64,000 nucleotides of DNA from Leucobacter chromiireducens subsp. chromiireducens (GTDB taxonomy: Bacteria; Actinomycetota; Actinomycetes; Actinomycetales; Microbacteriaceae), in NCBI RefSeq assembly GCF_016758255.1, contig NZ_QYAD01000001.1:248001-312000 (forward strand). The letters are read 5' to 3'. The number at the start of each line of letters is the position of its first letter. The stretch's first letter is position 1. The translations under genes and the position numbers were made by a program. The notes below the pieces were generated by a model that saw only the letters and a list, made by a program, of their open reading frames with translations, searched no databases and was not told the DNA's origin. Positions 1 through 64,000 of this stretch are shown piece by piece.

Positions 1-1450
<1,450 letters not shown>

Positions 1451-1488
1451 CTCGGCGCTGCTCCGGCCCGCACTCGCGGGCGCACGAG

Positions 1489-1516
1489 GCCCGGAACCGC
1501 TCGCGTGGTTCCGGGC
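1489..1516 (+). terminator. Hairpin after nrdF
   Basis: A perfect 10 bp stem, GCCCGGAACC and its complement, closes an 8-base loop. It lies 38 bases after the nrdF stop and just beyond the stop of the opposing nuclease-like gene. There is no clear T-run, as is common for terminators in high-GC actinobacteria. Confidence 0.7.
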
Positions 1517-1534
1517 GTCGTGCTGTGCACGACG

Positions 1535-2566
1535 CTAGTGCTCTCCGGTGCCGTCGGCTGCGGGCATCTTCGGGAAGCGCTCTCCGACCCGACGATGAAC
1601 CTCCGTGGTGGCCCCGTTGATCACTCCGGCGGGGCCGGCGGCGCGCTCGAAGACCCCTACGAATCGGTAGCCGATTTCCCGCGTGACGGGGTTCCTGACC
1701 TGTGCGAATGTGAGGCTCTTGGTGACGCGATCCGGCGAGATCTCTTTGACGGCGCCGCCGTCGCCCCTGTGGGTGTAAATCGTCTGGCCGTCGCTCGCGA
1801 GCGAGTTCTGCCAGTGGAACGAATCGCTCACCGTTCCGACGAGCTTCGGGCACCAGATCCGGTAAGCGGAGTAGTCGCGGTCCGTGCCTCGCGTCCCGGC
1901 GAGGCCAGCGGGCGTAAACCAGGAGCGCTGGATCCCGCGATAGCTGCAGCCCAGCAGCACGTTGCAGATCTCGGCAATCGTGGCGAAGCTCACCCCGTCC
2001 CCGACGGTGAACTCATCCCGTCCTGCGTAGAAGGCGTTCGGGTCGTTCGCGACATCGAGATCGTCCCACATGACGAAGTCTGCCGTTGCTGTCCTGCGCG
2101 TGATCTCGGCGACGTGCGCGTCGATGGTGGCATCGATCTGCGCGACGGTGACCGCCTCGGGTGCGCGGCCCGCGTTCGAAGTCTCCGCGTCCGCGGGGGC
2201 GGGCACCGGGACGCGGAGGAACTCGCACTCATTAGCCTGAATGGCGGTCAGAGTGGTAAAGAGGTCCGGGTGCTCGACCGGTCGCAGCTCGGTGATGATG
2301 CTGGCCTGCCGCTGGGCGTCGGCGAGCTGGTTGTGCTCGTGAAAACGTTCGTCGCACTCGATCGCGAGATTCAGCTGTGGGAAGTAGAGGTCGATGTAGA
2401 ACTGGCGACCGTCTTCGGTTCGAACGGACTGCTGGCTCACCGGTTTGAGCTGTCCGCGTACCTCGGGGCTGAGCCGGTGCCAGATCGCATTGATGACGTA
2501 GTTCTCGTAGTCCTTGCGTCGCGTGCGTGACAGCGTTCGTGAGAGGTATTCCAGCCGATCGATCAT
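1535..2566 (-). CDS. Probable PD-(D/E)XK-type nuclease, possibly a modification-dependent restriction enzyme
   Basis: This is a 343-residue protein that I cannot name with certainty. Around residues 57-80 it reads IDLYFPQLNLAIECDERFHE, followed by a Q...D..RQ..I pattern. That resembles the catalytic core of Vsr-like and DUF559-like nucleases (D, then E-x-D/E and His). The C-terminal half is a separate domain with many aromatic residues, ending in a YRFVGVFE strand. The order, Vsr-like nuclease then a reader-like C-domain, is that of the PvuRts1I/AbaSI enzymes that cut 5-hydroxymethyl- or glucosyl-cytosine DNA. This match is by eye and tentative. No methyltransferase lies beside it, which suits a modification-dependent enzyme. 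It faces nrdF tail to tail. Confidence 0.45.
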   Translation of the reverse strand: MIDRLEYLSRTLSRTRRKDYENYVINAIWHRLSPEVRGQLKPVSQQSVRTEDGRQFYIDLYFPQLNLAIECDERFHEHNQLADAQRQASIITELRPVEHPDLFTTLTAIQANECEFLRVPVPAPADAETSNAGRAPEAVTVAQIDATIDAHVAEITRRTATADFVMWDDLDVANDPNAFYAGRDEFTVGDGVSFATIAEICNVLLGCSYRGIQRSWFTPAGLAGTRGTDRDYSAYRIWCPKLVGTVSDSFHWQNSLASDGQTIYTHRGDGGAVKEISPDRVTKSLTFAQVRNPVTREIGYRFVGVFERAAGPAGVINGATTEVHRRVGERFPKMPAADGTGEH

Positions 2567-2620
2567 CCCCCAAGTATGCAGGAATTACATTGCTTATCGA
2601 TAGGTAGCACGCGCAGCCCG

Positions 2621-3169
2621 TCACGATGGCTGCGGAAGCGGGCTCCCCTCGGGTCCCGGCACTCGCTCACCAGGGCGCTCTGCCGAGCCGGGCTGCTCCC
2701 CGGCATCCGCCCGGAGATGGCCGCGAAGCGCGGCCGCGATCTCGCCAGCGTGCTGCGCCTGCTCGGGGGTGAGTGCGTCAACGAAGAGCTCCTTCACCGC
2801 GTGCAAGTGCCGGGCCGAGGCCGCGCGGAAGGCGGACTGGCCGGCTGCGGTGATGCCGATCTGCACACCGCGAGAGCTTGCTTCGTCTCGACTCCGTGTG
2901 ATGAGCCCACGCTTCTCCATGCGGCCGAGGTGGTGCGAGAGCCTGCTGCGCTCCCACTCAATGAGATCGGCAAGCTCGGAGGAGCGCAGGGTGTGCGTCT
3001 CTGCTTCGCTCAGCGCGAGCAGCACGCGGTAGTCGCCGAGGGAGAGCGCGGATTCTGCAGCCAGGCGCCGGTCCATGCGCGAGCGGAGGATCTCGGCGGA
3101 CTCGATGAAGTCACGCCAGATGTGCAGCTGCTCCGCGTCGGGTGTGTGGCGCCGCTGGGCCTGGGTCAC
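2621..3169 (-). CDS. MarR-family transcriptional regulator
   Basis: This 182-residue winged-helix regulator probably represses itself and the divergent dehydrogenase gene. The MarR core is clear: helices around residues 38-70, then the wing with EWERSRLSHHLGRMEKRGLI and SRGVQIGIT (residues 70-110). The start is GTG 3169, supported by AGGAGG seven bases upstream. The last 25 residues are a Pro/Gly/Glu-rich tail beyond the usual MarR length of about 150. Two palindromes between this gene and the dehydrogenase are its likely operators. Its ligand cannot be read from the sequence; a fermentation-related or phenolic compound is possible. Confidence 0.88.
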   Translation of the reverse strand: MTQAQRRHTPDAEQLHIWRDFIESAEILRSRMDRRLAAESALSLGDYRVLLALSEAETHTLRSSELADLIEWERSRLSHHLGRMEKRGLITRSRDEASSRGVQIGITAAGQSAFRAASARHLHAVKELFVDALTPEQAQHAGEIAAALRGHLRADAGEQPGSAERPGERVPGPEGSPLPQPS

Positions 3170-3187
3170 GGCGTGCCTCCTCGCATA

Positions 3188-3231
3188 GTTGACATGTCAA
3201 CAGTAGCAGGCGGTAGGATTGATGTATCAAT
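3188..3231. promoter_or_regulatory. Twin palindromic operators in the marR-bdhA intergenic region
   Basis: GTTGACATGTCAAC (3188-3201) is a perfect 14-base palindrome. ATTGATGTATCAAT (3218-3231) has perfect 6-base arms around a 2-base centre. Both share the core TTGAnnTnTCAA, and their centres are 30 bases apart, about three helical turns. This spacing suggests two MarR dimers on one face of the DNA. They lie close to the marR start and about 120 bases upstream of the dehydrogenase. Confidence 0.65.
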
Positions 3232-3353
3232 CGAGCGCGGATCGCCTCGTCGATTGAGCGAAAACCCACCCGGCAACTGACCGGTAGGTGCCCGGCCCAC
3301 AAGGCCAGGCGACTTCGTGTCGGTTGCGACCTTGCACTGAGAGGTTGAACAAC

Positions 3354-4430
3354 ATGAAGGCAGCGCGCTACTACGGCCGCGAAGACATTCGTATCGAGGA
3401 CATCGAGCAGCAGCCCCTCGAGCCGGGCACCGTGCGCATCGATGTCGCGTGGACCGGAATCTGCGGTACGGACCTGCACGAGTACCTCGATGGCCCGATC
3501 TTCGTGCCCGCCCACGGTCACCTGCACCCGATCTCGGGCGAGGATGCGCCGGTGACCCTCGGCCACGAGTTCTCGGGCGTCGTGTCCGAGCTGGGCGAGG
3601 GCGTCACCGATCTCGCGGTTGGCGACCACGTGGTGGTTGAGCCGTACATCATTCGCGACGACGTGAACACTGGCCCCGAGTCGAACGATTACCACCTGTC
3701 GCCCGACATGAACTTCATTGGCCTGGGCGGTCGCGGCGGCGGTCTCGCGGAGAACATCGTCGTGAAGCGCCGCTGGGTGCACAAGATCGACTCGTCCGTG
3801 GCGCTCGACGAGGCCGCGCTGATCGAGCCGCTCTCCGTCGCCTACCATGCGGTGAAGCGCTCCGGCGTGGTCGCCGGGCAGACCGCGCTCGTTGGTGGCG
3901 CCGGCCCCATTGGCCTGCTCACCGCCGCGGTGCTGCACGCCATTGGCGTGAAGGTGATCGTGTCCGAGCTGTCACCGCTGCGCCGTCAGAAGGCGCTCGA
4001 CGCGGGCGTCGCGGACGTTGCGCTCAACCCGGCCGAGGTCGATGTGGTCGCCGAGGTGAAGAAGCTCACCGACGGCAAGGGCGCGCACGTCGCATTCGAG
4101 GCGACCTCGGTGCAGGTCGTCTTCGACACCCTGATGGACGCCGTGCGCCCGACGGGCGTCATCGTGGTGATCTCCATCTGGGGGAAGCCGGCCACCTTCG
4201 ACATGCACAAGCTCGTAATGAAGGAGATCGACGTGCGCGGCACGATCGGGTACGTGAACTCGCACCCCGACACCATCGCGCTCGTGGAGTCCGGAAAGAT
4301 CGATCTGAAGCCGTTCATCACCGGCCGAATCGGCCTCGAGGGGCTCGTAGATGAGGGCTTCAACACGCTGATCAACCACAACGAGACGGCGGTCAAGATT
4401 CTCGTCTCGCCGACCGGGAAGGGCCTGTAG
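3354..4430 (+). CDS. bdhA: 2,3-Butanediol dehydrogenase (zinc-dependent MDR family)
   Basis: This 358-residue enzyme interconverts acetoin and 2,3-butanediol (or related vicinal diols) with NAD(H). Zinc ligands are visible: Cys in GICGTDLHEY and His-Glu in TLGHEFSG. The Rossmann fingerprint is GGAGPIGLL near residue 180. The structural-zinc cysteines of classical alcohol dehydrogenases are absent, and the family stretch FIGLGGRGGGLAENI is present, which fits (R,R)-butanediol dehydrogenase rather than ethanol dehydrogenase. ATG 3354 has GAGAGG nine bases upstream. It is divergent from marR across the twin operators, so repression relieved by a ligand is likely. It ends in a strong hairpin. Confidence 0.85.
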   Translation: MKAARYYGREDIRIEDIEQQPLEPGTVRIDVAWTGICGTDLHEYLDGPIFVPAHGHLHPISGEDAPVTLGHEFSGVVSELGEGVTDLAVGDHVVVEPYIIRDDVNTGPESNDYHLSPDMNFIGLGGRGGGLAENIVVKRRWVHKIDSSVALDEAALIEPLSVAYHAVKRSGVVAGQTALVGGAGPIGLLTAAVLHAIGVKVIVSELSPLRRQKALDAGVADVALNPAEVDVVAEVKKLTDGKGAHVAFEATSVQVVFDTLMDAVRPTGVIVVISIWGKPATFDMHKLVMKEIDVRGTIGYVNSHPDTIALVESGKIDLKPFITGRIGLEGLVDEGFNTLINHNETAVKILVSPTGKGL

Positions 4431-4456
4431 CCCAGACGCGGCGCTGACTGGCATCG

Positions 4457-4499
4457 CGAAGCGGCCGGGACGGGGGAGCACCCCGACCCGGCCGCTTCG
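4457..4499 (+). terminator. Strong hairpin after bdhA
   Basis: A perfect 13 bp stem (CGAAGCGGCCGGG with its complement) encloses a 17-base loop that can itself fold through CGGGG/CCCCG. It lies 27 bases after the bdhA stop. Confidence 0.85.
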
Positions 4500-4580
4500 T
4501 GTATCTCCGGAAGGCCCGAGCGGAGCGCGATCCCTCGCCTTCGCGAATGACATCGATGTAATTTCGAAGCTCACTTCGAG

Positions 4581-4672
4581 TTATCCACAAGACTGTGCAG
4601 AATGTTCCGCACAAAGATGCGAGTTATCCACCGAGTTGTGCACAGGGTGTGGGGAAAACTCGATGTGGATCA
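4581..4672. other. Cluster of DnaA-box-like 9-mers in a 378-base gene-free stretch
   Basis: The gap between bdhA and the acyl-CoA ligase holds a perfect DnaA box TTATCCACA (4581-4589), TTATCCACC (4624-4632), TTGTGCACA (4636-4644), and on the other strand TGTGGATCA (4664-4672), TGTGCAGAA (4594-4602) and the weaker TGTGGGGAA (4648-4656). The gap also holds a small CGAAG/CTTCG hairpin (4565-4578). No replication gene is nearby, so I do not call it oriC. It may titrate DnaA or put the downstream gene under DnaA control. Confidence 0.6.
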
Positions 4673-4808
4673 GGAAGTCTTCGGCCCGGTCGAACCCTCC
4701 TCGCACGCGTGTTCGAGGCGCGCGGGGGCGGATTCCGATCGAGACTGGTCCGCGATCCGTGCGCCGCCGAGCGGCGAAGCATACCCCCGAGGGGGTTACC
4801 CTTGACGC

Positions 4809-6533
4809 ATGCAGTTGAATGAAACGCGCGCCTGGAACCGCTTCTACGCCCCCGGGACCCCGGTGGACATTGAGCCCGTCACGGGGTCGCTCGTTGACCT
4901 GCTCGACGAGCGCTGCGCGCAGTGGGCTGACCGCGACGCGATCAGCTTCTTCGGCCGCACGGTGACCTACCGCGACTTGGGCGAGCGCGTTGCCCGCGTG
5001 GCACAGGGGCTTGCCGATCTGGGCGTGCGCGCCGGCGACCGGGTGGCGCTCATCATGCCGAACGCGCCACAGCACGTGATTGCGTTCTATGCGGTGCTCC
5101 GGCTCGGCGGCGTGGTGGTGGAACACAACCCGCTCTACACGCGCGATGAGCTCGAGACGCAGTTCCGAGACCACGGCGCCACCGTCGTGATTGCCTGGGA
5201 GAAGGTCGTGGCGACCGTGCAGGCGCTGCCCGCGGAGCTCGGGATCGAGACGATTGTCGCCGTCGATGTGACGCGCGCAATGCCGTTTGCGACCCGCGCC
5301 GCGCTGCGCCTCCCGATCGCGAAGGCGCGCAATTCGCGTGCCGCCCTCACCACCGAGACGACGGGAACGGTCCCGTTCGCCCGACTCGAGCGCGCCACCC
5401 CGATCGCGGCCTCGCACCCACGCCCAGTGCGCGACGACGTCGCGTGCCTGCAGTACACCTCGGGCACCACGGGGGCGCCGAAGGGCGCGATGATCACGCA
5501 TGGCAACCTGTGGGCGAACGCGCGCATGGGCGCGGCGTGGATGCCTGACTTCACCCGCGGCGAGGGGTCCATTTACGGGCTCCTGCCCATGTTCCACTCC
5601 TTCGGTCTGCTCCTCTCGGTGATCTACTCGGTTGAAACGGGATCGCGCGCCGTGCTCTTTCCCACCTTTGACCCGGAGCTCGTGTCGCAGGCCGCGAAGC
5701 GCTTCCCGCCCACATTCATTCCCGCGGTGCCGCCGATGTTCGACCGTCTCGCGCGCGTTGCCCGCGATGGCAAGCTCGACCTCAGCCAGGTGGTCTACTC
5801 CATTTCGGGCGCGATGACCCTCACGCCCGCCATTGTGAAGCGGTGGGAGGACCTTGCGGGCAGCATGCTGAACGAGGGCTACGGGCTCACCGAGACGAGC
5901 CCCATCGCACTGGCCAACCCGTTCACTGATGAGCGGCGCATCGGCGCCATCGGCATTCCGTTCCCCTCGACCGACATTCGCGTTGTCGACCCTGAGGAAC
6001 CCACCCGGCAGGTCGCACAGGGCGAGGTGGGTGAGCTGCTCATCGGCGGCCCGCAGGTGTTCCTCGGCTACTGGAACCGCCCGGAGGAGACCGCCGCGAC
6101 CCTGCTCAATGGCGGCTGGCTGCGCACCGGCGACCTGGTCGTGCAAGACGAGGACGGCTTCGTCACCGTGGTCGACCGGAAGAAGGAGCTCATCATCACG
6201 GGCGGCTTCAATGTCTCGCCGAGCGAGGTGGAACGCGTGGTGAACGGCCTGCCCGGGGTCGCTGAATCAGCCGTCGTGGGGGTTCCCCGCGGCAGCGGCG
6301 CCGAGGTGGTGACGGTTGCCGTGGTGCTCGAACCCGGCGCCCAGTTCGACGAGGAGGCCGCGCGTGCCGCCGCCCGCGAGCAGCTCGCCGAGTACAAGCG
6401 GCCCAGCACCTACCTGGTGTGGGAGGAGCTGCCGAAGTCGCTCATCGGAAAGGTGCTTCGTCGCAAGGTGCGTGACACGCTCATCGCCGATCGCCACGCG
6501 GTGCGCGCCGCCGCGGACGACGACGAGGCATAG
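4809..6533 (+). CDS. fadD: Long-chain fatty acid-CoA ligase (AMP-forming)
   Basis: This 574-residue member of the ANL superfamily activates a fatty acid to acyl-AMP and then acyl-CoA. All signature motifs are seen: P-loop YTSGTTGAPKGAM (about residue 216), GYGLTETSP (about 357), TGDLV, the hinge DRKKELIITGGFNVSP and the C-terminal catalytic lysine region SLIGKVLRRKVRD. The start ATG 4809 has no good ribosome-binding site, but TACCCT ends six bases before it, so the mRNA may be leaderless. Substrate chain length cannot be told. The upstream gap holds the DnaA-box cluster. The protein is probably peripheral to the membrane. Confidence 0.92.
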   Translation: MQLNETRAWNRFYAPGTPVDIEPVTGSLVDLLDERCAQWADRDAISFFGRTVTYRDLGERVARVAQGLADLGVRAGDRVALIMPNAPQHVIAFYAVLRLGGVVVEHNPLYTRDELETQFRDHGATVVIAWEKVVATVQALPAELGIETIVAVDVTRAMPFATRAALRLPIAKARNSRAALTTETTGTVPFARLERATPIAASHPRPVRDDVACLQYTSGTTGAPKGAMITHGNLWANARMGAAWMPDFTRGEGSIYGLLPMFHSFGLLLSVIYSVETGSRAVLFPTFDPELVSQAAKRFPPTFIPAVPPMFDRLARVARDGKLDLSQVVYSISGAMTLTPAIVKRWEDLAGSMLNEGYGLTETSPIALANPFTDERRIGAIGIPFPSTDIRVVDPEEPTRQVAQGEVGELLIGGPQVFLGYWNRPEETAATLLNGGWLRTGDLVVQDEDGFVTVVDRKKELIITGGFNVSPSEVERVVNGLPGVAESAVVGVPRGSGAEVVTVAVVLEPGAQFDEEAARAAAREQLAEYKRPSTYLVWEELPKSLIGKVLRRKVRDTLIADRHAVRAAADDDEA

Positions 6534-6544
6534 TCGGAGCGGAT

Positions 6545-6581
6545 CCCGATCCTGAGTTCGAGACGGGCGCTTGGGATCGGG
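6545..6581. terminator. Hairpin between convergent fadD and Pr6Pr gene
   Basis: CCCGATCC (6545-6552) pairs with GGATCGGG (6574-6581) around a 21-base loop. It sits between the two stops and could serve both strands. The stem is short, so confidence is moderate. Confidence 0.5.
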
Positions 6582-6582
6582 G

Positions 6583-7320
6583 CTACCGCCTGCGGGCGAC
6601 GCGGCCCACCGCGCCGCCAATGGCCCGATCGAGCGCAACGAAGATGTACCCGATCCCCACGAGCGCGACCGTGAGCGCGAGAATCCACAGCGCCACCCCG
6701 CCGACACCGTGGGTGGCGACGTCGAGGAACGGGTAGGGGTAGTTCTGGCCGGGCAAGAACTCGCCGCCGAGCCCGCCGTATATGAGGGCGTAGGCGAGGT
6801 ACGCGTACGGGATGAGCGCCCAGAGCAGCGGGTCAACCCAGCGCAGGCGACCCTTCGGCACGAAGAGCAGCCAATCGAGGATGAGTAGCGCCGGCGTGAT
6901 GATGTGGATCAGGTTGTCCGTCAGCGAGAACGGCACGTAGTCGCCCTCCTGCTGGAACGTCGCCGGAACCAGCACCACCAGGTAGACGAGCAAGGTTACG
7001 GTGATGGCCATCATCACGGCGCCGCTCCACCGCGCAGACGGCGTGGAGTGTCCACGCGGGCCGCTCGCCGCGATGTCGCGCAGCGTGCGCACGATGAGCG
7101 CGCCCAGCCACACGAGGCAGAGCAGATTGCTGAGCACCGTGTAGTAGCGGAGTGCGCCCCAACTGGGATCGGGCGTGAACACGCCCGTGATGCGCACGAG
7201 GCCCGTGAGCACGAGAGCGAGTGCCAGGATGCGGAAGCTCAGCGCGGCGAGGCGCCACGTGAGCGCGCCATCGGCGAACGGGCGGGACGGGGATGCTGTC
7301 GTGGGTGCGGCAATGGTCAC
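6583..7320 (-). CDS. Pr6Pr-family integral membrane protein
   Basis: This 245-residue protein has about six hydrophobic segments, spaced as in the Pr6Pr (FAR-17a/AIG1-like) family. Family-type stretches include RYYTVLSNLLCLVW near residue 58, the polar-hydrophobic SLTDNLIHIITPALLILDWLLF and YPFLDVATHGVG near the end. Start is GTG 7320. No catalytic function is established for bacterial members; the eukaryotic relatives hydrolyse fatty-acid esters of hydroxy fatty acids. It is divergent from a TetR regulator. Confidence 0.75.
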   Translation of the reverse strand: MTIAAPTTASPSRPFADGALTWRLAALSFRILALALVLTGLVRITGVFTPDPSWGALRYYTVLSNLLCLVWLGALIVRTLRDIAASGPRGHSTPSARWSGAVMMAITVTLLVYLVVLVPATFQQEGDYVPFSLTDNLIHIITPALLILDWLLFVPKGRLRWVDPLLWALIPYAYLAYALIYGGLGGEFLPGQNYPYPFLDVATHGVGGVALWILALTVALVGIGYIFVALDRAIGGAVGRVARRR

Positions 7321-7478
7321 CGCACTATCTCACCACGCTGCGGGGCTGCGCGCGAGCGGCAGTTTCACCTCGTGCATGCAGCCCCCGCGGAGGTCGCGCG
7401 ATCACACGCAGTAGACTGGGGGGAAGTGCGCCGGTCCCTATTCACGGCGCGAAGTGCGAACTCATGGAGGAGGCGCGG

Positions 7479-8135
7479 ATGAAGCGAGGCCGCCTAGACC
7501 AGCGCACAATCGTTGACGCGGTGCTCGAGCTTGCGAGCAACGAACCGCAGGCCCGCATCACGTTTAAGCGACTCGGAGAAGCGCTCGGCGTCGATGCAAC
7601 CGCGATGTACCGTCATTTTCGGAACAAGGATGAGCTGACGCGCGCGGCGCTCGACCGGCTCGCGGCAACTGCGACGACGGATGCGCGTGCCGCGGCTGGC
7701 GATTGGCGATCTCGGCTCGAAGCCTTCGCGACGCGGATGGCGGCGCTGAGCCTCGAGCATCCGGCGATCGGCGCGGAATGGGCCATGGTGGATCCGGTGG
7801 GCCCGGGCGATGTCGCCTCAGACGAGTTTCTACTCGAGATGCTTTCAGAGGCGGGGCTTGCGGGCACTGACTTGATCACCGCGTACGCTGCGATTTCTGG
7901 TTTCACGCTTGCTCAGAGCGCTGCGCTCGCGCAGGAGGCACTCGAGCGGACGGGGAGCAGCCGTGACGGCACCATCCCGTGGATCAGCACCTTTGGCTCC
8001 GTGGACCTCGCCGACTTCCCGCACGTGAGCGAGCACCGCGACGCCCTGCTCGCGATCGACGGGATCACCGTCTATCGCGCTGGCATCACCGCGATCCTCG
8101 ACTCGATTGCGCGCTCGGCAGGAGCAGCGCAGTAG
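7479..8135 (+). CDS. TetR-family transcriptional regulator
   Basis: This 218-residue protein has an N-terminal TetR helix-turn-helix, ITFKRLGEALGVDATAMYRHFRNK reduced to its key part GVDATAMYRHF (residues 35-50). A C-terminal tetracycline-repressor-like effector domain follows. I use ATG 7479 because GGAGGAGG ends five bases before it; an in-frame ATG at 7464 would lie within that signal. A TAGACT -10-like hexamer is at 7412-7417. The only divergent neighbour is the Pr6Pr membrane protein gene, the most likely target. Ligand unknown. Confidence 0.88.
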   Translation: MKRGRLDQRTIVDAVLELASNEPQARITFKRLGEALGVDATAMYRHFRNKDELTRAALDRLAATATTDARAAAGDWRSRLEAFATRMAALSLEHPAIGAEWAMVDPVGPGDVASDEFLLEMLSEAGLAGTDLITAYAAISGFTLAQSAALAQEALERTGSSRDGTIPWISTFGSVDLADFPHVSEHRDALLAIDGITVYRAGITAILDSIARSAGAAQ

Positions 8136-8154
8136 CGCACACGTCACACAAGAA

Positions 8155-8180
8155 CGGGCCCCGCGAAATCGCGAGGCCCG
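8155..8180. terminator. Hairpin between convergent TetR gene and zinc-ribbon gene
   Basis: CGGGCC (8155-8160) and GGCCCG (8175-8180) enclose an inner CGCG/CGCG pairing. It can act for either strand. Confidence 0.55.
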
Positions 8181-8193
8181 AAGTAGCGGGTGG

Positions 8194-8607
8194 CTAGTCG
8201 AAGATGTCGCCGAGGAAGTCGAACGGGCTCTTCTTCTTGCGGTAGCGCGGGTCGCCGTAGCGCGGGTCACCGGAGCGGCCGTCGCGGCGCCGATCATCCT
8301 GGCGGTAGTCGCCGCCGCCGTACTGGCCGTGACGGGGATCCGCCGCAGGCTGCGGTGGCACGGGGGTGGTGTACTGCTGAGGCGGCGCGGAGTACTGCTG
8401 CGGGGCTGCGGCCGGCTGTGCGGGCGCGGGCGGAGCCGCTGCCTGCGGTGGCGCGGTGAACGCAGCCGCTTCGGCCTGCGCGCGGTCGAGAATCTTGTCG
8501 AGCTCACCCCGATCGAGCCAGATGCCGCGGCACTCCGGGCAGTAGTCGATCTCGATTCCCTGCCGCTCGCTCATGAGCAGGGTCGTTCCGTCGCTGGGGC
8601 AGTTCAT
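8194..8607 (-). CDS. TFIIB-type zinc-ribbon protein with Pro/Gln-rich and Arg/Asp-rich tail
   Basis: This is a 137-residue protein. Residues 1-40 form a zf-TFIIB zinc ribbon: MNCPSDG, then YCPECRGIWLDRGEL. Only Cys3, Cys24 and Cys27 are obvious ligands, the first knuckle having CPSD. The middle is a low-complexity Ala/Pro/Gln region, and the end is rich in Arg, Asp, Gly and Tyr and closes with FDFLGDIFD. The role is unknown; such proteins are common in actinobacteria. I start at ATG 8607 because TACGCT lies seven bases upstream, a leaderless pattern. The GGGAGG only one base before the ATG is too close to be a ribosome-binding site. Confidence 0.8.
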   Translation of the reverse strand: MNCPSDGTTLLMSERQGIEIDYCPECRGIWLDRGELDKILDRAQAEAAAFTAPPQAAAPPAPAQPAAAPQQYSAPPQQYTTPVPPQPAADPRHGQYGGGDYRQDDRRRDGRSGDPRYGDPRYRKKKSPFDFLGDIFD

Positions 8608-8715
8608 GCCTCCCAGCGTAGGGGCGAAATCAGCTCTCTCAGCTGTGTCCGGGCGTACTGGGGGTGGCTTCCCAGGCACGGGGATCGGTGCGTGGTGTCG
8701 GGGCCACAACGCGGC

Positions 8716-8749
8716 ACGGCCCGCCCCCGCAGAAGCGGGAACGGGCCGT
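8716..8749 (-). terminator. Hairpin downstream of the thiamine-diphosphate enzyme gene
   Basis: ACGGCCCG pairs with CGGGCCGT, with an inner CCCGC/GCGGG stem closing an AGAA loop. It lies 44 bases after the stop of the minus-strand gene at 8794. Confidence 0.75.
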
Positions 8750-8793
8750 GAACGGAGGGCTGATCCGAACGAGATCAGCGGGCGGGAGCGGGC

Positions 8794-10428
8794 TTAGAAG
8801 CCTGCGCCGCTCGGGGACGGGGTATCGGGATCGATGACGAGGTGGAGCAGCGCGGGGCCATCGTGCGCGAGCAGTTCAGCGACCGTCTCGGCGATGCCCT
8901 CATTCGTGTCCAGCCGAGCTCCGCGACCGCCGAAGGACTCCATCCACGCGGCGAAGTCAGGGTTCGCCATTGCCGTGCCGGACGGGCGTCCCGGGTACCA
9001 GCGTTCCTGGTGCTCCACGATCGTTGCGTACTTCCCGTTGTCGACCACAACGAAGAGGGCCCGCCCGTTCTGCGCAACGAGGGTGGCCACCTCCTGGCCG
9101 TTCATCAGGAAGTCGCCGTCGCCGCAAACGGCAACGGAGCGGCGCTCGGGGAAGACGAGAGCCGCGGCGACGGCCGCCGGAACGGCCATGCCCATCGCGC
9201 CGTTGCGCGAGCCGACGAGGCTGTTGGGCACGTTGTGCGTGAGCTGGCGGTGGCCCCAGATCGTTGCGTTGCCCGCGCCGTAGCTCACTACGCGATCATC
9301 GCCGAGCTGCTGCTCAAGCTCCGCGAACACGAGCTCGAGGTCGACGCCGCCGGTCACCGGGGCGTGCTCGGTCACCGCGGTGAAGCGCTCATGGCTGGCC
9401 CGCAGCTCTGCGACGCGCTCGCCGGTGCGGCTGCCGCGCACGTCGCCCAGGGCGCCGAGCTCGGAGACGAAGCCGGCGGGGGTCGCAGTGATGAGCTGAT
9501 CCACCCGGCCCGCGTGCTGCAGCAGCTGCGCGTCCGTGGTGACGAGCACGGTCTCCGTCTCGAACCCGACGGTGTAGCCCTCACTCATCACGTCGCTGCG
9601 CACCGCGCCAACACCGATGAAGAGGTCAGCGTCGCGCAGGGCATCCACGATGCTGTCGCGACGCCCGTAGCCGGGCCAGCCCACGTACGCGGGGTGGTTG
9701 TTCGGCACGACGTCGTAGTTGCGCCAGTCACCCGCAACGGGAATGTGGTTCTCCAAAGCCCAGTCTGCGAGCTGCTTGCCGGTCTCACCCATGAAGCTGT
9801 CTCCGCCTGCAAGGAGGAAGGGCCGCTCGGCCTGAGCGATCCGCTCGCGCAGCGCCTCGAGGTCAGGGCGGCTGGGCGCGGGAGCAGCGAGTGCCCGAGG
9901 TGCGGGCGCGACCGCGCCCGTGACCTCGCGAAGCAGGTCCTCGGGCAGGCCCACCACCACGGGGCCGGGGCGGCCGGACACCGCGACGTGCATCGCCTCG
10001 GCCACAATGTCGCCCGCCTGGTCGGCGTTCTCGACGGTGAGCACGCGCTTCACCGTCGAGCCGAACCAGCTGTCGATGCTGAACTCTTGGAAGGACTCGC
10101 GGCGGCGATCGGCGATCGGCACGAGACCGATGAAGCAGACCAGCGGAGTGGCATCCTGGTACGCGCAGTGTGCGGCGATGAAGAAGTTGGCGGCGCCCGG
10201 TCCACGGGTCACCATCGCCACGCCGGGGCGGCCGGTGAGGCGGCCTTCCGCCAATGCCATGAAGCCGACGCCACCCTCCTGGCGGCAGACCACGTTGGTG
10301 ATGTTCGAATCGTGGAGCCCGTCCAGCACGTCGAGGAAGCTCTCGCCGGGCACGGAGTAGACGCGTTCGACGCCGTGGCTCGCGAGCGTCTCGACAATGA
10401 GGTGGCCTGCGGAGCGCGAGTGAGTCAT
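8794..10428 (-). CDS. Thiamine-diphosphate-dependent enzyme (acetolactate synthase/benzoylformate decarboxylase-like)
   Basis: This 544-residue cytoplasmic enzyme has the three-domain ThDP architecture. The N-terminal Pyr domain carries the catalytic glutamate in YSVPGESFLDVLDGL (about residue 29). The C-terminal PP domain has the cofactor motif beginning GDGDFLMNGQE and ending VVVDN. The middle domain lacks a recognisable FAD signature. The sequence is like the acetolactate-synthase-like proteins of unknown substrate that often sit in catabolic clusters; 2-oxo acid decarboxylation or carboligation is likely. ATG 10428 is preceded by GAGAGGAA. It is divergent from a PucR-type regulator that probably controls it. 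Confidence 0.8.
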   Translation of the reverse strand: MTHSRSAGHLIVETLASHGVERVYSVPGESFLDVLDGLHDSNITNVVCRQEGGVGFMALAEGRLTGRPGVAMVTRGPGAANFFIAAHCAYQDATPLVCFIGLVPIADRRRESFQEFSIDSWFGSTVKRVLTVENADQAGDIVAEAMHVAVSGRPGPVVVGLPEDLLREVTGAVAPAPRALAAPAPSRPDLEALRERIAQAERPFLLAGGDSFMGETGKQLADWALENHIPVAGDWRNYDVVPNNHPAYVGWPGYGRRDSIVDALRDADLFIGVGAVRSDVMSEGYTVGFETETVLVTTDAQLLQHAGRVDQLITATPAGFVSELGALGDVRGSRTGERVAELRASHERFTAVTEHAPVTGGVDLELVFAELEQQLGDDRVVSYGAGNATIWGHRQLTHNVPNSLVGSRNGAMGMAVPAAVAAALVFPERRSVAVCGDGDFLMNGQEVATLVAQNGRALFVVVDNGKYATIVEHQERWYPGRPSGTAMANPDFAAWMESFGGRGARLDTNEGIAETVAELLAHDGPALLHLVIDPDTPSPSGAGF

Positions 10429-10557
10429 CGGGGGTTCCTCTCAAACATGGGTGACCGTGCGCGGGCACAGGGGTGCCCGTGGTACTCCTCCACCTTGCCA
10501 GGTACATCTGCACAGCGCGCGGGGCATACGTCACTGGATCTCGGTATCATTTTGGGT

Positions 10558-10567
10558 ATGTGCACAT
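10558..10567. promoter_or_regulatory. ATGTGCACAT palindrome before the PucR-type regulator
   Basis: A perfect 10-base palindrome lies in the 158-base gap between the ThDP enzyme and the regulator gene. Nearly the same word recurs at 12856-12869 before the hydroxyacid dehydrogenase and MHS transporter, so it may be the regulator's binding site. Nothing else stands out in this gap. Confidence 0.35.
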
Positions 10568-10586
10568 TTGGCGCCGGGGCCGCGTG

Positions 10587-11756
10587 ATGATCGCTGTGCC
10601 CGAGGACCACGATTCGCCGCTGTCGAGCCGGCCATTTGCTTCCGACCAGGAGCGCTGGTTCGCGTTGCTCGACCTGCTCGACCTCGAGCGTTTGGCGCGC
10701 GACTTTCTCGTGCGCCTCGCGGAGGTGGGGGAGTACACGGAGGCGCGGCTCTCCGACGACGAGCTCGCCATCGCCGCGCGCTCCTCTTTCGCGGGGTTGA
10801 TCGAACGAATGCGTGACCCGGGAAGCACGAAGTCTCAAGCCGCGGCCTTCGCCGTAGGAACCTCACGCGCGCGTGCGGGTATCTCGCGCGCGGCGCTGAT
10901 GACCGCGATCCGGCTCGATTATGTTGTGCTCTGGAACGCGCTTGTGGCCGTGGGCACTGCGGAAGACGCACAGCTGCTGCTGCGTCATGCGGACTACGTC
11001 TGGCAGGTGGTTGATGAGTACGCGCGGCACGCCCAGGACGGGTACCTGGCGGAGCGCGAGCTACTGAGCGACGAGCGGCAACTCTTGGAGCGGGCGCTCG
11101 TGTCCGAGCTTGTGGACACCGAGGAGCAGCCGGGCTCTGAGCGTGCCGTGGAAATCGCAACGGCGCTGGGGGTGCCCGCGCGGGTGCACTGGATTGTGCT
11201 TGCGGCCGAGGGGACAGAGGCTGCGGAGCTCCGGCAAACACTTGCGGGGGATCCGCGCATGCGCGAGGCGCTCCTCTCGTCGTACCGGGGCGCGACCCTG
11301 CTGCTGCTCGTCACGGCGACGGCGTGGCACACGCGGCCCGCGCTACAGGAGCTGCGTGGCAGCGCACTCGGGGCAATCGTGACGGTGGAGGGCATCGAAG
11401 AAGTCTGGTCGGGCGCGCGGCTCGCGTCAGAGCTCGCCGGGCTTCCGGCGCGCGGTGGCGTGCGGCGCAGCTTCACGGACTGGCCGCGGCTCGTGCGGAG
11501 CCAACTCACCGGCACGCACTTCGATCTGGTGCTCAACTTTGAAGCGAAGCTCGCGGAGTGCAGCGCGGCCGAGCGCGACGCGATCGAGGAGTCGATTCGC
11601 GCCTACCTCGAGACCGGAAGCGTGCAGGCCGCCGCCTCCCAGATGTTCTGCCACCGCAACACGATCACGAATCGACTCCGGCGCTTCACGGAGCTCACCG
11701 GCATCGACGTGACGGTGCCCACGGAGGCGGCGAGCGTTGTGCTTGCGTGGGGCTGA
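10587..11756 (+). CDS. PucR/CdaR-type transcriptional regulator
   Basis: This is a 389-residue regulator. The C-terminal 60 residues form the PucR-type helix-turn-helix, with AASQMFCHRNTITNRLRRF around residues 345-365. The rest is the GGDEF-like and sensor region of this family. In Bacillus, PucR controls purine and allantoin catabolism; other members control sugar-acid or aromatic catabolism. The start is either ATG 10587 or GTG 10584; neither has a strong ribosome-binding site. It is divergent from the ThDP enzyme and faces the hydroxyacid dehydrogenase, and it is probably the regulator of the 8.8-17.5 kb catabolic block. Confidence 0.82.
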   Translation: MIAVPEDHDSPLSSRPFASDQERWFALLDLLDLERLARDFLVRLAEVGEYTEARLSDDELAIAARSSFAGLIERMRDPGSTKSQAAAFAVGTSRARAGISRAALMTAIRLDYVVLWNALVAVGTAEDAQLLLRHADYVWQVVDEYARHAQDGYLAERELLSDERQLLERALVSELVDTEEQPGSERAVEIATALGVPARVHWIVLAAEGTEAAELRQTLAGDPRMREALLSSYRGATLLLLVTATAWHTRPALQELRGSALGAIVTVEGIEEVWSGARLASELAGLPARGGVRRSFTDWPRLVRSQLTGTHFDLVLNFEAKLAECSAAERDAIEESIRAYLETGSVQAAASQMFCHRNTITNRLRRFTELTGIDVTVPTEAASVVLAWG

Positions 11757-11769
11757 TCCCGCCCAGAAT

Positions 11770-11822
11770 GCACGGAGCGCGGTGCAATCCGACAGCATGC
11801 CGGGTCGCACCGCGCTCCGTGC
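11770..11822. terminator. Bidirectional terminator hairpin
   Basis: A perfect 16 bp stem (11770-11785 with 11807-11822) closes a 21-base loop between two convergent genes. Confidence 0.9.
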
Positions 11823-11837
11823 GCGGGAGGCGGACGC

Positions 11838-12788
11838 CTAGTTCACGAGCGTGTGCGGCTTCTCGCCGCGCAGCACGAGGGTGACGTTCTCCGCGGGCAC
11901 CATGAAGTACTCGCGGAGGGTCGCGTCGCTTCGGAACGCCGAGTGAGGCGTGACCTGGACGTTGGGGTGCGCGACGAACGGATCATCTGCCGCGGCGGGC
12001 TCGACCTGCAGCACGTCGAGGAACGCTGACCGCACTTGACCGCTCGCGAGCGCGTCCAGGAGTGCATCCGAGTCGATCAGTTCACCGCGCGCGACATTGA
12101 TCACGTACGCGCCGCGGGGCAGCTTCGCGATGGTCTCGCGGTTCAGGAAGTCACGCGTCTCATCGGTGAGTAGCGCGTGCAGGCTGATCACGTTCGAGCG
12201 CTCGAGCAGCTCGTCGGTGCTGTGCACCCGCTCGACACCCTCCTCCCAGGCATCCTCGGGGACGAAGGGATCGTAGGCGATGACCTTGTCGAAGAACGGC
12301 AGCGCGCGGTGTGCAACCTTGCGCGCAATGCGACCGAAGCTCAGCAGTCCGAGGGTGAGCTCGCTCGCGCGGGGAGGCAGTGGGAGTGCCGAGTAGTCCC
12401 ACTCGCCACCCTCGACCTGCTCGTATGACGCGCGGAGTTCGCGCAGCATGCTGAGCATGCCAGCGACCGCGTGCGTGGCCACCTCTTCGCTCGCCACACT
12501 GGGCATGTTGCACACGTCGATCCCGAGCTCGCGTGCAACCGCGACGTCGATCTTGTTGAATCCGACTGAGGTGGTCGCGATCACCTTGAGCTGGGGGAGC
12601 GCACGAAGCGTGTCGGCGTCGAGTTCGATGAAGCTCGCAACGATGCCCTCGCAGTTCGGCGTCTTCGCCAGCAGTTCCGCGGGATCGAGCGTGTCGAGGA
12701 GCGTGACCTCGTGCCCCTGCGCTTCGAGAAAGGCGATGGCCTCGGTGGGGTCGAGCGCGCCCCGATCGGTGATGGTGATCTGTGCCAT
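11838..12788 (-). CDS. D-2-hydroxyacid dehydrogenase family protein
   Basis: This 316-residue NAD(P)-dependent oxidoreductase reduces a 2-oxo acid or oxidises a D-2-hydroxy acid. The family marks are TTSVGFNKIDV in the catalytic domain, a Rossmann turn LGLLSFGRIARKVA, and VINVARGELID with the catalytic arginine. The usual Glu and His follow in LQVEPAAADDPFVAHPNVQVTPHSAF. The fingerprint reads G-L-L-S-F-G rather than G-x-G-x-x-G, so one glycine is replaced. ATG 12788 has AGGAGGAG a few bases upstream. It is divergent from the MHS transporter, which suggests uptake and oxidation of one substrate. Confidence 0.85.
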   Translation of the reverse strand: MAQITITDRGALDPTEAIAFLEAQGHEVTLLDTLDPAELLAKTPNCEGIVASFIELDADTLRALPQLKVIATTSVGFNKIDVAVARELGIDVCNMPSVASEEVATHAVAGMLSMLRELRASYEQVEGGEWDYSALPLPPRASELTLGLLSFGRIARKVAHRALPFFDKVIAYDPFVPEDAWEEGVERVHSTDELLERSNVISLHALLTDETRDFLNRETIAKLPRGAYVINVARGELIDSDALLDALASGQVRSAFLDVLQVEPAAADDPFVAHPNVQVTPHSAFRSDATLREYFMVPAENVTLVLRGEKPHTLVN

Positions 12789-12855
12789 TCCGGCTCCTCC
12801 TGCGTTGAGTGCGACGGCGGGAAAACCCGCCTCTCGAAGCTTCGCACACCCCCGG

Positions 12856-12869
12856 ATGTGCATGTGCAT
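12856..12869. promoter_or_regulatory. Overlapping ATGTGCAT repeats in a divergent promoter region
   Basis: ATGTGCATGTGCAT holds two overlapping copies of ATGTGCAT in the 227-base gap between the hydroxyacid dehydrogenase and the MHS transporter. The related palindrome at 10558-10567 precedes the PucR-type gene, so a shared operator is possible. No other strong signal is seen in the gap. Confidence 0.35.
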
Positions 12870-13015
12870 ACCGATCGCCCCGCGGTCCACGTCACTTGCC
12901 TAGTGACCTGAACCGGCCGGAAATGGCATTGTCATTGGAGCGAGCGCGACATGACTCACGGCCCGGTCGCTCGAAGAAGAGTGGGCCATTCACTGGAAAG
13001 AGGACGGATCTCGAG

Positions 13016-14353
13016 ATGAGCTCGACGTCAAACATCACACAGGCGGAGCGGGAAACCGCGACCGTCAACGTCATCTCGCCGAGTGACGCCCGCCGGGCCT
13101 CCATCGGCGCACTCGTCGGCAACGTACTGGAATGGTACGACTACTTCCTGTTCAACACGGCCGCCGCGCTTGTGTTCAACGTGCAGTACTTCGTGAGCGA
13201 CAATGCTGCCGCCGCGTCGATGGCTGCGTTTGCAACGCTTGCCGTTGGGTTCCTGGTGCGCCCGCTCGGCGGCCTGATCTTCGGCTGGTTGGGAGATCGC
13301 ATCGGCCGCAAGGCAGTGCTCATGATCACCGTCGTGGGCATCGGTGTCGCCACGGGCCTCATCGGCATTCTGCCGAACTACGTTGCCATTGGGGTGTGGG
13401 CGCCGATCTTCCTGGTCGTGCTGCGCCTGCTGCAGGGCCTCTTCATCGGTGGCGAGTGGTCGGGCGCTATGACGCTCGCCGTGGAGAACGCGCCGCTCAG
13501 CATGCGTGCCCGCATGGCGGCGCTGCCGCAGCTTGGTTCGCCCATCGCAACGATCCTCTCCTCGGGCGGCTTCTTCCTGCTCGCACTCTTCCTCAGCGCG
13601 GACAACTTCGATGCGTGGGGCTGGCGAATCCCGTTCCTGCTCGCGATCCCACTCCTGCTGCTCGCTGTGTGGCTGCGCAACAAGATGCACGAGTCGCCGG
13701 TCTTCACCGAGATGAAGGAGAGCGGCCAGAACGAGAAGGCTCCCCTCAAGGTCGTCTTCGTGCAGGCGTGGCGCCAGCTGCTCGTCGGCATCGCCGCTGT
13801 CATCCTCGGCACCGCGGGCTTCTACATCGTCACGACCTTCGTCATGAACTACGGCACCCGCGTGCTCGGGATCGAACGCAACATGATCCTCATGGCAACG
13901 CTGATCGGCGCCGTGTTCCAGCTCCTCTCGGTGCTGCACGCCGGTCACCTCGGCCAGAAGTACGGCGCGACGCGCGTCATCATTGGCGCTGGAATCCTGA
14001 CGGCAATCGTGGCCTTCCCCTGCTTCCTGCTCATCCAGACGACGCAGCCGGTGCTCGTCACGATCGGCATCGTCATCTCGGTCTCGCTGCTCACGTACTC
14101 GTTTGCCGCAGCGGGCACGGTGCTCACGGGTCTCTTCCCCGCGTCGGTGCGACTCTCGGGCGTCGCGGTGGCCTTCAACGGCGCGAACGTGCTCGCAGGC
14201 CTCACCCCGCTGATCGCGACGGCGCTTGTGACCGCATCGGGTGACTCCTGGGTGCCCGCAGCCGTGATGCTCGTGCTGTTCTCGCTGCTCAGCACCGTCG
14301 GCGCGATCCTCGCGCCCAAGCTGAGCCAGCAGTACGAGGGCTTCAAGCACTAA
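13016..14353 (+). CDS. MHS-family major facilitator transporter (metabolite:H+ symporter)
   Basis: This 445-residue protein has 12 predicted membrane segments. MHS-family marks are EWYDYFLFNTAAA in the first helix, GGLIFGWLGDRIGRKAVL in loop 2-3 and GLFIGGEWSGA in helix 4. Relatives import shikimate, alpha-ketoglutarate, proline/betaine or aromatic acids by proton symport. The neighbours (hydroxyacid dehydrogenase, amidohydrolase, M20 amidase) suggest an organic acid or an N-carbamoyl compound. ATG 13016 is preceded by GGAAAGAGG at about 12-base spacing, rather far. Probably first gene of an operon with the next two, although a hairpin follows it. Confidence 0.9.
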   Translation: MSSTSNITQAERETATVNVISPSDARRASIGALVGNVLEWYDYFLFNTAAALVFNVQYFVSDNAAAASMAAFATLAVGFLVRPLGGLIFGWLGDRIGRKAVLMITVVGIGVATGLIGILPNYVAIGVWAPIFLVVLRLLQGLFIGGEWSGAMTLAVENAPLSMRARMAALPQLGSPIATILSSGGFFLLALFLSADNFDAWGWRIPFLLAIPLLLLAVWLRNKMHESPVFTEMKESGQNEKAPLKVVFVQAWRQLLVGIAAVILGTAGFYIVTTFVMNYGTRVLGIERNMILMATLIGAVFQLLSVLHAGHLGQKYGATRVIIGAGILTAIVAFPCFLLIQTTQPVLVTIGIVISVSLLTYSFAAAGTVLTGLFPASVRLSGVAVAFNGANVLAGLTPLIATALVTASGDSWVPAAVMLVLFSLLSTVGAILAPKLSQQYEGFKH

Positions 14354-14395
14354 CCCCGGTTGGTCGCGCGCTCAGCGCGGCACACCACCCTCCCC

Positions 14396-14434
14396 GGGTG
14401 CGGCGGAATGGGAACGTTCCCACCCGTCGCACCC
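14396..14434 (+). terminator. Hairpin containing a LacI-like palindrome
   Basis: GGGTGCG (14396-14402) pairs with CGCACCC (14428-14434), enclosing the perfect palindrome TGGGAACGTTCCCA (14409-14422). It may be a terminator or attenuator after the transporter. The inner palindrome also resembles a LacI-type operator, but no LacI gene is in the window. Confidence 0.5.
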
Positions 14435-14464
14435 GAGGCGTTTCCCCGGAAAGGACACCCCAGC

Positions 14465-16111
14465 ATGCAGCTCGACCTCATCGTTCGCGCGCGTGAGATC
14501 CTCACGCTCGATCCCGCTCGCCCCGTCGCACAGGCGCTTGGTGTCATCGGCGAACGGATCGTCGGCTTCGACGAGGAGCTCGCTGGCCTCCACGCGAAGA
14601 GCGAGTTGGACTTCGGCGATGCCTGCATCACACCGGGGCTCATCGATGCGCACTGCCACACCGCGTGGTGGGGGCTCGGGCTCGCGGCGATCGACCTCAG
14701 TCGTGCGCGCGGCCTCGACGAGCTCTATGCGCTCGTTGCCGCTGAGGTTGCTCGTCTGGACGAGGCAGGGGATCCGGGCGCGTGGGTGCACGGCACCGGC
14801 TTCAATCAGGCGCACCACGGGGGCGAGTTTCCCGACATTGCGCGTCTGGACGAGCTGACGGGCGGGCGTCCGCTCTACCTGCGCCACACCTCCGGGCACG
14901 CGTCGATCACGAACACGGCGACGCTTCGCCTCGTTGGTGCGCTCGATTCGAGCTTTGAGAACCCCACGGGCGGCGTCGTGGTGCGGGACGCGGCGGGCGC
15001 GCCGACGGGGCTCGTCGAGGAGGCGGCACAGGGACTTGTGCAGGCGCTCCTCCTCCCATACTCGACCGAGCACCTGGTGGGCGCGCTCGAGGCCGCGACC
15101 GCGCGCTACGCGGCCGAGGGCATCACGAGCTTCTCTGAGGCTGGCGTGGGCGGCGGTTGGATCGGGCACAGCACCGTCGAGGTCGCGGCCTACCAGCAGG
15201 CGGCCGAGCAGGGCCGCCTGCACGCGCGTGCCCAGCTCATGCCCGCGCTCGACGCACTCCGGCCGCTCACGGGCCACACGCACGACTTCGTTGGCACTGG
15301 CGCGGGCGCAGGGCTTGACCTCGGGATCCGGGCGGGCTTCGGCGATGACCGCGTGCGATTCGGGCACGTCAAGGTGTTCCTTGACGGCTCCCTGCTTGGC
15401 GCCACGGCGGCAGTGACCGAGGACTACTGCGGCCACGACCACAACACGGGGTACTTGCTCGACGAGCCGGAGGTGTACCGCGAGCGCGCGCTGGGCGCAT
15501 ACCGCGCAGGCTGGCCGCTCGCCCTGCACGCCATCGGGGACGCCGCAATTGATCTCGCCCTCGACCTCATCGCTGAAGCGCAGGAGCGCTACGGTGTGCG
15601 CGATGTGCCGTGCCGCATCGAGCACTTCGGGATCGCGCGGCCCGATCAGCTCGCGCGCGCGGGTGCGCTCGGCGTTGCGGTGACCCCGCAGGCTGGGTTC
15701 ATTGGGCCGATCGGCGACCAGATGGCCGACCGCGTTGGCCCGGATCGCGCGGCCTGGCTGTACCGCGGCCGCTCGATCATCGATTCGGGGATTCTGCTTG
15801 CCGGCTCCTCGGACCTCCCGGTGGCAGACAACAACCTGCGCCGCGGCATGCAGTCTGCCGTCGACCGACGCACCGACTCCGGTGCCGTGCTCGGACCCGA
15901 CGAGGCGATCACCCCCGAAGAGGCGCTCCGCACGCACACCGTCTGGGCAGCTCAGGCGACAGGCCAGGTGGCGAGCCGGGGCACCCTCGAGCGCGGCAAG
16001 CTCGCCGACCTCACCGTGTTCTCAGCGTCGCCGCTCACCGCACTGAATATCGCAGAGCTGGACATCGTCGCGACCATCCTCGGCGGCGAGCTCAGTTACG
16101 ACGGCCGCTAG
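14465..16111 (+). CDS. Amidohydrolase family 3 protein (YtcJ-like)
   Basis: This 548-residue metal-dependent hydrolase matches the YtcJ/N-substituted formamide deformylase group. Metal and active-site marks are the HCHT motif in TPGLIDAHCHT (about residue 64), KVFLDGSLLGA, ALHAIGDAAIDL, RIEHFG and GSSDLPV near the end. It hydrolyses an amide or cyclic C-N bond; the exact substrate is not visible. GGAAAGGA lies about ten bases before ATG 14465. The M20 amidase follows 53 bases downstream, and the pair resembles hydantoin or ureide breakdown: ring opening, then carbamoyl removal. Confidence 0.85.
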   Translation: MQLDLIVRAREILTLDPARPVAQALGVIGERIVGFDEELAGLHAKSELDFGDACITPGLIDAHCHTAWWGLGLAAIDLSRARGLDELYALVAAEVARLDEAGDPGAWVHGTGFNQAHHGGEFPDIARLDELTGGRPLYLRHTSGHASITNTATLRLVGALDSSFENPTGGVVVRDAAGAPTGLVEEAAQGLVQALLLPYSTEHLVGALEAATARYAAEGITSFSEAGVGGGWIGHSTVEVAAYQQAAEQGRLHARAQLMPALDALRPLTGHTHDFVGTGAGAGLDLGIRAGFGDDRVRFGHVKVFLDGSLLGATAAVTEDYCGHDHNTGYLLDEPEVYRERALGAYRAGWPLALHAIGDAAIDLALDLIAEAQERYGVRDVPCRIEHFGIARPDQLARAGALGVAVTPQAGFIGPIGDQMADRVGPDRAAWLYRGRSIIDSGILLAGSSDLPVADNNLRRGMQSAVDRRTDSGAVLGPDEAITPEEALRTHTVWAAQATGQVASRGTLERGKLADLTVFSASPLTALNIAELDIVATILGGELSYDGR

Positions 16112-16164
16112 TTCAGACTCGGCTCCTCGGAGCCCCATCCAGTTTTCCCACGAAAGGACGCACC

Positions 16165-17451
16165 ATGACCGAGACCCTCGGCGCCCCCAACGACCAGGCA
16201 TTTCTCACGGACTGGGCCACGCACTCCGCCTTTGGTGCGGTGCCCGGTACCAACGGGGTGGATCGGCAGGCGGGAAGCGCCGCGGACGGCGAGCAGCGGG
16301 CGTGGTTCGCGCAGCTGCTCGAGTCGCGTGGGTTCACGGTGCTGCGAGACGAGATCGGTAACCAGTTCGGCCTGCTCGAGCTCGTCCCCGGCGCCCCGTA
16401 CGTGCTTACGGGCTCGCACATGGACTCGCAGCCGACGGCTGGCCGCTTCGACGGCGCGTACGGCGTCATGGCTTCGGCGTACGCCTGCTTCCGCGTCGCA
16501 GACGAGCTGCGTGCGAACCCCGCGGGGGCACAGTTCAACCTCGCCGTGGTGAACTGGTTCAACGAGGAGGGGTCGCGCTTCAAGCCATCGATGATGGGCA
16601 GCTCGGTGTTCACCGGCAAGCTCGAGCTGGCCGAAGCGCTCGCGACTCCCGATCCCCGCGGCACGACCGTCGCAGAGGCGATGGGCGGGCTGGGCGAGCT
16701 GGGCGCGGGCCCGGTGTTCGGCGGCGCCTCGGGGCGCAGCGTCGCCTCCTACGCGGAGATCCATGTGCAGCAGGGGCGCAGCATGGAGGAAGACGGTGTG
16801 ACGATCGGCCTCGTGAACGCGACCTGGGCGGCGCACAAGTTCGAGTTCCGCGTGACGGGGGAGCAGGCCCACTCGGGCTCCACGCTCATGCCGGAGCGAC
16901 GCGACGCGCTGCTGGGTGCGGCCCGGCTGGTGGTTGCTGCGCGTGAGCTCGTGGACGAGTTCGAGCCGGGGCAGCTGCACACGGCCTGCGGCGAGCTGAA
17001 CGTGTACCCGAACTCACCCGTCGTGGTGGCGAGCGAGGTGGAACTGCTGCTCGATCTGCGCTCGCCCGACGCGGAGGTGATCCGCGCCGCGCACGCCTCG
17101 CTCATGGCAACGGTGGAGCGGGTGCAGCGCGAGGACCGCGTGGGCATCGAGGTGATCGCGGAGCATGCGTGGGATCAGAACCCCTACCCGGAGGACGGTG
17201 TCGAGCTGGCGCGCGCGGTCGCGGAGCAGCTCGATCTCACCCACGATCGGGTGATGACGGTCGCGGGCCATGACTCGACGAACATGAAGGATGAGGTGCC
17301 GACGGTCATGCTGTTCGTGCCGAGCGTCAATGGCGTGTCCCACAACCTCGCGGAGTACACGCGCGATGAGGATCTGCTCGCGGGGATCGCGCACCTGACG
17401 GGCGTTGTCGAGCGTCTTGCCGCGGGTGCGCTCGTGCAGGCTGCCGCGTAA
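16165..17451 (+). CDS. M20-family Zn hydrolase (N-carbamoyl-L-amino acid / allantoate amidohydrolase type)
   Basis: This 428-residue binuclear-metal amidase removes the carbamoyl group from N-carbamoyl amino acids or ureidoglycine-type compounds. Ligands are visible: the H and D of TGSHMDSQPTAGRFDGAYGV, the EE pair of NWFNEEGSRF, the His of AEIHVQQG and the last His in NGVSHN. The dimerisation-domain motif AHSGSTLMPERRDAL is present. ATG 16165 has GAAAGGA seven bases upstream. It is the last gene of the catabolic operon. With a PucR-type regulator nearby, a ureide or hydantoin-like substrate is a reasonable inference, not a demonstrated one. Confidence 0.87.
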   Translation: MTETLGAPNDQAFLTDWATHSAFGAVPGTNGVDRQAGSAADGEQRAWFAQLLESRGFTVLRDEIGNQFGLLELVPGAPYVLTGSHMDSQPTAGRFDGAYGVMASAYACFRVADELRANPAGAQFNLAVVNWFNEEGSRFKPSMMGSSVFTGKLELAEALATPDPRGTTVAEAMGGLGELGAGPVFGGASGRSVASYAEIHVQQGRSMEEDGVTIGLVNATWAAHKFEFRVTGEQAHSGSTLMPERRDALLGAARLVVAARELVDEFEPGQLHTACGELNVYPNSPVVVASEVELLLDLRSPDAEVIRAAHASLMATVERVQREDRVGIEVIAEHAWDQNPYPEDGVELARAVAEQLDLTHDRVMTVAGHDSTNMKDEVPTVMLFVPSVNGVSHNLAEYTRDEDLLAGIAHLTGVVERLAAGALVQAAA

Positions 17452-17465
17452 CGCGTACTGCCAGC

Positions 17466-17503
17466 GGCTGGGTGTGGCGGGGTTCGCCCCGCTACGCCCA
17501 GCC
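17466..17503. terminator. Hairpin shared by the M20 amidase and dacA ends
   Basis: A 17 bp stem with two wobble pairs closes a TTCG tetraloop. It includes the last codons of the minus-strand carboxypeptidase gene and lies 15 bases after the amidase stop. Confidence 0.85.
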
Positions 17504-18784
17504 AAACACGAGGGCAGGGTGGGTGACTCGCCACCAGAGATCCGGCTCAGCGATCCGCTCTGCCGCGACGACGGGCACCTCGCTGGTGCCCTCCGGAGTG
17601 GTCACCGCGATGCTTCCCACTCTCTGGCGGGCGGGGCCCCAGCTCGCGGCGTCGAGCGTCACCTCGCGGCTCGCGCTCTCGCCGGCGAGCAGCACCGCCG
17701 CGGCGCCGCCATCTGCGATGAGCGGAATCTCCGTGCCCTCGATGGTGGTTGCCGTGCCGACGAGCTCTTCGGGGTGCACGAGCTGCACCTGCCGCGTCGC
17801 GTCCCCCATTCCGGTGAAGAGGGTGCTCGTGTCGTGCGCCCGCTCCGGGCCGGAGTTGCGACCCAGCACGGCGGCGACCCGCACGACGTCACGGCCGTTC
17901 GCATTGGCCTCCTGGGCGGCGACGAGGTTTGATCCCGCAGCGCCGGAGGTGCCCGTCTTGAGCCCGATGACGCCGGGCAGCTTGGTAAGCAGCGGATTCG
18001 TGTTCGTGACCTCGCCGATCCCCCAGGGCAGCTCTGCGCTCGGCGTGCGAATGAGCTCCGCGATGACGGGCTCGTTGAGCGCGAGCTTCGCGATCCGTAC
18101 TACATCGGCGGCCGAGGCGACGTTGCTCTCGTCCATGCCGGTCGGCTCGGCAAGCGACAGCGACCCCAGCCCGTTTCGCTTCGCCCACTCGGCCACGGCG
18201 CTCGAAAACTCCTCGCCCTCCCCAATCGTCTCGGCCGCGTACGCCGCCATGAAATCGTTCGCGGACGGAAGGAGCGAGAGCGTGAGCATCTGCCGGGTCG
18301 TGACCTCCGTGCCGATCGGGATCGGGTAGGCGATCCCCGAGAGCGCCTGATAGCCGCGCGTACGTGCGGCGTCCTCAGCGCTCCACACGTGCACTGGTCC
18401 GTCCTCGTCAGCGGCGAGTGGTGCGCGCTCGAGCCCCACGAGCACGGTGACGAGCTTTGAGATGCTCGCGATCGGGCGTGGGGTGTCGTCGTTGCTCCAG
18501 ACCTCGTCGCTGCCGAGCCACCCGATCGCCGCGGGGCCCCGCTGCGCGTCGACCGTGGCCTGTGCGCGCTGCGTGAGCTCCTCGGCTGCTGCCGCGGCGG
18601 CGAGATTGGCGGGATCCTCCTCGATGCTCGTTGCGAGAGTGAGCTTGGGATCGGGGAGCGGGGTGACCGCGCAGGCCACCGTGTAGCCGCCGAGCACCAG
18701 TCCCGTCGTGAGGAGGCCGATCGCCCAGGCACGCCCCGGGCGCCGCCGCTTCTCTGCCTGCTCCGCGGCGGGTGTGGTGCGCAT
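17492..18784 (-). CDS. dacA: D-alanyl-D-alanine carboxypeptidase (low-molecular-weight PBP, S11 type)
   Basis: This 430-residue membrane-anchored enzyme trims the terminal D-Ala from peptidoglycan stem peptides. An uncleaved-looking signal anchor spans residues 18-40. The three active-site motifs are intact: SISK (107-110), SAN (174-176) and KTGT (276-279). It faces outward. TAGGCT sits six bases before ATG 18784, so the mRNA is probably leaderless. It is divergent from the thiolase gene. Length is typical of actinobacterial S11 carboxypeptidases; I use dacA as a generic symbol. Confidence 0.9.
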   Translation of the reverse strand: MRTTPAAEQAEKRRRPGRAWAIGLLTTGLVLGGYTVACAVTPLPDPKLTLATSIEEDPANLAAAAAAEELTQRAQATVDAQRGPAAIGWLGSDEVWSNDDTPRPIASISKLVTVLVGLERAPLAADEDGPVHVWSAEDAARTRGYQALSGIAYPIPIGTEVTTRQMLTLSLLPSANDFMAAYAAETIGEGEEFSSAVAEWAKRNGLGSLSLAEPTGMDESNVASAADVVRIAKLALNEPVIAELIRTPSAELPWGIGEVTNTNPLLTKLPGVIGLKTGTSGAAGSNLVAAQEANANGRDVVRVAAVLGRNSGPERAHDTSTLFTGMGDATRQVQLVHPEELVGTATTIEGTEIPLIADGGAAAVLLAGESASREVTLDAASWGPARQRVGSIAVTTPEGTSEVPVVAAERIAEPDLWWRVTHPALVFGWA

Positions 18785-18890
18785 TCGCCCAGCCTACTGG
18801 CCGCGCCAGGACGGTTCTGTGCGGCGTTACGCCTGCGCGGCCATGCGGTCGTGCAACAGGTCAGGCTGCACAGCCGCCGCGTGCTGGGCT

Positions 18891-18930
18891 GTGCCAGGAT
18901 GCAGCCGGCTGCCCGGCCCGGCCCTGGCAC
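18891..18930. promoter_or_regulatory. Inverted repeat upstream of the thiolase gene
   Basis: GTGCCAGG (18891-18898) and CCTGGCAC (18923-18930) are perfect 8-base arms 24 bases apart, with GCAGCCGGCTGC between them. A CACAAT -10-like word overlaps the right arm. It could be an operator or an mRNA hairpin. Confidence 0.35.
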
Positions 18931-18992
18931 AATGGCCGTACTCGCGGGCGCGCACGCGCACCGCCGGATCCAACGTCGCCCGAGGAGGCCCC

Positions 18993-20165
18993 ATGTCTGC
19001 ACTGATCGCGGGATACGCGCGCACCCCCTTCACCCGCTTCACCGGTCAGCTTGCCGCGCAGCCCGCGACCGTGCTCGGCGCACACGCGACGAAGGCCGCG
19101 CTCGAGCGTGCGGGGGTCTCGCCGGAGCAGGTCGACACGCTCGTCGCCGGGCAGGTGCTGCAGGCTGGCGCGGGACAGAACCCCGCGCGCCAGACCGCGG
19201 TTGCTGCGGGCATCCCGCTCAACGTCCCCGCGATCACCCTGAACGCCGTGTGCCTCTCCGGCGCTGAGGCCGTGTCGCAGGCCGTGCGCCTCATCAACGC
19301 GGGCGAGGCCGAGATCGTTGTCGCGGTCGGCCAGGAGTCCATGTCGCTCGCGCCGCACGTCATGCCGCTCCGTGCGGGCACGAAGTACGGCACCGCGCAG
19401 ATGGTCGACACGGTCGAGCGCGATGGGCTCTCCGATGCGTTCGACCAGGTCGCCATGGGGGCGCTCACCGAGCAGGGCAATACGCCGCTCGCGCTGACCC
19501 GCGAGGAACAGGACGCGTTTGCGGCGGCCTCGCACCAGCGCGCAGCGGCCTCGGCGGAGTTCCTCGCAGCAGAGATCGCGCCGTTCACGGTCACCTCGCG
19601 CCGCGGCGACACGGTCGTTTCGGCGGACGACGGTGTGCGCGCTGACACCACGGCCGAGGGGCTCGCGGGCCTCCGCCCCGCGTTCGCGAAGGACGGCACG
19701 ATCACTGCTGGCAACGCCTCGCAGATCACGGACGGCGCCGCCGCACTCGTCATCGTGAGCGAGGCTGCCGCGGAGCGCCTCGGCCTCACCCCCATCGCGC
19801 GCGTCGAAGCGACCGCGTTCGTTGCCGGCCCCGACACTCACCTGCACTCACAGCCGTCGCGCGCGATCGCGGCGGCGCTCGCAAAGATCGACGGAGTGGC
19901 AGCCGGAGACCTCGCGGCGGTGGAGATCAACGAGGCCTTTGCCGCGGTGGGCATCCAGTCGACCCGCGAGTTGGGCATCGATCCCGCAATCGTCAACCAG
20001 CACGGTGGCGCGATTGCGCTCGGGCACCCCATCGGGGCCTCGGGTGCGCGCATTGTTGGCACGCTCGCCCGCCAACTCGCGGCGGCGGGAGCAGGCTCGC
20101 TCGGCGCGATCGGCATCTGCGGCGGTGGCGGCCAGGGCTCCGCGGTGGTGCTCCGCGCCCTCTAG
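18993..20165 (+). CDS. Acetyl-CoA C-acetyltransferase (thiolase)
   Basis: This 390-residue enzyme condenses two acetyl-CoA to acetoacetyl-CoA or cleaves 3-ketoacyl-CoA. The nucleophilic cysteine is in NAVCLSGAEA (about residue 88). The C-terminal GHPIGASGARIVG holds the catalytic His, and the second Cys is in GICGGGGQGSA. GAGGAGG ends four bases before ATG 18993. It is a single-gene unit between divergent dacA and the palindromic element at 20211, which probably ends or stabilises its transcript. Confidence 0.93.
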   Translation: MSALIAGYARTPFTRFTGQLAAQPATVLGAHATKAALERAGVSPEQVDTLVAGQVLQAGAGQNPARQTAVAAGIPLNVPAITLNAVCLSGAEAVSQAVRLINAGEAEIVVAVGQESMSLAPHVMPLRAGTKYGTAQMVDTVERDGLSDAFDQVAMGALTEQGNTPLALTREEQDAFAAASHQRAAASAEFLAAEIAPFTVTSRRGDTVVSADDGVRADTTAEGLAGLRPAFAKDGTITAGNASQITDGAAALVIVSEAAAERLGLTPIARVEATAFVAGPDTHLHSQPSRAIAAALAKIDGVAAGDLAAVEINEAFAAVGIQSTRELGIDPAIVNQHGGAIALGHPIGASGARIVGTLARQLAAAGAGSLGAIGICGGGGQGSAVVLRAL

Positions 20166-20210
20166 GGCTCCTTAGCCCCACCCGCCCCGTCCCCTCGCCC
20201 CCCGCGGATC

Positions 20211-20271
20211 GGGGTCACTTGGGCAGGGTGTCGGAGGCCTGCCCGGCGCGACACCCTGCCCAAGTGACCCC
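20211..20271. repeat. REP-like palindromic element, copy 1
   Basis: A perfect 23 bp inverted repeat (20211-20233 with 20249-20271) has a 15-base loop. The arm core TCACTTGGGCAGGGTGTCG is shared exactly with the element at 34031. The loops differ, but both are 15 bases. It lies between the thiolase gene and the FUSC gene, 46 bases after the thiolase stop. It may act as a terminator, but its repetition suggests a dispersed element. Confidence 0.8.
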
Positions 20272-20351
20272 GAATCGGGGCGGGCGAGGGCGGCCGCGGC
20301 ATATAGCCTCGATGGGGGCGTGTTTGCGCCCCACGGGAGTGAAGGTGGCGC

Positions 20352-21425
20352 GTGCACACGGTTCGGAGAGCACTACGAGCGGCAGGGGCCGCGATCCGAA
20401 GCCTCTTCGCGCTACCCCCGAACCCGGGGCCGCGGCACTGGATCGCGCTGCGCGCGGCCGCCTCGATGGGGGTGCCGCTTGCGACCCTCACCGCGCTCGG
20501 GCGACCCGACCTCGGACTGCAGGCCGGCACTGGCGCCTTTCTCGCCCTCTTCTACGCGGGACTCGGCGCGGCCGAGCGCGCACGCGTGCTCCCCGTGGTG
20601 GGCGCCGTGCTGCTGTCCTGCGCCGCGCTCGGCACCTGGCTCGCCCCGTCGCACCTGCTCACCGCTGTGGGCCTCGTCGTCGTCTCGATCGCGGTGAGCG
20701 CGTTCGCGTTCGGATGCCGGGTGGGCCCGCCCGGTCCCGTCTTCTTCGTGCTCATGTTCGGCCTCGCCGGCACCATCACGGGCGTGCACGACGGCGTACG
20801 GGTGACGGAGCCTGCGGTGTTCCTGAGCGCGCTCGCCGCCGGGCTGCTCTTCTCGTACCTGCTTGCCCTCCTGCCGCTCCTGCGGCGCACGGAACGCGCG
20901 AAGCCCGCTCGCCCCTTCCGTGAGCTGCTGCCCCGCCTCTGGCTCGGCGCGGGTGAGCAGCAACTCGTGGTGCGCATCGCTCTCGTCGCGGCACTCGGCG
21001 CGCTCATCAGCGTGCTCTGGCTCGATCCGCAGCGCGCGTACTGGACGGTCTCAACCGGGATCGCGGTGGTGGGGCTCAGTGCCGTGCGCAGCCACTCCCT
21101 CGGACGTGGGGTGCACCGCACCGCGGGCACACTGCTCGGCGCTGCGCTGTTCCTCGTGATTGCCCCGCTCGGCGAACACACGTGGATCTTCGTCGCGCTC
21201 CTCACCGCCCTGCAGTTTCTCATCGAGCTCGTGGTCGTGCGCAACTACGCGTTTGCGCTCGTATTCATCACGCCGCTGGTGCTGCTGATCACCTCGGCGG
21301 CCGCCGGTGGCGCCGACCCGTTTGCCACCGCGGGGGAGCGGGTGCTCGACACTGCCGTCGGTTCGGCCCTCGCGATCCTTTCCGCCGTGGTGCACCGCCC
21401 GCCGCGACAGGCGCAGCCGAACTAG
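20352..21425 (+). CDS. FUSC-family membrane protein (aromatic acid exporter-like)
   Basis: This 357-residue protein has two blocks of about five hydrophobic segments each (roughly residues 30-175 and 205-345). They are joined by a basic linker, as in the FUSC family that includes AaeB-type efflux proteins. WTVSTGIAVVG followed by RGVHRTAGTLLGA matches the second FUSC repeat. Export of aromatic acids or similar anions is the family expectation. Start GTG 20352 has GAAGG about six bases upstream. Its stop overlaps that of the opposite MFS gene within a shared CTAG. Confidence 0.82.
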   Translation: MHTVRRALRAAGAAIRSLFALPPNPGPRHWIALRAAASMGVPLATLTALGRPDLGLQAGTGAFLALFYAGLGAAERARVLPVVGAVLLSCAALGTWLAPSHLLTAVGLVVVSIAVSAFAFGCRVGPPGPVFFVLMFGLAGTITGVHDGVRVTEPAVFLSALAAGLLFSYLLALLPLLRRTERAKPARPFRELLPRLWLGAGEQQLVVRIALVAALGALISVLWLDPQRAYWTVSTGIAVVGLSAVRSHSLGRGVHRTAGTLLGAALFLVIAPLGEHTWIFVALLTALQFLIELVVVRNYAFALVFITPLVLLITSAAAGGADPFATAGERVLDTAVGSALAILSAVVHRPPRQAQPN

Positions 21426-22660
21426 GGGCGCGCCTCGAACACCATGCGGCCGCGGCCGAGCAAAATCCCCGCAACGAGCTGCACCGCCCCCACCGCGAGC
21501 ACCAACCAGAGCGGCAGGATCCACCCCCCGCTGGACGCGGCGAGCCAGCCGAAGAGCGCGGGTCCCGCCGCGGCGATGAGATAGCCGATCGATTGGGCCA
21601 TGCCCGACAGCGCGCTCGCGGCCTCCGAGCTCTGCGCGCGGATGGCCATGTAGAGCATGGACAGGCTGAGCGACGCACCCGACGCGAACCCGCCGAGCAA
21701 TACCCAGTGCAGGCCGGGGCCGGGGATCAGCACCACGCACGCGAAGGTTCCCGCGATCAAGATTGGGATCACGGCCGGCAGCCAGCGCTCCTGTGTGCCG
21801 CGGAACATGAGCGGCAGGCAGAGGGAGCCGAGGATGCTGACGAGCTGGTAGAACATCACGTCGAGGCCCGCATCGACCGCCGAGCTGCCCTGCGACACCT
21901 GGATCGGCGCGAGCCACGTGGCGATCATGTAGAACAGCATCGCCTGCGAACCCTGGTACACGGCGACTGTCCAAGCGACCGGGTCGCGCCAGATTCGGCG
22001 CCCCACGCGGTCGTTCGTGGTGCCCCGCATGCTCGATGTGAGCGGGAGCGCTTCGTATCGCTGCGGTGCTGGTTCACCGCGGGTGGCCGAGAGCCAGGCG
22101 ACGAGCGCGACGGGAATGAGTGCGCCGCTCGTGAGGAGCGCGATGCGCCACCCCAGCTCGCCCGTGCTGGTTTCGACGTGGGAGATGGGAACGACGAGGC
22201 CGGCCGCAAGCGCGCCAATGCCGCCGAGCAGCGCCGTGTAGATGCCCATCACCGTGGGCACGCGGGCACTGAAGTCGCGCCGGATCACGACAGGGAGGAG
22301 CACGTTGCCGATGGCGAGCGCCGCACCGATGAGGGCGGTGCCGAACCAGAGGTTGAGCTCGCTTCCGGGAAGCGAGCGCCACACGGTGCCCGCGGTGAGT
22401 GCCACGAGCGACCAGCTGATGGTGCGTGAGAGCCCGAACCTAAGGCTGAGCCCGTGCGCGAGTGGGGAGACGAGTGACCACGCGATGAGTGGCACGGAGG
22501 CCAACCCGCCGAGCGCCGCCGGGGCCACCCCGCGGTCTGCCGCGATCTGCTCGAGGAGCGGGCCGACGCCCGTGATGGTCATCCGCATATTCGCCGCGAG
22601 CAGGCATACCGCAACGAAGAGAAGGCCCCAGTTGCGGGGCCGAGCAGCGGCGTCGGTCAC
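21422..22660 (-). CDS. MFS transporter, CynX/NimT-like
   Basis: This 412-residue protein has 12 predicted membrane segments. The first helix reads LFVAVCLLAANMRMTITGVGPLL in part, with the AANMRxxITxVGPLL pattern typical of CynX/NimT (cyanate or nitroimidazole efflux) transporters. Start GTG 22660 has TAGGGT six bases upstream, a leaderless arrangement. Substrate unknown. It is convergent with FUSC, with overlapping stop codons. Confidence 0.85.
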   Translation of the reverse strand: MTDAAARPRNWGLLFVAVCLLAANMRMTITGVGPLLEQIAADRGVAPAALGGLASVPLIAWSLVSPLAHGLSLRFGLSRTISWSLVALTAGTVWRSLPGSELNLWFGTALIGAALAIGNVLLPVVIRRDFSARVPTVMGIYTALLGGIGALAAGLVVPISHVETSTGELGWRIALLTSGALIPVALVAWLSATRGEPAPQRYEALPLTSSMRGTTNDRVGRRIWRDPVAWTVAVYQGSQAMLFYMIATWLAPIQVSQGSSAVDAGLDVMFYQLVSILGSLCLPLMFRGTQERWLPAVIPILIAGTFACVVLIPGPGLHWVLLGGFASGASLSLSMLYMAIRAQSSEAASALSGMAQSIGYLIAAAGPALFGWLAASSGGWILPLWLVLAVGAVQLVAGILLGRGRMVFEARP

Positions 22661-22762
22661 GAATGGACCCTATCGGACTTCGGGCCCCTCCTCGCGCGGC
22701 TGAGTGTCCGGGGCGCCCGCAGTGCCCCCGCTCCGACGCCGGGCGGGGACCCTGCGCTGCGG

Positions 22763-23593
22763 CTAGTGGCCGAACTCGTCGGCGTCGTGGTGCAGCGGGG
22801 CGCCGGTATCGAGTGCCGTGATTGCGGCCATTTCGCTCGGGGTAAGGGCGAAATCGAAGATGTCGAGGTTTTCCCGTTGCCGCGCGGGGTTCGCCGACTT
22901 CGGTGCGGCCGCATTGCCCTGCTGCACGTGCCAGCGAAGCGTGATCTGCGCCGGGGTTTTCCCGTGGGCGGCCGCCGCGTCGGCAATCGCCGGGGCGCTG
23001 AGGAACGCGCCGCCGCGGCCGAGCGGCGTGTACGCGGTGGTCACGATGCCGTGCGCGCGATTCGCCTCCTGCAGCTCGGGCTGCGTGTGCTCGGGATCGA
23101 GCTGAATCTGGTTCACCTCGGGCACGATGCCCGCGTCGATCACCCGCGCGAGGTGCGTCGGCTTGAAATTCGACACCCCGAGCGCGCGGATCAGCCCTTC
23201 CTGGCGGAGCTCGGCAAGTCCGCGCACGGCCTCGATGTAGCGATCCTGGTCCGGGTTGGGCCAGTGCACGAGAAAGAGATCGATGGTGTCCACGCCGAGC
23301 CGCTGGCAGCTCGCCTCGAACGCCGCGCGTACGCCGTCGACACTGTGCCAGGCGCGATTGAACTTCGTGGTGATGAACACCTCGTCGCGCGGCAGACCCG
23401 AGCGACGGATCCCCTCGGCGACCCCGCGCTCGTTGCCGTAGTTCTCTGCCGTGTCGATGTGACGGTACCCGGCGGCGAGGGCGGACTCGACGGCGTTGGC
23501 GGTCTCCGCGTCATTCATCGGCCAGGTGCCCAACGCGAGGGCGGGCATCGCGGCCCCGCCGGAGAGCTGGATCGTGGGTGCAAGCGTGACCAT
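22763..23593 (-). CDS. Aldo/keto reductase (2,5-diketo-D-gluconate reductase type)
   Basis: This 276-residue NADPH-dependent carbonyl reductase has the catalytic tetrad Asp and Tyr in IDTAENYGNE, Lys in FITTKFNR and His in FLVHWPNP. The AKR5-like length and GVSNF motif are normal. ATG 23593 is preceded by GAAGGAG five bases upstream; the much longer reading frame upstream of it is not coding. It is divergent from the HPP gene. Substrates could be small aldehydes or keto acids. Confidence 0.9.
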   Translation of the reverse strand: MVTLAPTIQLSGGAAMPALALGTWPMNDAETANAVESALAAGYRHIDTAENYGNERGVAEGIRRSGLPRDEVFITTKFNRAWHSVDGVRAAFEASCQRLGVDTIDLFLVHWPNPDQDRYIEAVRGLAELRQEGLIRALGVSNFKPTHLARVIDAGIVPEVNQIQLDPEHTQPELQEANRAHGIVTTAYTPLGRGGAFLSAPAIADAAAAHGKTPAQITLRWHVQQGNAAAPKSANPARQRENLDIFDFALTPSEMAAITALDTGAPLHHDADEFGH

Positions 23594-23716
23594 GGGACTC
23601 CTTCTCATCGGTACCTCCACCCTACGAGGCGCCGCCGACACATTGGGTGAATGGTCGCCTCGGTAAAATACGCGAGTGCCGCAGCGTCGGTGTGTGAGCG
23701 TGAAGGAGTGGGTCGA

Positions 23717-24244
23717 GTGCGTGGTCTGTGGCGTTCGGGGCAGCCGCGGCTGCCGTGGCGACGGCTGGTGCTTGCGGTACTGGGGGTGGCGCTTGTGGTC
23801 GCCCTCCTCGGGCTGCTCGGGGGAGCGGTCGATTTGACGCTGCTCTTCCTCGGCTTCGCGCCGAGTTGTCTGCTCGTGTATCTGCTCCCCGAGGCCCCCG
23901 TGTCGCAGCCGAGCGCGGTGGTGGGCGGGCACTTCGTCTCGGCCCTGGTTGGCGTGGGCGCTGCGGCGCTCCTTCCGCTGAGCTGGTGGAGTGCGGCGCT
24001 CGCCGCAGGGGTGGCCACCGCGGCAATGGCGCTCCTGCGCATCATCCACCCACCCGCGGTCGCGACGGCGGTGGTGGCGCTCGCCTCTGGCGCGGGCTGG
24101 ATGTTCCTGCTGTTTCCCGCGCTCGCCGCCCCCGTGCTCATCGTCGCGGTGGCGCTCGTGTACCACCGCTTCACCGGGGTGCAGTACCCCGCGCCCGGCT
24201 TGATGGGCGGCGGCCGCGTGGAGCGGCACCCGCGGGACGAGTAG
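23717..24244 (+). CDS. HPP-family integral membrane protein
   Basis: This 175-residue protein has four hydrophobic segments. It carries the family marks [27 protein letters not shown] and the eponymous HPP in [20 protein letters not shown] proteins have been linked to nitrite transport in plants and cyanobacteria; the role here is unknown. I start at GTG 23717, eight bases after GAAGGAG. The ATG at 23651 would add residues with no family similarity and run into the divergent promoter region. Confidence 0.8.
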
Positions 24245-24313
24245 CGTCCGAGGGGCGAGAGTTCATCGCAAATTCAGCAGTTTCTCTGGCGGGATCGGTT
24301 CCTTTCGGTTAAA

Positions 24314-24334
24314 CTTGAGTCAACAACACTCAAG
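24314..24334. promoter_or_regulatory. HAIR element (HspR operator) upstream of clpB
   Basis: CTTGAGT-N7-ACTCAAG is an exact match to the HAIR consensus bound by HspR. A TAAACT -10-like hexamer (24310-24315) overlaps its left arm, so bound HspR would block RNA polymerase. The hspR gene is at 48615. Confidence 0.93.
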
Positions 24335-24404
24335 TTTGCGGCGAAGGTCCGGCGCAGCCGCCCGGACGCATCGCTGCGCGGCACTGCGAACGGAAGGGAC
24401 CCAC

Positions 24405-26573
24405 ATGCAGGCAAACTGGCAGCCCGCCCAGGGCGAGGGCGAACAGTCCGCCCTCGAGCAGTTCGGCGTCAATCTCACCGAGGTCGCCCGCTCGGGCAAG
24501 CTCGACCCGGTGATCGGGCGTGACTCCGAGATTCGTCGGGTGAGCCAGGTGCTCACCCGACGCACCAAGAACAACCCCGTCCTCATCGGCGAGCCCGGTG
24601 TCGGCAAGACCGCCGTGGTGGAGGGCCTCGCCCAGCGCATCGTCGCGGGCGACGTCGCCGAGTCACTGAAGGACAAGGAACTCATCTCCCTGGACATCTC
24701 CGCGCTCATCGCGGGCGCGAAGTACCGGGGAGAGTTCGAGGAGCGCATGAAGGCGGTGCTCGCCGAAATCAAGGAGTCGGACGGCAAGTTCATCACCTTC
24801 ATCGACGAGTTGCACACGCTCATGGGCGCGGGCGGTGGCGAAAGCTCCGTTGCGGCTTCGCAGATGCTGAAGCCTATGCTGGCGCGCGGAGAGCTGCGCC
24901 TCATCGGTGCAACCACGCTCGACGAGTACCGCGAGTACATCGAGAAGGATGCTGCGCTCGAGCGGCGCTTCCAGCAGGTCTATGTGGGCGAGCCGTCCGT
25001 GGAGGACACGGTGGCGATCCTGCGCGGATTGAAGGAGCGCTACGAGGCGCACCACAAGGTGACGATTGCCGACTCGGCCCTCGTCGCCGCGGCCGCGCTG
25101 TCGAACCGCTACATCACTGCGCGCCAGCTGCCGGACAAGGCGATCGACCTGATCGACGAGGCCGCGAGCCGGCTGCGCATGGAGATCGATTCCGCGCCGA
25201 TGGAGATCGACGAGCTGCGCCGTGCGGTCGACCGCCTGAAGCTCGAGGAGCTCGCCCTGAAGAAGGAGAAGGACGACGCGTCGAAGGAGCGTCTCGCGAA
25301 GCTTCGCGACGACCTTGGTGAGAAGCAGGCGGAGCTCGACGTGCTCGAGGCGCGCTGGGAGCGCGAGCGCGCAAGCCTGAACCGCGTGGGTGAGCTGCGC
25401 GAGAAGCTCGACCAGCTGCGCATGGCCGCCGAGGTGGCGCAGCGCGAGGGCCAGCTCGAGAAGGCGTCGAAGCTGCTCTACGGGGAAATCCCGGTGATCC
25501 AGAAGCAGCTCACCGAAGCCGAGAATGCCGAGGCCGCCGACGAGGTGAGCGGTGAGCCGCGCATGGTCAACGAGCAGGTGACCGATGAGGACATCGCGGG
25601 TGTGGTTGCCGCGTGGACTGGGATTCCGGTGGGTCGACTCCTGCAGGGCGAGACCGAGAAACTGCTCGCGCTCGAGAGTGAACTCGGCAAGCGGCTCATC
25701 GGACAGAGCGACGCGGTTGGCGCGGTCGCGGATGCCGTGCGGCGCACGCGCGCTGGCATCGCGGACCCGAACCGGCCGACGGGCTCGTTCCTGTTCCTTG
25801 GCCCGACGGGTGTCGGCAAGACGGAGCTCGCGAAGGCGCTCGCCGAGTTCCTCTTTGACGACGAGCACGCGATGGTGCGCATCGACATGAGCGAGTACGG
25901 CGAGAAGCACTCGGTCTCGCGCCTCGTCGGTGCGCCTCCCGGGTACGTCGGCTACGAGCAGGGCGGGCAGCTCACCGAAGCGGTGCGGCGTCGGCCGTAC
26001 TCCGTCGTGCTGCTCGACGAGGTCGAGAAGGCGCACCCCGAGGTGTTCGATGTGCTGCTCCAGGTGCTCGACGATGGGCGGCTCACCGACGGGCAGGGCC
26101 GTACGGTCGACTTCCGCAACGTGATCCTCATCCTCACCTCGAACCTGGGCAGCCAGTACTTGGTCGATCAGGATCTCGCGTGGCCCGAGAAGGAGGCCGC
26201 CGTGCGCGAGACGGTGCGGCGGGCCTTCAAGCCTGAGTTCATCAACCGACTCGATGAGATGGTCATCTTCCACCCGCTCTCCGAGGAGAACCTGGCACAG
26301 ATCGTCGAGTTGGCAATCGACCGGATGCAGGCGCGGCTCTCGGATCGCCGCCTCACCCTCGCGGTGACCCCCGAGGCGCGCGGCTGGCTCGCCTCGCGCG
26401 GCTACGACCCGAGCTACGGTGCGCGCCCGCTGCGCCGCCTCATGCAGAAAGAGATCGACGACCGTCTGGCCCGTGCGATCCTCTCCGGCGAGGTGCGCGA
26501 CGGCTCAGCCGTGCGAGTGGACGTCGCCCCCGACGGGGGCTCGCTCGCTCTCGCCGTGATGCCGGAGCACTAG
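24405..26573 (+). CDS. clpB: ClpB-type disaggregase lacking the N-terminal domain
   Basis: This is a 722-residue AAA+ ATPase that extracts polypeptides from aggregates together with DnaK. Two ATPase modules are seen: Walker A GEPGVGKT (62-69) and GPTGVGKTE (about 466), with matching [10 protein letters not shown] and [11 protein letters not shown]alker B motifs. Between them lies the coiled-coil M-domain (about residues 260-385, rich in [17 protein letters not shown] heptads), which marks ClpB rather than ClpC. The Clp N-domain (about 145 residues) is missing: the protein begins right at the linker before NBD1. GGAAGGGA precedes ATG 24405. The perfect HAIR operator upstream puts it in the HspR heat-shock regulon. 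Confidence 0.9.
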
Positions 26574-26583
26574 GCGCGAGGCT

Positions 26584-26632
26584 GCGGCCCGGCCGTTCCC
26601 CGAACACGAAGTTCCAGGAATGGCCGGGCCGC
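26584..26632 (+). terminator. Terminator after clpB
   Basis: A 16 bp stem (26584-26599 with 26617-26632, one wobble pair) closes a 17-base loop ten bases after the clpB stop. Confidence 0.88.
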
Positions 26633-26697
26633 GGCGTGCGTTGGCCCCAGTGGGGCGCCGACTGGTCGGCCCCACCGCATTCACCGAAGGAGTCGAC

Positions 26698-27657
26698 ATG
26701 GCAGAGACCACCCGCACGCGCATTGGTACGTCCGAGCTCGAGATTGCCCCGCTTGCGCTTGGCGGCAACGTTTTCGGCTGGACCGCTGACCGAGACGCCT
26801 CCTTCGATGTGCTCGACGGCTTCCTCGCGGGCGGCGGGAACTTCGTTGATACGGCCGACGGATACTCGCACTGGGTGTCCGGCCACGGCGGCGGCGAGTC
26901 GGAGACGATCCTTGGTGAGTGGTTCGCCGCGCGCGGTACTCGCGACCGCGTGGTGCTCGCCACCAAGGTGTCGACCCACCCGCAGTTCTCCGGCCTCGCG
27001 GGTGACAACGTGCGCGCTGCCGCCGACGCGTCGCTCGCACGCCTCGGCACTGACTACATCGACCTTTACTACGCACACTTCGACGATGCCGAAACGCCGC
27101 TCGAGGAGACGGTCGCCGCATTCTCCGGGCTCGTCGACGCAGGCAAGATCCGCGCGATCGGCATCTCGAACTACACCGCAGAGCGCGCGGCCGAGTGGTT
27201 CCGCATTGCTCGGGCGGGCGGGTACCACCTGCCCGTCGCGCTGCAGCCGCACTACAACCTGGTGGAGCGTGCCTTCGAGACCAACGGGTTGCGTGCCGTG
27301 GCCGAGGCCGAGGGCCTGGGTGTGTTCCCGTACTTCTCGCTGGCGAGCGGCTTCCTCGCGGGGAAGTACCGTGACGCGGGCGACGCGGAGACGCCCGGTG
27401 CGAGCGACCGCGCCTCTGCAGCGATTGCCTACCTGAACGATCGCGGCCGGGCCGTGCTCGGCGCGCTCGACACCGTTGCCGCGGCGCACGCGGCCGAGCT
27501 CTCCACGATCGCGCTCGCGTGGCTGCGCCAGCAGCCCACGGTTGCCGCTCCGATCGCGAGCGCGCGCACCCGCGACCAGCTCACGGCGCTGCTTGCGTCG
27601 CTGACCACGGAGCTCACGCCCGCCGAGCTTGAGCAGCTCGCGGTGGCGTCGGCCTAG
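26698..27657 (+). CDS. Aldo/keto reductase (YajO/Tas-like)
   Basis: This 319-residue oxidoreductase carries the tetrad Asp and Tyr in NFVDTADGYSHW, Lys in VLATKVSTHP and His in YYAHFDD. It has the GISNYTAERA and LPVALQPHYNLVER motifs of the larger AKR group. ATG 26698 has GAAGGAG six bases upstream. It is a monocistronic unit after clpB; its stop overlaps that of the opposite glycerate kinase in CTAG (27654-27657). Confidence 0.9.
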   Translation: MAETTRTRIGTSELEIAPLALGGNVFGWTADRDASFDVLDGFLAGGGNFVDTADGYSHWVSGHGGGESETILGEWFAARGTRDRVVLATKVSTHPQFSGLAGDNVRAAADASLARLGTDYIDLYYAHFDDAETPLEETVAAFSGLVDAGKIRAIGISNYTAERAAEWFRIARAGGYHLPVALQPHYNLVERAFETNGLRAVAEAEGLGVFPYFSLASGFLAGKYRDAGDAETPGASDRASAAIAYLNDRGRAVLGALDTVAAAHAAELSTIALAWLRQQPTVAAPIASARTRDQLTALLASLTTELTPAELEQLAVASA

Positions 27658-28892
27658 GCTTCTCGCGCGGGATCGCCGGCACCGAGCGGCCCGGCCGGGA
27701 ACGCGAGCGCGCACGCGTGGGCCGCGGTCTCTGCAAGTAGCGCGCTCGCGTCTCGCTGGAGCTCGCTCAGCGTCGCCGGGCCGGGTGCGAGCGACAGCGC
27801 TGCGGTGATCCCGGCAGCGCGGCACTCCGCCGCGCTGAGCGCGACGGACCCCGCAATGACCACCACGCGGGGCGGCCGCTCCGAGCCAGCGCTCGCGCAC
27901 CCGGCAAGCACGCGGGACACGACCTTGCCGGCGAGCGATTGCGCGTCGAGCCTGCCCTCGCCCGTGAGCACGAGGTCGGCCTCGCGGAGCGCCGCATCGA
28001 GGCCGACCGCGGCGGCAACCAGTTCAGCTCCGGGCATGAGCTCCGCACCCCACAGCGCGACCGGCCCCAGAGCGAGTCCGCCCGCGGCACCGAGGCCGGG
28101 GAGCGTCGTGAGTGCTGTGCGTGCGTGCTGCGCCGCGCTGCGCGTGGCGGCGGGAGAAGTCTCCCCTGCCTCGGCGAGGAGTTCGGCGAACCGTGCGAGT
28201 CCCGCGTCGATCACGGCCACCTCCGCGGGGCTCGCTCCCTTTTGCGGTCCAAACACTGACGCAGCGCCTTGCGCGCCGAGCAGCGGGTTCGTGACGTCGA
28301 CAGCGATGCGCCATCGTGCCTCCCGCGCGGCGGGCAGCAGACCCGACAGATCGATGCGCGCGAGCTCGCTGAGGCCTCTGGCGCCTCCCGCGATGGGCGC
28401 CCCATCGGCGCGGAGCAGCCGCACCCCGAGTGCGCGCAGCATGCCTGCGCCACCGTCGCTCGTTGCCGAGCCGCCGATGCACACGAGCAGCTCGCGCGCG
28501 CCCGCGTCGAGTGCGGCGCGAAGGAGCGCCCCGACGCCCGCCGAGTCGGCATCGAGCGCGCGCAGTGGCTCATCGGCGACGTGAGGGAGTCCGTTCGCCT
28601 CGGCGGCCTCGACGACCGCCCGCGATCCGTCGGCGCTCAGTGCAATCCGTCCGACGCGGGGCCGATCCAGCGCGTCGCTCGTGGGCACCGCCACGATCTC
28701 ACCGCCCCACGCCTCGGCGAGGACCTCGAGGGTGCCCTCGCCGCCATCGGCCAGCGGCAGCTCATGAATCTGCACGCCGGGGCCGAGCGCCGCGCGGGCG
28801 CCCTGAGCGAGTGCGCGAGCTGCGGTCGACGCCGAGCAGCTCCCCTTCAGGGAGTCGGGTGCGATCACCACGCGGAGAGGAGCTGCTGTCAT
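27654..28892 (-). CDS. Glycerate kinase (GlxK/GarK family)
   Basis: This 412-residue kinase phosphorylates D-glycerate with ATP. Family marks are VIAPDSLKGSCSA near the N-terminus, LPLADGGEGTLEVL, GGSATSDGGAGML, and LTGEGRLDAQSLAGKVV near the C-terminus. I start at ATG 28892, where TATGCT ends six bases upstream (leaderless pattern); an upstream start would add an unrelated segment. It is divergent from the RNA methyltransferase. It feeds 2- or 3-phosphoglycerate into glycolysis. Confidence 0.92.
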   Translation of the reverse strand: MTAAPLRVVIAPDSLKGSCSASTAARALAQGARAALGPGVQIHELPLADGGEGTLEVLAEAWGGEIVAVPTSDALDRPRVGRIALSADGSRAVVEAAEANGLPHVADEPLRALDADSAGVGALLRAALDAGARELLVCIGGSATSDGGAGMLRALGVRLLRADGAPIAGGARGLSELARIDLSGLLPAAREARWRIAVDVTNPLLGAQGAASVFGPQKGASPAEVAVIDAGLARFAELLAEAGETSPAATRSAAQHARTALTTLPGLGAAGGLALGPVALWGAELMPGAELVAAAVGLDAALREADLVLTGEGRLDAQSLAGKVVSRVLAGCASAGSERPPRVVVIAGSVALSAAECRAAGITAALSLAPGPATLSELQRDASALLAETAAHACALAFPAGPLGAGDPAREA

Positions 28893-28952
28893 GCGCTCAG
28901 CATACGGCGAGCGATGGTGCCACCGTCGCGCTCGGCCTGGGAGAATGGGTGG

Positions 28953-29666
28953 GTGAACCACATCGCCGACCCCGAGCCCTCAGGCCCCGCAGCCTCGTCT
29001 CCGAATGCCGCTCCGCAGGCGGCGCCGGCGGCCCCGCACCCCGAGCGCACTACGGCGGGCGTTGGTCCGTGGCCCGGCGGGCCCGACGCGTGGCCGGAGG
29101 ACGAGCGATACGATCCCGAGCTGCTTGAGCACGGGGACACCCGCAACGTGATCGACCGCTATCGGTACTGGCGCATGGCCGCGATTGTGGCCGATCTCGA
29201 CGAGCACCGGCACCCGTTCCACGTGGCGATCGAGAACTGGCAGCACGACATGAACATTGGTTCGATCGTGCGCAGCGCAAACGCGTTCGCCGCAGACACC
29301 GTGCACATCGTGGGGCGGCGACGCTGGAACAAACGGGGTGCGATGGTGACCGACCGCTACCAGCACGTCGAGCACCGCGAGGACATTGACGCGCTCGTGG
29401 CGTGGGCGCAAGCGGAGGGCGTACCGATCATCGCGATCGACAACGTGCCTGGCTGCGTACCGATGGAGACGTTCGATTGGCCAGAGCGGTGCGTGATGCT
29501 GTTTGGGCAGGAGGGCCCCGGGCTCACCGCCGAGGCGATCGCCGCGTCCGAGGCGGTCGTGGAGATCACGCAGTACGGGTCAACGCGCTCCATTAACGCC
29601 TCGGCTGCGGCCGCGGTGGCGATGTTTAGCTGGGTGCAGCAGCACTCGCTGCTCGTGCCGCGCTAG
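28953..29666 (+). CDS. TrmH/SpoU-family RNA 2'-O-ribose methyltransferase
   Basis: This 237-residue SPOUT enzyme methylates a ribose in tRNA or rRNA. The trefoil-knot motifs are present: NIGSIVRSANAF (motif 1), VMLFGQEGPGLTAEAI (motif 2) and RSINASAAAAVAMFSW (motif 3). The first 45 residues are a Pro/Ala-rich extension. Start GTG 28953 has no ribosome-binding site; GAGAAT lies six bases before it. The end overlaps the opposite ABC permease gene in CTAG (29663-29666). The target nucleotide is not determinable. Confidence 0.85.
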   Translation: MNHIADPEPSGPAASSPNAAPQAAPAAPHPERTTAGVGPWPGGPDAWPEDERYDPELLEHGDTRNVIDRYRYWRMAAIVADLDEHRHPFHVAIENWQHDMNIGSIVRSANAFAADTVHIVGRRRWNKRGAMVTDRYQHVEHREDIDALVAWAQAEGVPIIAIDNVPGCVPMETFDWPERCVMLFGQEGPGLTAEAIAASEAVVEITQYGSTRSINASAAAAVAMFSWVQQHSLLVPR

Positions 29667-30490
29667 ACCACGTCCTTGCGCCAGCGCGTCACCCAGCCGA
29701 GCAGCACGGCCACCACGCCGTAGGCGAGGAGGACGGCGAGGCCGGACCAGATCCCCAGCGGGGCCGCGCTGTCCGGCGCGGTCGGGTCGATCGTCGACAT
29801 ACTGTTCATCACGCTGGCGCCCACGAACGCGTCGCTCGCGGCGCCCGGCAGGTACTTGGCGAGCTGAGCGCTCCAGTCCCAGAAACCGGCGGCCATGCGT
29901 AGCACCGGCTCAAGGAACTGCGTGAACACGAGGGTGATGACGATCGCGAAGGCCTGGTTGCCGACGAGCAGACCGACCCCGAAGCCGATCACGGCCCAGA
30001 CGCCGATCGCCGCGATCACGCGCGCGAGGAGGGCCCACGTCTCTGAGGTGCCGAGCATGGGATCGCCGTCGGTCGCCGCGAGGATGCCGCCGCCCGCGCT
30101 CACCGCGCCGATGACGCCAGCGGCGCCGAGCAGCAGGCCGACGCCGAGCAGCACCTTGACCTTGCCCAGCAAGACGATGCCGCGGCGCGGTTCGAACGTG
30201 AACGCGAGGCCGAGGGTGCGGTGCCGCAGCTCGCCCGTCGCCATGAGCGCGCCAAAGATGAGTGGGATCACATAACCGAACGTGGCGACGCCCGAGTAGA
30301 CGAGGCCGGCCGTCTCCTGCGCGGGGAGGGCGATCCCGCCCATGTCGCTGGGGATTGCGCCAAACATGAACGCGAACGCGCCGGCCATGAGTGCGGAGTA
30401 GCCGGCGAGCACAATGGCGAGGATCCACCAGAGCTTGGTGGAGCGCACCTTCCGCCACTCGGCGGAGACGCTGCGAAGAATCCGGTTCAT
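29663..30490 (-). CDS. ABC-2 type transporter permease
   Basis: This 275-residue membrane protein has six hydrophobic segments and an N-terminal basic stretch, RSVSAEWRKVRSTKLWW, typical of actinobacterial ABC-2 permeases. It starts at ATG 30490, within the end of the ATPase gene (4-base ATGA overlap), so the two are translationally coupled and form one exporter. Likely substrates are a drug or peptide; nothing in the sequence decides. Confidence 0.87.
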   Translation of the reverse strand: MNRILRSVSAEWRKVRSTKLWWILAIVLAGYSALMAGAFAFMFGAIPSDMGGIALPAQETAGLVYSGVATFGYVIPLIFGALMATGELRHRTLGLAFTFEPRRGIVLLGKVKVLLGVGLLLGAAGVIGAVSAGGGILAATDGDPMLGTSETWALLARVIAAIGVWAVIGFGVGLLVGNQAFAIVITLVFTQFLEPVLRMAAGFWDWSAQLAKYLPGAASDAFVGASVMNSMSTIDPTAPDSAAPLGIWSGLAVLLAYGVVAVLLGWVTRWRKDVV

Positions 30491-31410
30491 GCGAAGCCTC
30501 CCTCGGTGCCGCCGTGCTCGGCGCTGCCGTTGATCAGGTCGAGGAAGCGCTGCTCGAGCTCCCCGGTTTCGGTGCTGAGGTGCGAGAGCGGCACGCCCGC
30601 CGCGAAAGCGATCTGCCCCACGGTCTCGGGCTCGAGCCCCGTCACGCGGAGGGCCGCGCCGTGCTGGCTGTGCACCTGTGCGCCGGCCTGCTCCAGCGCC
30701 TGCGCGAGTGTGACCTGGTCGGGTGCGGCAACTCGCACGGCGGCCTGCCCGGCGCCCCGCTGCAGCTCGTCGAGGGTACCGGCAAATGCCAGCTCGCCGC
30801 GCCGAATGACGATCACATCGTCGACGGTCTGCTGCACCTCGCTCAAGAGGTGGGAGGAGAGCACCACGGTCTTGCCCTGGCTGGCGAGGTGGCGCAGAAA
30901 CACGCGAATCCAGCGGATGCCCTCGGGATCGAGGCCGTTGATCGGTTCGTCGAGCAGCAGCACATCGGGATCCCCGAGCAGCGCAGTGCCGAGCGCGAGC
31001 CGCTGACGCATGCCGAGCGAGTAGCCGCCCGTCTTGCGATCGGCTGCGTCGCTCAAACCGACGAGTGTGAGCACCTCGCCGACGCGCGCCTCCGGGAGGC
31101 CGATCGCGCGGCGTGCGATGTCGAGGTGCGCGCGCCCGGTGTGTGCGGGGTGGAAGTCGGCGGAGAGCGCGGAGCCCACCGTGAGCGCGGGGCGTTCGAG
31201 GCTGGCGTACGGCGCGCCGCCGATTGTTGCGCTGCCGCTGTCAGGTCGGACGAGGCCGAGCGTCATGGCAAGCGTGGTGGTCTTGCCCGAGCCGTTCGGG
31301 CCCAGGAAGCCGGTGACGCGGCCCGGCTCAGCGGTGAAGCTGAGCGCATTGACCGCACGCACCGACCCAAAGTTCTTGGTGAGTCCGTCGACCCTGACTG
31401 GCAGTCCCAT
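30487..31410 (-). CDS. ABC transporter ATP-binding protein (drug/peptide exporter type)
   Basis: This 307-residue ATPase has Walker A GPNGSGKTTT (residues 37-46), the signature YSLGMRQRLALG and Walker B VLLLDEPINGLD. A C-terminal DUF4162-like region, with PETVGQIAFAAGVPL, fits the CcmA/DrrA group. ATG 31410 has AGAGAGGA six bases upstream. It forms an exporter with the coupled permease. The A+T-rich promoter region carries an inverted repeat, but no GntR gene of the usual YtrA type is adjacent. Confidence 0.9.
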   Translation of the reverse strand: MGLPVRVDGLTKNFGSVRAVNALSFTAEPGRVTGFLGPNGSGKTTTLAMTLGLVRPDSGSATIGGAPYASLERPALTVGSALSADFHPAHTGRAHLDIARRAIGLPEARVGEVLTLVGLSDAADRKTGGYSLGMRQRLALGTALLGDPDVLLLDEPINGLDPEGIRWIRVFLRHLASQGKTVVLSSHLLSEVQQTVDDVIVIRRGELAFAGTLDELQRGAGQAAVRVAAPDQVTLAQALEQAGAQVHSQHGAALRVTGLEPETVGQIAFAAGVPLSHLSTETGELEQRFLDLINGSAEHGGTEGGFA

Positions 31411-31437
31411 GCGCCGTCCTCTCTCGATTGGTGCGGC

Positions 31438-31469
31438 GTTTCTATAAATAACCCTACAGGAAATAGAAC
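31438..31469. promoter_or_regulatory. Inverted repeat in the ABC operon promoter
   Basis: TTCTAT (31440-31445) and ATAGAA (31463-31468) are spaced by 17 bases in an unusually A+T-rich segment. It resembles a GntR/YtrA-type operator over a promoter. The binding protein is not in the neighbourhood. Confidence 0.4.
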
Positions 31470-31500
31470 TAATCGCGAGAGGATGGTGTGACTGGGGTGG

Positions 31501-32682
31501 CTAGTGGCCGCCGCCCGTGTAGGGGCCGGTGGCAGCGAGCCGCTCCATGTGGGCGGGCAGGGCGAACCGGGGGTCCACGCCCGCGGCGTCCGGCGAGTAC
31601 CCGGCAGCCAACTGCGCCGCCCACTCGCCGAGCTTCGGGGCGAACTTGAAGCCGTGCCCCGAGAGGCCGGTCACGGTGACAACCCGGCCGCTCGCGCTCT
31701 GGTCGACAACGGGCAGACGATCCGGCGTGTAGGCGCAGTGGTGCACGCTCTCGCGCACGGGCTCAGGGTTAATGCCCTCGAACAGTTCTGCGGCGCGCTG
31801 CCCGATCCTGATCAGCTCCTCCCTGGTGTGATGCGTCGGCACTTCGCTCACGTCGCGGAAGACCGGCCACTCGGGGTTCGTGCAGGCCTTGAATGCGTAG
31901 CCGTCGAAGCTCGGGGCACCGAAGAAGTGCACGGAGCCCGCGTCGCGCAGGAAAGCGGGGAAGCGCTCGGGAACAAAGAGGCTCGGGTCCTTCGGCATAA
32001 ACCAGGTGAGCCCGAGCACCTGCAAACGCAGCAGCTCGTCGAGTTCGGGCGAGAGGCGTGCCGACCACGATCCCGAGGCGACGACGACCGTGCGGGCGAG
32101 CCAGGCGCCCTGGGTGGTGCGCACGACCACGCCGTTCGCCCGCTCCTCGATGTCGATCACGGGGGTGTTGAAGTGCAGTTCGGCGCCATTCGCCTCTGCG
32201 ATGTCGAGCGCGCTCATCAGGGCGACCTCGGGGCGCAGGCCGCCACCGTGCGCGTCGAGCAGGCCGACATCGCCGTCTTGCACGCGGTGCTGCGGGAACT
32301 CGGCGCGCAACTCCTCCGTGCTGAGAAGCCGGTGTTCAAGTTCGAACTCGCGCACCGTGCCGAGCGCGGTCACGAGATCGGGGAACCCCTCGGGGGCGAT
32401 GCTGAGCGCGCCCACCTCCGCGTAGATGTCGCGACCCGACTCGCGCTCGAGCTCGCGCCAGAGCTCGCGAGAGCGCTGAATCATGCGGACATAGGTGCCG
32501 CCCTCGTGCACCGCGGTGCGGAACACGCGCGATTCGCCCGCGTACGAGCCGTGCGAGTGCACGCGACCGAACTGCTCGATCCCGACCACCTTTAGGCCCT
32601 CGCGCTTGCTGAGCTGCCAGAGCGCCATCGCGCCGACCGCGCCCGCTCCGATCACAATGACGTCGGTCTGCTGCAGATCCAT
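31501..32682 (-). CDS. N-methyl-L-tryptophan/sarcosine oxidase-type flavoprotein
   Basis: This 393-residue FAD enzyme oxidises a secondary or primary amine to imine with release of H2O2. The dinucleotide-binding motif is VIGAGAVGAMAL (residues 10-21), followed by HGSYAGESRVFRTA. Cys316 in HHCAYTPD corresponds to the covalent-FAD cysteine of monomeric sarcosine oxidase. GLSGHGFKFAP near the end completes the FAD site. GAAGGAAG precedes ATG 32682. It follows the OCD-type gene by 42 bases and is probably co-transcribed with it. Confidence 0.88.
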   Translation of the reverse strand: MDLQQTDVIVIGAGAVGAMALWQLSKREGLKVVGIEQFGRVHSHGSYAGESRVFRTAVHEGGTYVRMIQRSRELWRELERESGRDIYAEVGALSIAPEGFPDLVTALGTVREFELEHRLLSTEELRAEFPQHRVQDGDVGLLDAHGGGLRPEVALMSALDIAEANGAELHFNTPVIDIEERANGVVVRTTQGAWLARTVVVASGSWSARLSPELDELLRLQVLGLTWFMPKDPSLFVPERFPAFLRDAGSVHFFGAPSFDGYAFKACTNPEWPVFRDVSEVPTHHTREELIRIGQRAAELFEGINPEPVRESVHHCAYTPDRLPVVDQSASGRVVTVTGLSGHGFKFAPKLGEWAAQLAAGYSPDAAGVDPRFALPAHMERLAATGPYTGGGH

Positions 32683-32724
32683 GTGTGCTTCCTTCGCTGG
32701 TGTGGAGAACTGATCGGGTGGCCG

Positions 32725-33879
32725 CTAGGCCATTGTGGGAGTGTTCCAGAGGTTGAGCTTCGTGCCAATGCCGTCGCGCACCGCGTTGCGGTAGACGTGC
32801 GTGGCCCACGCGACGTCCTCGACCGGCATGCCGCCCACCGAGTAGATGAACACCTCGTCATCGTCCGTGCGACCCGGGGTCTTGCCCTGGATGATCTCGC
32901 CGATGTCCTCGAACTGCTCCGGGGTCATGCGGCCGTCGCGCACACGGTCGACGAGGTGCATGCCCCAGATGCCCACGGTCTCGTGCGCGGGCGCGGGGAG
33001 CTCCTCCGCCCAGGCCTGGTAGATCTTGCGCGCGTCGGCGACGTGGCGGGAGCGCTCGGTGAGCGACTCGTCGAGTGCGAGGTGGGCGGAGCAGCAGATG
33101 AACGCGCCGGGCTTCACCCACTCGTCGCGCACGCGCGGGTAGTGCTCGGAGCCTGAGGGGCTCGGCACCGCGATGCTGACAATGTCGGATTCGCGCACGG
33201 CGGCCTCCATGTCTGCGACCTGCTCGATCGTGGTGATCTGCGGGAAGCGCTCGCGAGCCCAGGCGATGAACGCGTCAACGCCAGCCTGGCCGCGCCCCGA
33301 GACCTTCACGGTGGTGATGCCGGGGCGCACGGCCATGAACGACTCGAGTGAGGTGCGGTTCATGGGCCCCGGGCCGACGATGCCGACCGTGGTGGCGTCT
33401 TCGCGGGCGAGGTAGCGTGCGCCAACGCCGGGGATCGCGCCGGTGCGGTACGCGCTCAGCAGGTTTGCCGACATGATGGCGAGTGGTGCTCCGGTGTCCT
33501 TGTCCGACAGTGTGAACATGAGGATCGAGCGGGGGAGGCCGCGCTCCTTGTTGGCCACGTTCGAGCCGTACCACTTGCAGCCGGCCACCTGATAGTCGCC
33601 GCCGAGGTAGGCGGGCATAGCCATGAAGCGGCGATCGGGCCCGTCGACCGGCATGCCGGGGAACTCTTCCGTCTCGGGGAAGTAGATCTGCGCGCCGTGC
33701 GAGTTGTTCTCGGTGCCGGCCATGCGGTAGTCGCCGGCGGCGAAGAGGCCGAGCATCTCCGTCATCGTGTCGACGCAGGCGGCCATATCCGTCACGCCCG
33801 CTCGAATCATGTCGGGCTCGCTCAGGTACAGGAAGTCGATCTGTGTGTCAGGGTTCGCGTCGCGTGTGGAATCGGTCAC
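32725..33879 (-). CDS. Ornithine cyclodeaminase/mu-crystallin family protein (tyramine oxidase subunit B-like)
   Basis: This 384-residue protein belongs to the OCD/mu-crystallin superfamily. It has a Rossmann-like TVGIVGPGPMNRTSLE (about residue 165), CKWYGSNVANKERGLPRS and SAYRTGAIPGVGARYLA. The second glycine of the classical GxGxxG is a Pro (GPGPMN), so cofactor binding may differ. Relatives are annotated as tyramine oxidase subunit B and occur beside a sarcosine-oxidase-like gene, as here. It probably handles the imine or amino acid side of the reaction. The start is GTG 33879 after GAAAGAGA. The TetR-controlled promoter upstream drives the pair. Confidence 0.8.
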   Translation of the reverse strand: MTDSTRDANPDTQIDFLYLSEPDMIRAGVTDMAACVDTMTEMLGLFAAGDYRMAGTENNSHGAQIYFPETEEFPGMPVDGPDRRFMAMPAYLGGDYQVAGCKWYGSNVANKERGLPRSILMFTLSDKDTGAPLAIMSANLLSAYRTGAIPGVGARYLAREDATTVGIVGPGPMNRTSLESFMAVRPGITTVKVSGRGQAGVDAFIAWARERFPQITTIEQVADMEAAVRESDIVSIAVPSPSGSEHYPRVRDEWVKPGAFICCSAHLALDESLTERSRHVADARKIYQAWAEELPAPAHETVGIWGMHLVDRVRDGRMTPEQFEDIGEIIQGKTPGRTDDDEVFIYSVGGMPVEDVAWATHVYRNAVRDGIGTKLNLWNTPTMA

Positions 33880-33960
33880 GTCGGTGTGTCTCTTTCGCTG
33901 GCTGACCCGGGCGGCCGTGCCCGGGCACGAGCGCCGCCGGTGGCGCTCGTGAGTGTCGCC

Positions 33961-33989
33961 AGCCTAAAACTATCCATTTGGATAGTCAA
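33961..33989 (-). promoter_or_regulatory. Sigma70-type promoter covered by a TetR-like operator
   Basis: On the minus strand TTGACT (33989-33984) and TAGGCT (33966-33961) are separated by exactly 17 bases. The 18-base inverted repeat ACTATCCA-TT-TGGATAGT (33969-33986, plus-strand reading) covers the -35 and most of the spacer. The TetR gene at 34142-34678 lies directly upstream, so repressor binding here would block the amine-oxidase operon. Confidence 0.8.
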
Positions 33990-34030
33990 GTGCGCGTCTC
34001 GCCCGCCGCTCCACCCCTCTCGCGCAATCC

Positions 34031-34089
34031 GGGTCACTTGGGCAGGGTGTCGCGCAGGCGCGTGTAACGACACCCTGCCCAAGTGACCC
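34031..34089. repeat. REP-like palindromic element, copy 2
   Basis: A perfect 22 bp inverted repeat (34031-34052 with 34068-34089) has a 15-base loop. Its arms are identical to those of the element at 20211-20271 apart from one terminal base pair. It lies between the TetR gene stop and the operon promoter, 53 bases downstream of the TetR stop. Confidence 0.8.
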
Positions 34090-34141
34090 CGATCCGAGGC
34101 AGTGGCGGGGCAGCGGCGGGACGGCGGCGGGGCGGGGTAGG

Positions 34142-34678
34142 TCAGGCCGCCTGGGCGGACACCAGTTTGCGGATCAGCCGCAGGGCGGGCGCCACGTCCG
34201 CGGGCGCAACGAGCTGCTTGAACACGATCCCGTCGAGGGCAAACCAAATGAGCTCGGTCAGCTCCACGTCTGCAACGCCCAGCCGGGTGAGCTGCCGGCC
34301 GATCGCCTCGCGGTACGAGGAGTAGTGCAGCTCAGCCAGCGCGCGCAACTCTGGCCGGCGGCGCGACTCGAGCAGCAACTCGTACTGGAACGACTGAATC
34401 TCAGCCTCCCGGTCGGCGAGCGATTCGATCCCCGCCGCAAACTCATCGCTTGTCAGCTCAGCCTGCAGCATGTTCGACTCCCGGAGGCTCGCGTGAATCG
34501 CGTACTCCATGGCCTCGGCGATGAGCTGATCCCGCGTGCCGAAGTGGTGCCGCACGAGCCCGTGAGACACGCCAGCCTCGGCCGCGACCGCGCGATAGGT
34601 GAGCGCGCGCAGTCCGCCCGCCGCAACGACCACAACGGTGGCGCGGATGAGCGCGGATCGGCCGGAGGCGTCGTTCAT
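34142..34678 (-). CDS. TetR-family regulator of the amine-oxidase pair
   Basis: This 178-residue repressor has the helix-turn-helix YRAVAAEAGVSHGLVRHHFGTRDQL at residues 28-52, shortened here to its core GVSHGLVRHHF. The C-terminal domain resembles the BetI-like TetR C-domain. ATG 34678 has TACGCT seven bases upstream (leaderless pattern) and no ribosome-binding site. It is transcribed in the same direction as the amine-oxidase genes but separated from them by a palindromic element and their own promoter with an operator-like repeat. It is divergent from alkA. Confidence 0.87.
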   Translation of the reverse strand: MNDASGRSALIRATVVVVAAGGLRALTYRAVAAEAGVSHGLVRHHFGTRDQLIAEAMEYAIHASLRESNMLQAELTSDEFAAGIESLADREAEIQSFQYELLLESRRRPELRALAELHYSSYREAIGRQLTRLGVADVELTELIWFALDGIVFKQLVAPADVAPALRLIRKLVSAQAA

Positions 34679-34801
34679 ACCCCTGAGCGTACGCGAGAAG
34701 CGGCCCCGCCCGGCGTTGCCCCGCGCTGCGCCAATCACGCGCCCCACTGCGATGTCCGATTTCCGCGTGCGTGTGCGCCGATCGCGCGGAACAATGGACG
34801 A

Positions 34802-36370
34802 GTGATTTCCCCGCAGCTTGCTCTCCCGCTCGACGCCGACGCGTGCTACCGCGCCGCTTCCGGGCGCGATGCTCGCTGGGACGGCCGAATCTACCTGGGC
34901 GTCACGAGCACTGGCATCTACTGCAGACCCTCGTGCCCCGCGCGAAAGCCGCGCCAGGAGAACTGCCGCTTCTTTCCGAGCGCTGCGGCGTGCGTCGCGG
35001 CGGGGTTCCGCGCCTGCAAGCGCTGCCGCCCCGAGGCGGTACCGGGCACTCGCGACTGGGATGCGCGGGGAGACCTCGTTGCCCGTGCCATGCGCCGCAT
35101 TCGTGACGGCGCGATCGACGAGGCTGGCGTCGCGGGCCTCGCGGCCGAGCTTGCGGTGAGTGAGCGCCACCTCCGGCGCATGCTGCTCGACTCGATTGGC
35201 GCGACGCCCGTGCAGCTTGCACGCACACGCCGAGCCCACGCGGCTCGTGCGCTCATCGAGGAGACCGAACTGCCGCTCGCAGACATCGCGTTCGCCGCGG
35301 GCTTCGGCAGCGTGCGCCAGTTCGGCGACACGATGCGCGAACAGTTCGGCGTCGCACCGTCCGCTCTTCCGAGGCGCCAGGCACAGTCTTCGCGTGACAC
35401 CAGCAGATCGGGATCCGCGGAGCGGCCGAGCATCGCGCTGCGTCTCCACACCCGTGCGCCGTTCGACCCCGCGGCCATGCGCGCCTTTCTCTCCGCCCAC
35501 GCGATTCCCGGCCGCGACGAGATCGGCGCGGCGCCGAGCGCGGAGACCGCCCATGCGATTGACGTGCCGGGCGGCACCGCCATCGCCCGCATCGACTGGA
35601 GCGCGGTGCCGCAGTTGGCCGCGCAGCCCGACGCCAGCGCGGGCGGGCTCGTCGGCATTCCGGTGGTGCTCGAGCTCCCGGGCCTTGCCGACACACTTCC
35701 CGCGATCCAGACGGTGCGGCGCATGCTCGACCTCGACGCGGATCCCGCGCAGATTCACGCCGCGCTCGGTTCGGACACAACGCTGCGCCCGCTCATCGCC
35801 GCGCGACCCGGCCTCCGGCTGCCCGCGGCCCGCGACCCGCATGAGTTCGCGCTCGCCACGGTGCTGGGGCAGCAGGTCTCGCTCGCCGCGGCCCGCACGC
35901 TGCAGGGGCGCCTGGTCGCCCGCTTCGCCCGCGAGGATCTCCCCGAACGCGGCACCGCCCCCGGCTTCGTCGCGCGAATTGACGTCGCGCGCGTCGCGGC
36001 GCTGCCCGTCGCTGAGCTCCGGGAAGAGCTGCGCATCACGGGCGCGCGAGCGGCCACGCTCTCGGCGCTCGCCGCCGCTCTCGCCGAGGGGCTTGATCTC
36101 GGGCCCGGAGCAGATCGGGATCGCGCGCGCGCCGAGCTCGCCGCCATCCGTGGCATCGGCCCCTGGACGGTGGAGCTTGTCGCGATGCGAGCCCTCGGTG
36201 ACCCCGATGCCTACCCTGCGGGGGATCTCATCCTGCGCCGAGCGCTCGGGGTGGAGAAGCCTCGCGACGCGGAGCGGTTGGCCGAACCGTGGCGCCCGTT
36301 CCGCGGCTACGCGACCCAATTCTTGTGGGCAGATTTCCTGGCCGCACAGTCCCGAAAGGACACCCCATGA
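34802..36370 (+). CDS. alkA: Ada-AraC-AlkA fusion: methyl-sensing activator with 3-methyladenine DNA glycosylase
   Basis: This 522-residue protein joins three modules. Residues 8-80 form the Ada Zn domain with Cys41, Cys45, Cys72 and Cys75 (GIYCRPSCPARKPR and FRACKRCRPEA); Cys41 would take methyl groups from phosphotriesters. Residues 90-185 form an AraC helix-turn-helix. Residues 200-520 are the AlkA N-domain and HhH-GPD glycosylase, with GIGPWTVELVAMRAL and a downstream catalytic Asp in PAGDLILRRAL. Start GTG 34802 has AACAAT six bases upstream. It senses and repairs alkylation damage and is coupled to ogt by a 4-base overlap. Confidence 0.93.
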   Translation: MISPQLALPLDADACYRAASGRDARWDGRIYLGVTSTGIYCRPSCPARKPRQENCRFFPSAAACVAAGFRACKRCRPEAVPGTRDWDARGDLVARAMRRIRDGAIDEAGVAGLAAELAVSERHLRRMLLDSIGATPVQLARTRRAHAARALIEETELPLADIAFAAGFGSVRQFGDTMREQFGVAPSALPRRQAQSSRDTSRSGSAERPSIALRLHTRAPFDPAAMRAFLSAHAIPGRDEIGAAPSAETAHAIDVPGGTAIARIDWSAVPQLAAQPDASAGGLVGIPVVLELPGLADTLPAIQTVRRMLDLDADPAQIHAALGSDTTLRPLIAARPGLRLPAARDPHEFALATVLGQQVSLAAARTLQGRLVARFAREDLPERGTAPGFVARIDVARVAALPVAELREELRITGARAATLSALAAALAEGLDLGPGADRDRARAELAAIRGIGPWTVELVAMRALGDPDAYPAGDLILRRALGVEKPRDAERLAEPWRPFRGYATQFLWADFLAAQSRKDTP

Positions 36371-36960
36371 GCCCCGACCGCCCACTGGCCACCGCGACGA
36401 TCGATGTCGTGGGGCACCCGTTTCGTGTGATCTGGACGCCCGAGGACGGGTTCGTTCGCGCCGCGGGCTTCGCCACAGCGGAGGACCCGCTGGCGCACAG
36501 CCTGCTTGAACGCCTGGCTCGGCTCGATGCCGAGCTGGGGGCCCGCGGGCTCGCTGCGGAGGAGACGCTGGAGGGGCCGATCCCGGATGCGGTGCGCGCC
36601 TACGCGTCAGGCGAGCACGCCGCGCTTGACACGATTCCCGTGGCACAGCCCGAGACACCGTTCCGTGGCGAGGTGTGGCGCGCGCTTCGTGGCGTGGCCG
36701 CGGGCGAGGCCGTGACCTACACCGAGCTCGCGGCTCGCGCCGGGCGGCCGAGCGCGGTGCGTGCGGCGGCGTCGGGGTGCGCCACGAACCTCGTTGCGCT
36801 CATCGTGCCGTGCCACCGGATCGTGCGCACGGACGGCGGGCTCGGCGGCTACCTCTTCGGTGTGCCGGTGAAGGAGCGGCTGCTCGCGCACGAGGGCGCA
36901 GAGTTTTCCGAGAAAAAGATCATCCATTCGGATGAGAGGAATCCGCCCCAACTCTGGTGA
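36367..36960 (+). CDS. ogt: Methylated-DNA-protein-cysteine methyltransferase
   Basis: This 197-residue suicide repair protein moves the O6-alkyl group of guanine to its own cysteine, Cys149 in LIVPCHRIV. The helix-turn-helix GEAVTYTELAARAGRPSAVRAA precedes it (key part TYTELAARAGRP). GGLGGYLFG completes the fold. Its ATG overlaps the stop of alkA (ATGA, 36367-36370), so both are made together as one alkylation-repair unit. The C-terminus extends about 20 residues past the usual end with a charged tail. Confidence 0.95.
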   Translation: MSPDRPLATATIDVVGHPFRVIWTPEDGFVRAAGFATAEDPLAHSLLERLARLDAELGARGLAAEETLEGPIPDAVRAYASGEHAALDTIPVAQPETPFRGEVWRALRGVAAGEAVTYTELAARAGRPSAVRAAASGCATNLVALIVPCHRIVRTDGGLGGYLFGVPVKERLLAHEGAEFSEKKIIHSDERNPPQLW

Positions 36961-36992
36961 AACCCCAGCTCCGGCCAGATACGGTAAGGATC

Positions 36993-37448
36993 ATGTCACC
37001 CCGTTTGCTGTTTCGGATCTTCGCGTTCGCTGAACTTGTTACCTGGGCGGGGCTCATCACCGCGCTCATTCTCCGCGGAACGGGGGTCACCGAGAACCTC
37101 GTGGGTCCCGCCGGTGGCGCACACGGTTTCGTGTTCCTGTCCTACTGTGTCGTGACCGTGTTCGTCTGGGTGAATCAGCGCTGGCGCACTGGCGTCGGCG
37201 TGCTCGGCCTGGTCCTCGCGATTGTGCCGTTCGCGACCCTGCCCTTCGAGCTGTGGCTCGACAAGCGAGGGCAGCTCGATGGCGGCTGGCGGCTCGCGCC
37301 CGGCAAGGATGCGCCGAAGGGCTTCGTCGAGCATGTGCAGGCGTGGGTGCTGCGGCACCCGTTCCTGTCCATCGTGATCCTGCTCGCGGGCGTGACGGTG
37401 GCGTTCAGCGTGCTGCTGTGGCTCGGCCCGCCGATCCCGAAGGCGTAG
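36993..37448 (+). CDS. DUF3817 integral membrane protein
   Basis: This 151-residue protein has four hydrophobic segments. It opens with RIFAFAELVTWAGLITALI and has GGAHGFVFLSYCVVTVFVW, the DUF3817 pattern. No function is established. TACGGT (36980-36985) stands seven bases before ATG 36993 and GTGAAA (36957-36962) 17 bases further up, so this is a good candidate for a leaderless transcript starting inside or just after ogt. It ends in a classical terminator. Confidence 0.85.
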   Translation: MSPRLLFRIFAFAELVTWAGLITALILRGTGVTENLVGPAGGAHGFVFLSYCVVTVFVWVNQRWRTGVGVLGLVLAIVPFATLPFELWLDKRGQLDGGWRLAPGKDAPKGFVEHVQAWVLRHPFLSIVILLAGVTVAFSVLLWLGPPIPKA

Positions 37449-37464
37449 CACCCCCGGACACGAC

Positions 37465-37492
37465 AAAGGCCCCGCAGAATGCGGGGCCTTTT
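37465..37492. terminator. Classical intrinsic terminator, bidirectional
   Basis: An 8 bp GGCCCCGC/GCGGGGCC stem with a 5-base loop is flanked by AAA and TTTT. It can end both the DUF3817 gene and the opposite tRNA-Gly gene. Confidence 0.95.
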
Positions 37493-37496
37493 CAGT

Positions 37497-37570
37497 TGGA
37501 GGGACCGACGGGAATCGAACCCGCGTTCTCAGCTTGGGAAGCTGATGTCTTACCATTAGACGACGATCCC
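37497..37570 (-). tRNA. tRNA-Gly (anticodon CCC)
   Basis: On the minus strand the acceptor stem GGGATCG pairs with CGGTCCC (one G-U). The anticodon stem TCAGC/GCTGA closes the loop TTCCCAA, giving anticodon CCC. The T-arm CGGGTTCGATTCCCG is canonical. The discriminator is T and CCA is encoded (37497-37499). It reads GGG codons. Confidence 0.95.
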
Positions 37571-37659
37571 AGGATGACGCCGGACCAACTATAGCAGGAA
37601 GCCCGGCCCCAAATCGCACGGCCGGGCGACGCACCGCGTGGCGCGCCGCCAGCCCGTCG

Positions 37660-38919
37660 CTACTGGCAGATCGCGCGCTCGGCGAGCGCCGCCGCCGAGT
37701 CTTCCGCAGACCAGGCCACCTCGGGTGCGGCGCCAGCTCCCGCCGCGATGGCGGTGAGCTGCAGGGCCAGCTGCTTCGCGAACTCTGCGCCCGCGGAGGA
37801 GTTGTTGAGCGCCACGACAACCGAGTAGCCCGACTCGGGATCGTGGTACGCGGCCGTGAGCGTGCCAGTGATCGCGCCAGCGCGACCGTAGAGCGGGCCG
37901 ACCTTTTCCATGCCGAACGCCCACTGGCGGCCCTCGGTGTCGGGATCCTCGGTGGGGGTGCCCTTGTCGTCGCGCTTCGGGTTCTTCGTCGGCTGCAGCT
38001 CGGTGACCACGCCCGCGGACTTGCCGCCGAACGCGCCGTCGAGGTAGCTCTCGTAGAAGGCCTTCAGATCACCAACGGTGGTGACGGTTGCGCCAGCGCC
38101 GCCGAGCATTGTGGGGGAAACCTCGGGCACCGCAACCGGCTCAGCGTCGCAGACCGGCTTTCCACCGCTCATCGGGTAGGTGAGCGAGCCCAGCGTCGAG
38201 CCTGTCACCGTTGTCGCGTCGTCCTCGGGGTAGTACGAAGAACCCATCTTTGCCGGAGAGAACACGTGCTCCTCGAGCAGCTGCGGCATTTCCTCACCCG
38301 TCTTCACCTTGAGCACGCGCTCCAGGAGCACCGCGTTCGTGTCGGACTGGTGGAAGTCGAGGCCCGGCCACGACTCGGGGGAGTGCGCGAGGCCCTGCGC
38401 GAGCAGCTCCTGCTCGGGCCAGGGGCGCGTGGGGTTGTTCGCGAAGAGATCACCAAACGGGCCCTTGAAGTCGGCCACGCCGGAGCGCATGTCGCACAGC
38501 TGGCGGTAGGTGATGCCCTCGATACCCGACTGGCGGGTGAGATCCTTCGAGATCTCGCGGTCGAGATCGAGCTTGCCGGTGCCGACGAGGTCGAGCAGCA
38601 GCGCGCACATCACGGGCTGCGTCGCCTGCGCGCCGCGGATACGGCTGTTCCCGTCAACGGTGTCCGAGCCGAACCCCTGCACGTAGCTGCCACCGTCGCC
38701 GGAGCTCCACACGCCCACCACTGCCTCGGTGGACTTGCTGAGCGCGAGCGCGGACTCAACCGCGGTGTTGATGCTGCCAGCGAGGCCCTCGTCGATCGTG
38801 TTGACGTTGCCGGCGCCGGAGCCGCTCGTGCCGCCGGAGCAGCCGGTGAGGCCGAGGGCGGCGGCGGTAACGAGACCGACGAGTGCGAGGCCGGTGCGAT
38901 GCGCACGTTTCAGGATCAA
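37660..38919 (-). CDS. Lipoprotein with beta-lactamase/PBP4-type fold lacking the active-site residues
   Basis: This 419-residue secreted lipoprotein has lipobox LGLTGC (Cys27). It aligns by pattern with class C beta-lactamases and D,D-peptidases: a hydrophobic helix 102-112, then LDLDREISKDL and ITYRQLCDMRSGV (family LLTHTSGL). The nucleophile motif SxxK is replaced by GAQATQ (residues 96-101). The Tyr-x-Asn motif reads HQSDTN (190-195), and the HTG box reads RAGAITG. All three catalytic sites are gone, so it is probably a non-catalytic binding or regulatory protein on the outer membrane face. The start is a TTG, the only option in frame. Confidence 0.8.
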   Translation of the reverse strand: MILKRAHRTGLALVGLVTAAALGLTGCSGGTSGSGAGNVNTIDEGLAGSINTAVESALALSKSTEAVVGVWSSGDGGSYVQGFGSDTVDGNSRIRGAQATQPVMCALLLDLVGTGKLDLDREISKDLTRQSGIEGITYRQLCDMRSGVADFKGPFGDLFANNPTRPWPEQELLAQGLAHSPESWPGLDFHQSDTNAVLLERVLKVKTGEEMPQLLEEHVFSPAKMGSSYYPEDDATTVTGSTLGSLTYPMSGGKPVCDAEPVAVPEVSPTMLGGAGATVTTVGDLKAFYESYLDGAFGGKSAGVVTELQPTKNPKRDDKGTPTEDPDTEGRQWAFGMEKVGPLYGRAGAITGTLTAAYHDPESGYSVVVALNNSSAGAEFAKQLALQLTAIAAGAGAAPEVAWSAEDSAAALAERAICQ

Positions 38920-38962
38920 GCTCGACCGCCAATCTTCGCGGGATACCGCAGGGACTACAGAA

Positions 38963-38980
38963 CAGTAGGGAAGTCTACTG
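38963..38980. promoter_or_regulatory. CAGTAG-N6-CTACTG inverted repeat
   Basis: Perfect 6-base arms lie 44 bases upstream of the lipoprotein gene start. On the minus strand the sequence TACTGT within it could be the -10 hexamer. The 198-base divergent gap contains this and the site at 39091. Confidence 0.4.
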
Positions 38981-39090
38981 CGTCGTGGGTGCGGAGGCGC
39001 TCAGGGAAGGGAGCGCAAGTCTGAGAACCGGCCATACATGAGATGTGGACCCGTGTAGCTGCCGTGAGAAACCGCACCAGCGCGCCGAAG

Positions 39091-39104
39091 TGAGGCTGCC
39101 CTTA
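39091..39104. promoter_or_regulatory. Possible DtxR/IdeR-like half-palindromic site before the heme oxygenase gene
   Basis: TGAGG-CTGC-CCTTA is an imperfect inverted repeat directly upstream of the TAGACT -10 hexamer (39106-39111). Its AGGCTnnCCT core resembles iron-regulator boxes, which would suit a heme oxygenase. The match is weak. Confidence 0.25.
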
Positions 39105-39117
39105 CTAGACTGATGTG

Positions 39118-40197
39118 GTGACGATCTTTACGGATAAAGTGGTGGCGGCTGTGACTGGGCACATGAACGGTGACCACACAGACGATAATCTCCTCATCGC
39201 GCGAGCCTTCGGGTACCCCGAGGCCATGGCCAGCACGATGGTCGGCGTGACGGGCGACGCGGGCGTATGGCGCGTGGTCGACCCCGCCGGTGAGCACGAG
39301 CTCTCAGTGGCGTGGCCCGCGGGGGCCATCTCGGAGCGCCCCGAGATCCGCCGCGAGGTGGTGGCGCTCTACAACGCGGCCTGCGAGAAGCTCGGCGTGC
39401 CCGCACGCGAAGAGCACGCGCCCGCTGCGGCAGCCGATCACCACCACGGCGGTCACGAGCACGGCGGCCACGAGCACGGGGCCCACCACGGCGGCGGTCA
39501 CCACGGTGCTGGTCACCACGGCGGCACCGATGAGGTCGAGGACGGCGAGAAGCCGTTCTCACGCGTGATCCGCGAGAGCTCCTGGGGGGACCACTCCGAC
39601 AGCGAGGGTGCCACCTTCATGGAGGACATCATGCGTGGCACGGGCACCCGCCAGGACTACATCGATCTCGTTGCTCAGCACTTCTTCATGTACGAAGCGC
39701 TTGAGGCTGCCTCCGAGCAGCTCGCGCAGGATCCCGCGTTCGCCGGCTTCCACCCGGGCGGACTCGTACGCATGGCCGCGCTCGAGGAAGATCTCGCCCA
39801 CCTGATCGGCGCCGACTGGCGTGAGCACATCGCCCCGGTGCCCGCCACGGCGGCGTACGCGGCGCGAATTCGCGAGATCGCCGACGAGGGCTGGGCGGCC
39901 GGCATCGTCGCGCACCACTACACGCGCTACCTTGGCGACCTTTCGGGGGGCCAGATGATCGCGAAGCGCGTGGCGAAGCAGCACGAGCTCGAACACGCGG
40001 GCATCGCCTTCTACGACTTCGCGGGCCTCGGTTCGCTTGTGGACTTCAAGAACGCCTACCGCGCCGAGCTCGACGCGCTGGGCGAGCGGCTTGACGAGGC
40101 AGAGCGGGCACGCATGCTCGACGAGGTGCGCACGGCGTACGCGTTCAACACCGCGGTGTTTGTCGACCTCGGCGCAGCGAAGGCGGCGGCCGCCTAG
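39118..40197 (+). CDS. DUF2470 - His-rich linker - heme oxygenase fusion
   Basis: This is a 359-residue cytoplasmic protein. Residues 5-95 form a DUF2470 (heme-utilisation) domain with HMNGDHTDDNLLIARAFG. Residues 108-134 are a linker of about half histidine in GGHEHG/HHGGG repeats. Residues 145-355 are a heme oxygenase: the proximal ligand is His159 in SSWGDHSDSE, and YLGDLSGGQMI is the distal-helix signature. It would open heme to biliverdin, CO and Fe2+. The linker may bind heme or metal. The start GTG 39118 is chosen because TAGACT ends six bases before it; GTG 39115 is possible. Electron donor not visible. Confidence 0.9.
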   Translation: MTIFTDKVVAAVTGHMNGDHTDDNLLIARAFGYPEAMASTMVGVTGDAGVWRVVDPAGEHELSVAWPAGAISERPEIRREVVALYNAACEKLGVPAREEHAPAAAADHHHGGHEHGGHEHGAHHGGGHHGAGHHGGTDEVEDGEKPFSRVIRESSWGDHSDSEGATFMEDIMRGTGTRQDYIDLVAQHFFMYEALEAASEQLAQDPAFAGFHPGGLVRMAALEEDLAHLIGADWREHIAPVPATAAYAARIREIADEGWAAGIVAHHYTRYLGDLSGGQMIAKRVAKQHELEHAGIAFYDFAGLGSLVDFKNAYRAELDALGERLDEAERARMLDEVRTAYAFNTAVFVDLGAAKAAAA

Positions 40198-40214
40198 CTC
40201 CCGCAGACGCGGAT

Positions 40215-40256
40215 CAGCACGCGCCGCCCGGCATTCTCGCCGGGCGGCGCGTGCTG
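40215..40256. terminator. Strong bidirectional hairpin
   Basis: A perfect 18 bp stem (40215-40232 with 40239-40256) closes a 6-base loop between the convergent heme oxygenase and helicase genes. Confidence 0.92.
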
Positions 40257-40316
40257 CGTTGTGGGGCGCAGCGATCCCGATCCCGAGCTGTGTGAGGCGC
40301 GCAGCGGACGCGAGTG

Positions 40317-41591
40317 TTAGCCGCGGACCTCGCGGTTCTGCATGAAGCGGACCACGTTCGGGTCGACGATCACGTCGCGCGGCTGCAGTGGGCGCTGGAG
40401 GAAGAGACCATCGAGTGACCGCACGCGGCTGAGCGCAACGTAGGTCTGCCCCGCGCTGAACGCTCGCGGCCCGAGGTCGATTACGGCGGCGTCATAGGTG
40501 TGCCCCTGCGACTTGTGCACGGTGACTGCCCACGCGAGGCGCAGCGGGAACTGCTCGAACTCGGCGACGACCTCTTTCTCGAGTTTCTTCGTCTCGGCGT
40601 CGTAGCGGTAGCGGTAGCGCTCCCACACGGTCGGCTCGACCTCGTACTCCTCGTCGTCGACCTCCACCCACACGGTGCCGTCGACGCGGGAGACCGTGCC
40701 GATGGTGCCGTTCACCCAGCGACCGTCGGCGTCGTTGCGGAGGAACATGACCTGCGCGCCGGGCTTGAGCTCGAGTACCTCGTCAGCGGGGTAGGTGTTC
40801 TCGCGGAACTCGCCGTTGATCTCCGCGACCGCGCGCAGGGCGCCGCCGCGGATCTCTGCGAGCCGCTCGGCGTTGATGCGGTTGACGGTCGCGTTCGTGG
40901 TCGCGAGCGTGATGACGTCGCGCGGGGCGGGGCGGGCACCCGCTGCGTTCAGCTCTTCCGCCTGGTCGGCAGTGACGACACCGTGGCGCACGGCGCCGAG
41001 GATCTGCTTGAAGCGGTCGTCGCGCTGGCGGTGCACCTCGACCAGCTCGATCGTTGCGAGCTCGGCGTCCTGCCACACATTCGCGTCGAAGAACCAGAGC
41101 GAGCGGTACGTGTCGGCGAAGTAGGCGCGCTCGTGCGGGTCGCGCGGCGGCACGGGGGGCAGCTGATAGGGATCCCCGAACATGATGATCTGGGCGCCGC
41201 CGAACGGGTCGTGCCGCTTGCCCCGTGCCTGGCGGAGTGAACGGTCGATCGCGTCCATCAGGTCGGCCGACACCATGGAGATCTCGTCGATCACGAGCGT
41301 ATCGATCGAGGCGAGCATCTTCTTGAGCTCGGCTGGCTGATCGAGCTCCTGGTCTGCGATCACTCCCGTGGGCAGTCGCAGCAGTGAGTGGATGGTTTGG
41401 CCGCCGACGTTGAGCGCGGCGACGCCCGTGGGAGCGCAGACCGCGATGATCTTGCTGGTGTTCCACGCGAGGTGGTTCAGAATCGTGGATTTGCCCGTTC
41501 CCGCGCGGCCCGTCACGAAAATGTGCTCGCGCGTGTGCTCGATCCGCTCGTAGACGGAGAGCTGCTCGGGGGAAAGAGGGGGGCGGGCCAC
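40317..41591 (-). CDS. PIF1-like ATP-dependent DNA helicase
   Basis: This 424-residue superfamily-1B helicase has Walker A VTGRAGTGKSTIL (residues 26-38) and PTGVAALNVGGQTIHSLL (motif Ia). DTLVIDEISMV is Walker B, IIMFGDPYQLPPV motif III and AVTVHKSQGHTYDAAVIDLG motif V; YVALSRVRSLDGL is motif VI. PIF1/RRM3-type enzymes unwind 5' to 3' and remove barriers such as G-quadruplexes. Start GTG 41591 has TAACCT six bases upstream, a leaderless pattern. It lies downstream of the UMF1 transporter on the same strand but has its own promoter signal. Confidence 0.92.
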   Translation of the reverse strand: MARPPLSPEQLSVYERIEHTREHIFVTGRAGTGKSTILNHLAWNTSKIIAVCAPTGVAALNVGGQTIHSLLRLPTGVIADQELDQPAELKKMLASIDTLVIDEISMVSADLMDAIDRSLRQARGKRHDPFGGAQIIMFGDPYQLPPVPPRDPHERAYFADTYRSLWFFDANVWQDAELATIELVEVHRQRDDRFKQILGAVRHGVVTADQAEELNAAGARPAPRDVITLATTNATVNRINAERLAEIRGGALRAVAEINGEFRENTYPADEVLELKPGAQVMFLRNDADGRWVNGTIGTVSRVDGTVWVEVDDEEYEVEPTVWERYRYRYDAETKKLEKEVVAEFEQFPLRLAWAVTVHKSQGHTYDAAVIDLGPRAFSAGQTYVALSRVRSLDGLFLQRPLQPRDVIVDPNVVRFMQNREVRG

Positions 41592-41632
41592 CGATCCAGG
41601 TTAGCGGCTTGCGGCCTGGACCGGGGCTCGGG

Positions 41633-42976
41633 TCACGCTGCCGTGGAGGCTGCGACTGCGTCGCGCTGGGTGCGGACCGGAAGGAGCAGGATCAACCCGA
41701 CGATCAGCACGAGCGCGATGCCGAGAATGCCGAAGATTGCGGCGCCGCCGAGCGCCACCGTCAGAGTGAAGGCGCCGGGGGAGAGGAACGATACCGCGCG
41801 CCCCGTCGTGGCGTAGAGCCCGAAGATCTCGCCCTCGCGGCCAGCGGGAATGAGGCGGGTGAGGAAGGTGCGGCTCGCCGACTGCACCGGCCCCACAAAG
41901 ATGCACAGCAGGAGACCGAACACCCAGAACACCCACGTGCCGAGGTCGGCAAGGATGAAGACGAGCAGCGCCGAGAGGATCATGCAGGCGAGCGACCACA
42001 TCATGATCGGCTTGGCGCCGATCCGGTCTTCCGCGAAGCCCGCCACGATCGTTGCGAGTCCTGCCACCACGTTCGCGGCGATGGCGAAGATGATCACGGT
42101 GGTGGCGTCGAAGCCGAAGCTACGCGCGGCAATCACGCCGCCGAAGGTGAAGACGCCGGCGAGACCGTCACGGAACACTGCGCTCGCGACGAGGAAGAAC
42201 AGGGTCTGGCGTGCGTTGTGCCAGAGGTCCCCGATTGTGCGGAACAGGGTGCCGTACGCGGTGACGACGCCACGGACACCCGGCTTACGTGCGGGGTCGG
42301 CGGCGATCTCTGGCACCGCGAAGAAGACCGGGATCGCGCTCAGGGCGAACCAGGCTGCCGACACCAGCATCGCGACGCGGATGTTCCACCCGCCCTCGTG
42401 TGTCACGCCGAACCAGCCGGGGTCGGGGAAGATGAAGCCGACGAGCAGGATCGCGAGCAGCACGATGCCGCCGAGGTAGCCCATGCCCCAGCCAAAGCCG
42501 GAGACGCGGCCGACGTTCGCGTTGGTGGAGACCTGGCTCAGCATGGCGTTGTAGCTGACAGTGGCGAACTCGAATGCCACGTTGCCGATCGCGAGCAGCA
42601 CGAGGCCGAGCATCAGGTAGTTCGGCTCGGGGGCCACGAGTGCGAGGAGCGCGGTGCAGCCGACGGTGATCGCGGTGGTGATGCCGAGCCACAACTTGCG
42701 GCGGCCGGCGGCATCGGAGAGCTGGCCCGTGATGGGAGCGATGAGCGCCACGACGACACCGGCGATCAGCAGCGCGGTGCCGAGCTGCGCCGTGACCTCG
42801 TGCTCGGGCCCAAACGCCGGCTGCGTGATGTAGACGCCGAAGACAAAGGTGGTGACGACGGCTTGGAACGCCGCAGAGCCCCAATCCCACATCGACCACG
42901 CAAGGATGCGGCCCTTGCCGGCCGGGGCGGCCGGGGGAGTCGCAGCGGGAGGGACGACCGGCGCGGTTTCGCTCAT
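41633..42976 (-). CDS. MFS transporter, UMF1/Atg22-like
   Basis: This 447-residue protein has 12 membrane segments. The first helix begins AWSMWDWGSAAFQAVVTTFVFGVY, whose core SMWDWGSAAFQ is the hallmark of the UMF1 (Atg22-like) group; vacuolar Atg22 exports amino acids in yeast. SYNAMLSQVS and GYLGGIVLL fit too. The substrate in bacteria is unknown. ATG 42976 has TACTGT seven bases upstream, so a leaderless transcript is likely; GTG 42985 lies inside the -10 region. Confidence 0.88.
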   Translation of the reverse strand: MSETAPVVPPAATPPAAPAGKGRILAWSMWDWGSAAFQAVVTTFVFGVYITQPAFGPEHEVTAQLGTALLIAGVVVALIAPITGQLSDAAGRRKLWLGITTAITVGCTALLALVAPEPNYLMLGLVLLAIGNVAFEFATVSYNAMLSQVSTNANVGRVSGFGWGMGYLGGIVLLAILLVGFIFPDPGWFGVTHEGGWNIRVAMLVSAAWFALSAIPVFFAVPEIAADPARKPGVRGVVTAYGTLFRTIGDLWHNARQTLFFLVASAVFRDGLAGVFTFGGVIAARSFGFDATTVIIFAIAANVVAGLATIVAGFAEDRIGAKPIMMWSLACMILSALLVFILADLGTWVFWVFGLLLCIFVGPVQSASRTFLTRLIPAGREGEIFGLYATTGRAVSFLSPGAFTLTVALGGAAIFGILGIALVLIVGLILLLPVRTQRDAVAASTAA

Positions 42977-43129
42977 GCTGCTCACAGTACTGGCTCCGCG
43001 GCCTGTGCGGGAGACCTTCGCTCCTTTGGGCTAAGCCGCAGATGTGGGTTTCGGCATCGCAGAGATACACTCGAGCTTGTTCATTCGATACTCATAGTTT
43101 TTGCCAAAGCGGATTTGGAGTTGTGCGCC

Positions 43130-44953
43130 TTGCCTGAATCACCCGTCGGACTCGTTGATGCGCCCGAAGTCGCTGATCTTCTTGGTGTTGCCCCGCACGC
43201 TGAAGCTCTTGCTGATTTTCTTTTGAAGTGTGCAACTCCAATGACGGTATCCGTCCAAGGGAGCTGGGGAAGCGGGAAAAGCTCAGTGATGGCGATGGCT
43301 GTGAATCGCGTGCGTGCTCGCGCCGACAGTAGCGTGAAGGTCGTTGAATTCAATACATGGCAATACTCACAGTTCAATCTTGGGGAGCAGCTGGCCGCAA
43401 ACCTTATTCGCAGAATCGCGGACGCTGTCGCACCCCCGGCGGCGTCGCAAGAGCAACTGGATCGAAAGCGGAAGCTAAAACAGCATTTGGGGACGCTGGC
43501 TTTGGCCGGAGCAGATTTTCTGTTTGAGGAGGCCGCAGCCTGGGTGCCGCAAGGGCAGAAGCTGACTTCCTTCTGGAAGAAGTTGAACGAAAGGGCGAAG
43601 CAAGGAAAGCTCCGAGTTGAGCCGGCTGATTGCGTTGAAGCGATCACGGAGCTCCGGGACACCTTCGCAAACCTTGTTGCGGAATCCGGAGAGCGTGTGA
43701 TCGTGCTTATCGATGATCTGGATAGGTTGGAGCCTCGGCGCGCTGTTGAGTTGCTGGAGTCAATCAAGATCTTCCTCGACGTTCCTGGCTGCGTGTTTGT
43801 GCTTGCTGTGGATATTGAGATTGTTGAAGAGGGTGTGAGTGCAAGGTATGGCAGTAGCGGTGACGCATCCAAGGACGCTGCGCGGGGGCGACGCTACTTT
43901 GAGAAGCTAATCCAGGTGCCATTTCACGTCCCGGTGTACGCCTATGACGTCACGGAACTCCTTGAAGCCGGAGTGCGCGCAGCTGGCCTCACTACGGGAG
44001 AGCATGCGAAGTCGTATTTGAGCTTTGCTCGTGAAGTTGGCAGCAGCAACCCTCGAGCGGTCAAGCGGCTGACAAACACCTTGGCTCTGCACAAGTTAGT
44101 TAAGACGGCGGAGTCTCCTGACTCCAGTGTTGGCGATCAGGGCGGTTTAGACCTCTTCGCAATGTTGTGCTTGCAGAGCGCGCATCCTGACGTCGCTGCT
44201 TTTGTGTACCAGTTGCAGTATGAGGGAGCGGGCGCCAAGGAACTTGTGCGGCTGATTGAGCGAGGCGAAGAAGGTGAAGAAGATGACTCTTGGGTGCCGG
44301 AAAACAAGCAAATGGGTGACGGGCGGGTCTGGGCTGAGGCCTGGGGGGCTGCAAAGAACATGTTGTACATGCTCAGGAAGCATTTCTCTGGCGGCGAGGA
44401 TGGAACCATCAACGAGCAGAGGTTTCGGATTGCTTCTGAACAGGCAGCAGACGCCGATGGTCGACCAGGCCAATGGAACCTAATTGCGGACCCTGAGGGG
44501 ATGCGCGAGCGTCTAAGCGAACTGGGGATCAATGGCAGGGATGTCGACTGGGGCTTTGAGTTTGCAGACGCGGCTTCGGAATTTCTTGTGCCAGTGGGGC
44601 AGAGCGGGCGAATGTGGACATTGAACTTCGCGGATCCAGGGCATAGGGGCCCCAAGCGTTTCGGCATGCTCAGTTTCGGCGTCAACAGGATGGGTCTCTC
44701 AATTGAGCGTGTCGCACGAGCCAATGAATCCGAGGAGACATTGCGAGGTCTTGGTGAAAAATGGGCGCGTGAACTCGGGGTGGAGTTCGGCAAGGGGAGT
44801 GAGCTTCCGCGGCTTGAAGTCTCGGCCTCCGATGCCCTCCCGGTGTTCGCTCGTGTGAGGTGGTACGGGCGGGAGCCGTTGCGGCCTGAGGTGCTCGCGA
44901 GGTTCGTGCGGGAACTTGTGGTTGGTTCGGGGGGCGAGGCCACGCCTGTCTGA
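43130..44953 (+). CDS. KAP-family P-loop NTPase
   Basis: This protein of about 607 residues carries the KAP NTPase domain: Walker A GSWGSGKSS (about residues 43-51), the family word FNTWQYSQFN, Walker B VIVLIDDLDRLEP (about 190) and SSNPRAVKRLTNTL as the C-terminal subdomain mark. The pair of membrane helices usual in this family is not obvious. KAP members include PifA, which excludes phage T7, so a defence or signalling role is possible but unproven. The codons are richer in A and T than the neighbours (TTG, GTT, AAA common), a sign of transfer. I choose TTG 43130, nine bases after GGAG; TTG 43115 or 43121 are alternatives. Confidence 0.8.
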   Translation: MPESPVGLVDAPEVADLLGVAPHAEALADFLLKCATPMTVSVQGSWGSGKSSVMAMAVNRVRARADSSVKVVEFNTWQYSQFNLGEQLAANLIRRIADAVAPPAASQEQLDRKRKLKQHLGTLALAGADFLFEEAAAWVPQGQKLTSFWKKLNERAKQGKLRVEPADCVEAITELRDTFANLVAESGERVIVLIDDLDRLEPRRAVELLESIKIFLDVPGCVFVLAVDIEIVEEGVSARYGSSGDASKDAARGRRYFEKLIQVPFHVPVYAYDVTELLEAGVRAAGLTTGEHAKSYLSFAREVGSSNPRAVKRLTNTLALHKLVKTAESPDSSVGDQGGLDLFAMLCLQSAHPDVAAFVYQLQYEGAGAKELVRLIERGEEGEEDDSWVPENKQMGDGRVWAEAWGAAKNMLYMLRKHFSGGEDGTINEQRFRIASEQAADADGRPGQWNLIADPEGMRERLSELGINGRDVDWGFEFADAASEFLVPVGQSGRMWTLNFADPGHRGPKRFGMLSFGVNRMGLSIERVARANESEETLRGLGEKWARELGVEFGKGSELPRLEVSASDALPVFARVRWYGREPLRPEVLARFVRELVVGSGGEATPV

Positions 44954-44973
44954 CCCGTGACCGAATCCTGAAA

Positions 44974-46996
<2,023 letters not shown>

Positions 46997-46998
46997 CC

Positions 46999-47604
46999 AT
47001 GACGAACAAGGAACAGCACACCCCGGGCTCGGACGACGAGTTCACCGGGAGTGAGGTTCCTGCTGCGGGGTCGGAGGCGAATGCCTCCGGCCCCGAGCCG
47101 CAGCAGGAGGACCTCACGGTCGACGACATCCTGAACGCGGAGCAGAGCGATGCCGCTGCGGGCGCGGACGCTGAGGCGGGCGAGGCAGAGAACCCCTACC
47201 TGGAGGATCTCCGCCGGCTCACCGCAGAGTACGCGAACTACCGCAAGCGCACCGAGGCAAATGCCGTGCTCGAGAAGCAGCGAGCCATCGCAGCGGCGGT
47301 GACCCCGCTCCTGTCGGTGCTCGATGACCTTGATCGGGCCGAGCAGCACGGCGATCTGACCGAGGGCAGCGCTTTCGCGACGATCGGGCAGAAGCTGCGC
47401 AGCACACTTGAGCGCTTCGGCCTCTCGAGCTTCGGTGAGAAGGGTGAGCCCTTCGACCCGCAGGTGCACGAGGCCATCGCGCAGGTGCCCGTGCCCGGCA
47501 CCGAGCAGGACACGGTCCTGGACGTAATCGAGCGGGGGTACCGACTCGGCGATGTTGAGCTGCGCCCCGCCAAGGTAGCGGTGGCGGTGGGGGCAGATGG
47601 CTAG
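46999..47604 (+). CDS. grpE: Nucleotide exchange factor GrpE
   Basis: This 201-residue protein releases ADP from DnaK. The first 60 residues are acidic and disordered. The long coiled coil starts near YLEDLRRLTAEYANYRKRTE, and the beta domain carries GEPFDPQVHEAIAQVPVPG and the ending ELRPAKVAVA. The gene starts two bases after dnaK and overlaps dnaJ by 8 bases, which suggests translational coupling through the operon. Confidence 0.96.
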   Translation: MTNKEQHTPGSDDEFTGSEVPAAGSEANASGPEPQQEDLTVDDILNAEQSDAAAGADAEAGEAENPYLEDLRRLTAEYANYRKRTEANAVLEKQRAIAAAVTPLLSVLDDLDRAEQHGDLTEGSAFATIGQKLRSTLERFGLSSFGEKGEPFDPQVHEAIAQVPVPGTEQDTVLDVIERGYRLGDVELRPAKVAVAVGADG

Positions 47605-48547
47605 TCAGGATTGGCTCGATAAGGACTTCTACCAAATCCTTGGTGTCTCGAAGACGGCGAGCGATGCGGAGCTGAAGAAGACCTACCGCAAGCTCGCACG
47701 CACCTATCACCCGGACTCGAATCCGGGCGACGCGGCTGCGGAAGCGAAGTTTAAGGAGATCAGCGAGGCCTACTCGGTGCTCTCCGACGCTGAGCAGCGC
47801 GCCGAGTACGATCAGATTCGCGCCATGGGTGCGGGCGGCGCGCGCTTCACCTCCGGTGGCGGCGCGCAAGGCTTCGAGGACGTCTTCGGCGGCATGTTCG
47901 GCGGCGGCGGGCGTGGCCAGCAGTACGGCTTCCAGCAGGGCGGCGGCCAGGGCTTCGAGGACATCTTTGGGATGTTTGGCGGAGCGCAGCGCGGCCCCCA
48001 GCCGGGACGCGATGTGCAGGCCTCAACGACGCTCGACTTCGAGACTGCCGTGCACGGCAAGACGGTTACTCTCCAGGCGCCGACTGGCACCGTGAAGGTG
48101 AAGATCCCGGCTGGCGTGTCCGACGGGCAGAAGATCAAGGTGCGTGGCAAGGGCGAGCCCAGTCCGAACGGCGGGCAGCCAGGGGACATCATCCTCACGG
48201 TTGCTGTGCGTAAGCACCCCGTCTTCGAGCGCGAGGGCAACAACCTGCGTCTCAAGCTGCCGATCACCTTCTCCGAGGCGGCACTCGGCGCAACGGTCGA
48301 GGTGCCAACGCTGGGCGGCGACCCCGTCAGGCTGAAGGTGCAGCCGGGCACTCCGAGCGGGCGCGTCCTGCGCGTGAAGGGCCGCGGCGTGAAGACCGCC
48401 AAGGCGACGGGCGATCTCCTCGCGGAGGTGCAGGTCGTCGTTCCGAGCCACCTTTCCGCGGAGGCGAAGGCAGCGCTTGAAGCCTTCCGTGATGTTGAAT
48501 CGGATGAAAACCCGCGCGAGGATCTCCTCGCACGTGCACGCAGCTAG
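47597..48547 (+). CDS. dnaJ: DnaJ/CbpA-type co-chaperone without zinc finger
   Basis: This 316-residue J-protein has its J-domain at residues 8-75 with the HPD motif in TYHPDSNPGD. A Gly/Phe-rich region follows (82-135). The C-terminal substrate-binding beta domains carry TVKVKIPAGVSDGQKIKVRGKGEPSP and LPITFSEAALGATVEVPTL in their expected order. The four CxxCxGxG zinc repeats of class I DnaJ are absent, so this is a class II protein, as is common for the J-protein of hspR operons. It overlaps grpE by 8 bases and is followed by a hairpin. Confidence 0.94.
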   Translation: MASQDWLDKDFYQILGVSKTASDAELKKTYRKLARTYHPDSNPGDAAAEAKFKEISEAYSVLSDAEQRAEYDQIRAMGAGGARFTSGGGAQGFEDVFGGMFGGGGRGQQYGFQQGGGQGFEDIFGMFGGAQRGPQPGRDVQASTTLDFETAVHGKTVTLQAPTGTVKVKIPAGVSDGQKIKVRGKGEPSPNGGQPGDIILTVAVRKHPVFEREGNNLRLKLPITFSEAALGATVEVPTLGGDPVRLKVQPGTPSGRVLRVKGRGVKTAKATGDLLAEVQVVVPSHLSAEAKAALEAFRDVESDENPREDLLARARS

Positions 48548-48553
48548 CGTGCC

Positions 48554-48580
48554 GGGCCGGCCGCCACGTGCGGCCGGCCC
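48554..48580 (+). terminator. Hairpin between dnaJ and hspR
   Basis: A perfect 11 bp stem GGGCCGGCCGC closes a CACGT loop seven bases after the dnaJ stop. It lies inside the operon, so it may partly stop transcription or protect upstream mRNA and keep HspR lower than the chaperones. Confidence 0.7.
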
Positions 48581-48614
48581 ACTCACACCACCCGGGACGA
48601 GAGGACAGCACATC

Positions 48615-49037
48615 ATGGCGACACCCCAGATGGATCGCTTCACGCCCGTTTTTGCGATTGCGGCAGCAGCGGAGCTCGCCGAGATGCATCCCCAGACGCT
48701 GCGGCAGTACGACCGCATCGGACTGGTTTCTCCCCAGCGCACGCGCGGGAACACTCGCCGCTACTCGCTGCACGACGTCTCCCGGCTGCGCGAGGTGGCA
48801 CGGCTGTCGGCCGAGGGCCTGAGCCTTGAGGGCATCCGCCGCGTGTTGCAGCTCGAGGACCGCGTGGAGCAGTTGCAGCACCAAGTGCGCGAACTTGAAC
48901 GGGCGCTCTCTGAGGAGCGCATGCAGCGACCCGATCGGCGCGTGTTCGCTGCGGGCGGCGCGGGCGGCGAAGTGGTGACCCTCCGCCGGGGCACCCGTGT
49001 GCGCCGCAACGCGGAAGTGGTTGTGTGGAAGCCCTAA
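48615..49037 (+). CDS. hspR: Heat-shock repressor HspR (MerR family)
   Basis: This 140-residue repressor has the MerR-type winged helix at residues 10-80: FAIAAAAELAEMHPQTLRQYDRIGL, in which HPQTLRQYDRIGL is the recognition part, then TRGNTRRYSLHDVSRL. A coiled coil (LEDRVEQLQHQVRELERAL) mediates dimerisation. It binds the HAIR elements found upstream of dnaK and clpB in this window, closing a feedback loop. GAGAGGA lies about ten bases before the ATG. Its end overlaps the next gene by 13 bases. Confidence 0.95.
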   Translation: MATPQMDRFTPVFAIAAAAELAEMHPQTLRQYDRIGLVSPQRTRGNTRRYSLHDVSRLREVARLSAEGLSLEGIRRVLQLEDRVEQLQHQVRELERALSEERMQRPDRRVFAAGGAGGEVVTLRRGTRVRRNAEVVVWKP

Positions 49038-50245
49038 CCGGGGCCGCAGACTTCTTCGCCCGGCTCTCGCGGGAGCCCGACTTTGACGCGGAGGAGCTGC
49101 AGGCGCACGACGCGACCGACGAGCTGCTACTCAGCACAGCAGCGGACGAGATCCGCGCGCTGCAGCCGGGTGAGCTCGTGGTGATCGGTGACCGCCACGG
49201 CGCGCTCACGCTCGGCGCGGCCGAGCTGCTCGGCGCCCGCGGAATTCGAGTGTTCCAGGACCCGGTGCTCGGCGAGCGCGCGCTGCACCGCAACGCAGAG
49301 CGGCTGGGGATCCCGGCCGGCGCTGATGGTGCGTTCGCCTCGCACCCGCTTGATGCGTCGTTGCTCGCTGGGGCACGGCTGGTGCTCGTGCAGTTGCCGC
49401 GCGGGCTTGACGCGCTTGACGAGATCGCGTGGTCCATCGCGGCCTGGGCTCACCCCGAGGTGCACGTGTTCGCTGGCGGCCGTGTGAAACACATGACCCT
49501 CGCAATGAACGAAGTACTCGGCCGACGCTTCGCCGAGGTGTCCGCGGGCCTCGCCCGACGGAAGTCTCGGGTGCTCACTGCGCGCGCGCCGCTCGCCCCC
49601 GACGCGCTCGGCTCGGCGCCGTTCCCACGGTTCGGAGAAGACGCAGATCTTGCGTTCCCCGTCGCGGCCTTCGGCGCAACGTTCGGCGGCCCCACGCTCG
49701 ACCACGGGAGCCGTCTGCTGCTCTCAGGTCTCGGCAACGTGTCACCCGGCGTGCGGCGCATCGTCGATCTCGGCTGTGGCAACGGTGTGCTCGGGGTCTC
49801 GGCCGCCCGCGCGTGGCCGGCCGCCCACGTCATCGCGACCGACCAGTCGGCCGCGGCGCAGCGCGCCACCACACTCACCGCAGATCGCGCGGGTGTGCTC
49901 GCCACGGGCTGCGCGCACGGCGCAGACACTGACCCCGCCGGCCTCTGCGTACATCGCGCGGACGCGCTCGAGGCGGTGCCCGATGGCTGGGCGGAACTGA
50001 TCCTGCTCAATCCGCCGTTTCACACCGGCGCGACAGTGCACGCCGGCGTGGCACACCGGCTCATCGCGGCCTGCACGCGCGCGCTCGCGCCGGGTGGCGA
50101 GCTGCGCATCGTGTTCAACTCGCACCTGCGCTATCGCACGCTCGTTGAGCGCGCAATTGGTCCGGCCACGCAGATCGCGCGGGATCGAACGTTTACGGTT
50201 CTGTCTGCTCGTGCGCCCGCGCTTGGATCAGGTCGCGCGCGGTAA
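49025..50245 (+). CDS. Class I SAM-dependent rRNA methyltransferase (RlmG/RsmC-like)
   Basis: This 406-residue protein has the double-domain layout of RsmC/RlmG guanine-N2 methyltransferases. An N-terminal pseudo-methyltransferase half spans about residues 1-190. The catalytic half has SAM motif IVDLGCGNGVLGVSAA (about residue 243) and the active-site NPPFHTG (about 338). The start GTG 49025 lies inside hspR, preceded by GGAAG, so it may be coupled to the heat-shock operon. Its last 53 bases overlap the opposite XRE gene. The exact rRNA target is not determined. Confidence 0.85.
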   Translation: MEALTGAADFFARLSREPDFDAEELQAHDATDELLLSTAADEIRALQPGELVVIGDRHGALTLGAAELLGARGIRVFQDPVLGERALHRNAERLGIPAGADGAFASHPLDASLLAGARLVLVQLPRGLDALDEIAWSIAAWAHPEVHVFAGGRVKHMTLAMNEVLGRRFAEVSAGLARRKSRVLTARAPLAPDALGSAPFPRFGEDADLAFPVAAFGATFGGPTLDHGSRLLLSGLGNVSPGVRRIVDLGCGNGVLGVSAARAWPAAHVIATDQSAAAQRATTLTADRAGVLATGCAHGADTDPAGLCVHRADALEAVPDGWAELILLNPPFHTGATVHAGVAHRLIAACTRALAPGGELRIVFNSHLRYRTLVERAIGPATQIARDRTFTVLSARAPALGSGRAR

Positions 50246-50501
50246 GCCGGTGCGATCGACTCCCGTAGTCGTCGGGGGTCACACCGGTGATCAGACTGCC
50301 TGGTTCAACACTCAGGGCAGTGGCGGGACGCACGAGCGTCTCAACGGTGGGGCTGGAGACCCCACGCTCGATCTTGCCGATAGTGGTCCAATTAATTTCG
50401 GAGAGTTCGCCCAAATCTTCCTGCGAAATGCCGAGCTCCAGGCGGACCGCGCGAATCTGCTTGCCGATCTTGGCGGCTGCGGGCGAGTGGATCCTGGACA
50501 C
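50193..50501 (-). CDS. Small XRE-family helix-turn-helix protein
   Basis: This 102-residue protein contains a Cro/C1-type domain at residues 12-68, with IRAVRLELGISQEDLGELSEI and the recognition part NWTTIGKIERG. The tail is short and charged, with no extra domain. Start GTG 50501; CACGCT lies six bases upstream, close to the leaderless pattern, while GGAAAGG is only one base away. It overlaps the opposite methyltransferase gene by 53 bases. Target unknown; no toxin partner is adjacent. Confidence 0.82.
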   Translation of the reverse strand: MSRIHSPAAAKIGKQIRAVRLELGISQEDLGELSEINWTTIGKIERGVSSPTVETLVRPATALSVEPGSLITGVTPDDYGSRSHRLTARDLIQARAHEQTEP

Positions 50502-50662
50502 CTTTCCAGCGTGGACTCATCAGGCATTCATCACCAGAGCGTCAACGCATAGTGAAAAAAGGCCGCATCGCGGTGATGTGGTGCATGCCTGCTTTTCGGG
50601 CGTCACGCTGGGCACAATGTGCATCGCGCCTCGGGCACACAGAGCAATAGTCTGGACCCCCT

Positions 50663-51913
50663 ATGACGAATCCGACGCGCACCCTGCTCACGCGGATGGC
50701 ACCGAGCATCTACGGTCCCACCATCCTCTTCACGCTGGGCCAGAACGCGCTCATGCCGCTCATCCCCGTAATCGCGGTGGGGATGGGCGCGAGCCTCGCG
50801 CTGTCCGGGGTCGTCGCGTCGGCGCTCGTTGTCGGCCAGCTGCTCGGCAACCTCCCGGCCGGGTGGGTGGTGTCGCGCGCGGGAGAGCGCATCGCGATGC
50901 TTCTTGCGAGTGGGGTGGCGCTGCTTGGGGCCCTGGGGGTGGCGCTCGCACCCACTCCTGGGCTGCTCGGCATCGCCGTGCTGGTGATCGGCTTCGCCGC
51001 GGCCACATTCGGGCTCGCGCGGCACTCCTTTATGACGACGCGCGTGCCGGTGACCTTCCGCGCCCGGGCACTCTCGCTTATTGGTGGGTCGCATCGGCTC
51101 GGTCGCTTCGCCGGGCCATTCCTCGCGGCGGCGCTCCTCAGCCTCACCGGTTCCGCTACCGCGCCGGTGTGGGCGTTCGTCGTGTGCCTTGCGCTCGTTG
51201 CCGCGCTCGTGTGGTTCGCGCCCGATCCCGAGCGGGTGCTCCCGGCCGCACCCGCTCCTTCCCCCGCGGCTGGGGTCGCCGCCGCGCCCACCAGCGTCCG
51301 CGCCGCGATTCGCGGGCACAGTGCGCCGCTCCTGCGCGTCGGCGGCTCTGCGGCAGTGCTCTCAGGCCTTCGCACAGTGAAGGATGTGCTGCTGCCGCTC
51401 TGGGGTGTCTCGATTGGCCTCGACGCCTCGGCGGTGGCCCTAGTCATGGGAATCTGCGGCACGGTCGACTTCGCACTCTTCTACCTGAGCGGCCAGGTGA
51501 TGGACCGCTTCGGGCGGCTCTGGGCCGCGCTCCCCGCCACGATTGGCATGGCCGTTGCGTTCGTCACCCTCTCATTTACGCACGAACTGCCGAACGCCGC
51601 GGCGTGGCTGATCGGCTGCGCCGTGGTGATTGGCCTCGGCAACGGCCTCTCGAGCGGGATCGTGCTGACGCTTGGCGCGGACCTCGCGCCGCAGGCACAC
51701 CCCGCCCCATTCCTCTCTGCCTGGCGCACGCTCGTCGATCTCGGCGGCGCGGCCGCCCCGCTCGCCATCTCTGCGCTGGCAGCCACCTCGCTTCCGCTCG
51801 CGGCCGGAGCAGTGGGCGCACTCGCGGTGCTCGGCGCCGCCGGCTTTGCGCGCTGGGTGCCCCGGTACATCCCCCGCGCGCGGCCCGGCACCGAGCCGAA
51901 ACGGCCGCACTGA
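50663..51913 (+). CDS. MFS transporter (drug-efflux-like)
   Basis: This 416-residue protein has 12 hydrophobic segments with a long Pro/Ala linker between halves (about residues 195-215). Loop 2-3 has the AGWVVSRAGERIAMLL variant of the MFS motif A. Substrate unknown; the DHA1-like arrangement suggests efflux. ATG 50663 has no ribosome-binding site; TAGTCT lies nine bases upstream, so the leader is very short or absent. It is divergent from the XRE gene across 161 bases with no other clear signal. Confidence 0.82.
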   Translation: MTNPTRTLLTRMAPSIYGPTILFTLGQNALMPLIPVIAVGMGASLALSGVVASALVVGQLLGNLPAGWVVSRAGERIAMLLASGVALLGALGVALAPTPGLLGIAVLVIGFAAATFGLARHSFMTTRVPVTFRARALSLIGGSHRLGRFAGPFLAAALLSLTGSATAPVWAFVVCLALVAALVWFAPDPERVLPAAPAPSPAAGVAAAPTSVRAAIRGHSAPLLRVGGSAAVLSGLRTVKDVLLPLWGVSIGLDASAVALVMGICGTVDFALFYLSGQVMDRFGRLWAALPATIGMAVAFVTLSFTHELPNAAAWLIGCAVVIGLGNGLSSGIVLTLGADLAPQAHPAPFLSAWRTLVDLGGAAAPLAISALAATSLPLAAGAVGALAVLGAAGFARWVPRYIPRARPGTEPKRPH

Positions 51914-51969
51914 TTCGGCGCATCGATCCCGCGCCGCGTAGCTCCCAGGGGTGAGCTACGGCGCCGAAT
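51913..51969 (+). terminator. Nested hairpin after the MFS gene
   Basis: The outer arms ATTCGGCGC/GCGCCGAAT enclose an inner CGTAGCTC/GAGCTACG stem with an 8-base loop. It begins at the stop codon of the MFS gene. Confidence 0.75.
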
Positions 51970-52133
51970 GCGCGCACTGACGTAGCACCTGGGTACCGAC
52001 TTCACTCACTTCAGTGCCAGAGAAGCGCCAGAACGGCCGTTCCGGGGCGACTTCGCCCAGCGGGTTGCCTAAACTTGAGCGTGTTCGCCCACCGGCGTTC
52101 ATCCTCTCCCCGACCGAAGGACTCCCGCACACC

Positions 52134-53321
52134 GTGAGCACCACTGAGCGTCCGGCCCCGCTTCGCATCCTGATCGGCTGCGACACCTTCCTCCCCGACG
52201 TGAACGGCGCAGCCCGTTTCGCTGAGCGCCTTGCCGCTGGCCTCGTCCGCCGGGGCGATGAGGTGCACGTGGTCGCGCCGTCCGTGGGCCACAGCAACAC
52301 GGGGAGCTTCCTGGAGACCATCGAGGGCGAGCAGATGACCGTGCACCGCTGGGCCAGCTGGCGTTGGTACCCGCACGACTGGCTGCGCTTCGTGTTGCCG
52401 TGGCGCGCCCGCGGCTACGCCCGCAAGCTGCTCGACCGCGTGCGCCCCGATGTGATCCACATCCAGTCGCACATCGTGATCGGCCGCGCCCTCGCGAAGG
52501 AGGGGGCAAAGCGCGGCATTCGCATCGTGGCGACCAACCACGTGATGCCCGAGAACGTGCTCGATTTCACTCTCTTGCCCGAGCGGGCGAAGCGCCTCTT
52601 CGTGCGCTGGGGATGGCGCGACGCCGACCGCGTGCTGCGGCATGCGGCCGAGGTGACCACGCCCACGCGCCGCGCCGCCGACTTCCTCGAGCGCAACACG
52701 CACCGCCGCGGGGTGCTGCCGGTGAGCTGCGGCCTGCGCGCTACGGACTACACCGCCGACCTCTCACCGCGCACCGAACACAAGCTCGTGTTCGTCGGCC
52801 GCGTGACCCTCGAGAAGGAGATCGACGTGATTTTGCGCGCGATCCCGCTCATGGATCCCGAACTGCGGGTGAGCTTCACGATTGTGGGCGACGGCGATCA
52901 GCGCAAGAACCTCGAGAAGCTCGCGGGCGAGCTCGGCATCCGGGATCGTGTGCACTTCACTGGCCGCGTGACGGACGCTGAACTGCGCGCCCACCTCACC
53001 GAGGCGAGCGTGTTCGTCATCGCCTCGATCGCCGAGCTGCAGTCGATCGCCACGATGGAGGCGATGGCCTCCGGGCTGCCGATCGTGGCTGCCGACGCGA
53101 TGGCCCTGCCGCACCTCGTGCACGAGGGCGAGAACGGCTACCTGTTCCAGCCCGGCTACGACCGTGAGCTCGCGGAACGCGTCGAGAAGATCCTGCGCCT
53201 CTCGCCCGAGGACTACCGAAAGATGCAGGAAGCCTCGCTCGAGGCGGTTCAGGTGCACGACATCGACCGTACGCTCGACACTTTTGAGGCGCTGTACCGC
53301 GGCGAGACCCCCGCGAGCTGA
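52134..53321 (+). CDS. GT4-family glycosyltransferase, first of a pair
   Basis: This 395-residue GT-B retaining glycosyltransferase has an N-terminal domain opening RILIGCDTFLPDVNGAARFA (key part DTFLPDVNGAA). The C-terminal nucleotide-sugar domain has KLVFVGRVTLEKEIDVI and the E-x7-E motif SIAELQSIATMEAMASGLPIVA (shortened: AELQSIATMEAMASG). It resembles actinobacterial mannosyltransferases that act on lipids or wall glycans; donor and acceptor are not determinable. GTG 52134 follows GAAGGA at a long 13-base spacing. A TAAACT -10-like word is at 52070-52075. The second glycosyltransferase follows after two bases. Confidence 0.87.
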   Translation: MSTTERPAPLRILIGCDTFLPDVNGAARFAERLAAGLVRRGDEVHVVAPSVGHSNTGSFLETIEGEQMTVHRWASWRWYPHDWLRFVLPWRARGYARKLLDRVRPDVIHIQSHIVIGRALAKEGAKRGIRIVATNHVMPENVLDFTLLPERAKRLFVRWGWRDADRVLRHAAEVTTPTRRAADFLERNTHRRGVLPVSCGLRATDYTADLSPRTEHKLVFVGRVTLEKEIDVILRAIPLMDPELRVSFTIVGDGDQRKNLEKLAGELGIRDRVHFTGRVTDAELRAHLTEASVFVIASIAELQSIATMEAMASGLPIVAADAMALPHLVHEGENGYLFQPGYDRELAERVEKILRLSPEDYRKMQEASLEAVQVHDIDRTLDTFEALYRGETPAS

Positions 53322-53323
53322 TC

Positions 53324-54601
53324 ATGCACGTGCTCGTCGTCACAGACCAGCACCCTGACTCGCTGGGCGGGGTGCAGGTGGCGATCCGGTTGCAGCGCCA
53401 GGCTCTGGAGCGCCTGGGGCACCGGGTGACCATCGTGGCCCCCGAGCTGCACCGTGCCGGGTACGAGGTGGCAGAAGCGGATCGCGAGGCGTACCTCGAC
53501 CTCCCCTCACGTCCCATTACGCGAGATCGTGAGTACGGCATCACCTGGCCCGGCGCACGCACGGACCGGGCGCTTGCCGCGCGGCTCGCACAGCTGCCGC
53601 CGGTGGATCTCGTGCACGTGCAGGGCGACTTCTGGGGTGCGATGATCGGGATCCGGGCTGCCCGTGGGCTCCGCGTGCCCATTGTGCACACCATGCACAA
53701 CCACGTGGACGCGGGCACGCGCGCGGTGACACCGTTCGCCCCCGTCGCGTTCCAGGCGCTGCGTGCGTGGCGCTTCCTCGCGCTCGGGAAGCCGCGCGGC
53801 AGCGTATCGCGCAGCTCACGTGGTGCGTGGCGCTTCCTCGCGGAACTCGCCGCGGACGCCGCGGTGGTCACCGCGCCGTCCGCGCACTTTGCCGCGGAGT
53901 TGCGCGCGCATTCGGTGACCGCCAACGTGCGGGTTACTCCGGGCGGAGTCGACGACCAGGCAATAGCCGCGGCCCGAGCCGTGCCGCGCGCACCGCGGAC
54001 GCGCCCGCGCCTCGTGTGGCTCGGGCGAATGAGCCAGGAGAAGCGCATTCTCGAGTTCATCGACGCGATCGCGGAGGCCGACATCGACGCCGACATCGCG
54101 CTACACGGCGCCGGGCTGCTGCTGCCGCGCGTGCGCGAGCGGATCGCGGCGCACGGCCTGGGCGATCGCGTGACGATCCCGGGGCCGGTTCCCTACGCGC
54201 AGGCGCTCGCCGCGATGCGGGATGCTGATGCCCTGGTGCAGACCTCGATGGGCTTCGAAACCCAGGGGCTCACGCCGTTCGAGGCCGCCGCGCTGGGCAC
54301 CCCGACGATCTTCTGCGACCCGAACATCGCTGACGATGTCGCGGTGCAGCCGGAGTGGCGCGTACCTGCGGGGAACGTGAGTGCGCTCGCGGACACCCTG
54401 CGTGGCGCCGTGGCAGAGCTGCGTGCGGGGCTCAGCGATCCCGATCTGAGGGAAGCCGAGGCCGCTGCGGGCGGATCGTCCGAACGTGCGTCAGCGGGCC
54501 CCCTGCGCGTTGCTGAGGCCGATGGGGATCGATTCCTGCAGTCGGCGCAGAGCCGAGTGATGCTCGAGGCGTACGCCGCGGCGCTCGCCGAGCGTGCGTA
54601 A
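53324..54601 (+). CDS. GT4-family glycosyltransferase, second of a pair
   Basis: This 425-residue GT-B enzyme begins HVLVVTDQHPDSLGGVQVA and has the donor-site RPRLVWLGRMSQEKRI and the E-x7-E motif MGFETQGLTPFEAAALG. It is immediately downstream of the first transferase and probably acts on the same glycan. Between residues 147 and 173 the RAWRFLA word occurs twice, exactly 20 residues apart, an apparent in-frame insertion. The C-terminal 60 residues after the GT domain are Ala/Glu-rich. It converges with the CHAP-like gene with only 21 bases between stops. Confidence 0.86.
   Translation: MHVLVVTDQHPDSLGGVQVAIRLQRQALERLGHRVTIVAPELHRAGYEVAEADREAYLDLPSRPITRDREYGITWPGARTDRALAARLAQLPPVDLVHVQGDFWGAMIGIRAARGLRVPIVHTMHNHVDAGTRAVTPFAPVAFQALRAWRFLALGKPRGSVSRSSRGAWRFLAELAADAAVVTAPSAHFAAELRAHSVTANVRVTPGGVDDQAIAAARAVPRAPRTRPRLVWLGRMSQEKRILEFIDAIAEADIDADIALHGAGLLLPRVRERIAAHGLGDRVTIPGPVPYAQALAAMRDADALVQTSMGFETQGLTPFEAAALGTPTIFCDPNIADDVAVQPEWRVPAGNVSALADTLRGAVAELRAGLSDPDLREAEAAAGGSSERASAGPLRVAEADGDRFLQSAQSRVMLEAYAAALAERA
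53763..53842. repeat. 20-base direct repeat, 60 bases apart, inside the second glycosyltransferase
   Basis: The same 20-mer occurs at 53763-53782 and 53823-53842, in frame, bounding a 20-codon segment rich in Ser, Arg and Gly. It looks like a past slippage or insertion event tolerated in a surface loop. Confidence 0.7.
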
Positions 54602-54622
54602 CCGCCTCGCGGCGAACGAAGT

Positions 54623-55255
54623 TTAGAAGCGCCAGACGGCGGCCTGGAAGCCGGCGGGGGGCTGCGGCGTCCAGTTCTTCTCCTCGGTCACGAGGCCAGA
54701 GCCGCCGGGGCTGTTCGACTGCACGATGGTGAAGGTGCCGTCGTCGTTCACGTCGGTGATGAGGACGGTGTGGACGCCCGTCACCCAGGACGTGGGGGAG
54801 CTCGCGTACTCGTACTGAATGATGTCGCCGGGGGCCGCGGTCTCGAGCGTCATGCGGCTCGCGCCCGTGTAGTTGGCCACGGGGTCGCCGCCGCCGGTCC
54901 ACGCACCGCCACCGGCCTTGATCCAGCGCTGGGCGGACATGATGCACTCACCCGGCTGGCTCCAGCCGGTCGGGCGGCTCGTGCCGATTTCGCTCTCCGC
55001 AAGCGCGATCGTCGCGGCAACGTCGAAGCCGTGGGGCACCTGGGCGACCTCTTCGATGTGCAGCACCGAGTCAATGCTCTCACCGGCAAGGCCAGCGCCC
55101 GTTGTGTCGAGAGTCTGCGAGACCGTCGTTGCGGGAAGAACCGCCGCGGGAGAAAAATCCTCGACCGGGGGTGCTGCCACCGCGGGAGCGGCTCCCAGCG
55201 CGAAGGTGACTGAAGCAACCAAGCTCACAATAAAAGCTTTGGCAGAAACATTCAC
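54623..55255 (-). CDS. Secreted CHAP-like cysteine hydrolase
   Basis: This 210-residue exported protein has a signal peptide at residues 1-28, ending AVAAPP. The mature part has a Cys in GECIMSAQRWI (about residue 104), a His in VTGVHTVLITDV (about 162) and an Asn/Ser stretch VQSNSPGGSG. This Cys-His order is that of CHAP/NlpC-type amidases acting on peptidoglycan. PGDIIQYEY between them is the usual strand. The assignment is by pattern. GGAG lies seven bases before GTG 55255. A repeated GTAAC signal upstream fits control by the MtrA cell-wall regulator. It lacks a wall-binding repeat. Confidence 0.7.
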   Translation of the reverse strand: MNVSAKAFIVSLVASVTFALGAAPAVAAPPVEDFSPAAVLPATTVSQTLDTTGAGLAGESIDSVLHIEEVAQVPHGFDVAATIALAESEIGTSRPTGWSQPGECIMSAQRWIKAGGGAWTGGGDPVANYTGASRMTLETAAPGDIIQYEYASSPTSWVTGVHTVLITDVNDDGTFTIVQSNSPGGSGLVTEEKNWTPQPPAGFQAAVWRF

Positions 55256-55316
55256 GCGTTACACTCCGGGGGTTGTCCAACAAAAAGCGCCGGGACTGGG
55301 CCCGAGCGCCTCACCC

Positions 55317-55339
55317 AGTATGCGTTACCGTTCCGTTAC
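55317..55339 (-). promoter_or_regulatory. MtrA-like GTAAC direct repeat next to a -10 element
   Basis: On the minus strand GTAAC-GGAACG-GTAAC (55339-55324) is a direct repeat with 11-base period, followed after one base by CATACT (55322-55317). A further GTAAC is at 55262-55258. MtrA sites of this type control wall hydrolases. In the rest of the 364-base gap (55256-55619) I see two isolated plus-strand GTAACG words (55406, 55485), a CTCCCTC/GAGGGAG hairpin near 55352, and no gene before the tRNA. Confidence 0.5.
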
Positions 55340-55619
55340 GTTCAAGTCTTCCTCCCTCGTTTGAGGGAGTCTGGGCGCGAGTCGTGGGGTGCGATCCCAA
55401 TGCTCGTAACGATGTTCGCTGCTCAAGAAATTCGCAGGAAAATCCATCGCGGAGGGGGATTTGCGGAGCGAAATCCGGGGGCAAGTAACGAAAAGCGTTG
55501 CGTTCCGGGGGCCCATTCGGGGTCTCGGCGCGTGTCTCGCGCCTCGCCGGGGGTGCGCCCGGTTCGGTGGAGCCGCGTGAACACGCTAGACTGGTACGCG
55601 CTGGCTTTCGAGCCAGTGA

Positions 55620-55707
55620 GGAGGATTCGCCTAGCGGCCTATGGCGCACGCCTGGAACGCGTGTTGGGTTCACGCCCTCGGGGGTTCAAATCCCCCATCC
55701 TCCGCCA
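55620..55707 (+). tRNA. tRNA-Ser (anticodon GGA)
   Basis: The acceptor stem GGAGGAT pairs with ATCCTCC, the discriminator is G and CCA is encoded (55705-55707). The anticodon stem CACGC/GCGTG closes CTGGAAC, giving anticodon GGA. A long variable arm (TTGGGTTCACGCCCTC region) is class II, as expected for serine. TAGACT at 55587-55592 is the likely -10. Confidence 0.96.
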
Positions 55708-55713
55708 CATGAG

Positions 55714-55739
55714 AAAGCCCCTGCTTCGGCAGGGGCTTT
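55714..55739 (+). terminator. Terminator after tRNA-Ser
   Basis: A perfect 11 bp stem AAAGCCCCTGC closes a TTCG tetraloop and ends in TTT, seven bases after the tRNA. Confidence 0.93.
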
Positions 55740-55875
55740 CTGCGTTTCTGCGGCCCACTGGTAAGTGCAGTTGCCGCTCCGGCCTACTCAGGCGTCACCG
55801 CTCAACTCGGTGTTCTGCGCGGGGAACTCCGTGCTAAACGACCTCAGCTTAGGTGCCCCAGGTACTCAGGTGTAG

Positions 55876-55942
55876 CAAAAAGCGCCTAGGGGGCGCGCAA
55901 GCCGGGTGTTTGGGCCTGAAGATCGTGTTGCCAAGAAAACTC
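55876..55942 (+). other. Possible structured leader of the surface operon
   Basis: After TAGCAAAA a short hairpin GCGCC-TAGGG-GGCGC (55882-55896) is followed by GCAAGCCGGG, GGGCCTGAAG and GTTGCC. The order (GCAAA, hairpin, GCAAGCC, later GTTGCC) loosely recalls the c-di-GMP-I (GEMM) riboswitch, but several conserved bases are missing. The segment ends about 28 bases before the first gene. The rest of the 263-base gap shows nothing I can name. Confidence 0.25.
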
Positions 55943-55970
55943 ATGCAGCACGAAGGGAGCCCCGCAGCCA

Positions 55971-58817
55971 ATGCGCGAACGAATTTTCCGTGCGGGAAAC
56001 CGCAGCCGAGCCGCCAGCTCGGTATCCGCCCGCACGACTCGTCCGCGAGGCCGCGTGCTCGTCGCACTCGCCGCCGCGTTTGCCCTGGCGCTCGCGCCGT
56101 TCATGCCCGCCGCTGGCGCGCAGGCGGTGAACTACACCTTTTACCTCAACTCCGCGGATGTCACCGCGAACGCGAAGGACGCGAATCCCGGTGATGGGGT
56201 GTGCGCAACCGCAGCCGGCACGTGCACGCTGCGTGCGGCGCTTGAAGAGTCGAACGCGCTGAACCGCGCGCCGGGCGAGATCCTCATTACGCCAGCTGCG
56301 GGTTTCACAGGCAACATCGACCCCGTCGCCACGAGCTATCAGTACATGCAGACCGGTGCCGTGTCGAACCAGGACGGCGGTGCGCATTTTCTCGTGACGG
56401 CGCCAGTCACTATCGATCTCAAGAATGAAGTGACCGTTGAAGCCACACGGGACCTTGGTGGCGCGCTCTTCCACGTCAATGGGAAGAACATCGTCTTCCA
56501 GAACGTGACGCAGGTGCTCTCCGGTGAGTCCTCATTCGTCATGGGCCCGAACGCCGATGGCGTCACGATCGACGGCGGCTCCTCGGTCACTCAAGCCCAC
56601 TACGGCCCCGAGCGCTTCATCGTCTTCCGCGAGGGATCGAAGAACATCACGGTGAAGAACTATCGCGTGCAGGGATTCTATGATGCGGGCACCGCGACGG
56701 GCCTCTTCTACTTCAACGCGCAGAACTCGACCCCGATCGAGAATGTTGTGATCGACAACGTGCGAGTGTCGTACACGACCGGTGGCTCCTGTACCGCAAG
56801 CGACGGCTCGGGCTGCCGCACGAGCCTCATGCAGTTCCTGCCCCGCAACCAGAACGTGGTGCTGAACGGCTTCACATTCACGAATTCCTTTGTTTCGAAC
56901 CTCACGAGCCAGGTCTCCTTCCCGTTTACCACGGGTACGGCGACGGGCTACAGCGTGAAGGCGTCGAACATCAACATCTCGAACAACGAGTTCATCAATG
57001 TGCAGGGAACCGGTGGGCTGAGTTACACGAACGCTTTCATCGCGCTGCCGTACGGACCGATGGCCGGCACGAACGTGATCTCCGGCAACAAGTTCGTGCG
57101 TGCCACGAGCGGACACGGGTATGCGGTGAGCTGGAACGGAAACACCACGAGCGGTAGCGCCGGAGACCTCACGGTCGCGAACAACTACTTCAACGGGTAC
57201 ACCACGAACTCGATCTACCTGCAGAATGCGGGCGATGTGAGCGTCGAGCGCAACACCTTCGGTGCACGAAGTGCATCGCAGGGGCGCCCCGGAACCCTCG
57301 AGGAGACCCGTGACGGCTCGAGTGCGCTGCTCGACAACCAGTCAAACGCGAATGGGCGGGTGACCACGTGGTACCCGAATGCAGATGCGAAGGTACTCAC
57401 CGCAGAAGCACCCGCGGGCTCCATCCAGGTGGAATCCCCGCTGCCCGAGGACGTGCCCGCCTGTGTGGCCACGCTCGACGCGGTCGCGCCAACCGACGGC
57501 CCGTTCCCCGCGGCGAAGGTCGACCTTGATCTGTACTGGACCCAGGATCGCACCGCCGAGGTGTACCTCGGTCGTGTCGAGAACGTGACAGGCTCCTCCG
57601 CGAAGCTGCTGCTCGACCTGCCGGTCGGCCCGCAGGAGTTCCCGTCCACGGTTGTGGGCAACACGGACACCGCGACGATCGTTGACGCAGACACCGGCGT
57701 CGCCGGCGGCTACATCCGCATGCAGACGATCGGCAGCGACACGCGCCAGTCATCGCAGTACTCGCGCATGGTGGGCTTCAGCGGAAGCTGCCGCCCGGAA
57801 CTGACGATCAACCAGAAGACCGGGCAGAACGACCCGACGCTGGCCCGCGACCTGCACTACACCGTGAAGTCGTCGCTGCCGCTGAACCCCGATTCGGTGA
57901 CCGCTGCGGTGGTCGACGTCACCGCGGCCTCGGTCCCGGAGACGATCGACGCAGGCCGACTGAACCCGCGCAGCGTGAGCGTCACCCCCGTGGCCGGCAC
58001 CGCTGATCGTGAGTTCGAGGTGATCGCACGAGTCGATGACTCCGCGAAGGTCACCGCGGGCATCGCGGCAGATCGTGTGCGCAGCACGGGCGGTCTCACG
58101 AACCGTGCGGCGGCGGCAAGCACCGACCCGGACATCACGTTCCGGAACCCGATTTCGGTGAAGCCCGGCTCGTTCACCCTGGTGACGGGCGAGCCCGACG
58201 GCAAGCAGTATGGCTTCTCGCTTGCGGCGGGTGCCCCTGCCCCGAGCAAGGAGCTCAGCTTCGCAGCAACGCCTGATCAGGCCGCCACGGACAACGCCGT
58301 TGAGCTGTCCAGCCCGACCGCAACGATTGGTGTGGGCGAGACCACCTCGACCAAGATCCGTGTGACGGCGGGCGCCGGCGACGTGCAGGCGAACACGCCC
58401 GTCACGGTCGCGCACACCGTGGCGTCCGACGACACGAACTACGACGGGCTCGTCGTGAACACCCTCCTCGTGAAGCTGTTCTCGACCGATCCCTCGGTGA
58501 AGATCACCAAGCGTGCCTTCGTGGACGTCTCCGACACCAGCACGCCTGCGCAAATCATGGCGACGGGAACCGAGGCCCTGCCCGGCACGCGACTCATGGA
58601 CGGCCAGCCGGTCTGCTTCATCTACGAGGTGGCAAACATCTCGGCTGATGACTGGGCGACGGTGCTGAGCGATGTCACCGTGACCGATACCGACACCCGC
58701 CTCGGCGAGGATGGCGTCATCGGCACCGTCGCGAAGCTGCCAGTCGGCGAGAGTACTCGCCTCTCCGCGTGCGGCTCACTGATCCCCGTCGACACGACTT
58801 CTGGGGCCGCCCGATGA
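55971..58817 (+). CDS. Large secreted beta-helix surface protein with CSLREA-like motif
   Basis: This 948-residue exported protein has an Arg-rich signal peptide of about 51 residues ending GAQA. Residues 72-96 hold a CSLREA-like motif (DGVCATAAGTCTLRAAL), followed to about residue 450 by repeated strands such as NITVKNYRVQG, NVVIDNVRVS and DVSVERNTFG, typical of a right-handed beta-helix. The C-terminal 400 residues are Thr/Val/Asp-rich immunoglobulin-like repeats. No wall anchor is visible. GAAGGGAG precedes the ATG. It is the first gene of a six-gene surface operon and overlaps the next gene by ATGA. A stalk or adhesin role is likely. Confidence 0.82.
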   Translation: MRERIFRAGNRSRAASSVSARTTRPRGRVLVALAAAFALALAPFMPAAGAQAVNYTFYLNSADVTANAKDANPGDGVCATAAGTCTLRAALEESNALNRAPGEILITPAAGFTGNIDPVATSYQYMQTGAVSNQDGGAHFLVTAPVTIDLKNEVTVEATRDLGGALFHVNGKNIVFQNVTQVLSGESSFVMGPNADGVTIDGGSSVTQAHYGPERFIVFREGSKNITVKNYRVQGFYDAGTATGLFYFNAQNSTPIENVVIDNVRVSYTTGGSCTASDGSGCRTSLMQFLPRNQNVVLNGFTFTNSFVSNLTSQVSFPFTTGTATGYSVKASNINISNNEFINVQGTGGLSYTNAFIALPYGPMAGTNVISGNKFVRATSGHGYAVSWNGNTTSGSAGDLTVANNYFNGYTTNSIYLQNAGDVSVERNTFGARSASQGRPGTLEETRDGSSALLDNQSNANGRVTTWYPNADAKVLTAEAPAGSIQVESPLPEDVPACVATLDAVAPTDGPFPAAKVDLDLYWTQDRTAEVYLGRVENVTGSSAKLLLDLPVGPQEFPSTVVGNTDTATIVDADTGVAGGYIRMQTIGSDTRQSSQYSRMVGFSGSCRPELTINQKTGQNDPTLARDLHYTVKSSLPLNPDSVTAAVVDVTAASVPETIDAGRLNPRSVSVTPVAGTADREFEVIARVDDSAKVTAGIAADRVRSTGGLTNRAAAASTDPDITFRNPISVKPGSFTLVTGEPDGKQYGFSLAAGAPAPSKELSFAATPDQAATDNAVELSSPTATIGVGETTSTKIRVTAGAGDVQANTPVTVAHTVASDDTNYDGLVVNTLLVKLFSTDPSVKITKRAFVDVSDTSTPAQIMATGTEALPGTRLMDGQPVCFIYEVANISADDWATVLSDVTVTDTDTRLGEDGVIGTVAKLPVGESTRLSACGSLIPVDTTSGAAR

Positions 58818-59527
58818 CTTCCACAGAACCCACGCGGCCCCGTGCCGCGAGACGCCGGGGCCTCAGCGCCCGCACCAAGCTGATCGCCAGCGCGAGCCTC
58901 GCGACGGTCGGTGTGCTGGCCGCAGCCAGCATGGCCACCGCGCTCTGGAACGCGGAGCACAGCGTCTCGGGTGCTCGCCTCACCGCGGGTGACCTGAACG
59001 TGAGCTACGGCTCGGGCACCTGGAAGCAGGTCACCCCCGGAGTCACCACTCCCGCGGGCGGCACGCTCGCGGGGGGCACCGACGGTTTCCATTCGATGCC
59101 CGGTGATGTCGTTGAGATGATCGTGCCGATTACCACCACCCTCCGTGGTGAGAACCTGAACGCGACGCTCTCGGTCGAGACCGGAGCTGGCGCAGCGCAG
59201 GACATTGCAAACGGAGTCGTGAAGGCAAGCTACCGCGTTGAGGACGCCTCGGGTACCCCGGTGGCACCCGCCACGGGCGAGGCTGAGCTGGGCACCCCGG
59301 TTGAGGTTCCCGGCCTGGTCAGCAGCAACGCTGGCGAGGTTGCAAACTGGACGGTCGTCGTGACGGTGACCGTGCTCGGCGACTACCGCTGGACGGAGCT
59401 CGAGCCGATGCTCGATCTCGACCGGTGGGCGATCGACGGCGTGAGCGTGACGCTCGACCAGGTGCGCTCAGGCGACGGCTATGCCGCCGCACGCGACGGC
59501 TTCGCTCATGTGAGCGCAGCCTCATGA
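58814..59527 (+). CDS. SipW-type exported protein 1
   Basis: This 237-residue protein has a basic N-terminus, a hydrophobic segment (residues 23-43) and ALWNAEHSVSGARLTAGDLNV. That is the actinobacterial form of the alternate signal region processed by SipW-type signal peptidases (TasA reads AYFSDTE...AGTLDL at this place). The mature part is a Val/Thr-rich beta domain without cysteine. The ATG overlaps the upstream stop, and its own stop overlaps the next ATG. It is probably a structural or accessory subunit of a surface fibre. Confidence 0.8.
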   Translation: MTSTEPTRPRAARRRGLSARTKLIASASLATVGVLAAASMATALWNAEHSVSGARLTAGDLNVSYGSGTWKQVTPGVTTPAGGTLAGGTDGFHSMPGDVVEMIVPITTTLRGENLNATLSVETGAGAAQDIANGVVKASYRVEDASGTPVAPATGEAELGTPVEVPGLVSSNAGEVANWTVVVTVTVLGDYRWTELEPMLDLDRWAIDGVSVTLDQVRSGDGYAAARDGFAHVSAAS

Positions 59528-60426
59528 GGACGCGTACTCGAACCCTGATCACCGGCGGCCTGGTTGTCGCGCTGCTCGGTGGCGCGCTTGCCGCAAGTGC
59601 GCTCTGGAGCGCCGGTACCGACGCGGACGTTCCCGATGTCGCCATCGGCGCGGTCCGCTTCGGCGCAGCGTCCGACGCCAAACCGGAGCGCGTGTTCTCG
59701 GACGGTGGCGCCCCCGTAGCCGTGACGATTCCCGGAAAGACGGTGATCGGGGTGCTCGAGCAGACCACCATCGACGCCGATCCTGTGATCTGGCGCTTCA
59801 CCGCGAGCGGAGCTGCGCTCGGCATCGCTGGCCTGAACTACACCGTTGCGGTGAAGGAACAGGCAGGCGATGGCGGCACGCACGATCTGAGCTCGGGCTA
59901 CGCCCAGCCGGGCACCGTGCTCGCGCTGTCCACGCTCAAGGTGTACCCAGCGGGGGCCGGCAGCGACTGCTCCGCGATCCCCGCCACGCCCGCGCCCGCA
60001 CCGGGCGAGGACCCTCGCAACGTGCACGTGTTCGATGCCAGTGACGTGGAGCTGCAGGCCGCGGGCGCCGCGCTCACGGGTGTGGAGAGCACCCAGGAGT
60101 GGTGCGTGGCAATCGACTGGAACTCCGTGGGCGACGGGACGTACGTCAACGATGTGCGTGTCACGAGCACCGCGGAGGACGGCAGCTCGAACGGCGCGGT
60201 CGCGCGCTGGAACGCTGACGTGGGCTACCCACCCGCGCTCGAGCAGCTTGGCGTATACCGCAACCGTGCCTCGGTTGAAGCCACCGCGGAGGACACCACC
60301 CAAGCCCGCGCCACGAGTGAGTGGCAGGCGGACATCTACCCCGATCCTTCTGGCGAGCCAGGTGTCGTGATCACCCTCGATCCGATCGTGACGAACCAGA
60401 ACCCCGACATCGCACCCCGCGACTAG
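59524..60426 (+). CDS. SipW-type exported protein 2
   Basis: This 300-residue exported protein starts MRTRTRTLITGGLVV and has the hydrophobic segment 8-27 with ALWSAGTDADVPDVAIGAVRFG, a variant of the alternate signal region. The mature domain has two cysteines (SDCSAIP and QEWCVAIDW) that may form a disulphide, and is otherwise rich in Ala, Val, Thr and Asp. It overlaps the previous gene by ATGA. A C-rich 92-base stretch then precedes the next gene. The role is likely as a minor subunit beside the neighbouring proteins. Confidence 0.78.
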   Translation: MRTRTRTLITGGLVVALLGGALAASALWSAGTDADVPDVAIGAVRFGAASDAKPERVFSDGGAPVAVTIPGKTVIGVLEQTTIDADPVIWRFTASGAALGIAGLNYTVAVKEQAGDGGTHDLSSGYAQPGTVLALSTLKVYPAGAGSDCSAIPATPAPAPGEDPRNVHVFDASDVELQAAGAALTGVESTQEWCVAIDWNSVGDGTYVNDVRVTSTAEDGSSNGAVARWNADVGYPPALEQLGVYRNRASVEATAEDTTQARATSEWQADIYPDPSGEPGVVITLDPIVTNQNPDIAPRD

Positions 60427-60518
60427 GTCCCCAACCCCCAATACCCCCCCACCTGACCCTGACGACGAGCGCCGCCACGGTCCCCTTCCCCCAGCGCTCA
60501 CCCCCAAGGAGAAACACC

Positions 60519-61340
60519 ATGACGAACACCAACAACGACCAGATCATCGTCGTCACGGAGCAGAAGAAGCGCCGCCGCGGTCTGATGTGGGTCGCAGCGG
60601 GCGCCGCGGCGCTCCTCGCGGGCGGCACGACCTTCGCGCTGTGGTCAGCCTCGGACACGTTCTCCGGCGGCAACATCACCGCCGGCGACCTCAACATCGT
60701 GCAGCTCGAGGACACCTCGTTCTGGGACGTGTCGAACGACCGTAAGGACGCAACCGAGACCGTCGGCGCGACCGACGGCTCGCAGCTCGGCCACGAGATC
60801 GCTGATGTGAACACCTGGCGCATCGCCCCCGGCGACAAGCTCGCGGCATCGTTCGAGACCACCGCAACGCTCGACGGTGACAACCTGGTTGCTCGCGTCG
60901 GCATCGACGGCCTGCAGAACTACGATGAGGCCATCACCGGCATCAGCTACAGCTACGAGGTCTACTACGGCGACGAGCTGCTCGTCACCGAGACCGCGCT
61001 GCCCAAGACCGCTGACTCGCCGCTGCTCTACCTCTCGGCACCCGGCGCAGGCCAGGCAGCCGGCCTCGAGGACGCGACGAACGGCATTCTCGGCTCGACC
61101 GCAACCGCTGTTGACGGCGTCACCGCGCAGACCGCCGTGTTCGGCATGCCCGCAACCTCGGTCGACCTGAACGTGGTCATCTACGCCTCCTTCTACGAAG
61201 ACACGAACGGCGACTTCCGTTACCAGGACACCGACGTGACCGTGACCGACCGCACCGACGTCACGCTGGTTGACGCGCTGAGCGAGCTCACCGTCTCGCT
61301 GTCGCAGGTCCGCGACACCGGCGCCCAGTTCGGCGCGTAA
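60519..61340 (+). CDS. SipW-type exported protein 3 (RER_14450-like), candidate major subunit
   Basis: This 273-residue protein carries the clearest SipW-cognate signal: KKRRRGLMWV, a hydrophobic stretch, then FALWSASDTFSGGNITAGDLNI (key part SGGNITAGDLNI). It fits the actinobacterial alternate-signal family described from Rhodococcus. The mature chain is acidic, Thr/Asp-rich and cysteine-free, with an NTWRIAPGDKLAASFETTATLDGDNL region like TasA-type beta sandwiches. It has its own strong ribosome-binding site AAGGAG seven bases before the ATG, unlike the coupled genes upstream, and is followed by a strong hairpin. These points suggest high expression. Confidence 0.83.
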   Translation: MTNTNNDQIIVVTEQKKRRRGLMWVAAGAAALLAGGTTFALWSASDTFSGGNITAGDLNIVQLEDTSFWDVSNDRKDATETVGATDGSQLGHEIADVNTWRIAPGDKLAASFETTATLDGDNLVARVGIDGLQNYDEAITGISYSYEVYYGDELLVTETALPKTADSPLLYLSAPGAGQAAGLEDATNGILGSTATAVDGVTAQTAVFGMPATSVDLNVVIYASFYEDTNGDFRYQDTDVTVTDRTDVTLVDALSELTVSLSQVRDTGAQFGA

Positions 61341-61371
61341 GTTCGCCGCAGCCGCGCTGCATCGCGGCACC

Positions 61372-61402
61372 GGGGGCGCCTGGTGACACACCGGGCGCCC
61401 CC
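61372..61402 (+). terminator. Intra-operon hairpin before the signal peptidase gene
   Basis: A 14 bp G+C-rich stem with one wobble pair closes a 3-base loop, 31 bases after the third exported-protein gene. It could limit read-through into sipW and protect the upstream mRNA. Confidence 0.75.
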
Positions 61403-61449
61403 ACCCCAAACTTTTCTCCATCAGATCCCCCAGCGAGAGGAACTCCACC

Positions 61450-62346
61450 GTGAGCCGCACGCACGCCCCCAAGCCTGGCCGGAGCGTGCGCCGGGCAGCG
61501 CGTGCCGACTGGTACGAGTCTCCCTGGCGCATCGCCGGCCGCGCGATCGGCGCCGCCGCAGCCATCGTGGTGATTGCGGCGCTCGCCGCGCTCCTCGTTG
61601 TGCCGCGCCTCCTCGGGGGTGACTCGCTCACCGTGCTCTCCGGCTCGATGGAGCCCACCTTCTCGCCCGGCGATGTCGTGGTGGTGAAGGGGGTCGACGA
61701 GGGCAAGGTCTGCTCCGAGGTCGGAGTGGGCGACATCGTCACCTTCTTCCCCGAGCCGAACGACCCCGCCCTGATCACGCACCGCGTCATCGGCAAGACG
61801 GTCGGCACCTTCGAGGACGGCACGAGCTGCCGCCTCATCACGCAGGGTGACGCGAACTCCGATGTCGACGAGCCGATCTCACCCGCACAGGTGCGCGGCA
61901 AGTTCCTCTACGGTGTGCCGGGTCTCGGCTGGGTGCGCCAGTGGGCGAGCGAGAACACGGGCATCCTCATCGCCGGCGCGGCCGCGCTCATTGTGGGCGG
62001 CTGGCTGCTGAGCGGACTCCGCCGCCCGAAGAGCACAGTTGTGACCATCCCGCGCGTCGCGGAGACGTCCCCCGCACTGGTGGCTGGGCCGAGTGGCGCT
62101 CAGCTGGCCAGCCCTGCCGCGCAAGCGACGGCCGCTCCGCACGCGCGGCACGAGGCGATTGCGAGCAGCGATCCTCATCCACCAACTTCAGATCGCGAGT
62201 ACCAACTGCGTCAGCGCGAACTTGAACTTCGCGAGCGTGAGCTTGAACTCCGTGAGCGCGAGCTCACCTTTGCCCAGGAGCGCCGGGACGACTGGCCCGA
62301 CGCGTTCCTCCACGACGTCACCTCATCCAAGCGAAGCGAGGCCTGA
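61450..62346 (+). CDS. sipW: SipW-type signal peptidase I with a coiled-coil tail
   Basis: This 298-residue membrane protease has a TM segment at residues 28-52, the catalytic VLSGSMEPTFSPGD with Ser66, and ITHRVIG with His111 in place of the Lys of ordinary signal peptidase I. The Ser/His pattern is the ER/SipW type. A second TM segment lies at about residues 171-190. The last 50 residues hold heptads of the kind LRERELE, repeated about three times, a charged coiled coil not expected in SipW. It probably cleaves the alternate signals of the three proteins upstream. Start GTG 61450 follows GAGAGGA. Confidence 0.9.
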   Translation: MSRTHAPKPGRSVRRAARADWYESPWRIAGRAIGAAAAIVVIAALAALLVVPRLLGGDSLTVLSGSMEPTFSPGDVVVVKGVDEGKVCSEVGVGDIVTFFPEPNDPALITHRVIGKTVGTFEDGTSCRLITQGDANSDVDEPISPAQVRGKFLYGVPGLGWVRQWASENTGILIAGAAALIVGGWLLSGLRRPKSTVVTIPRVAETSPALVAGPSGAQLASPAAQATAAPHARHEAIASSDPHPPTSDREYQLRQRELELRERELELRERELTFAQERRDDWPDAFLHDVTSSKRSEA

Positions 62347-62349
62347 TCC

Positions 62350-63243
62350 ATGCGAACCTTCGAACACGTTGCCGCGCCGGCACGGGTGCTCACGGTCGAC
62401 TCCTCAGACGGGCTGTCGACTCGCGGCCGGATCATCGCCGGCTTCCTCACGGTGCTCCTGTTGCTCGGCCTGGGCGTGGGGCTCGCCTTCGCGGATGCGC
62501 TCCCCACGCTGGGCGGCCGAGCGAATACCAGTGGCGCGGCGGCGAGCCCGGATCCCGAGCGAAAGGGGCTGTCGCGAGCTGACGCGTCGACGGCCGCCGG
62601 CACCGAGGTGCTCCCTGCGAGCGTGGTCACCGCGCAGTGGGACGGCCCCGCCGTGCACCTCGACTGGACCGGCGCCGAGTACGCCCGGGCCGAGACCACC
62701 TTCATTGGCGACCGCACGGCCTCTCCGGGTGACCGCGTTGAGCGCACGCTCAACGTTGTGAACGCTGGGCCTGGCGCGGGCGTTGCCGCGGTGACGCTCG
62801 ACCTCGCCGAAGTGATTCCACCCGGAGCCGCGAACCCGCGGCTCGCCGAAGACGTCACCCTGTTCTGGAACATCGGCGGTGTGACGGGCAGCGACACGTT
62901 CGCAGCGCTCAACTCGGCAGACCGCGTGAGCGTCGCCGAGCTCGCGATCCCCGCGGGCGAGACCGTCCCGGTGACCGTCGGCTTCGCCATGGATGCGGCC
63001 GTTGAGGGATCGCGCTCGGCTGGCGGGGACTCCACGATCCTCAGCTTCGACGTGGGCGTCAACCTCACGGGCGAGACCGCGCCGCCAGAGACCCCCAAGC
63101 TCGCCATCACGGGTGCGACCGGAATCCTCGCACTGATCTGCATCGCCGGGGCACTCATCTTGCTGGGCATCCTGCTCGTCGTACTCCGGCGTCGCCGCGA
63201 CACCCGCGAGGACGCAGAAATCTCGGAGTCATTCCCCGGCTGA
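62350..63243 (+). CDS. Membrane protein with LAITG sortase-E type wall-anchor signal
   Basis: This 297-residue protein has an N-terminal TM segment (27-48) and a beta-rich extracellular domain (about 90-240) with NVVNAGPGAGVAAVTLDL, like DUF11-type domains. The C-terminal sorting signal is KLAITG (LAITG 251-255), a hydrophobic stretch and the basic tail RRRRDTRED. LAxTG is recognised by actinobacterial class E sortases. It starts three bases after sipW. It may anchor the surface structure to the wall. No sortase gene is in the window. Confidence 0.82.
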   Translation: MRTFEHVAAPARVLTVDSSDGLSTRGRIIAGFLTVLLLLGLGVGLAFADALPTLGGRANTSGAAASPDPERKGLSRADASTAAGTEVLPASVVTAQWDGPAVHLDWTGAEYARAETTFIGDRTASPGDRVERTLNVVNAGPGAGVAAVTLDLAEVIPPGAANPRLAEDVTLFWNIGGVTGSDTFAALNSADRVSVAELAIPAGETVPVTVGFAMDAAVEGSRSAGGDSTILSFDVGVNLTGETAPPETPKLAITGATGILALICIAGALILLGILLVVLRRRRDTREDAEISESFPG

Positions 63244-63273
63244 TGCCCAGATCGGGTCCGTAGGCTCGGCCCC

Positions 63274-63651
63274 ATGACTGATCCCTATGCGCAAGACGCA
63301 GCGCGCGCGCAGCGACTCAGCCGCGGGGTCGGGCGTTTCATGCACCGGTGGCGAGAGCGGATTCGCCGCCGCCCGTGGCTGAACGTCCTGTACCGCGTAC
63401 TCGTCACCGTGCTGGGGCTCGCCATCGTGGTGATTGGTCTCATCCTGGTGCCGCTGCCCGGGCCTGGCTGGCTCATCGTCTTCCTGGGACTCACCCTGCT
63501 CGGCACCGAGTATTCCTGGGCGCGCCGGATGCTTGGCTGGCTGCGCCGCGTGCTGGCCCGGTTCTGGGAGCGCTGGAACGCGTGGCGGGCGGAGCGCCGG
63601 GCGCGACGCGAGGAACGCGATCGTGCGGCGGGCAGCGCCGCGGTCTCCTAG
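63274..63651 (+). CDS. TIGR02611/PGPGW-type small membrane protein
   Basis: This 125-residue protein has one or two membrane segments around residues 38-75 and the family word LVPLPGPGWLIVFLGLTLLG. Both ends are strongly basic, with many Arg. The function is unknown; the family is common in actinobacteria. TAGGCT (63261-63266) is seven bases before ATG 63274, so its transcript is probably leaderless and independent of the surface operon. Confidence 0.87.
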   Translation: MTDPYAQDAARAQRLSRGVGRFMHRWRERIRRRPWLNVLYRVLVTVLGLAIVVIGLILVPLPGPGWLIVFLGLTLLGTEYSWARRMLGWLRRVLARFWERWNAWRAERRARREERDRAAGSAAVS

Positions 63652-63662
63652 ACAGCGCAGAT

Positions 63663-63712
63663 ACACCACAGGGCAGGGCCCGAACCTTGGTTCGGGCCCT
63701 GCCCTGTGGTGT
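63663..63712. terminator. Very strong bidirectional terminator
   Basis: A perfect 24 bp stem (63663-63686 with 63689-63712) with only two unpaired bases at the apex separates two convergent genes. Confidence 0.93.
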
Positions 63713-63730
63713 GCGATCTCGCGTGCGTTG

Positions 63731-64000
63731 TTACTTGATGAACGGCACGTTGAAGATGAAGCCGGGCTGCTCGCCGCGACGGTATCCCTCGGGGGCCTTC
63801 GCCGCCGCGATGATGTGGAAGATGAAGAGCACGAAGGAGCCGATGCCGAGGATCACGGCGAGGAAGCCGCCAATGAAGGGCAGCGCACCGAGAATCCAGG
63901 TTGCGATGCCGACGCCGACACGCAGCAGCGAGAAGTTGAGGTTCTCGCGGTGGTACGCGAACGACGCCGCGTGGCCCTTGTCTTTCTCAACGAAGAAGAA
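63731..64000 (-). CDS. DUF4870 membrane protein, C-terminal part
   Basis: The reading frame is open to the window end on the minus strand and gives the last 89 residues. FFVEKDKGHAASFAYHREN is followed by two hydrophobic segments and ends with FIFNVPFIK. This matches DUF4870 (Tic20-like) proteins: HAxFHxREALNF-type motif then two TM helices. No function is known. The start lies beyond the window. Confidence 0.82.
   Translation of the reverse strand, partial: FFFVEKDKGHAASFAYHRENLNFSLLRVGVGIATWILGALPFIGGFLAVILGIGSFVLFIFHIIAAAKAPEGYRRGEQPGFIFNVPFIK

Follow-up and report, generated by a model that had tools for sequence, protein, structure and literature searches.

What do six adjacent genes of the actinobacterium Leucobacter chromiireducens subsp. 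chromiireducens, with a SipW-type signal peptidase among them, build at the cell surface, and is it a structure of a known kind? The pili familiar from Gram-positive bacteria are mostly sortase-linked chains or type IV pili, and TasA-type fibres are known as biofilm matrix. The genes lie in the window analysed here, a stretch of 64,000 nucleotides (contig NZ_QYAD01000001.1, positions 248,001 to 312,000), and the original prediction read them as an operon for a wall-attached appendage of a kind it did not recognise. We find that this kind can be recognised as one related to TasA fibres, and describe an unfinished domain that may explain how a tip protein is joined to such a fibre.

Results

Layout and conservation of the gene cluster

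The six genes predicted at 55971-63243 were confirmed as open frames running in one direction, all on the plus strand: A (55971..58817, 948 aa), B (58814..59527, 237 aa), C (59524..60426, 300 aa), D (60519..61340, 273 aa), E (61450..62346, 298 aa, with a GTG start) and F (62350..63243, 297 aa). They had been taken as one unit on the ground that they overlap or lie very close, which is true of the ATGA overlaps at A/B and B/C and of the 3-base gap at E/F but not of the C/D spacer of 92 bases or of the D/E spacer of 109, which contains a strong hairpin. Because of these two gaps and the hairpin, spacing gives no proof of a single unit, which is nevertheless likely. A consensus scan of 55600-64000 called no sigma-70-like promoter. 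On the 5' side of the cluster (52014-55255, 55620-55707) are two GT4 glycosyltransferases, an opposite-strand CHAP-domain protein and a tRNA-Ser gene.

A scan of named genomes with an alignment of F gave 18 loci, and tblastn with the window proteins found A-B-C-D-E-F in this order at 15 of them, in Leucobacter (L082, L084-L088), Microbacterium (L089, L090), Cellulomonas (L091-L093, L095-L097) and Cellulosimicrobium (L094). Since F was the query, this fraction tells how often the other genes accompany F and not how frequent the cluster is; it bears out the expectation that the six genes are conserved together. The remaining loci hold E and F only, at a contig end that cuts the locus (L083), two D-like genes with E and F and no A or C (L098), or F with a C match and a SipW-type neighbour (L099). 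The nearest named locus is that of Leucobacter chromiireducens LYC-2, with A 89% and D 95% identical. Two A genes stand in tandem in L094 and L095, and two six-gene copies occur per strain in LYC-2 (L082, L087) and in Cellulomonas denverensis ATCC BAA-788 (L091, L092). At L082 a short second copy of the start of D (7939-8121) lies directly 5' of D, and in L089 a frame break near 4655, through error or decay, splits the A gene of Microbacterium thalli NE2TL11. In L098, a Micrococcales metagenome-assembled genome, the gene after F encodes a 1134-aa protein (11146-14550) with DUF285 repeats and a SipW-type start matching D.

Across 150 genomes of the family, the host included, matches to F were found in 12 (several covering the anchor only), to A in 6 and to E in 87; at class level F matched in 13 of 296 genomes, with most of F covered only in the host and in one other genome (G284). 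By these counts the cluster is patchy in its distribution. We also examined 24 stretches from the family, 4 chosen by F and 20 by best SipW match. Eight of them (L058-L064, L066) encode a large secreted protein together with SipW-type proteins, a SipW peptidase and an F-type protein, L058 having six genes in the order of the window; the other stretches inspected, apart from these eight, showed no such large first gene. In related SipW operons of this A-less type (L072:5628-7859, L075:6569-7996, L078:6678-8336) the third protein is of SipW type and carries ricin-type lectin or fn3 domains. The lectin match was present in three of the four third subunits scanned (L072, L075 and L078, the last below the PF00652 cut-off), and this protein may be the adhesive part of those operons. 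A DUF222 match at L080, obtained from a protein read on the wrong strand, was disregarded. A large AAA-ATPase/LuxR-type regulator adjoins the cluster in L061 (10585-13386), where its GerE domain was tested, and, as judged from the called proteins, in L059, L060, L063, L066, L086, L088-L090 and L097; the window holds none.

A SipW-type peptidase and its candidate substrates

E passes the model TIGR02228 (79 bits, cut-off 51.85), in keeping with the predicted SipW peptidase, and is a signal peptidase of the archaeal/ER type whose long C-terminal tail is rich in Arg and Glu. It carries SGSM at residue 64 and THR at 110, which we take to hold the catalytic Ser/His pair. Against the Bacillus SipW equivalog NF046067 it scored 62.4 bits for a cut-off of 190, which places it outside the Bacillus orthologue group.

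Three SipW-type exported proteins had been predicted, and the evidence is graded among them. D passes both TIGR04088 (25.9 bits, cut-off 19) and TIGR04089 (60.8, cut-off 60), and B falls below the cut-off of the latter (46.1, cut-off 60); B and D are the only two places in the host genome (3.2 Mb in six contigs, scanned with profiles) that match TIGR04089 at all. C matched neither TIGR04088, TIGR04089 nor the other family models scanned; its first ~50 columns align with the signal region of B/D (hhalign probability 95), the only region in common, so that C is SipW-like at its N-terminus. The camelysin/TasA family PF12389 was found in 13 of 72 members of the B/D family (best 2.2e-5), with no match in B or D of the window. 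A loose pattern composed for this analysis (A, W or F, then G/S-x-hydrophobic), which spans the signal end and the strand that follows, is present in 69 of the 72. Searches of PDB profiles with the alignments of B/D, C and F returned no meaningful match. The AlphaFold2 model of D (pLDDT 80) has an all-beta core; as regards the jelly-roll/Ig-like fold of TasA, Foldseek ranked 8aur first at a weak E of 0.067, and 8aur was absent among the VIA matches listed. Both modelled proteins, D and F, are all-beta, and do not fold as the unrelated enzymes that would have spoken against an appendage.

The D/E spacer contains a hairpin (61372..61402, plus strand) with a 14-bp GC stem and a 3-base loop, at z -4.3 in the window. 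A hairpin of z <= -3 follows D at 15 of 19 loci, a count that does not extend to L060, L092, L094, L095 and L096; C and E are each followed by one at 0 of 12 loci, and F at 2 of 13. Its sequence varies from locus to locus. The consensus scan did not call it as a terminator, and we propose that it acts as an mRNA stabiliser or partial terminator. A hairpin at this place fits D as the most abundant subunit.

F carries the only sorting signal

The predicted LAxTG anchor was found in F, which ends in LAITG (within the last 60 residues), a helix (257-290 in the model) and RRRR, and falls just under the cut-off of the LAVTG anchor model NF058582 (23.9 bits, cut-off 27). No other protein of A-F has a sorting signal. 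F begins with a hydrophobic helix and has a predicted all-beta domain at 101-241; in the model, its first 50 residues are without structure. F may itself be TasA-like, and more than a plain anchor, as this model suggests. Comparison of F with B/D and with C by hhalign found nothing, and F showed no sign of a donor motif. LAxTG is described as the signal of class E sortases in the part of PMC5148588 drawn on here, and NCBIfam models assign the five sortases of the host genome, none within the window, to class C (four) and class E (one). In many relatives of F (P0013, P0018, P0021, P0022, P0035-P0038) the membrane helix is followed, presumably on the inner side, by a Cys-rich tail that resembles a zinc ribbon and is absent from F of the window; this tail may be a signal that stays in the cell once the sortase has cut.

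A-type relatives end in an unfinished Ig-like domain

A is a secreted protein with a probable right-handed beta-helix head and an Ig-like tail. The beta-helix that had been predicted for it was not matched by any Pfam family in the window protein, nor did a PDB profile search with the A alignment give a meaningful match, but the right-handed beta-helix family PF13229 was detected in 3 of 16 aligned A proteins (best 6.9e-5). The A protein of L089, with its broken frame, was left out of the A alignment, and only its second piece was used in the tail comparison. Neither a sorting signal nor a strongly hydrophobic stretch was found within 80 residues of the C-terminus in any of 24 A-type proteins, and the upstream copy in both tandem pairs is as anchorless at its end as the others.

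The last domain matches DUF7507 (PF24346, 105 positions) in seven of eight A-type proteins scanned (L058, L059, L061, L062, L063, L064 and L066; six above the cut-off, L066 below). In these seven the match reaches only position 73-78, which is 27-32 short of the full profile, and the chain stops 1-13 residues past it. A second profile, built from 24 complete domains of three relatives, gave the same picture, with all eight non-window A-type proteins ending at 75-79 of 106, and the A-tail aligned with the complete-domain profile up to column 80 of 108 (hhalign probability 98.8). As a control, 44 DUF7507 matches above 40 bits were collected from 20 genomes; 42 of them extend to position 97 or beyond, and the remaining two, which stop at 76 and 78, come from the A-type proteins of L063 and L061. 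Among the strongest of 284 DUF7507 matches, those listed all reach position 95 or later. The 64 weaker matches in the 20 genomes often stop early, for example near 48-77, inside long proteins, so that weak matches alone prove nothing and the truncation was rested on the end of the chain; for this reason we rate the tip mechanism as slightly less probable. Since the DUF7507 match and the match to our own profile both stop short at the chain end, the last strand of the final Ig-like domain is, by sequence comparison, physically missing in the A-type relatives, and it is this unfinished C-terminal domain, which the original prediction does not mention, that we regard as the telling feature of A.

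For A of the window the case is less direct. Neither it nor any of its 15 close relatives matches DUF7507, and the window-type tail aligns with complete DUF7507 domains in the expected register at a non-significant hhalign probability of 6.4. These proteins share a constant end of their own, LSACGSLIPxDTT. The window protein is tied to the truncation only through the A protein of L058, a full-length homologue (31% identity) whose tail (825-937) is matched at E 1.8e-4. The heads of A-type proteins vary widely (beta-helix, VWA, CshA_NR2), yet their tails are alike in being unanchored and in stopping at the same point of the last domain.

Discussion

A wall-attached appendage is still the best reading of a cluster whose genes are conserved together, whose modelled proteins are all-beta and whose last gene encodes a sorting signal. 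We consider it moderately probable that the cluster builds a wall-fixed, non-covalent fibre of the TasA/camelysin type, with D as shaft, F as base and A as tip held by strand exchange. From the genes observed here, their order and conservation, the family of B, D and E, the sorting signal, the truncation in relatives and the hairpin, we infer such a fibre, its subunit roles, strand exchange, the tip position and a ligand. B, C and D would be exported by the Sec system, and E would cleave their SipW-type signals to leave a free N-terminal strand (motif ALW...G.L) that enters the next subunit in the manner of TasA. D, the best conserved and with the hairpin 3' of its gene, would be the major pilin, and B and C minor subunits, with B perhaps an adaptor beside A. 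F would be attached to the wall by the class E sortase, whose gene lies elsewhere in the genome. A has no anchor and no donor strand, and its Ig-like domain would be short of its last strand, from which we propose that it is carried at the free end, where this domain would take the donor strand of the last pilin. Binding would be done by the head, a beta-helix here and a von Willebrand A, CshA-type or other domain in relatives. With polarity as in TasA, the base would donate a strand and the tip accept one, and the N-terminal 50 residues of F could serve for this.

The place of A is where another account comes closest. The fibre may be TasA-like and anchored by F, with A an adhesin or matrix protein that is secreted on its own, shares the operon and decorates either the fibre or the wall; an A gene is lacking from the class II SipW operons of this family, so the fibre does not need A, and A of the window itself has no DUF7507 match. 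We think this unlikely, as the A proteins differ widely in their heads and end alike, unanchored and with the same stop in the last domain, even in tandem copies. It is less probable again that the products form a loose fibre of biofilm matrix, like that of Bacillus, with F a wall-bound starter or chaperone and no permanent base, although TapA initiates TasA fibres by donating its N-terminus (PMC10151520) and CapP, which is located in the wall, controls the assembly of CalY/TasA (PMC13082335). F carries a sorting signal and a membrane helix, which imply covalent attachment to the wall, and neither TapA nor CapP is so described in the portions of these papers used here (PMC10151520, PMC13082335).

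Two further accounts we hold to be very improbable. A covalent, sortase-assembled pilus would have to form from A, B, C and D, which have no sorting signal, with no sortase gene in or beside the cluster; a pilus of the class C sortase type was rejected because the pilins have no sorting signals and the five sortases of the genome all lie outside the window. The other dispenses with an appendage and sees surface enzymes or coat proteins, A being a polysaccharide-active beta-helix and D a camelysin-type protease. Beta-helices are often polysaccharide lyases, and PF12389 bears the name 'Camelysin metallo-endopeptidase'. Against this, no catalytic family matched A-D or F, and the PDB profile search of A returned nothing.

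If there is such a TasA-type fibre, anchored in the wall at its base and with a tip that can be replaced, it would add a pilus class in Actinomycetota, give a job to many proteins annotated there as 'alternate-type signal peptide' and offer a testable way for a tip protein to join a TasA-like fibre. SipW-like peptidases are present in 87 of the 150 family genomes sampled. Full-text literature searches, with subscription papers and preprints mostly outside their range, gave no description of fibres of the SipW type in actinobacteria, nor of any TasA-type fibre that carries a tip protein. New here are the anchorless A-type proteins with an unfinished Ig-like end, the hairpin after D and the confinement of the sorting signal to F.

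Among the closest known systems is tapA-sipW-tasA of Bacillus subtilis, which has a dedicated SipW peptidase, alternate signals and camelysin-type subunits. Its donor-strand fibre is the mechanism proposed here: TasA subunits are joined by an N-terminal strand freed beside the signal cleavage site, and the first strand can come from TapA (PMC9674648, PMC10151520, in the parts drawn on). Relative to that operon, the window cluster has three SipW-type proteins and adds F with its sorting signal and a large anchorless A with an unfinished Ig domain. The gene order of the Bacillus operon is reportedly different as well. TasA-CalY-CapP of Bacillus cereus similarly combines two camelysins with a wall-located helper but is described as sortase-independent, and the word 'tip' is absent from the part of that account used here (PMC13082335). 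Clostridium perfringens sipW-bsaABCRSD makes a SipW-dependent polymer, as proposed here, and encodes several extracellular proteins in one operon; its main subunit gene, bsaA, is followed by a terminator that allows read-through, an arrangement similar to that of the hairpin after D. It differs, in the sections of PMC7395162 on which we rely, in that BsaA has no LPXTG-like motif, the neighbouring sortase is not needed, the polymer is mostly free and the operon has two-component regulators.

The bundling pili of Pyrobaculum calidifontis differ in being archaeal. In chaperone-usher pili, the incomplete Ig domain of a FimH-type tip protein takes the N-terminal strand of its neighbour. A TasA/Fim comparison has been published (PMC10151520), and we use it as a comparison of working principle only, as the window cluster has no chaperone, usher or outer membrane and is not a member of that class. 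Tentatively, and with less confidence than we place in the fibre itself, we suggest that the cluster encodes a Gram-positive counterpart of chaperone-usher pili that does without chaperone and usher. It would be a donor-strand fibre anchored by sortase, its exchangeable tip adhesin, with a beta-helix, von Willebrand A or CshA-type head, being plugged in by an Ig-like domain short of the last strand, and it would be widespread in Microbacteriaceae and Cellulomonadaceae-like genera.
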